Origin: Smittium mucronatum
Taxonomy: Eukaryota > Kickxellomycota > Harpellomycetes > Harpellales > Legeriomycetaceae
Direction: 5' to 3'
Length of the DNA: 34,763 nucleotides
Assembly: GCA_001953115.1 (NCBI GenBank)
Contig: LSSL01002067.1
Span: forward strand, 1 to 34,763
In this document: positions 1 to 34,763 of the stretch, one piece after another
How positions within the stretch are numbered: position 1 is the stretch's first letter
Layout: each line of letters starts with the position of its first letter
The notes under the pieces: generated by a model
The model's input: only the letters and a program-made list of their open reading frames with translations
What the model was told of the DNA's origin: nothing
Databases searched by the model: none
Position numbers and translations under genes: made by a program

Positions 1-3000
1 ATTATTATGAAGTCCTTACGTTATTTTTGATTATAAAATAAAAAATTCTTTGGGCACAGCTTAGTACTATTTTGGACGCATGTGGTTCTGTTTTTAATGT
101 ACGATGTACCTAAAACCCAATTATTTCAGAATCGCCGATTTAGACATTTATTTTCAAATATGCTAACTATATGTATATTAAAAATATGATTCATCCCTTT
201 CTTTGTGAACAGAATTTCTTAATTCTATTTTTTTTTTATAAAAGTTTTTTTTTTGTTAAATTTAGTTCCACATAACATCGTGCACATTCCAAAATGCAAT
301 AAAGAATTAAAATATATAAATATTTTATAGTGGTAAATTATTTACTTGACTTTTTGCTTCGATTTCGATTTATTTTTGATCTTCAAATCCTTTATAGTTA
401 AATTAATCCGCTTTGATATATTTATAAAATCTTATTTTTCTGCTTTTTTAGTTTTTCGCTTTTTCAGAAAAGCCGAAAAAACTATTATTGAATCCCCACA
501 ATCTTCAAATTACTCACTTAGAAAAAATAAACCACAAAATACAATCTTGGAAATGCTTTTCCTATAATTGGTCTAAAATCAAGATTATTTAATAAATTTT
601 TCCATACATTCGCTAAAATAAAAACTAAATTCGGAAGAAATTTCCAATAAAAAATATAATCACAACTACATAAAGTTCAAAATATTTGCATATGGATCAC
701 ATCCATCAAAAAAGTATCAAATAAACATGGGAATATCATCTGAATATTATTTAAAATTATATTTATATTTATATCTTATTTATTTTTATATTTATATCTT
801 ATTTATTTTCTTATTTATATTTATATTTATTTGTATGGGTTTTTTTGTCAATAATTTTTACGATCCCTTTTTAATACTGAAATCCATCGATTTGATAAAA
901 ATTATTTTATTTTCTCATCATCTATTAAAACTAAAATCGAATTATTGTTATTCACATTTGCTTAAAGCTAAGCTGATTAGTTTTTTTAACTTTAGAACAT
1001 TTTTTTGCTTTTCAATGATTAATGTAATAAAATAATTTTTAAATTAAACCACAATGATCATCTGTTCTATGATATAGTGGATTCAGCTCATAAAAAAAAG
1101 ATTTACATTTATTCTAAAAAAATAATATCATCAATTAAACAAAAATCGTATTTAATAATCTTAAAGTATTATTTAAATCGTTAAAATATCCTAAAGGAGA
1201 ATTTAATATAACTAATATATTACTATAGTCACCAAAAATTTCATGATTTTTTTTATTGGATGGAGAAAAGTTTTATTTATGAATAAAAATAATTCGATTT
1301 TTAATTTATAAATTACATTGATAAAAAAATTGAATGTATTTTCATTTTGTTTCAAAAGAAATTTTTATGGCAGAAAAATTTTAAATAATCTTTTGTTCAT
1401 ATTCAATACCAATTTTGAAAAATCAGTTTATAAATGGGATTGATTATTCTGTGGGAAAAAATTGACATTATCTAGTGGTCTCAAAAATATAAGTTTTTTT
1501 TAAATATAGCATTATTATACTGATTACAACAAATAACTATGTATCAAAAAAGGTTTTTATTCTTCATTTAAATCTTATTCCAGGAAAAATTAGTTTCAGT
1601 ATATACTTTTTCAGAGAATATATATTTGCTACTTTTTAACTTTCATTGATTTTTATTTTATAAATTTTTATCTAAACTTTCCAAAAATTGCTATCTTGTA
1701 AAAATTCTTTAAAATTAAAATATATGTCACGATACATAAGAGATATTAAAAATGGGATTCTTGTTACTCTAGTCAATTTAAAAGCTACTGTAAACTTTAT
1801 ATTTACATTTCTCTCTTTATAAATTCTAGTTCTAAAATTTATTTTCTTATTAAATTTTTTATTATTGCTCAGGATAAATAATGTTGAAATATTTTTTAGT
1901 CCAACATTATATAAAAACTATGAAACAGTTAATTTTTTTTACATATAAGAACAGAATATTGCCTAATTGTAGTTATTAATTTTTGTAATCAGATCGATTT
2001 TTCGATTAGGTGAATAAAAAATGAGAGAAATTTATTGAAAAAATAAAATTAGTTTTATTGAGTAATTTTTAGATCTAAAATCTAAAAAATAAAAAAATAT
2101 TTAGTAGTAATGTATTTTTATTTAGTCAAATTGGGAATGTACCTTTTTTTACTTGACTCCAAATAATTTTAGATGGTACCAATATGTTTTTTTCATTTAG
2201 AAAGGAATATTTGTAGCAGCGCTTCCAATTTCCGTAAAATTTTATAGATGATAAAGATATGTATTTATATTCCACTATCAAGGATTTTATTTTAAAAAAC
2301 TCTGTATTGTTAGGAATTTACTTTAATTAATTCGAATTTTCAAAATTGAAACAAACTAACTTCAAAATTATCTCTATGAAATTTTTAAATTTTTAAAATG
2401 GACCCCTATTTTTTTGTTTTCATATGCTTTTAAAATCAAAAAAATTTACATTCACCTTCTAAACAAGAATTTTTTTTTGGATATTTCGAATTATAGGGTC
2501 GGGGATCTTATATTTCGAGGTTTTTTTTGGTGTGTCTATAAAAAATACCAATAATTTTATTATTTTCTTTTTTCCAATATAAATTCCCAGTCTTTATGAA
2601 TAAATTAAATTTTTGGGGTTATTGTTTATTTGGGAAAATATTCTTTGTAAATTATATAGTTTAATTTTTTTTAAAATAAAAAATAATTGCTCTTTGAATC
2701 TACTACATGCTTTATTTCTTATAATACATTTCAATTTCTTGGAAAAAAATTCCAGGAAACCCTAAAAAAGCCTCCAATGAATGAATTTTAAATAAATATT
2801 ATATCATCTTTTATTTTTTCTTTGAAAGTTTTTTCCGTCTTCCTTATGATGAATGTGGATATTTCTGCAATTAGTTTTACAGAAATTCGTTCTTTTGATA
2901 ACCCTATAATGATTGTTTAGGGTAAAAACTATTTGCTGTGCTGGATCAGATATTATATTCGTTATACTAAATTGATAACCGTAATACAATATCTCATTTT

Positions 3001-4206
3001 ATATTTTTTTAAATTTCATAATTTCATAATATTATATTTTTATATCTTTTATGATTCTAAGTAACAAAGAGAGAAAAGACTTTAAGGAGTTCATGTCTCC
3101 TTTACCGCAACCTGGCGCCCAAAATAAAAGATTAAATAGAAATATCAATATAAAAATTTTATAAAACCCTGAAATTCTCTAAAAACGTCATGTTTCACTA
3201 GAAATTTAAGTGAGATTTAATTGGGATCAAAAATAAATATACTTGGATCTACTATTTATTACTATTCATATTTTTTTAAAAAATTCATTAATACCACTCA
3301 AATTTATAATTAATTTTCTCCCAATTTTGCTGTTTATAATTTCTTATATCTAATATTCAAAACCACTCTGTTTAATATTTTTTTGGTTTATTATGTCTTT
3401 TTAGAAAAATTTACTTATATATCACTCAATATTTTTGATATAGTGTCAATTTTTCTAATATTTTTTCAGTTTACTTTATGGGGAAAGCTATATGTAATTT
3501 ATATTCTTTTGAAGCGACAATATTTTCCATCTTCATTATTGATTGACAGCTATTGTTATAATTGTAGAAAAAATAATATTACAAAACTTAATAGCTTTTT
3601 AAAATGAATTTTCATGAAAAATTCCATTTTTTCGATATTTTATTATCCTATAAAAAGCTGAAAATTGGAATTTCCCTGTTTATGATTTTTAAAATAATAA
3701 TAATAATAATTAAAAAACTCCAAATTTGAGATGGATTTTCTAAACCAAAAAATATGATAAGTAACAAATGCTATTAAATATTTAACCCTTGAAGGATAAA
3801 AAAAATTTTATATTAAAAAACTTTAAAAAAATATATATCAAATAATACTTTATTGTGTGAAGATTAAATTATTTATTCAATAATAACAGATTAACCTGAA
3901 TTGCTTAAAAAAGAACCTGATTAAAAATAAGCCGTGTTAATTCGGCATTCTGAATGCTTTTTCATAGTGTGGACTTAATTTTCGGAATTAGCTCAAGAAA
4001 ATAAATAGACTTTATTTTTCAATATTATATATATATAATAGTAGAAAAAAATATAATTATCCTTTTTATTTTATGAAAATGCAGTTTTCTAGATTTTCTT
4101 TCATTTACTTGATTTAAACGGAAAATTTTGAGTGATTCCGCTAATATTTTTTGTGGGATATTGGAAAAAAACCTATGTTAGAATTAACGATATTAAAAAA
4201 GTATTC
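1..4206. other. AT-rich spacer, no gene recognised
   Basis: Very AT-rich DNA with many A and T homopolymer tracts and frequent stops in all frames. The open frames here (for example 346-567, 727-1035 and 3383-3607, plus strand) encode only Phe/Leu/Ile/Lys-rich low-complexity peptides and show no codon structure, so I do not call them genes. Visible items are an imperfect tandem repeat at 759-833, a short AAT repeat around 3691-3710, and a small GC-richer patch at 3090-3120 discussed in the findings. Confidence 0.7.
759..833. repeat. Imperfect AT-rich tandem repeat
   Basis: A unit of about 25 bp containing TTTATATTTATATCTTATT is present in two near-perfect copies followed by a degraded third. 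It is composed only of A, T and a few C. It explains the Tyr/Leu/Ile-rich open frame that crosses it. No function is suggested. Confidence 0.75.
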
Positions 4207-4236
4207 GGCTAAAAATAAACTAGGGGTAATTTTTCC
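4207..4236 (+). repeat. Left inverted terminus of DIRS-like element
   Basis: Starts GGCTAAAAATAAACTAGGGG and continues with GTAATTTTTCC. Its inverse is recognisable at 8702-8731, and AAATAAACTAGGGGTAATTT recurs exactly in the miniature element at 34106-34230. The exact outer boundary is inferred from these three alignments. Confidence 0.75.
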
Positions 4237-4634
4237 AAGAAAGAAAATATTTTTAAAATTTATAGGCCTCTTCAAAGCGAAGATTTATTAATATTATACT
4301 TGGTTAGAAGCCATATTAAGTGTTTACATCTTATTGGATAAAATTAATCGAAAATTATAAACCAATAAAAAAAAGTGAAATTAAATGAAATACATAAAAA
4401 AAAATTTATAAATAGAATCTAAAGCTCGCTTTAGTTTTATCCTTATCATTTTTCTTAAATTTTAAATTGGAGCTGGTGGGTGGGACTTTTTATTTCCTAT
4501 CCTCTCGTAATATATGAATAAATCTTTGCTTTAAAGAGCTAGATTAATTCTAAAATTATACTTCTGGATGGAGGAAAACTAGGTTACACCAAATTTAATA
4601 TCTACTTAGTCAAGCTATTCGATTAATTTATTTT

Positions 4635-5220
4635 GAGTCCACTGTATGTATCAATCATAGAATATTTCGATCAGAATGCATGCTAAATTATTTCATCGGC
4701 AGATATCCCTAATTTTGTTGCGAGCTTAACCCTGATTTCACAGCCCTTCGGTATTGATGCTTCGGGATCTCAGCTTATTAAATGTTTTTCGATCGAATAT
4801 CTCGTGATATAATGTCTCCTTGTTGCGGTTATGTGCTATCTTTAATAAATCTTAACAATCTCATAACAGTCCACTTGTTTTTATTAGCGTGAAGATTCGG
4901 TAAAAATTACCGGATACCTTCTTCTTATAAAAAGAGTTCTTTAACAAGTAACATATAATATCTTCTGAATGAAAACTTGTCTGAAAATTATTTTCTATCT
5001 TTCGGTCACATTTTTTTTATTTAGGTGCTAATATAACAATATTTTGTTCTCCCATTACCACTTTTTTCCTTTCTTTATCAGCCCTGTGGATATCATTAGC
5101 TCTAAGAAACCCCTTTTTGATAAAAGTAACATATTTTAGTGGCAATTGTCTTCGTCTAGAGGTCAGAAGAAGTTCTAAATCCTATGAAAAGCTCAAAAAC
5201 CTGGGTGATTTCGAATTTTG
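4635..5220 (-). pseudogene. Tyrosine recombinase of DIRS-like element, decayed
   Basis: This would be the enzyme that inserts the circular cDNA of the element by a strand-exchange reaction using a nucleophilic tyrosine. Two minus-strand blocks in different frames are readable. At about 5075-5127 the translation contains LRANDIHRADKE, matching the part of YR proteins around the first catalytic arginine, followed by a peptide like the usual VILAPKxK segment. At 4635-4736 it contains IRVKLATKLGISADEII, then stops, then SKYSMIDTY, matching the C-terminal box that holds the second arginine and, in DTY, the catalytic tyrosine. At least two stops interrupt the C-terminal box (codons where Gln and Trp are expected). 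It follows RNase H, as expected in DIRS elements. Identification rests on motif recognition, without a search. Confidence 0.75.
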
Positions 5221-5984
5221 GCCTAAAAAAATATTTGATTGATGTTTCATTCGAATTTTTTTGGATTCGGAAAAAATTGGATGCTTTGAAAGCTCCGTGT
5301 GATTTTAGGCCAATTTTACCAGATTGGATTTTTATGCCTTTATCGAACTTACTTTCAATCTACCTGTATTTTATATTTCCGCAAGATAGCTGATTATCTT
5401 CGGAGCGTATATTGCAGTTGAAATATAATTTGTTATTCTCTGATCTAGAAACCACCGCTGGATAAATATGTACCTTTATCTACGTCTAAAACGTCGTTTT
5501 TTTGAAAATACAAGGTAAACTTAATAATTTCCGAGACTTTTTGTTTTGAGTAAACGCCACTAATATTTCAGAAAATAAATTTCAAATGCTTTTTTTCCAA
5601 GAGCGGTGATTTTCCATTTTTTGTCTCGAGTATTATCTTTATTTCTTGCAGAATTAGAAGACTGGGATTTTGAAATCCCCAAGAGGTCTGGAAACCAGAT
5701 TTTATACTTCCAAATTTTAGTCACCAAAAGTATTTTTATTCTCTCTAAGTGAATTTTCTGCACCATCTGTGAGATCGGTTTTCATGGTGTGCAAATGTTT
5801 TTTTTTTTGAACTCTGACCAATTTCAGATCAGCTCATTTTGACCCAAGGCTTTTGAATCCGGAAAATAGCCGAAGTAGACACCCAAATTTTTTTTACCTG
5901 TTGGAAACTATAAGATACTCGTCGTGCCTGGTAAATACTAAACTCACGATTTTGAATGTCTCCTACGATAGAGACCATTATTTC

Positions 5985-7155
5985 TGTTAACTCGGCCTTC
6001 TTGGTGCATCTGATAGATTTGGAACTAACGGAACTTATGTGAGTTGGTACCTTGAGTAGTTTTCGGACAGTTCCCCTAGATTTATTATGCTATCCACAAT
6101 ATTTTGGTAGAGGTTGTTCTTTCAAACTTTCTTAAAAAAGCCAGTGTTGTCGCGCTGTCCGAATAAACTAAAATCGAAAGATCTACCACCCTGTTTATTA
6201 TGATGGCGTATAGTACCTTTCTTAGCCCCTTAGCTTTTTTTTCATCTTCTGCCCGGATCTGTTCCATGAATACGAGTATGTGTGGTATTCCACTACTATC
6301 TGTCGGGATTTGTCGCTGTAATTGGTAAAAATCCCCATTATTTGCGTCCTGGAGAAGAATGGTATCCTGTTACATAACTTCAAATTGCTATTTCAGAATA
6401 ACAGGTTCCCAATTGAGATTTTCTTCAGGAATAATATCAATATTCATTCCTTCATATTTGACAGTAAATTATTCCGGAGTTCGTGAAGCCGGTGAAGTAC
6501 AAGATGTCCTGGAAGTAGATCGATTGACATATACCGAACTTTCCCTATAAATCTAGCCAGAAATCTCGATTTTCTCTGGTCAGCATTCAGTATTCGCTGG
6601 ATCTTTTCTCAGACTCTTGAGTTTGGTAGATGGAACTTTTATGGTCATATTTCTGGTTTTGATAACATTACTCAGGTTTTTATTTGATTTGGATGGGAAG
6701 TTATGCTATTTATTTTCTTTTATCTCGAATTCAAGTTAAGATCGTTAGTATTATATTGATTTCGTCATATAATTGCTCGCTTTATTCACCTTTCCTAGTA
6801 TCAAAAGATTTTCTAGGTATTCTGAGACCCGTATATCTTTTGACTTGGTCTATTTCAAAATAGTTGGAAGAATATTTGTGAATATTAGTGGAATCAATGG
6901 TATCCCGGATTTTAAAACACTGAACTAGAAACAGCGGCAGCTCCAATGAATGCGGAGAGACTTTTGGCAATTCTTTTATATCAAAATTTACATAATCTTA
7001 TCCTAGAGGTTTAAGAATGACAGGTAGTCTTTTCTGCGGATCATACGGCAGATTGAAAAAAGAGTTCTCATCTTGAAACTCTGCTCTTTCACTTCAATAT
7101 TCAGTTTTCAAAGGCCTAGTACTGTTATCAATCCTCCGTTTTTTTATCGTGAAAA
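5985..7155 (-). pseudogene. Reverse transcriptase and RNase H of DIRS-like element, decayed
   Basis: Copies element RNA to DNA in the intact family. The minus-strand translation from about 7140 contains KLNIEVKEQSFKM and RRKDYLSFLNL (RT fingers/palm with the first catalytic Asp lost), then IPLIPLIFTNIL, and at 6808-6819 YLEN followed by LLILGK, where active relatives have Y-x-D-D. Both active-site aspartates are therefore replaced. About 6455-6660, in another frame, gives NMTIKVPSTKLKSLRKD and GKVRYMSIDLLPGHL, the thumb/connection typical of DIRS RTs. RNase H follows at 6085-6200 with VYSDSATTLAFLRKF and, after a one-base frameshift, a VPNLSDAPRR segment near 6000-6045. Several stops (positions expected to be Trp, Gln, Lys) confirm decay. 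Confidence 0.85.
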
Positions 7156-8149
7156 TACGACTGTAAAGTCATTTACCTCGAGGCTATATCCTTATGATGA
7201 CCTCATTCTACATAAAGGAGGTTGATTAGTCGTAAAGAACCTTTCCGGCCTCCCTTCTCAGGATTATTTTTTAAAGAACCGATGATAATTCAGAAAAAAT
7301 CCCTTATGTTCCACCTTAATTCATAGGCACTTGAGCTCTCCGTTAGCGCTCAAATACTCTTGTTTTTAAAACTAAAATTTCAGTTAGTACTTGCAAAAAA
7401 ATACCCTGTTTTGGCGGAGATTTTCCCGCTACATGCTGAATTTTTGTTTTTTCCGACGACAGGCTCTAATTCTGAGAGTTTGGGTTCTTGAAAAGAATTA
7501 TAAATCTCTTCAAAAATATGCTCTGAACCCAGCTGCTTTCCTTTATCATGTAACAAGCTTCCTTTAGCATAGCTAGGCTTTCTCCTGCTTATTTTACTAT
7601 TTGGACTCTACCAAGACCCCTTCCCTCTTATACAAACCCTTCGTAAAAATTTTACTGGCAGTCGGATGAATTTTTACCGGTTTTGGATGTGGCTGCAGCA
7701 GTGTTATTTGACGATGAAATAATGCATCTGTTGCAAAAATGTTTTAGGATCGTTTTCTTCTGGCACTTGCAAAAAGACTGTACTCGCCGTCTCTTAACAA
7801 TTGATTTCTTTTTCATTAGTGATTCCAACACTTATCGATTTATTAGCAGCTTAGGATCGGATTCCATCGGCTGGGTAGGCTTTTCAGGGTGTCATAACTC
7901 CTTATGTATATTTTCTAAACTTGTTTGGGTTACTTTGGCTGGGATATCGTCCAACAGAGCTCTTATTTTACCAGAAATTTTCAAAAAGGATCTTTAGATC
8001 TTTCTATTCCAGAATTTTCTTGGATTAAGCGATAAATATAATAATCAAGATATCTGTTTACTTTTTCTATTGCTGCCTGAGTTTCATAAAATGTGAAATT
8101 TAATCTCCTTAAACGAAACTAGATATAGATCGTTCGGTAGATTTGGTTT

Positions 8150-8509
8150 TTAGTTCATATAAATAGCCCTAAAGGCAAGAAAATTTAGGTATATTACACT
8201 TTTCTTAATTAATTGGAAGCCTAAATAATTCTTCTTTGATTTACAGAAGAGCTTCAAAAGCTCTGAGTAAATATCCGAGCCTGAAACTGGAATCTGATTT
8301 GTAAAAAAAGGACCGAATTTCCCCTTTTCGGGGAATCTTAAACGTATTAATAGGTCGAATTTCTCATTTAAGTTCCTTATTATTTTTTCTGCTTTTGTTT
8401 CAATTGTCTTTTTTGAAGAATCTAAATTTTTTGTAAATTTTTTTAAAAAATTAAAAATCTTTATGCTGGTAGATTGCCTTTTCCAAAGAAAAGATGGTAC
8501 GGATAGCAC
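8150..8509 (-). pseudogene. Gag-like ORF remnant of DIRS-like element
   Basis: A 119-codon open frame beginning with ATG at 8509, located just inside the high-coordinate terminus, which is the 5' end of the minus-strand element. Residues roughly 35-100 are charged and helix-prone (KAEKIIRNLNEKFDLLIRL and later SDIYSELLKLFCKSKKN). I do not recognise a domain; the gag assignment comes from position upstream of RT and from the composition. No CCHC zinc knuckle is visible. The frame ends early relative to a normal gag (several hundred residues), so it is likely truncated by decay. Confidence 0.45.
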
Positions 8510-8701
8510 TAAAGTGTACTTTGCATTCTATGTATAAAAAAATTTTATAGTTGATTTCATTTCATTTCACTTTATTTTATTTTTTTATAATTTATGGTTT
8601 ATTATTATTCAATAAGATGGTACCACTTATTATAACACCTCCCAAAAGTATAAATATAAGCTTATTTGACACTTAGAGAAACACTAACCAAAAAAATCAA
8701 T

Positions 8702-8731
8702 AAAAATTACCAAGAGTATTTTTATTTAGCC
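8702..8731 (-). repeat. Right inverted terminus of DIRS-like element
   Basis: Reads AAAAATTACCAAGAG then TATTTTTATTTAGCC, the imperfect inverse of the terminus at 4207. The 74 bases ending here align almost without gaps to 34156-34230, sharing AAGCTTATTTG and ACTAACCAAA. Confidence 0.7.
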
Positions 8732-9344
8732 TGCAGTCTTTTCAAAATAAAAACTTGAGATTTCTAGAAAGATTGATTTTTTGCGGAATTAAGCCAATTT
8801 CTGCTTATCAAAAAAATCAAATAGAGTAGATTTTGGTGACTAAAAACTCTTGTGAAAGGGATTTTTGGTTTTTATTATTAGATTTTTTGAGTTAGAAGTA
8901 ATATTAATGTTTAATTTGTTGGGATTCAGAGCGGATTTTAATTTTTACCTATAATAATTATTTTTTTGTAAAAACCCCACATTAAGTGGCCTGATATTTT
9001 TTCTAGCTTAACTTCTTTTCATTTCTAATTCAAATTAATACTAGTTTTAAGGAAATGATGAGCCCCCATCTCCCGTCATTAGAGTTATTCCTATGGATAT
9101 CAGACTCATATCCATAAATGCTTGTATGTAATACTTTGGAGAAAAAACAATATGTTAGAGTTATGAATTATTACCAGGAATGTAGTAAATTACTTCCCTT
9201 TAAAATAACGGAAGTTTTATTTGTTACCATTTAAATTTTAATCAAACCTTTAACCAAGTGCTAAAAAATGTATTTTTTACTAAAGTGGAAATAAGAAGTT
9301 CTTATGAGAAAAGTGCTTGATATCTCAAAAACAGATCCATATAT
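8732..9344. other. Spacer between two mobile elements
   Basis: AT-rich, no coding pattern on either strand. It holds one perfect 9-bp inverted repeat, TATGGATAT at 9092-9100 and ATATCCATA at 9108-9116, with a 7-base loop. The last four bases, ATAT, are repeated just after the right end of the following transposon (14940-14943). Confidence 0.65.
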
Positions 9345-9377
9345 GGGTAATTCTTAATGAAGAAGGCATTTTGTTTC
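9345..9377 (+). repeat. Left TIR of transposon copy A
   Basis: GGGTAATTCTTAATGAAG followed by AAGGCATTTTGTTTC. The same terminus occurs at 21392 (copy B, left), inverted at 14907-14939 (copy A, right), degraded at the right end of copy B, and in both ends of the miniature element at 33348-33635. Confidence 0.85.
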
Positions 9378-10239
9378 ATATTATTTTATCCAATGAATTG
9401 TCCAAATTAAATTTCGTCGAATCTATTGAATAAAAAAAAAGAATTTATATTTTTCTAATATCTTGTATATAAATTTGAATTTTGTTTATTATAATCATTT
9501 TTTTCTTAGCAATTTAATGTTTTGAATTAAAAAAAAATAGAAAGGCATTATAAATGTTTTTTTATAGCCTTCGACAGTTTAGATTGCTCTTCCACCCCAG
9601 GTAAAATGATAACAGTATATTTTTTTATCCCATTCAATAAAATCACCTTTACTAAGTCTCTGCTTCATATCTACTCAAATACACACATCTCCATCGGCCC
9701 AATTTTTCTTCCCTTTCTAAAATACCCAAAACTGATCCCGAAACTCAATTTTTTATTGGTTTTATGAAATTTACCAATATTAAAAAAAGACTTCATGTCC
9801 TCAACTTGCCTAAACTTGTTTGAATTTCCTTTCTTTGTTTAGGGACTTTATCAAATAGAATTCTATCGCAATAAATTTTATCTATTAATCGAAAAAAACA
9901 ACTAATATATCAAAAAAATTGTACTACTAACTTTTTTTATTCTCAATAAACTTTCGATATCAATCATTTAAAATCTAGTAAGTATTAATTTCTGCATTAT
10001 CCTAACTACAAAAATAAAATGTCTTACTACACTTACTTCCTTTCTCTTTTACTCCTGTCAGATATTTTTAGAAATAAATTTTCATTATAAAAGAATCACT
10101 TTCTAAATATTATTTATCTCCCTCGACCAAATTTTAAAATTAGCTAACAATTTATTGAAAATACTTCTATAAATTTATCCCTTATCTATTCGAAATAACT
10201 TTCGTCTTATCCATTTAATTTAAATGCTTTTCTTTTTTA

Positions 10240-11070
10240 TCGCCCTCAGCCTAGGTTTGATATTTTTGACCCCCCCTCTCCTCTCTCCCATTAAATATAA
10301 AGCTAGTAGTCCATCCTCTCATCCATATGACTTGAATTATAGGTTTTTTTAAAAAAATAAAGCCTATAATATCTGATCTTATTATCTTTTAAAAACTATT
10401 GATTCTGTTTATTCTATTTTTATTATCTCCTAGCAGAATTACGCTATTAAATATCGTACAACTTCCAAAAAACATCTATCTATTCTCCTTATTTAATCAA
10501 TGATGGCACTATTTTAAAATAAAATTAATAATTCATACCTATCCAAATATTGTCCAAAAACTTTGCTGGTAAACTAAAAACTGAATCCAAATTATCCAAT
10601 ATACCATTAAATTCAATTATAAACTCTTTAATTAAAAAAAATAATTGGCAAAATTTTTTATTGTCTTATTATAGTTGATTTTAGTACCTCCTACACAAAC
10701 AGAATTTATATCTTTAAATATATTTTCTAGAAAAATCACTATTATTTAAAATTATTCTCCTTACTAGCCTAATCCAATTAATGGAATGCATTTCTTCTAG
10801 CCGCCATCATATCTTAGGAAAAATTTTAGATTAAAATATCCGAAATCACCCATGTTACCATTAGCACGTCAATATTACTCGGCTTAATATCACTGATATC
10901 AACGTTTACATCTCTTCAAATCATTTCAAAAGCGCCTAAAATTTCTATTTTCATTAGAATAAATTCTGAAAAAAAGCTTGAACCGCTTGAAGTTGCTTGT
11001 GATCTTGGGGATATCATATGATACGATTTTTATTTCATTATCTGAAAATTTTCCAAGCTATATATGACTT
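10240..11070 (+). pseudogene. Accessory ORF relic of transposon copy A
   Basis: No intact frame remains, but the plus strand is pyrimidine-rich and its translation aligns in pieces with the better preserved relic of copy B (22270-23110). Shared points include a SQN-[FY]-AI-[RK] segment (near 10430-10460, with a stop before it here) and a later segment KISEIxxVxxxxxIL followed by LEVACDLGDII just before 11030. Conservation at the amino-acid level in two diverged copies says it was a protein gene. I do not recognise the product. In other transposon families such a second ORF is often a DNA-binding partner of the transposase; that is only an analogy here. Confidence 0.5.
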
Positions 11071-11984
11071 TCTAAATAGAAGCTTGGTCTAAAATAGGGA
11101 TTTCTCTCCAAGCCTGCTTAACAACCTATCATTATGTATCTTTATCCGTCTAACCACAGTAATCCAGAATTCTCTTATAACTCTTGAAATTAACCTTGGC
11201 AAGTTTATTCTGGGTTAGCAATTATTTTAATGTTATAATTTCGACCAATTCAATACAGCCATACCATCCAAACCTTTTAAATGTGTTTTGAAACTTTTTA
11301 CAGTAAAAAAAAAAATTCGAGTAAAATTCGAGTAAAATAAAAATTATTATTACGAGAAATTTATTCTCTCATTTATTTTAAATACCACATTTATTCCTTC
11401 AAGTTAGCAAAATTAATGTTTTGTATTCTAGAAATTATGTTTAATAAATGTTTGTGTCTAATTTTATTTATACTAAAGCAATATAAAAGCTTCTAATTTT
11501 AGAGATCCCAATCAAACCAAATCATGTATATTTACTGTAATAAGAACCGGATTTCTAAAATATAATTAAGAATATTTTATAATCAGATGGGATTATAAGA
11601 CTAAAAATTTGAATTTTAAAGAAAAAATTAAAAATTAACTATCCCAAAAATAAAAAACTATTAATTCTACAAACTAATAATATAAAATATTTAATACTTT
11701 CCATAAAAATACAATAAATGTCAAAAAACACATTAAGTAATTTTAAATAATTTTATTGATAAATTTCTCCGGTAAAAAATATACGATAACATTCAAATAT
11801 AACTGTATATAAAAAATTTTAAAACTTTACCCAATATTTTCTTGTGGATTCGATACTATTAGGGAGTTATTTCATGGATCCTAGGCCATAATTCCAATAA
11901 ATCGACTATTTAAACCTATGAAACTCTAATACAAAGTATCATATAATAAATTAAAGTGAATTTAATAAATATTAAAAATTATAT

Positions 11985-13715
11985 ATAGTTCAAGAAGTGA
12001 CTCTATGGTTTCTAAGCCATTCTAATCTTGAGTTATGTACCGAATGTGAAGGCGGGCCATACTCAAAAATTCGTATATATTAAGGCTATGTGAAGCAGGA
12101 GAGAATGTATTTTTTCTAAAATCTTTAGAAACTATAATTTTAAAATTTTTTGACTCATATTCTCTATCAAGAAAGGTGCTTATATGAAAAGCCATAAAAA
12201 AATTACTAAGTTTATAAAAAGATAAAAAATTGATAAAATTTTCGAATATTAAAATATTTTTAGATTACTGGATCGGATACAGATCTTAATTTAGGAAATT
12301 ATAGTTCATTTTTGCCGGAATGATATTTTTTTGATCCTCAAGATCGGCTGTCTTAAATCTAAAAAAACCTAAAATATCTTCTATGGTGAATATTTCAATA
12401 ACTGATCCTGATTCTTTGAATCACTTCGAAATTACACCAAAATTACCTTCTAAATAATTTTTTCCATGGTTCTCTAAAAAAAATTCAAAAAAATATTACC
12501 TGTGAATTTCTCTAGCAGATTTTTCACCACTGCATAGAGAAATTCACTGTTCCTAAAATGGGGACCCGAGTCGCTCCAAAGAGAAAAATTTCTATAACAT
12601 GATAAATCGGCGGATCTTTTTAATGTATAAAAACATTTAAGAGAGTAAAAAGATTCGTGCGTGAGATTCTCTGAAAAAAAATGTTATTGTCTCGTCTTAA
12701 TAGACAATCAGACTTTTTTATTGGGAAAAATGGCAAATCTGTTGTATTCTTATTGCTAAAAAATACATTGGTGGGCTCGACAGGGCCTACGCAAATCTTA
12801 AAATTTTCTTTGAAATCATAAATTGTTTTACAAGATTTGATACATAAATCACACATTAAAGCTATTGGTTCGTGATTTTTGCTCATCCACCAGCATTTTC
12901 TGATCCATGCAATGTTGGTATGCATACTTTAGCCTTATTACTTTTCTCAGAGACCGATGCTCAGAATGAAACCACGGAATGACATAGCTTTTTAACCTTG
13001 CTTCCGGATACACACATCTTGCACACATCCGTTTTCTTGGCCGGATTTTTTAAAAAAAATTGGACAGATCGAATAAAAATTACTTAATCCAAATTTCAAT
13101 CCCGGGTTCTCTCACAAAAGCTGATGTTATATGTGACTCTTTTTCTGGTTTTAATATCTCACCGGCGTTCCAAGAGTGTTTCTGCTGTTTCTGGAGCCCC
13201 TAAAAATCAATTAAAATGGCTGGGGATTGAAGTTTTAAGATGGATTTAACCAATTTAACAAAGTTTAGGTCAATAGACAATCTTGATTCGGGAATTTTTC
13301 TATGATAATAGTTTAAAGTGAAAAGATCTTCACATTCCTTCTGTATAGTTGTGTTGAGCAGTGTTCGGGAGAACTTAAACCCAATTTTAACAAGCTGTGG
13401 GCATGAGTACATTGAAGCTACCAGAGACAGGATGCTGGACTTTCGGTACCGACAATTTTTCAAAATTATGTGCTAATTGCTGATATTAGACATTATATCC
13501 TTCAGCTTGATATGATTTGCAGAATTTATACCATTCCCAATCGATCTTCCTGCATAAGAGCTGAATAGTTTGTACTTAATGTTACATCTTGTGTCTTTTT
13601 TTAACAGGTTTTTACAAAAAATTGAAAAAATTCTTCGAGAGTATGATTTTTCACCTACATCTAACCTGAATGAGCAGGACTTTCCAAATGCGTTAAGAGT
13701 GGATGATATATTCAT
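11985..13715 (-). pseudogene. DDE-type transposase relic, transposon copy A
   Basis: Would cut and join the element at its TIRs. ATG at 13715; about 575 codons in several frames. In order: an N-terminal part; SLVASMYSCPQLVKIGFKFS (about 13370-13430); a C-x2-C knuckle, TDVCKMCVSGSK (near 13000-13040); HTNIAWIRKCWW; then DFKENFKI and GPVEPTNVFF (12760-12830), probable first catalytic Asp; WSDSGPHFRN at 12549-12581, probable second Asp; ENHGKNYLEGNFGVIS at about 12423-12475, with Glu or a neighbouring residue as third acidic position; then a helical tail, TIEDILGFF and MAFHISTFLDREYES, to about 11985. A one-base shift in a T run separates the second and third motifs and several stops are present. 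The triad order and the fold are inferred from motif resemblance. Superfamily unknown to me. Confidence 0.7.
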
Positions 13716-14906
13716 TATAAAAAAATGTAAAAGAAAAAAGAAAATATTATCATTAAATTGAATTATGAAATTTAAAAATACTTGTAATATTTACAGTGTG
13801 TAAAAAATGGTTTGCAGTTTTGGATTTTTTGATGGTTTTTCGCCTATTTTTTCAAAAAAAATTTGTGGATAACTTTTTGATATTTTATTAAATATATTTT
13901 CCAGGAAGTTAAACCATTTATATGATGATACGTGTAATTGTACATCTTAATCGCCTACATTTGGCGTTATTTAATTTTCAATACAAGACAGTATATTACG
14001 CTTTTCGCGCTTTTTTTAAAAAAATACGATAATACACTATTAAAACCATTAAATTCTAAAGGATAAAACTCGAATTAAATTTTATAAAAAGATATTATAG
14101 TGAAAATATTCGCCAAATTAAGTCTAAAGTCTTGAATATTTTCAATTTAGTACTATTTTTTTTAGTACGCGTGAATCATACACTTTTCTGGATTTTTTTT
14201 TATGGAATTAGATATACTGTAACTGTTTTTTGTCGACGATTTTCGGAGTTTTGTACTATCAAAAACGTCTGATAAAACCATAAATACACTGTTTCTTTGA
14301 AAAGAAAATTTGAATCAATTTTTTTTAGAATATACAAATTATGATCATCAGGCATTACTTCTATAATGGTTCTAAGCATTTTTTTTCTGGATAAATTCGT
14401 CGTTTTACCAGCGGAATGGTAGTGAATTGCGTGTCTATTTTTCAATTTTTTTAAAGGGATTTTGCTTGAATATCCAAAATCTGACTATCAGAAGGTAACT
14501 TATCGAGGATTTCATAAAACTGATTTTTTCATTATTCATTTCAAAAATTATACATTTACATAGTATAAAATTTAACTTCTACTGTTATTACACTATTTTA
14601 TACTTTTTATTTTGCTGATATTTTTACGAGTACAGTTTGGCTTTTTTTTGACCGATTTTTACAAAAATCGCTTAATCCGGGCATTTTTGTATAACTTTAT
14701 TACAAAAAAATGAGGAAATCTATTTGCCACTAGCATAAATTAATGTTATATAATTCGTCAAATAAGAAGATAATGAAAATTACTCCGCCTATAAAAAACA
14801 TATTAAAAAATTAATCAATCAATAGAAGCAGTTAATTATTGCTACATAAATCTTCATTTTCATTGGATAAAAAAGTATTTTTGGGAATCTTCGCTGGAAC
14901 AGATAC

Positions 14907-14939
14907 ACTATAAAATGCCCTCTTCATTAAGAATCACCC
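14907..14939 (-). repeat. Right TIR of transposon copy A
   Basis: Inverse of the left TIR: ATGCCCTC followed by TTCATTAAGAATCACCC. The flanking ATAT at 14940-14943 matches 9341-9344. Confidence 0.85.
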
Positions 14940-15658
14940 ATATTAAACATTTTCTGAGGGTTACGGGACATTTCAATTAATTACTCAATCTATCACAAAC
15001 TAAGATTAAAATTATTACACCCAGTAAAAATAACGCTTTTTTTCTAAACATCTTGTTAAAAAACTTTGTTTAATACTAAATTTTTAGTGAACAAAATTTA
15101 AGTGAAATGTTATGTAGGTCAATTAGAAATAGACGACATGTCCCGCAACACTTTCAGGGTCTAAATTTACATTTACCTCTTATTTGCTCAATAAATGAAA
15201 ATTTTATTTGACTTTCATTAAGCTTAGGCTAATAACTTGTGAGAATTTGGAGTTTGATGATCAGATAGCCTGGGATTGGTGGGCATCGAATTGTCTTAAC
15301 CCTTGAAGAGGCACAATCTTAGATTAATAAATTATCCAATGGCAACGTTTTATGTCAAAAAGAGCTCTGATTTATTTTGCAGCAGTATCTAGAAAATATT
15401 TGATCACCGAATTAGAAAGCTCACTAGACCTTGAAAGTACGAGTGGTTGACCAATTAGGTCAATCAGATAAGATCTTTTCAAATGGCGAAAAAAAACCAT
15501 ACTTTTCTAAGTCAAAAAAAAAATTCCATCTTTACTAAATTTGCAAGCTAAAAATCACAGATCATTCGAGTAGAAAGCCGTTGATTAAGTGCCTTCCTCC
15601 TATCCTTCAAAAAAAAAAAATTATCGAAAAGGAATATCAGTCCAAATAAACTAATTCA

Positions 15659-15926
15659 TCAATTGTCTGAAATCATCCTAGAAATGTCTGTAAATATCAA
15701 GAAACTGCGAGTTAAACCCAAAAAATTCGTTAATCCGATGCCATGTGCCTTGGAAATGACTTCTTTGCTCAACTGCTGGTCCACTTTAACCCTCGATGAT
15801 AGTAGGTGCGCAACATCTGCGAAGTCCTTGCTTCTTTGCATGCAAAAATCCAATAAACCCACAAAGCCAAAAAGCAATATCAATTACCATCTAGGCCGTT
15901 TAGAAAAGCAAGTGCTGGGGAAATAA
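15659..15926. other. Unidentified island with overlapping short ORFs on both strands
   Basis: A plus-strand frame (15663-15926, 87 codons) and a minus-strand frame (15659-15883, 74 codons) overlap almost completely. Base composition is nearer to the NUP133 coding region than to spacer DNA. The plus product has ordinary amino-acid use (for example EMSVNIKKLRVKPKKF), as has the minus product (for example SKEVISKAHGIGLTNFLGL), so I cannot decide which strand, if either, was coding. No domain is recognised. It may be a fragment of a mobile element or of a dead gene. Confidence 0.3.
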
Positions 15927-15993
15927 AGCCTCTATTCTCTCTTTTCAAACTTTCTATCGGTATTTGGGAGATAATAGGCAGACTTTTTGGTTA

Positions 15994-16006
15994 CCCCCCC
16001 CCCCCC
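15994..16006 (+). repeat. C13 homopolymer
   Basis: Thirteen consecutive C followed by T and CCC, in a genome where C and G runs are otherwise short. Length may be unreliable in the assembly. Confidence 0.8.
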
Positions 16007-16796
16007 TCCCTTTTCAATTTTTTTCTTTAAATCGCAACATCAATATACTGATATGTCTATTTGATTTCCAAACCTCCATATTATTCCACTCATTCATGGG
16101 TTTATTTGTCTGCTAGAAATAAAATATTCTGAACTTTTTTTTATATATTTTTATTGCAGTCATCATTTGAGGGTTTAATTTTTTTTCTAATAGATTTTAA
16201 ATCAGAAAAAACAATTTTTTGTACTAATAATTATCTTTATTTTCTTGTGAGCTCTCCCTTAAATCCTCCGTTTCTGTTTCATTCCGTGGAATCGTATTTA
16301 CTAATTTTGAGGGGATTTATTTAAATTTATGTTCCAATATAGTCTTTTGAATGGGATTATTTTTATATTCTATAATTTGCTTAGGTAGACATTCTCATGA
16401 TATTTAAAATCTCTTATGAAAAAATCAACATATAATTCATATAAATTATTTTTTTTGTATTAGTAAAAACTTGGAAGATTGGACTATAAATTTTGAACAA
16501 TTTATAGACTTTTTTTTTATCACAGTTAAAAATTGGATGGTTCAAAATCGTTTAACTTCATATTTTAATAAAACTTTTAAAAACTTAAATAAAATAAAAA
16601 TAAGAATATATTTGTCCCTCCTTCCTAAAACCAAATGCCATAATGAGGCATAATATTAAACGAAATATAAACAGTTAAAAAATTAGTTTAAAACTCAATT
16701 AAGATGTCATACTCTATCTATAATCAGCAAATTCATCGAAAAGACGTAACATGACCATTATTCATTAAAATAAAACGATTTTTCTGGGGGGAAAAG

Positions 16797-19700
16797 TTAT
16801 TCAATCAATTCGAATATTCTGTTCATGATAATGTCAAGCCTATTCTCAAACACATTCAGTTGTACTTTGCTGTACTCATAATCATAGCAGAAAATTAATG
16901 AAGATTCGCTAAGAGTATTAATATTATCTTCAGGGTCCATTTCGAGCTTTTCGATCAAATCAGTAGGTTTAATAAAAACCTTTTCGGTAAAAGTCTGCTT
17001 TATAGAGCTAATAACTCTAAATACGTTAGTATCTGTCAGAATTCTATAGTTATTCTCATTGCTGTCAAGAACCAATTGACTTGATCGTATAAGGTTTGAA
17101 TGGTCAGTTTCTTGAGCATCTTCAAAATTGACCTCTTCTGAAATTACTATCGAGTTTTTATCTAAAATAGAAAATATTTGTCCCCAATCATCAAGTGAGT
17201 AAATCCTAGTCCATAAAAGGTTCAAAATTTTCCGAGTATTTTCCAATATTTTTGGACTAGAAATACTTTCAGAAGGTGATGATATCAGTGACTCTAAACA
17301 CAATGCCAACTTAAACGCAATTGTGAAATTATTAGATAAGCTCCACTCGCTTTCTCCTTGTACTACACTATTCCCATAAACTTCTGCATCATTAGCATTA
17401 AAAAATTCTTTAGAACCATCAAATATAACTTTTCCAGACACTTCTGAAGCTATTTCTTTGGACCCCTGATTATCAGCTTCCAAATTAACTAATGATAAGA
17501 TATTGATAAATTCAAAAATTGAAAGTTGAGTGCCATTTGCTAATTTCTTCAGCTGTTCTTTAAAAGCTTTGAAAATTGGAGTTTCTGACTGCGAAACCTC
17601 TGTATCTGAAAAAACATTGCAGAGGTCATTTTGGGAAACAAAACTTTCATAGTCAAAATTCGCCCCTCCTTTGGCTAAATTTGAATCAGAGCCAAGTGGG
17701 AATGAATCTATAAGATGAGATAAAAATCTTGACATAAGCTTATTGAAATTGAGTTGGCTATCTATAAATGATAGCGGCATCGCTTCTAAATTATCTTTCT
17801 CATTTGAATTAGCGGTTTTCGGTATGGAGAGATTAATAAGCTTGGCTAAACAAAATATATTTGTGTGGGCATTGATATCTCCATTATTAGATAATCCAAT
17901 GCTTTTTTTAGTTAGAGATTGAAGAGCATCAGAATAATTTTCAGTGGATAAATCATATATCCATCTCATTTTGTGGGCATTATCATCTTCGTGACTTTGA
18001 GGATCAACTTCTTTAGACTTCAGAAATCTTCCCAAAATATTCAATCTTTCAGAATCTATGTATCCCCGGCAGTATGGGAAATTGTAAAGAGAATACATCT
18101 TTCCGGTTTTTGAAAAGTTTTGAAATAATCTATTAGCAAAATTATAGCCAAATTTATCAATACAGCAATCAATGAAAACCTCAATGTCCAAATCAGAGTT
18201 TAAAAAAACATTGGAGTTGGCATCAACCAATTTCACCATCAAGTCATAATACTCGATGGTATTTGCTAATTTAGTAGCTGTTCCGAATTTCCCAACAGTC
18301 ATCAGCTTTTCAAGAGCAATAATAGTTTGCCGGGTAGCAAGAGGATGGATCAGAATCACGATTTGAGAAAAAAGCCCTAACTGATCAATCAATGTCTTTA
18401 TAAATTCGGCGCGATGAGTTAGGTATTCCTCGCCAATAAATTGAGTGTCTAAGAACACACCGTTTCCGATGAGTTCATAGTATTTTATTAAGGGATCAGA
18501 TTTGCTATCATCAAAGGATATAATCGACATTTCCGGAAACGTGAAATTAAAATTCTTATAGTAAGAGTCGATTGCTGATGAAAGTTTATCGATAACTGAG
18601 TGAGATAATTTGTCGATTAAATTGAAAGAAATACTATATAAGCTCCAAGCAATATCTACAACATTATCATTGGTAACAGAAGGTTCCCACCAATTTTTTG
18701 TTTGTCTTCCAGGAGATATATTGTAAATGCTGGTTCCAAACTCAAGTCTATATGCTAAAGATGAGGATGTCAAAGCCATAAAAATATTGTTTGCTTCATA
18801 CGCAGTTATAGGTCCAGAGTCGTCCTCGGAATCAAAATTTCCTGGATTAGAAACCAACTTTAAAAGTTCTAAGAGCATCCTATCTATGTAACAGATGCCA
18901 GAAAAAAAGAAATCCTCAATAGTAGAAGCTTTTTCGGATTTTGAGCTTTCCAAAATAATTATGATTAGTTCATCTAATAAATTTCTGTGATTACTATCCT
19001 CACCAAAATATTTGATGCTAAGACTTTCCATATTGAGTCTGTACTCCCATAAATCAGAGGCAGCAAAAAGCATTTCAGTGTTCAAAAGCAAGTATTCGAT
19101 AGTATGATGGCTAAATCTTTGAAATAAATTTTGTTGGCACAAAAATTCATTAAAATGATGACTGAGAGATGCCCTTGCATTGATATTACTCTCTATATCG
19201 TATTCTCTTTCAGTTGTTTTCATTTTGTTTTCCAAAATACCGTTAGATAAGTCTTTACACAACTCTTCTAAGCCACTGATGTCCAAATGATGCAGATCAA
19301 TATGTTGGGTTATTCTAAAGTCAATCGGGTTTAAAATTAGGGAATTCGGGATTTTGGACTCTCCGTACAGTAGGAATTGCGAAAGAACATTTCTAATTGT
19401 TTCGAGGTCATCCGTTTTCTCAATAGGAGTTGCGGAGTTAGTGTAAGCTGACAACTTCAGAATATCACCACCATTAGAAAGTCCAAAATACAATTCAGAT
19501 GAGTTAGAATATGGAATTGTGTTACTAACACCAAGGATTTCAAAACCAGGTCTTAAGTAGAATTTAAAATTTTGAAGAATCACTTGGTGATCTTCAGATT
19601 TATGATTATTGTAAATGGAAATTAAACAATTTGAAAAATATATGTAATTATATTTTGAATCTGTGTTATATACCAGGTTTGCAGGGCTATTTTTTGGGGA

Positions 19701-21175
19701 TGTGGAAACAGAGGGCACATCTAGGAAGAGGATGTTACTAGAAAGAGATTGACTGCTTGGGTTAAAAGAAAAAATACCATATTTTAGATACTCATTGTTG
19801 AAAGTCGCAGAAAAAATGACATAAACACAGCTTTTTTCGCAAACTAACGTATCAACAATAGCTTCAAATTTAAAATTTAGGGATTTAAAAGTAGGAGAGG
19901 ACTCAGCCAAAGATTTCACATCGAAAGAATCTAGAAACTCATTGAAGTCAATACTCATATCAGCATTAATCAAGTATAGTTCTAAGTATTGATCCTTGGA
20001 GAGAGACAAAATTTTAGAAGATCTGGGGGTCTTGTTAGAAGAAAAGTTAGCTATTCTAGCAATTTTATATCCATTGAAAGACGAAACAATATTGAGGCCA
20101 TCAGGGTTTGATATGTCAGAAATGGCTCTTGATATCTTATTGATTAAATTGAAAGCTATTGAGCCTAAGCTTGACTTTGATAATTTGGTTTTTAAAACCA
20201 AGTTGATTTTACGATCATTTATGTTAGAGGATGTTGATAAATGAAATAAATTTCCAAGATTTGTAACTGCGAAATAATCGAAACCATCCTTTAATGTTAA
20301 AAGATCTAGTACAATTTCGGTAGACTCTAAATCCAACTGGATAGTTTTGAAATTATCTACACCAGATATCCCATATCTTACTCTTTCAAAAAAATATAAA
20401 AGCCCCTTTTCACTACAGATTATGGCACCGATATCAGCGTTACTTTTTTTAGAATTGATTTGATCGTAAACACCAACAAAAGAAAAATGCGGTATTGAAG
20501 ACGGATTTTGAATCAAAAGGGGAGGACTTAATGTGTATAAATTGGGTTCAGAGCTCTAATAGCAATAAAGATAGAAGGAAAAGAATACATAAATATAATA
20601 TAAAAATATAAAAATACAAAACTAACCCTATCAATCCTCGACCTGAAACTCCAAATGTATGAAGCCTTGCTTGTTACAAAAGAAGCAAATCCAGATTCCG
20701 AATCGATTTCTAAAAGGATTTTAAGTAGATTAAATAAAAGAAAAAAAATCCCGAAAAGAAATATCTGTTTATTTGTTTACTAAATTCAGCGACCTACTTA
20801 AATTTCCAACGAGATTGGACAGAAGATCTGGGATTTTCGATTGATAGTCTATTTGAAAAGAATCACTAGAAAATAAAGTGCTGTTTTTCGATGGAACTCG
20901 TGATATACTCTTAGAAATTTTGGAAGTAATTAGAGTGTCAGTTTGCGAAAGGAATGGGTCAGGATCTATCTGTGAATTATATTTTTTGGTTCTGAAGGAG
21001 GAATAATCTATATAAAAAAAAAGGTTGAAATTCTAGTAAAAATAAATGCTGGAGTTAATAGGTAATTTTTAGATGAGAAACCTGCTTTTGAAAATTTAGA
21101 AGACCTCCTTGCACTTTCGTAATCATAACTAATCTGTTTTCTTTTTAAAGATGGGGTTGGGCGTGAATCAGCCAT
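16797..21175 (-). CDS. NUP133: Nucleoporin Nup133 (Y-complex scaffold)
   Basis: Structural subunit of the Nup107-160 (Y) complex coating the nuclear pore. Exons on the minus strand: 21175-21082, 21007-20798, 20709-20627, 20555-16797, giving 1381 residues (human and yeast proteins are about 1156). ATG at 21175 is the first in frame; no upstream ATG precedes an in-frame stop. Residues 1-100 are basic/Ser-rich and probably disordered (LKRKQ near residue 10 could be an NLS). The N-terminal beta-propeller begins about residue 105 with GFASFVTSKASYIWSF, interrupted by an intron, and continues to roughly residue 560. The helical C-terminal part carries family signatures: ATKLANTIEYYDLMVKLVD near 890, WIYDLSTENYSDALQSL near 995, LLWTRIYSLDDWGQIF near 1242. 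The protein is Ser/Asn-rich. A start at 20516 (a TTG) is wrong because the open frame continues to a splice acceptor. The family call is confident; Nup155 is the main alternative and fits the C-terminal signatures less well. Confidence 0.88.
20556..20626 (-). other. NUP133 intron 3 (71 bp, phase 0)
   Basis: Donor GTTAGT directly after AGG (20629-20627), acceptor TTGCTATTAG ending at 20556. Joining the exons gives RIDR followed by SSEPNLYTLSPPLL and the long last exon without a stop. Predicted from sequence only. Confidence 0.85.
20710..20797 (-). other. NUP133 intron 2 (88 bp, phase 1)
   Basis: Donor GTAGGT after TTA-A, acceptor AATCCTTTTAG ending at 20710. The nearby GTAAAC (about 20780) is rejected as donor because it puts the next exon into a frame that stops within a dozen codons. 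With GTAGGT the junction reads VGNL-K-IDSESGF. Confidence 0.8.
21008..21081 (-). other. NUP133 intron 1 (74 bp, phase 1)
   Basis: Donor GTTTCT (weak) after GCAG, acceptor CCTTTTTTTTTATATAG ending at 21008. An earlier AG at 21033 (TTTTTACTAG) would lead to a stop shortly after. The chosen junction makes KFSKA-D-YSSFRTKK. Confidence 0.78.
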
Positions 21176-21277
21176 TGATTCGAAATCTAATAAAAAAATC
21201 AAATTATGATACTGTTTGTAATCTTTGATAGAGGAATATTCAATGTTTTTTTTACACTAAAAAAAATGCATAAAGCT

Positions 21278-21367
21278 TTACTTTTTAGATTTCTTTCTTC
21301 GTTGTTTAGTTAGATTTTCCTCTTCAGCCAATGACCGAAAAATACTGACACGCTTAGGAAAAATACC
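21278..21367 (-). pseudogene. Possible C-terminal coding remnant of an upstream gene
   Basis: A 29-codon minus-strand frame ending in TAA at 21278. The translation ends VSIFRSLAEEENL then TKQRRKKSKK, with coding-like composition and a basic tail as in many nucleolar or ribosome-biogenesis proteins. A possible splice acceptor, TTTTTCCTAAG, lies at its 5' end. It is 102 bp upstream of the NUP133 ATG on the same strand and 24 bp from the left TIR of transposon B. It could be the last exon of a gene cut off by that insertion, a last exon whose intron contains the transposon, or chance. I found no matching upstream exon beyond 27022. Product not identified. Confidence 0.4.
21325..21336 (-). promoter_or_regulatory. 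Possible inverted CCAAT box upstream of NUP133
   Basis: The plus strand reads CAGCCAATGACC about 150 bp upstream of the NUP133 ATG, so the motif is in reverse orientation relative to the gene. CCAAT boxes act in both orientations in fungi. It also lies within the candidate C-terminal coding remnant, which weakens the call. Confidence 0.2.
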
Positions 21368-21391
21368 TTATCATTTTGAATAAATCGAATT

Positions 21392-21424
21392 GGGAGATTC
21401 TTAATGAAGTGGGCATTTTGTTTC
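21392..21424 (+). repeat. Left TIR of transposon copy B
   Basis: GGGAGATTCTTAATGAAG followed by TGGGCATTTTGTTTC. It differs from the copy A left terminus at only a few positions. Confidence 0.8.
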
Positions 21425-22269
21425 TTATCACTTTTACTGGTCAATTATTTTGTTGGTCTACCCAATTAATTTGTTAAATTAAAATTTGTTCGTTTCTATT
21501 GTTCAAAATAAATAGGCGCTTAAATTTTTCTATTCCCTAATTAGGAGTTTGAACGGCGTTTAGAACAGCCTTTTTATTTGCAGGCATTCTAATATTTTGA
21601 AACAAAAAAAGCAATAGTGAGACTTAAAATCTGTGATTTCTGTCCCAGGTACACTGAACAACGCTTTGTTTCTGTATATTTGCTAATAATCTCACCTTTC
21701 CTAAATACATTCTCCATACCTTCTCAAATACCCTCCCTCCCTCGCACGACTCTTCTTCCCTCTCTCTAAAGTACCCGATCCCGATACTCAATCTTTTATC
21801 GAATTTATCAAATCTACTCATCTCCAAAAGAACTTCCCCATAAATCAACTTAACATCTCTCGTTCAAAGTCTTTTTTTTCTATTGAAAAGCTCTACTAAA
21901 CAGTGTCATTTCCGATCCACTTGATCTATTAATCATCAACATCAACAACAACTATACTTCCTATTCTTAATGAATTCAAAAGCAGAACTGCTTGAATTCT
22001 AGATGACCTTACTGTTTTTTTTACCACCGACAAAAAGCCTTTATCTTTCCCCAGCCTCATTCCATCCCTTTTACCATTGCCTGATCTGTTCGGAGACAAG
22101 TCCTTCTTCTCAAAGCATCCAGTTTCAGATGAATATTTACTCCCCTCCTAAAAAAAAAAAGTTCAAAAATCGAGAAACGTTTTCTATAAGTTCCTTTTGT
22201 AAATGTTTGTCCCACATCTTCCCAACCATTCTCTTCTAATTCATATAATTTAAAAACTTTGCCTTCTGG

Positions 22270-23110
22270 TCCCCCTCAACCTACTTTTGATAACCTCAAC
22301 TGCTCACCCATCAAACGAAAAGCTAATGGGCTATCTTATCTTCCGTAAAACGATGTCTCTGGAATCTTTAAAAGTAATAAGCTTCAAAGTCTAGTAAGTT
22401 CTAATGTTACTATTATTGAAGAACTCCTAGAGTCTGATTATGCTTGTTCTCTTATCTCCTCTCAGAATTTCGCCATCAGACTATTGCCTAGCTTTCAAAA
22501 GACTGATGTCTCTTCTCATTATTTATTCTGTGATAGCGAATCTTTAAAATAGTCCTTCTTTTTCTACTCCATCCAACTTTTGACCCAAAACTTTGCTGCT
22601 AACTGGAAAATGGGTCCAAATTTGTCAATCTATTGAAACATTTTATTCTACACCTTAAGCTCATCAAACTAATGCGTTCCATTCTGGTTGACTGATTTAT
22701 GAAAGTTTTTAGCGATTACCACCTACATAGATACTTTTTCATCTTTCAATATATTCGCAGATTAAACTATTATTATTTAAAATTCTTGTTTCCACCAACC
22801 TGCTCCAATGCTATGGCTTTGCCTGTCTAGTAGTCTCTTCAAAAGCCGAGGAGAATCGGCTCATTATATTATCCGAAATCGCCCGTATTGCCATGGTCTC
22901 TTTTATTATCTCCCAGCTCAAGTCAGCTGAGATCGATGTTCTCAACGCTTTTAAATGACATCTTAATGTTTCCACAATCCCTACTTCCAATGGAATTTTC
23001 TCTAACAATGATCCTAAGATGCTTGAAACCGCTTGAAATATTGCCGATATTGTCTCTTATGACTATGATTCGTCAGCTATACTTACTCCAGTAAGTTCAT
23101 GGCTCGATGT
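22270..23110 (+). pseudogene. Accessory ORF relic of transposon copy B
   Basis: The better preserved copy of the unknown plus-strand protein. One frame from about 22290 reads FDNLNCSPIKRKANGLSYL, then KSNKLQSLVSSNVTIIEELL, SQNFAIRLLPSFQKTDVSS and NFAANWKMGPN before a frame change. A second frame (about 22800-23110) reads NRLIILSEIARIAMVSFI, LKSAEIDVLNAF, NDPKMLETA and IADIVSYDYDSSAILTPVSS. Only a few stops interrupt it. An upstream basic patch, PPKKKKFKNR (about 22145-22175), may belong to it. No family is recognised. It lies head-in from the left TIR and converges on the transposase gene. Confidence 0.55.
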
Positions 23111-24084
23111 ATTAATTCTTACTCTAAATTGCTAATTTCTGGCTAATCATCTTTAATATCGCCATACCTAACAAAAAACCAGCCTACATCTGTCCTGTCT
23201 AGTCGCAGATATCCGGAATTTGCTTAGCTATCTTGAGGTTGACTTTGAACATTTTGTGACTAGGTAGCCAATTAGTAGAATGCCAGAATTAAGACAACTG
23301 GATCTACCCACAATTGCCGCCCATATCTTTTAAATATGATCCAGCATTTTTTTTAGAAAAAAATCTAGTTTTTGTTTATGTTAAATGCATACATATATAT
23401 AAAAAAAAAAAGCAGCAGTAAGAGAAAATTTTCCTCTTAAGTTTAAGATTATATTTATTCCCTAAAGTTGCCAAAAACTTTATATTATATTACTAGGTAT
23501 CACATTTATAATCAAGCAATTAAAAACTTGGAATGTTTGAGGAGCTAAAAATGTGAATTAGCTTAAAGTCAATTATTTACATTGACACCTTTATATGGGA
23601 CTTTCAAATATACAATTATAAAAATTTTATAATAAGACAAGTTTATAAGGCTTGAAAATTATCAATTTTTTTTTTAAAAAAAAAGTATTTTAAAGTTTTA
23701 AAATTTGAATTTTACAGAAATCATTTAAGAATTAACTATCCCAAAAATAATAAACTATAAATGGTACAAACTGCTAATATAAAATATTTAAGGATTTCTG
23801 TAGAAATACAATTAATGTCAATAAACGCTGTAAATAGTTTTAAATTATTTTATTAATGAATTTCAATAGTAAAAATTATACAGTAATATTTAAAAATAAT
23901 TTTATAGAAAAGGAATAAAAATTTTACTTAATATTTTCTTGTGGAGTCGCCACTATAATGGAGATATTGCATAAATCTTAGGCGTAATGTAAATAAATTT
24001 ACTATGCAAATTAGGGATACTCAAACACAAAGTATCTTTAGTATAGTAAATTAAATTAAATTAAAGTTAATAATATCGAAATTA

Positions 24085-25815
24085 ATGCTGTGTTCAAAAG
24101 GTGTCTCTATGGCTCTAAGCCAATGTACCCTTGGCTATGAATAGAGTATTAAGGTCATCCCATAACAATGTAATCATTTGCGCTAAGGTTGGAAGAAGCG
24201 GGAGCAAATCTACTCTTTCTATAATCATTAGAAACTATATTTTAAAACACTTTGGCTAATAATCCTTGGTAATAATGTTGCTTATATTTCAAGCCATCAA
24301 ATTATTATTATATTTACAAAAAGATATATTATTTTTAAATCTATGTATTCGTAACATTTTTTAGATCCTCAGGACAGATCCCGATCATACTTGATTAAAA
24401 CTTAGGCATTTCAAACTTTTTTACTTTTTTTTGGCCCACAATATGTGCTGTCTTAGATCCAAAAACACCCACAAGATCATCGATGGTGTATATTCGTACA
24501 GCTGACTCTGAATTTTTGAATCACTTCAGAAGTACGCATAAATTATCTTCGAGGTAACTTTTTTAATTTTTTTCTTTAAAAAAAAAATTCAAAAAAACCC
24601 CCCTTACCATCTAATTTCTCCTAACGACTTTTCATCGCTGCATAGAGAAATCACCAGTTCTTAAAATTAGGGCTTGTTCGTTACAAAGGAAAAATCACCG
24701 CAATAGTATATATCAGCAGTCCCAGGCAGTTTATAAATACAGCTAATATAATGCACAAAGTTTTGTGTGAGTTTTTCTGGAAAAAAATAAATATTAGATC
24801 TTCTTATCTATCTATCAGGCTTGATTATTTAGAAAATTCAAACGTCTGATATCTTTTTCCTGTTTTGGTTTACGTTGGTGGACTCAAATGAGTCTACGTC
24901 GCTCTTTTAAAAAAACGATTAAAATAATAATTCTGTATAATATATTTGATATCTAAATTATCATACAAGCTTCCAAATCGTGACTTCTGTTCGTCAGCCA
25001 GTGTTTTGTGATTTATGCAATCTTATTATGCCGCTTTTAGCTTTAGTGCTTTTTTGGAGTCCAATACTCTGGATCAAGGTGCGGTGCCGAATAGCTTTTC
25101 TACCTTGATTCTAGATACAGATACCTTGCACATTTATGTCTTGGCTGTTTTCTTGAAATTTTTCGTTAATATAGAGTAAAAAATATATAATTTCAATCTC
25201 ACTTCAGGGGTTTGGTTTGTCTTTAAATAAAATGGTGTATATGACTCTTTGTCCTAGCCGAATATTTCACCAGAATTTCAAGAATTTTTTTGCACTCATT
25301 AGAGCTTCTACCTATCAAAAAAAATTCCTGGGAGTTACGTTTCAATATGGCTTTAACCAGTTAAATATAAAAAAAAAACTCACAATATATTTATTAAGTG
25401 CTTTTCTTTGGAAATCTTTCGGATTGGGCCGATCTTTACACGCCTTTTGTCTGGAAATTTTGAGCAGAGTTAAGGAGAGCTCAAACCTCTTTTTGAATTA
25501 GATGCGACGGTGACTATATTTCAGCTTTCGGAAATAGGATGCCTGAGCTTCTGATACATAACATTGGGGGAAATCCATTGAAATTTGCTGATATTTAGTT
25601 TTTTATGTTATTAAAAGCTGAATTTATTTCATTTCAAATCGATTCTTGTCCTTTAGAGCTTAATAGAGTGTACTTGTATATGATTCTCGCGTCTTTTTAT
25701 GAATTTCTTTTACCGAAATTGGAAAACATCTTCTATTGTTAGTTTTTCTTCTTATCTGTTCTATCAGAAAAGTATTGGACACTCTGTGATCATTAAGAGT
25801 GAGCCATACTGACAT
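24085..25815 (-). pseudogene. DDE-type transposase relic, transposon copy B
   Basis: The counterpart of 11985-13715, more eroded. Readable matches to copy A on the minus strand include a frame with SLTLLKISRQKACKDR (about 25450), HNKIAxITKHW (near 25010-25030), IYTIDDLVGVFGSKTAHIVG (about 24430-24500; copy A has TIEDILGFFxFKTA) and NISNIITKDY in the tail (about 24280). The second catalytic motif is reduced to FVTNKPNFKN-like sequence and the HGK motif is lost. Retention of amino-acid similarity in regions where DNA has drifted supports former protein coding. Confidence 0.55.
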
Positions 25816-27022
25816 TAAAAAAACTAATAAAAAAATCAAATATTAGAAGTAAAAAATTGTAAAATATTTACAGTGTATAAAATATGGCTTGTTTTTTAAG
25901 TCTTTAGGATGGTTTGCTAGTGTTTTGGCAGATTAGCAAAATATTATTCGGGTAACTTTTTAATATTATATTAAATTTATTATCCAGTAAGGTGCATCAT
26001 TTATGGAGTGATAAGAATAATTATATATCCTCATCACTCCTATTTGGTGTTATTCGATTTTTTTACAAGACTGTTTATGAAGTACTTAGCGCTTTTTAAC
26101 TTAAATTCAATGCCGCTGTATTAAAATAATTCCGTTCTACAGGATAAAATTTGTTTTGAGAGCTATAAAAGAATATTTAGTAAAAAAATCAGCCAAATTA
26201 GTTCTAAAACATTAAATCTTCCCGATTTAAAATATTTTTATTGTGTAGTACGGGTGAATAATAAAAAAAAATTACCGATATTTTTTTTTAGTATTTAATT
26301 TATTTATAGGCATTAAATTTTATATAAATCTTCTGTGCCTTCAATTTTTAGAGCCTCATATCATCAAAACCATCTATTATAATAATAAAAGTACCATTTT
26401 TACAAGCTTTTTCGAAAACTTTTTTTTAAAATTTATTAATATCGACTATTTAAAATTCCCTCAATGATGATATTAAGGGAAAAAAAACTATTTTTTGGAA
26501 AATTTTATCATTTTTCTTGCGGAAATGGCTGTGAAATTTTTGTCGCTATTTCAACTTCTTAAAGTGATTCTTTTTAATATCAGGATATATTCCATCAATT
26601 GAAGTTTTTAAATGATATCAAAATATCAGATTTTTCTTTATTTTTTTCAAAAAAATACATAATCATAGTATAAAATTTAACTTTTACTCTGATTACTCTT
26701 TCTTTTATGTTTTCATGTACACTTTAACCTTTTTGGCTGATTCTTTAAAAAATCGCTTAATATCGATATTTTCGGATAACTTTATTAAAATATAATGAAA
26801 AAATCTATTTGGCTCTGGTATAAATCAATTTTATATATTTTTCCAAATAAAAAATCATTGAAAATGGTCTGATATATAAAGAACCATAAAAAGATCAATC
26901 AATCAAATAGAACCCCTTAATTTTTATTGTGTAAACTTTTGACTTTATTAGATAAAAAATATTTTTTGGGAATTTCAGTTAAAAAAAGTTAACTATAAGT
27001 TTTTAATTTATTAATAATAACC

Positions 27023-30000
27023 ATTTAGATGGATCCTTTCATTCAATATCACTAGCCAGTTCAGTATTAACCAATTTTTTGGCTTAAATGTAAAAAAAAT
27101 AGACAAAATAGTATGTTCAACTTTTGGAAAAGCCTTAATAGCCGAAATTCGCTAAAGTTCTTAATAAGAGTTCAAAACACCAAATTAATCCTTTTTAGTT
27201 AATAAATAGTTTGATTATTGACTTTATATGACCTCAATAACGCAATAAATTTAAAAAATTACAGGTTTTGCATTTCAGATTTTATATTTCACTCTATTTC
27301 CTAATTTTTTTAGCTAGTATTTAGGAATGAGAACTTATTTTTAATAGAAAAATGGCCTATTCATTTTCAATTTCAATTTTTCTTTTTAATACTTTTTAAT
27401 ATTTAACTTTTATTGAGTTAATTAAAAGAGAGTGGGATATTTTTGCATTTTTCTTAAATATATTAAAAATTCAATCATTTCATACATAACTAATCATACC
27501 CAAATGAATAAATTTCCACATTTAATAGAAATAAGAAAAAAAATTAGTTTTTCTTCAAAAATATTAAAAATAATTTTTATTTAGCTTAAAAACGCATCTA
27601 AAAATAGAAAAAAATAAAATAAAAACAAAAAATTAGGACCCGTAGTATAAGGTAGAGTTTACTTCATTGGGTGAATTCATATTAAGTGATATAATTCCTA
27701 TTAATAAATTTAAAAAAATTAAATTATTTTTTCATATTTGCACTGTGAGGCATATTTTACTTTAAGAAATAAAAGAAATTTAATTTTCAAAAAAAAATTT
27801 TGATTCCTGGCAAATTTTGAAAATCGTTCTATTAATAATCTGTGAATACAAGCAATAATATGACAGCATATACAATTTAATTTCTATTTTATTATTGCCA
27901 AACATATTAAAATAAAACAAAAAAATTCATCAACAGATCTTTCTATCAAAAACTCTTTTTGGTAGAAAAAAAATGATGCGCTAATATTTCAAAAAAAATT
28001 AATATCTTTAAGGTGCTAGATTAAATTTTTCGCCTAGATATGTTTAAATTTAATTTTTATCACTTCCTTTAAAACATATCCACCAATTTTTTAAGTATAT
28101 TTGTCTTATAAAAAAAATTGGTATATAATATTCTCAGCTATAGTAAAAACTAACCTTCATTTCATTTTAAATTGCTTATACTTATTTCATTTAGGAGACG
28201 AAAAATCAACTTTTTGTAACAATTTCTGTTATTTTGAAAATCCTTTAACCCGATTCTCTTTAAAATCGTCAATGAGTCAAATAGAACAAATTCTCGTATT
28301 AACTATAGGGATATAAAATATGAATGGTATATTTGGTTTTTTTTAATAGTTTTTCGGTTTTATATTTAAGATTTTTTTTATTTAATAAGTTAAAATTTAA
28401 ACAAAAATTCTATACAAAACCATTAATTTTTTTTATTAAACCATTTACTGTGCCTATATTTGAATAAAATATATTTAAATAATTGATAAATAAGTTTAAA
28501 AAGTAACATAACTTCTATAATTGAACAATTAAGAGCAAATTGTTTCAAAAATAGAATTCTTTTTGATTTTTCTAGATCCTATTTAGGATTTTTTTTTAAG
28601 GATTAAGGTTATGCTGATAAAATCTGAATTTTTTATTTCTATTAAAAAAGTTATGTATTTATCAGCATATTTTTTTCTTTAAAAATTCTCTACACTAACA
28701 GTAAATATCTGTCAATATTTAAATATTTTTTTCGAATATTAGAGCCAAGGAATGAAATTTTAGAAATAAATTTCACTGTAAAATCTTGAAATTTCCTTGT
28801 GTTTATATAGATCAATATTTTTTTAGAAGCGCATATAAGATTATTTTATGCGCCATTAATTATGATTTCGTATTCATAAGTTATATCGCTTTTCTCTATC
28901 ACCTCATTTTAAATGATTTTTACTATAATCCCCAATTATTTTTACTGAAAATTTGAAATTCGATTGTTTCAGAAGCTTGGTAATTTTCATAATTATCTTT
29001 AACTTTATATAAATCTTTCTTTCGCGTATTTTTAAATTTCAAAAAAAATAAACGCGCCTTTGATCCAGCTCTTATTTTTTTTCAAAATGGGGATTTTTAA
29101 TTATTTAAACAATTTCTGAAATGTAATTGAAGTTACCCCGTTTCGATAAAAAACTTCGAAATATTTTTCAAATATCTGTGATTTTGAATATGACTGCATC
29201 TTAAAAATATATTTGTAGATTAATCCTCATAAGCTTCTTTTTTTCCCCTTAAAAATTCCTTTATATGCTTGGAACGTGAAACCAACAATCTGATTTAACC
29301 AATCTCATCTATAATGATTATAAAGCATTTTTTATTTGAGGGAAGTATTCTGAAAATAAAATTTTCAACTTTGAATTAACTCCCAAATCTTTATATTCTA
29401 CATTCAAAATATTAAACATTCGCAAATAATCGACTGCATCGCCATTGCTGATTGCTGATATTAATATGTGGGGGGATTCATTATTATTAAATTCTAGAAC
29501 TAAGACCAGGCATCTTCCTCTTATCAGTTTAAATGTGTAATATAAATGGAAATTTGTTGCATTTGAAAGTTCTATTATCTTTTTTTTTTAAAGTCACCAA
29601 AAATTTTACGCTCCTGGTATCTTTAGAATATCCTGTCACGTATAGATTATTATCCGTGTCCAGTTAATTTATTTTATTAATTTTACGTTCGAAAATTTCT
29701 GTGGTTATAAAAAGTTAACCTTTTGTCTTTTTATTTTTTTGGCTTTTAATGTATTTTTTTTTCATTTTAATTGGATCATCCTCCAATTACAGTTTTAATT
29801 TCATTTTATACCAATAAAAAATTATATATATTGCATATTATCCTTTCCTTGATTATTCTATTATTCGATTTAGATCATAATCCTAGCGTGGTTAGTTTTT
29901 AATGACGTTATCTTAAAATAAAATTTCGTGATACAAAAAAATAATAATGCTAGTGTGATTAAGATTGGTGATGAATTTTTTTGGATCATAATATTCATCG

Positions 30001-33000
30001 ATCCTTAAGTCACCCATGCATACTTTGTTACTTTTTTCCACGCGATAAAAAATTGTATTTTTGTAATTTTTATAAGCTTTTGAGTAATTATTAATATTTT
30101 ATTTATCTTTTGTTTATTTATGAACGGAAATGCCTCAATCAGATTTTTTTTGGTTTTTTCAATTTTTAAAAGAAAAGGTTGTATTTTTATTTTTATTTTT
30201 TAAAGTAAATATAAAAAAGGCTGTTTTTTAAGGATATTACCTAATTATAAAAAAGTTATTAAATTATTTTTACCAAAATTTAAATTCCTTGTTTCGATAA
30301 AAAAATCCTGAAATTATGTGTTTTAATAACAATATGCTATTTTCAATTGTTTATGGTAATTTTTTTAAAGTGTTAATATACATTTATAGAAAAAAAAAAT
30401 AGCCGAAAAAGAATAACTTTAAACAAATATAAAAATCTTAAAAGTTTAAAGCTACTTTAAAAAATACTCAGTTCTTATTATGTTTAATTAATGCCAATAT
30501 TTTTTATAATTAAGTAATTAACATCATTTCAGTGCAAAGAACATAAAAAAAAACGAAAAATTGAACGTAATAATTAAATAATATTTTCGTACAAAATAAT
30601 TTCTTATATTTTCAAATGAATAAATAAAGGAAGTTGGATTTATCGGATTTTCTAGAAGGTTTTAAGGTTTTCCCAGAAAAAACAGTCATTTAGAGAAATA
30701 ACCAGATTTATTATTTTGCCCATATTTTAGATATTTGATTAAATTTTTTTTAAAAAAGGCACTCAGCTGTCAAAAATATTATTATCTAGTAATTATTTAA
30801 AAAAAATATGAAAATATCTCATTTCAGACATTATTATTGCATTCAAGGAACTTATGTCAATGTTTGAAATTTTATCTTTGAAAAATTAATCGGATCTTGG
30901 GGCACATGAGTATAAAAATACATCATTTAATTCTCAGTGACTTTTATAAACATGTAGTCCGAATTTTAATAAAATTTTCCATATTTTTAGGACTATTTCT
31001 ATAAAAAAATATTTGTTTTTTAATAAAAAAAATTATTGTAAATTTGTTATATTTCCTGAAAAAAATGATATGATCTTATTTTGGATGATTATAGCTGCTT
31101 CGAATGTTGTTATTAAGGTTCATTACTCTTTATATACATATAGCCTGCAATAAGCCATTTTAGAACAAAAATACATTAATTAACACAATAGGAACTCCAG
31201 AAAGATCAAAAGTCCAACCTGAAAGATATCTTGTTTTTATTTTTCAATAATATTTTCATTCTTAAAAATAACAAATCAACATTAAAACAGAAAATATTTT
31301 ATATTTTCAACAAAATTAATGATTAATAAATCAAATCAGAACCTTATAATGGTTGGTAAAAATAATCTGATAGATATCGATCTATTAGTGATTCGGATTA
31401 AAAATAGAACACCAGCAAAGATATTTAAGTTAGGAAATCTGTTTCTTTGGAGTGGATAATGGGGGGTGGGGCATCTATCACTATAATATCATTTAATCTT
31501 TTATACCAGATCTTTGAAAAGTAAAAAGAGGGATTTTTTTGAAGCCCAGTATTTCTACAAAATATTTTTTCAGTGATTAAATTCTGGTTGGGAGATCTTG
31601 AAGCGTTCATGAAAGTTTTTGGTTATCCCAAAAGCATCCTTTGTGGTCTATAAATTGTAGGGGAAATTTTCAAGATTAAATTGATTTAACCCAAATCTGA
31701 AATAAAAGTTTAGTAAAAAAAATATGTAAATATAGGCTTCATGAATGTTTTTAAGACACTTATTTTCTAAATATATAATATAGTACATATCTTGCATATT
31801 TTGGATTTATTATATGTCACGATTTTAATATTTAAAATACCGCCTATATTTTTCACAAATATTTAAAAAATAACATTAATTTGGTTTATAATTGGCTAAT
31901 GTTTGTCATATTATGCAAAAAAAAACCTAAATTAAATCACGTTTATGTTTTTTCAATCATAAATCTCAATCGAGTTACGATTAAAATTTGCTTTAATAAT
32001 TATTTGACCTAAGTATGAACTGTGTATTTTTTTTAAACTGAAAATGATATTTAGAAAATAGATAATGAATGATTATATTTTTTGATTAACATATAATAGT
32101 GAGGCAAATTAGTAAATAAAATAAATCATAAAAGCACAAAATGTAATAAAATATTTAAAATAATAACAATTTCAAAATTATTTTTTTAAAACTAAAATAG
32201 TATTTAAATTAATAAATAAATATTATAATTAATATATATTAATACCATTACTTTTTCGAGAGTAAATATATATGTTTTTATTTCTAAAAAAATGACCATC
32301 TTTAAATATAAATTCATAATTTTATCCTATTTTTATCAATATTATCAACTTAATCATTATTATTGACCAATAATTGATAAATTTTGCTATATAAAAATCC
32401 TATATTAATAAAATTTCATAAATAAATTCAATTTTGAGTGTGCTTGAGATAAAAAAAACCATGACATAAACCTCTTGTATTAGCTTAAAAATTATCATCA
32501 CTTTTTGGAGTACATGTAAGGTTTATCGAAATATGAGTAAAATAATTGTGAAAAAATTTAATATTATATAATAAAAAATACAGTATAAGAACTGAAAAAC
32601 GAGATGAAATTCGTCATAATGTAAACACCTATAACAAAACGATTTTATAACAAAAAAAAATTGGTTAAAAAAAATTGTTTTCGATATATTCTTTGAAAAT
32701 AAATCCCCAAAAAAATCAAATAAATTTTTATAATAAAAATAAATTATAACATTGGAAAATACCTTTTTTAAAGAAAAAAATATATATATTCTTAATTGTT
32801 CAAAAAATTATACTAAATATCATGAAATTAAAAGAAAATGTACCTTAATTAACTTTAAAAAAAGATTTTTGTGCTCAATGAAGTTAATTAAATATATTTT
32901 TGATTCTGGTAATTGTTGAAACTATGTTTTAACTTTTTTTTTTTTATCAAGTGAAAAACTCATTTTCATCGTTTTTTCCTATTTTTATGTATAATTTATT

Positions 33001-33347
33001 TTAATATTTATAAATTTGTAATATTTTGAATAATTTTTCATTTATTTAAAAAAAATAGAATGGATAATTTATGAAATAATCTCCTAACACCGTTTATTCG
33101 TTAAACTTTAAATTAAATAGTTTTTTTTTAAAAAAAATAAAATAGAATGAATTTCATTATTTAAACTCAGAATGGGACTCTTTATTATTTACTCATTTTT
33201 GAATATTAAAATAATAATAATTCAATTAATTGGATATATTATATAATATCAGCAAATTGAAGTTTTTGATATTAATTAGATTTATTACTAATATAAGAAC
33301 AATCGAATATATATTACTGATTCAGAGGTTTCCCAAATAATGAAAAT
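27023..33347. other. Long AT-rich spacer, no gene recognised
   Basis: About 6.3 kb of extremely AT-rich DNA with frequent stops in all frames. Short open frames (for example 28101-28316 plus, 31425-31610 minus) have low-complexity or random composition. Small GC-richer patches occur at about 29420-29520 and 31390-31640; they may be eroded mobile-element pieces but show no domain. No tRNA, rRNA or repeat array was recognised. Confidence 0.65.
28610..28669. repeat. 12-bp perfect inverted repeat
   Basis: TATGCTGATAAA at 28610-28621 is the exact inverse of TTTATCAGCATA at 28658-28669, separated by 36 bases. It lies in non-coding DNA. It might be a hairpin or the ends of a tiny element; no function is supported. 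Confidence 0.6.
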
Positions 33348-33635
33348 TAGATATTATTAATGAAGAGGGAATTATATAGTATATATTGTTTCAATTAAAA
33401 AAATTAAACGTTATTTTATTGCCCAATAAAAAAATAAATTGACGATGAAAAATAATTACGTTCACTAAACGCTATACAAATTCCTAACCAAGTTAATAGA
33501 TCAATGAAAATTTCTTTTGATTTTTTTCAATAGAAATAATAAATTCAATTTAAAATTTTTTTGGATAATTTTAATCTGAAAATTGGGCAGTAAAAGTGAT
33601 ATGAAACAAAATTCCCTCTTCATTAAGAATCACCC
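33348..33635. mobile_element. 288-bp MITE of the A/B transposon family
   Basis: The right terminus, TTCATTAAGAATCACCC ending at 33635, is identical to the terminus of copy A over this stretch. The left terminus at 33348 is degraded but has TTATTAATGAAGAGGG in register, followed by a TTGTTTCA segment as in the full elements. The interior is AT-rich without coding. This is the expected form of a non-autonomous derivative moved by the transposase of the full elements. No clear target duplication is seen. Confidence 0.75.
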
Positions 33636-34105
33636 GTATGCCCTCGCTTTTTTTTCCTGAAATTTACAATTTTTTTTTTTAACTTTTATCATTAATTCTA
33701 TAAGGGTTTATAAATTTATTTTATTTACTTTTTACAGGAAATTCGTTTTAAAGTTAATAAAAAGTTCAAAAAACCAATTTTAAAAAAATAAAAGATAGAA
33801 ATAATAATGCGTTTACGATTTAATTTATTTATCCTTTAATCTTCATATATTTTAGAGGTTTAAAATAATAAATTTGAATGTGTACTTAGTTCAAGCGAAT
33901 AAATAGAGCTCATTTTTTAAAAAATTACAGATTTTAACCACTAGAAAAAAATAAATTTACCTTTTTCATTTAATAAAAATAATATTTCGAAAAGTGCAGC
34001 CGTTTTTCTTAATTTGAGTGGTTACTGTTGAAAAAATCGGCTATTGTTTAATGATGGTCTATTGGAATAAAATATGTATGTAAATTAAGATAATAAAAAA
34101 ATGTT
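33636..34105. other. AT-rich spacer between two miniature elements
   Basis: No coding pattern, repeats or RNA genes recognised. Confidence 0.6.
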
Positions 34106-34230
34106 GGCCTATAAATAAACTAGGGGTAATTTTTCTCAAAAAGGAAAACATTGCGAAGCTTATTTGTCATTTAGACAAGTACTAACCAAACAACGTCCAT
34201 AGGAAATTACTGAACGAATTTTTTTTAGCC
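34106..34230. mobile_element. 125-bp miniature derivative of the DIRS-like element
   Basis: Starts GGCCTATAAATAAACTAGGG and ends TTTTTTTTAGCC, so it has both inverted termini of the element at 4207-8731. Its left 32 bases match 4207-4237, and its last 75 bases align with 8658-8731 (shared AAGCTTATTTG and ACTAACCAAA). All internal coding sequence is absent. It could be an internal deletion, a recombination product of the terminal repeats, or a non-autonomous element. Confidence 0.75.
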
Positions 34231-34742
34231 TATAAATATTTTTTAAAAAAATTGAAATTTCTAGAAAACAAAATTTATTGCGTGATTGATCAAATGCATA
34301 ATTGAATAGATATGTAATATAATGTGTTTTTAAACGAATTCTCAGTAAAATTATGGGTAGTAATAAGTTGAAAAAAATGAAATACCTTAATGATAGAATA
34401 TATCTAGGTAAAAAAGTATAAAAGGATTGACACTTGTGCAAGTAATAATCCCGTACGATTCTTTTCAAAACTCGGAATCAATATTAATACTCGATTTTTT
34501 AATAAAGTATCAAATTTAAAGAGAACCCTCCATTTTTATACTTGAAATAATAATTGAGCCCAGATAAATAAAACTAATCTAAAAAATAATTTCAAATAAA
34601 TATTAATAGGAAATAAAAAATTTAAAGGGAAATTTTTTCGGTATAAATTAATTCGCGCAGAAAAAAATAAAAATCCATGTTGGTAAAAAAGGGAAATGAA
34701 CATTTATCGATGGGATTATTATTATCAGTTATTTTTTTAGTC
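34231..34742. other. AT-rich spacer
   Basis: No coding pattern recognised. The minus-strand open frame 34160-34468 overlaps the miniature element and encodes a low-complexity Leu/Tyr/Phe/Ile-rich peptide, so it is not called. Confidence 0.6.
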
Positions 34743-34763
34743 TTTTTTTTTTTTTTTTTTTTT
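34743..34763 (+). repeat. Poly-T run at the window end
   Basis: 21 consecutive T reaching the last base. It probably marks a contig end at an unresolved homopolymer. Confidence 0.85.

Follow-up and report, generated by a model that had tools for sequence, protein, structure and literature searches.

A two-gene DNA transposon family in Smittium mucronatum with a cyclin E relic beside its transposase

Introduction

A contig of Smittium mucronatum contains two related stretches of about 5.6 kb, each with two convergent genes. What kind of element are they, and what is the gene that accompanies the transposase? The window, which is the whole stretch of DNA that was analyzed (34,763 nt), corresponds to contig C1177 in our genome searches, which covered 73.8 Mb in 2957 contigs. 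Its GC content is 27%. For the genome as a whole, 102.35 Mb and 26.05% GC have been reported, and the seven table rows we have used from the same paper give repeat ratios of 1.58–4.60% for this fungal group (PMC5954228). The string "transpos" does not appear in the text of that paper. An earlier note, made from the sequence alone, had proposed a possibly undescribed DNA transposon family at this locus.

Element copies and their ends

The following features define the element in the window:

9345..14939, plus strand: element copy 1, with terminal inverted repeats (TIRs) at both ends and ATAT on each side, 64.6% identical to copy 2
9345..9376, plus strand: left TIR of copy 1, sharing 27 of 32 bases with the right TIR
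14908..14939, minus strand: right TIR of copy 1, compared with the left TIR
21392..27022, plus strand: element copy 2, with a decayed right end (27022 or 27023)
21392..21423, plus strand: left TIR of copy 2, 27–28 of 32 bases equal to the ends of copy 1
33348..33635, minus strand: MITE of 288 bp with the same ends as the element
9341..9344, no strand: target site duplication ATAT, left of copy 1
14940..14943, no strand: target site duplication ATAT, right of copy 1

The two copies are collinear, as the earlier note had stated; their 64.6% identity was computed over ungapped positions in a global alignment of 5868 columns, short flanks included. The note's shared TIRs of about 30 bp are borne out for copy 1, whose two ends have 27 of 32 bases in common, and for the left terminus of copy 2. 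On its right, copy 2 has a decayed TIR, in which 7 of 18 bases agree with the right end of copy 1 if the terminus is placed at 27022, and 13 of 18, counted by eye, if it is placed at 27023. The sequence GGGTGATTCTTAATGAAG, which had been given as the common start of the TIRs, occurs at just two places in the window, one being the right end of copy 1, the other 33618–33635. The left ends read GGGTAATTC and GGGAGATTC instead. The 288-bp MITE had been missed by the note.

These ends are abundant in the genome. Allowing up to one mismatch and two free positions, we have found 59 + 63 = 122 TIR starts in the 73.8 Mb, against 2 + 2 = 4 with the reversed pattern as a control. The right half of the element has at least 44 genome matches; the left half also has at least 44, many of them MITEs. 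Both copies in the window are old and broken, with both genes disrupted. The convergent genes of the earlier note are coding relics, one on the plus strand entering from the left and one on the minus strand entering from the right, but their frames are broken, and neither copy has a stop-to-stop frame longer than 108 amino acids. No long consensus frame suggests a third gene in the right 1.2 kb of the element, and Rfam gives no match at gathering scores.

Target site

Flanks were compared in 22 hand-picked end pairs. Pairs from L015, L032, L039 and L043, which lack real TIRs, were dropped, as were a repeat of copy 2 (L060) and alternative window pairs. The flanks read AWWT, element, AWWT; C precedes AWWT in 12 of the 22 pairs and G follows it in 12. 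Exact 4-bp duplications are found in 8 of the 22, compared to 3.9 in shuffles (p 0.015), while exact duplications of 5–9 bp are absent from these pairs. We therefore consider that the duplication is 4 bp long, the fixed length by which the note had proposed to check the family. The insertion site is short and palindrome-like, often CAWWTG.

Transposase

The minus-strand gene is a transposase relic in both copies:

11993..13715, minus strand: transposase relic of copy 1, DDD/E type (tblastn with P0001, P0003 and P0004; rows C1177:12471-13517 and 12052-12507)
24113..25789, minus strand: transposase relic of copy 2 (tblastn with P0001 and P0003)
12815..12817, minus strand: presumed first catalytic Asp, in YDFKENFK
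12570..12572, minus strand: presumed second catalytic Asp, in WSDSGPHF
12448..12450, minus strand: presumed third catalytic acid, Glu, in HGKNYLEGNFG

The three positions were counted by hand in the raw translation, and the catalytic role of these residues is presumed, with a structural model as a further guide for the first. The third acid is Glu in copy 1 and Asp in the aligned homologs which bear the motif. Homologs are found in four named Harpellales: S. culicis, S. angustum, S. megazygosporum and F. boomerangus; 23 of the 31 were used in the alignment. The best full-length transposase row in the genome has 9 stops, and some partial rows are free of stops, such as that in C430 (240 residues).

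The transposase consensus, built from 17 sequences (L045 and L056 being one element), matches no Pfam family at E up to 5, nor do its fragments. This agrees with the earlier note, which could name no superfamily and thought the element possibly new, a judgment which here refers to Pfam, protein searches and the literature. With Foldseek alone, no PDB structure matches the transposase model under 0.001, the best being Mos1 (3.5e-3). A single match of the profile to PDB sequences, glomulin (E 0.03), was taken as chance. The most common Pfam match among the homologs is DUF7869, found in 6 of 23 (best E 3e-4); in P0004 it reaches 20.9 bits, below the cut-off of 26. A genome search with DUF7869 gave no match, and its controls were equally silent.

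It is quite possible, though we lean the other way, that this transposase is a member, diverged too far for Pfam, of some named superfamily characterized by 4-bp duplications, and that the element is a new family within it. The duplication length and the weak DUF7869 matches would agree with this placement, against which stands the lack of any Pfam transposase family for the consensus or the 23 homologs. Such a placement is compatible with the capture of a cyclin proposed below. The features of class II TIR transposons which we looked for are all found: TIRs, many copies, a fixed duplication and a DDE/DDD transposase with an RNase H-like core (predicted). Our results support a convergent two-gene DNA transposon family with TIRs, a fixed target duplication and MITE derivatives.

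Cyclin gene

The plus-strand gene, which the earlier note did not recognize, is a cyclin E:

9707..11309, plus strand: cyclin E relic of copy 1 (tblastn, P0032 residues 59–601, E 1.5e-31), frames broken
21614..23373, plus strand: cyclin E relic of copy 2 (tblastn, to about P0032 residue 605), with ATA now at the position of the start codon, by eye

Cyclin E is the G1/S cyclin, which starts DNA replication in the cell cycle. Cyclin_N is the only Pfam match of this gene (cut-off 23 bits). It reaches 68 bits in the left-half consensus and 24.9 bits in the raw sequence of copy 2 (22764–22964), and also exceeds the cut-off in the raw copies C555 and C1302, without any consensus. The cyclin consensus comprises 19 sequences, with L024 and L052 representing the same element. 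An intact homolog of 607 amino acids, P0032 of S. mucronatum, aligns along both window copies. Its predicted fold resembles cyclin E1, with two boxes, the C-terminal one being recognizable in the model; the Pfam model for the C-terminal cyclin domain stays below its cut-off. Lys428 and Glu457 of P0032 are invariant among 11 aligned cyclins, and we take them to be the Lys/Glu pair which contacts the CDK. That the left half is a chance frame is ruled out by the Pfam, PDB and intact-homolog matches.

The same protein family is found in other Kickxellomycotina: P0033 and P0034 of S. culicis and P0035 of Coemansia. The cyclin box of P0033 is 85% identical to that of P0032. P0033 and P0034 have long Asn-rich inserts; the element copies are broken and repeated. 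Both S. culicis proteins come from contigs of 24.7–30.5 kb, so they are probably host genes. The copies agree with P0032 at 915 differing sites, with P0033 at 132 and with neither at 1196. The two strong cyclins of the genome, C583 and C2846, share no more than 35% and 26% identity with the P0032 box. No intact cyclin E of the assembly is among the matches listed, which come from contigs of at least 10.6 kb; the contig of P0032 has 2695 bp and would drop out of an assembly cut at about 10 kb, and we give this absence no weight. Because its contig is so short, P0032 could be an intact copy of the element rather than a host gene.

Arrangement of the two genes

In 24 of the 32 cyclin places a transposase half lies next to the cyclin half in tail-to-tail orientation, mostly at a distance of 290–570 bp. 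These represent at most 23 distinct insertions, as C2026 and C2079:55819 resemble duplicate contigs. Seen from the other side, a cyclin lies beside 24 of the 36 right-half places. The partner is absent from our lists in 8 cyclin places and 12 of the 36 right-half places, some of them at contig edges. This count used all 44 right-half rows and 51 of the 82 cyclin rows, after removal of two host cyclins and of rows which were short or overlapped.

Might the two genes be unrelated repeats which are neighbors by chance? The histories of the halves would allow it: among 12 copies the left-half distance is the larger in 62 of 66 pairs, and left and right distances are uncorrelated (-0.19). Nevertheless, order and orientation are constant in the 24 of 32 places, mostly with the spacing given above, and in copy 1 a single pair of TIRs, flanked by a target duplication, encloses both genes. 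We regard chance as very improbable. The uncorrelated histories suggest exchange between elements or repeated acquisition.

Two elements lack the cyclin: C2099 (3978 bp) and C2273 (3936 bp). Their ends and transposase are as in the cyclin-bearing copies. Their homology with these is interrupted from near the start codon of the cyclin to about 80–110 bp past its stop, and tblastn finds no cyclin remnant in either.

Origin of the cyclin

We consider it probable that the element, otherwise a DNA transposon, captured a host cyclin E as cargo. In the mechanism we propose, a cut-and-paste family would encode a DDD/E transposase with an integrase-like RNase H fold, which would bind the GGG..ATTCTTAATGAAG ends, excise the element and insert it at AWWT sites (often CAWWTG), giving 4-bp duplications. 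One lineage would have acquired the approximately complete coding sequence of the host's G1/S cyclin E. This sequence would have come to lie behind the element's left end, which comprises about the first 225 bp, and before the transposase gene, to which it is tail to tail; the lineage would then have spread with it. The cyclin would be dispensable for transposition, since elements which share these ends but lack the cyclin have also been inserted.

Some observations go against capture. The cyclin-less copies could be neat deletions, and P0032, as said above, may be a copy of the element. The uncorrelated distances of the two halves also count against our main reading, as does, for the transposase, the lack of a PDB match under 0.001 with Foldseek alone. 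The transposase consensus is 55–63% identical to S. culicis P0001–P0003; for the cyclin box, the consensus and S. culicis P0033 share 66%. Such similar divergence would also fit a long joint descent. The cyclin might then have belonged to this transposon group from early on, and the 3.9-kb elements would have lost it, a history which we consider unlikely. Only two elements are shown to lack the cyclin, the other right halves with no cyclin listed being fragments or unread, which also agrees with an ancestral cyclin. On the other hand, among the matches listed, strong cyclin relatives are restricted to S. mucronatum and S. culicis, the next being Coemansia (2.5e-29), while transposase homologs span the four named Harpellales species. 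That C2099 and C2273 lose homology close to the start codon of the cyclin, and that tblastn finds no remnant in them, also speaks against loss. Because the transposase is no more diverged between species than the cyclin, we have rated ancestry a little higher, and capture a little lower, than we otherwise would. Capture of a host gene in the S. mucronatum element lineage is still the simplest history.

Function of the cyclin

Did the cyclin serve the element? As a selfish helper, it would have attached itself to the CDK of the host and driven cells towards S phase, where replication or template repair would give a net gain of copies, so that the successful lineage kept it. The frequent presence of the cyclin beside right halves agrees with this proposal, as do the predicted two-box fold of P0032 and its invariant Lys428 and Glu457. 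The cyclin coding sequence also starts just inside the left end, so the element would presumably supply its promoter.

Codon positions point the other way. The observed/expected change of the cyclin at positions 1–3 is 1.39, 1.38 and 1.40, with no excess at the third; that of the transposase is 0.93, 0.91 and 1.05, a sign of weak past constraint. The third position is the highest in 59 of 171 cyclin pairs, compared to 123 of 136 transposase pairs and 68 of 136 pairs of a non-coding control, whose register is arbitrary. The pair test kept the one-element pairs L045/L056 and L024/L052, while L056 was dropped from the observed/expected test. When the cyclin box is taken alone, 46 of 171 pairs have their highest change at the third position, and position 2 changes least because of base composition. 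Outside the cyclin, too, the left half exceeds expectation (divergence 0.252 vs. 0.191), so its strong divergence is not peculiar to the cyclin.

No past constraint on the cyclin is thus seen in these decayed copies, where cargo without function and fast evolution would both fit. The insertion of cyclin-less elements also argues against a helper, which we find rather doubtful. Captured cargo, probably with no continuing function, is better supported; we rank it first and the helper second, because the codon positions of the cyclin evolve alike.

The boldest reading would combine a cell-cycle-steering transposon (cyclin E with its own terminal promoter and CDK binding) with a new transposase superfamily. 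It is improbable. If true, a transposon would bring its host into S phase when transposition multiplies copies, and the superfamily would be defined by 4-bp AWWT duplications, DDD/E residues and GGG ends, centered on insect-gut fungi.

Comparison with known systems

Judged by Pfam, protein searches and the literature, the family appears to be undescribed, and its transposases form a further group which has no family in Pfam. No cyclin-carrying transposon was found in the literature searched. Among named superfamilies, Sola is presumably the main candidate. It has a 4-bp target duplication like that of our element. The 8-bp duplications of hAT and the TTAA of piggyBac are not those of the element. 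PIF/Harbinger transposons also have two genes, the second of which is Myb-like and not a cyclin. Their duplication is 3 bp long (PMC2213677), not 4 bp. Tc1/mariner elements duplicate the 2-bp TA, and MULEs have 9–10-bp duplications and long TIRs (PMC8277862). The 4-bp AWWT duplication differs from both, the element has no Pfam transposase match, and its TIRs are shorter than those of MULEs. In Repbase, Sola is a single superfamily made up of three diverged groups (PMC4455052).

The family shows that old DNA transposons exist in a fungal group for which the table rows consulted give repeat ratios of 1.58–4.60% (PMC5954228). The best-known cases of gene capture by DNA transposons are fragments carried by non-autonomous elements, and Pack-TYPE elements (Pack-MULE, Pack-CACTA, Pack-TIR) are non-autonomous by definition (PMC8903248). 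Their TIRs enclose captured host coding sequence, as those of our element probably do, judging by sequence. Unlike them, the element has a transposase relic inside the same TIRs, and the captured stretch comprises about a whole cyclin, from the start codon to roughly 80–110 bp past the stop. An approximately complete regulator of S-phase entry is thus found inside a transposase-encoding element, multiplied to more than 20 places. This raises a testable question: whether a transposon may benefit from control of the host cell cycle, as some viruses do. The element itself does not appear to be viral, with no relative in viral contigs and no BFVD match under 0.001. Viral cyclins are also captured cyclins in a mobile genome, and v-cyclin structures were matched weakly: Here the carrier is a DNA transposon, not a virus.

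The copy of the element at 9345–14939 looks chimeric from its sequence, since the nearest relatives of its two halves are different: The left half is closest to the family copy L049, while the right half is closest to L035, L033 and L034.

Several near-identical stretches lie in different contigs or twice in a single contig (L024/L027, L052/L054; C1230/C1743; C643/C2555; C228 twice). They probably correspond to haplotypes or to duplicated assembly, and owing to them our copy counts are slightly too high.

On the right flank of L005, a further GGGAGATTCT start comes four bases behind the MITE, so that this may be a tandem pair of MITEs. A fragment of a Ty3-type gag (L058, 3034–3555) adjoins a copy of the element. 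The database gene model P0026 from S. megazygosporum combines a transposase of this type with a Myb-domain protein, which probably reflects a fusion made during annotation.

The window also contains an intact 1239 amino acid ORF (16797–20516, minus strand). A search of Pfam and PDB gave no match for it; judging by eye, its product may be similar to the nucleoporin Nup133. Another, degraded repeat is found at 3988–8798, with inverted copies inside it (4313–4456 and 8486–8633, 77%), and its ends appear again at 33886–34295. A piece at 6085–6369 (minus strand) may, also judging by eye, resemble a DIRS-type RNase H.
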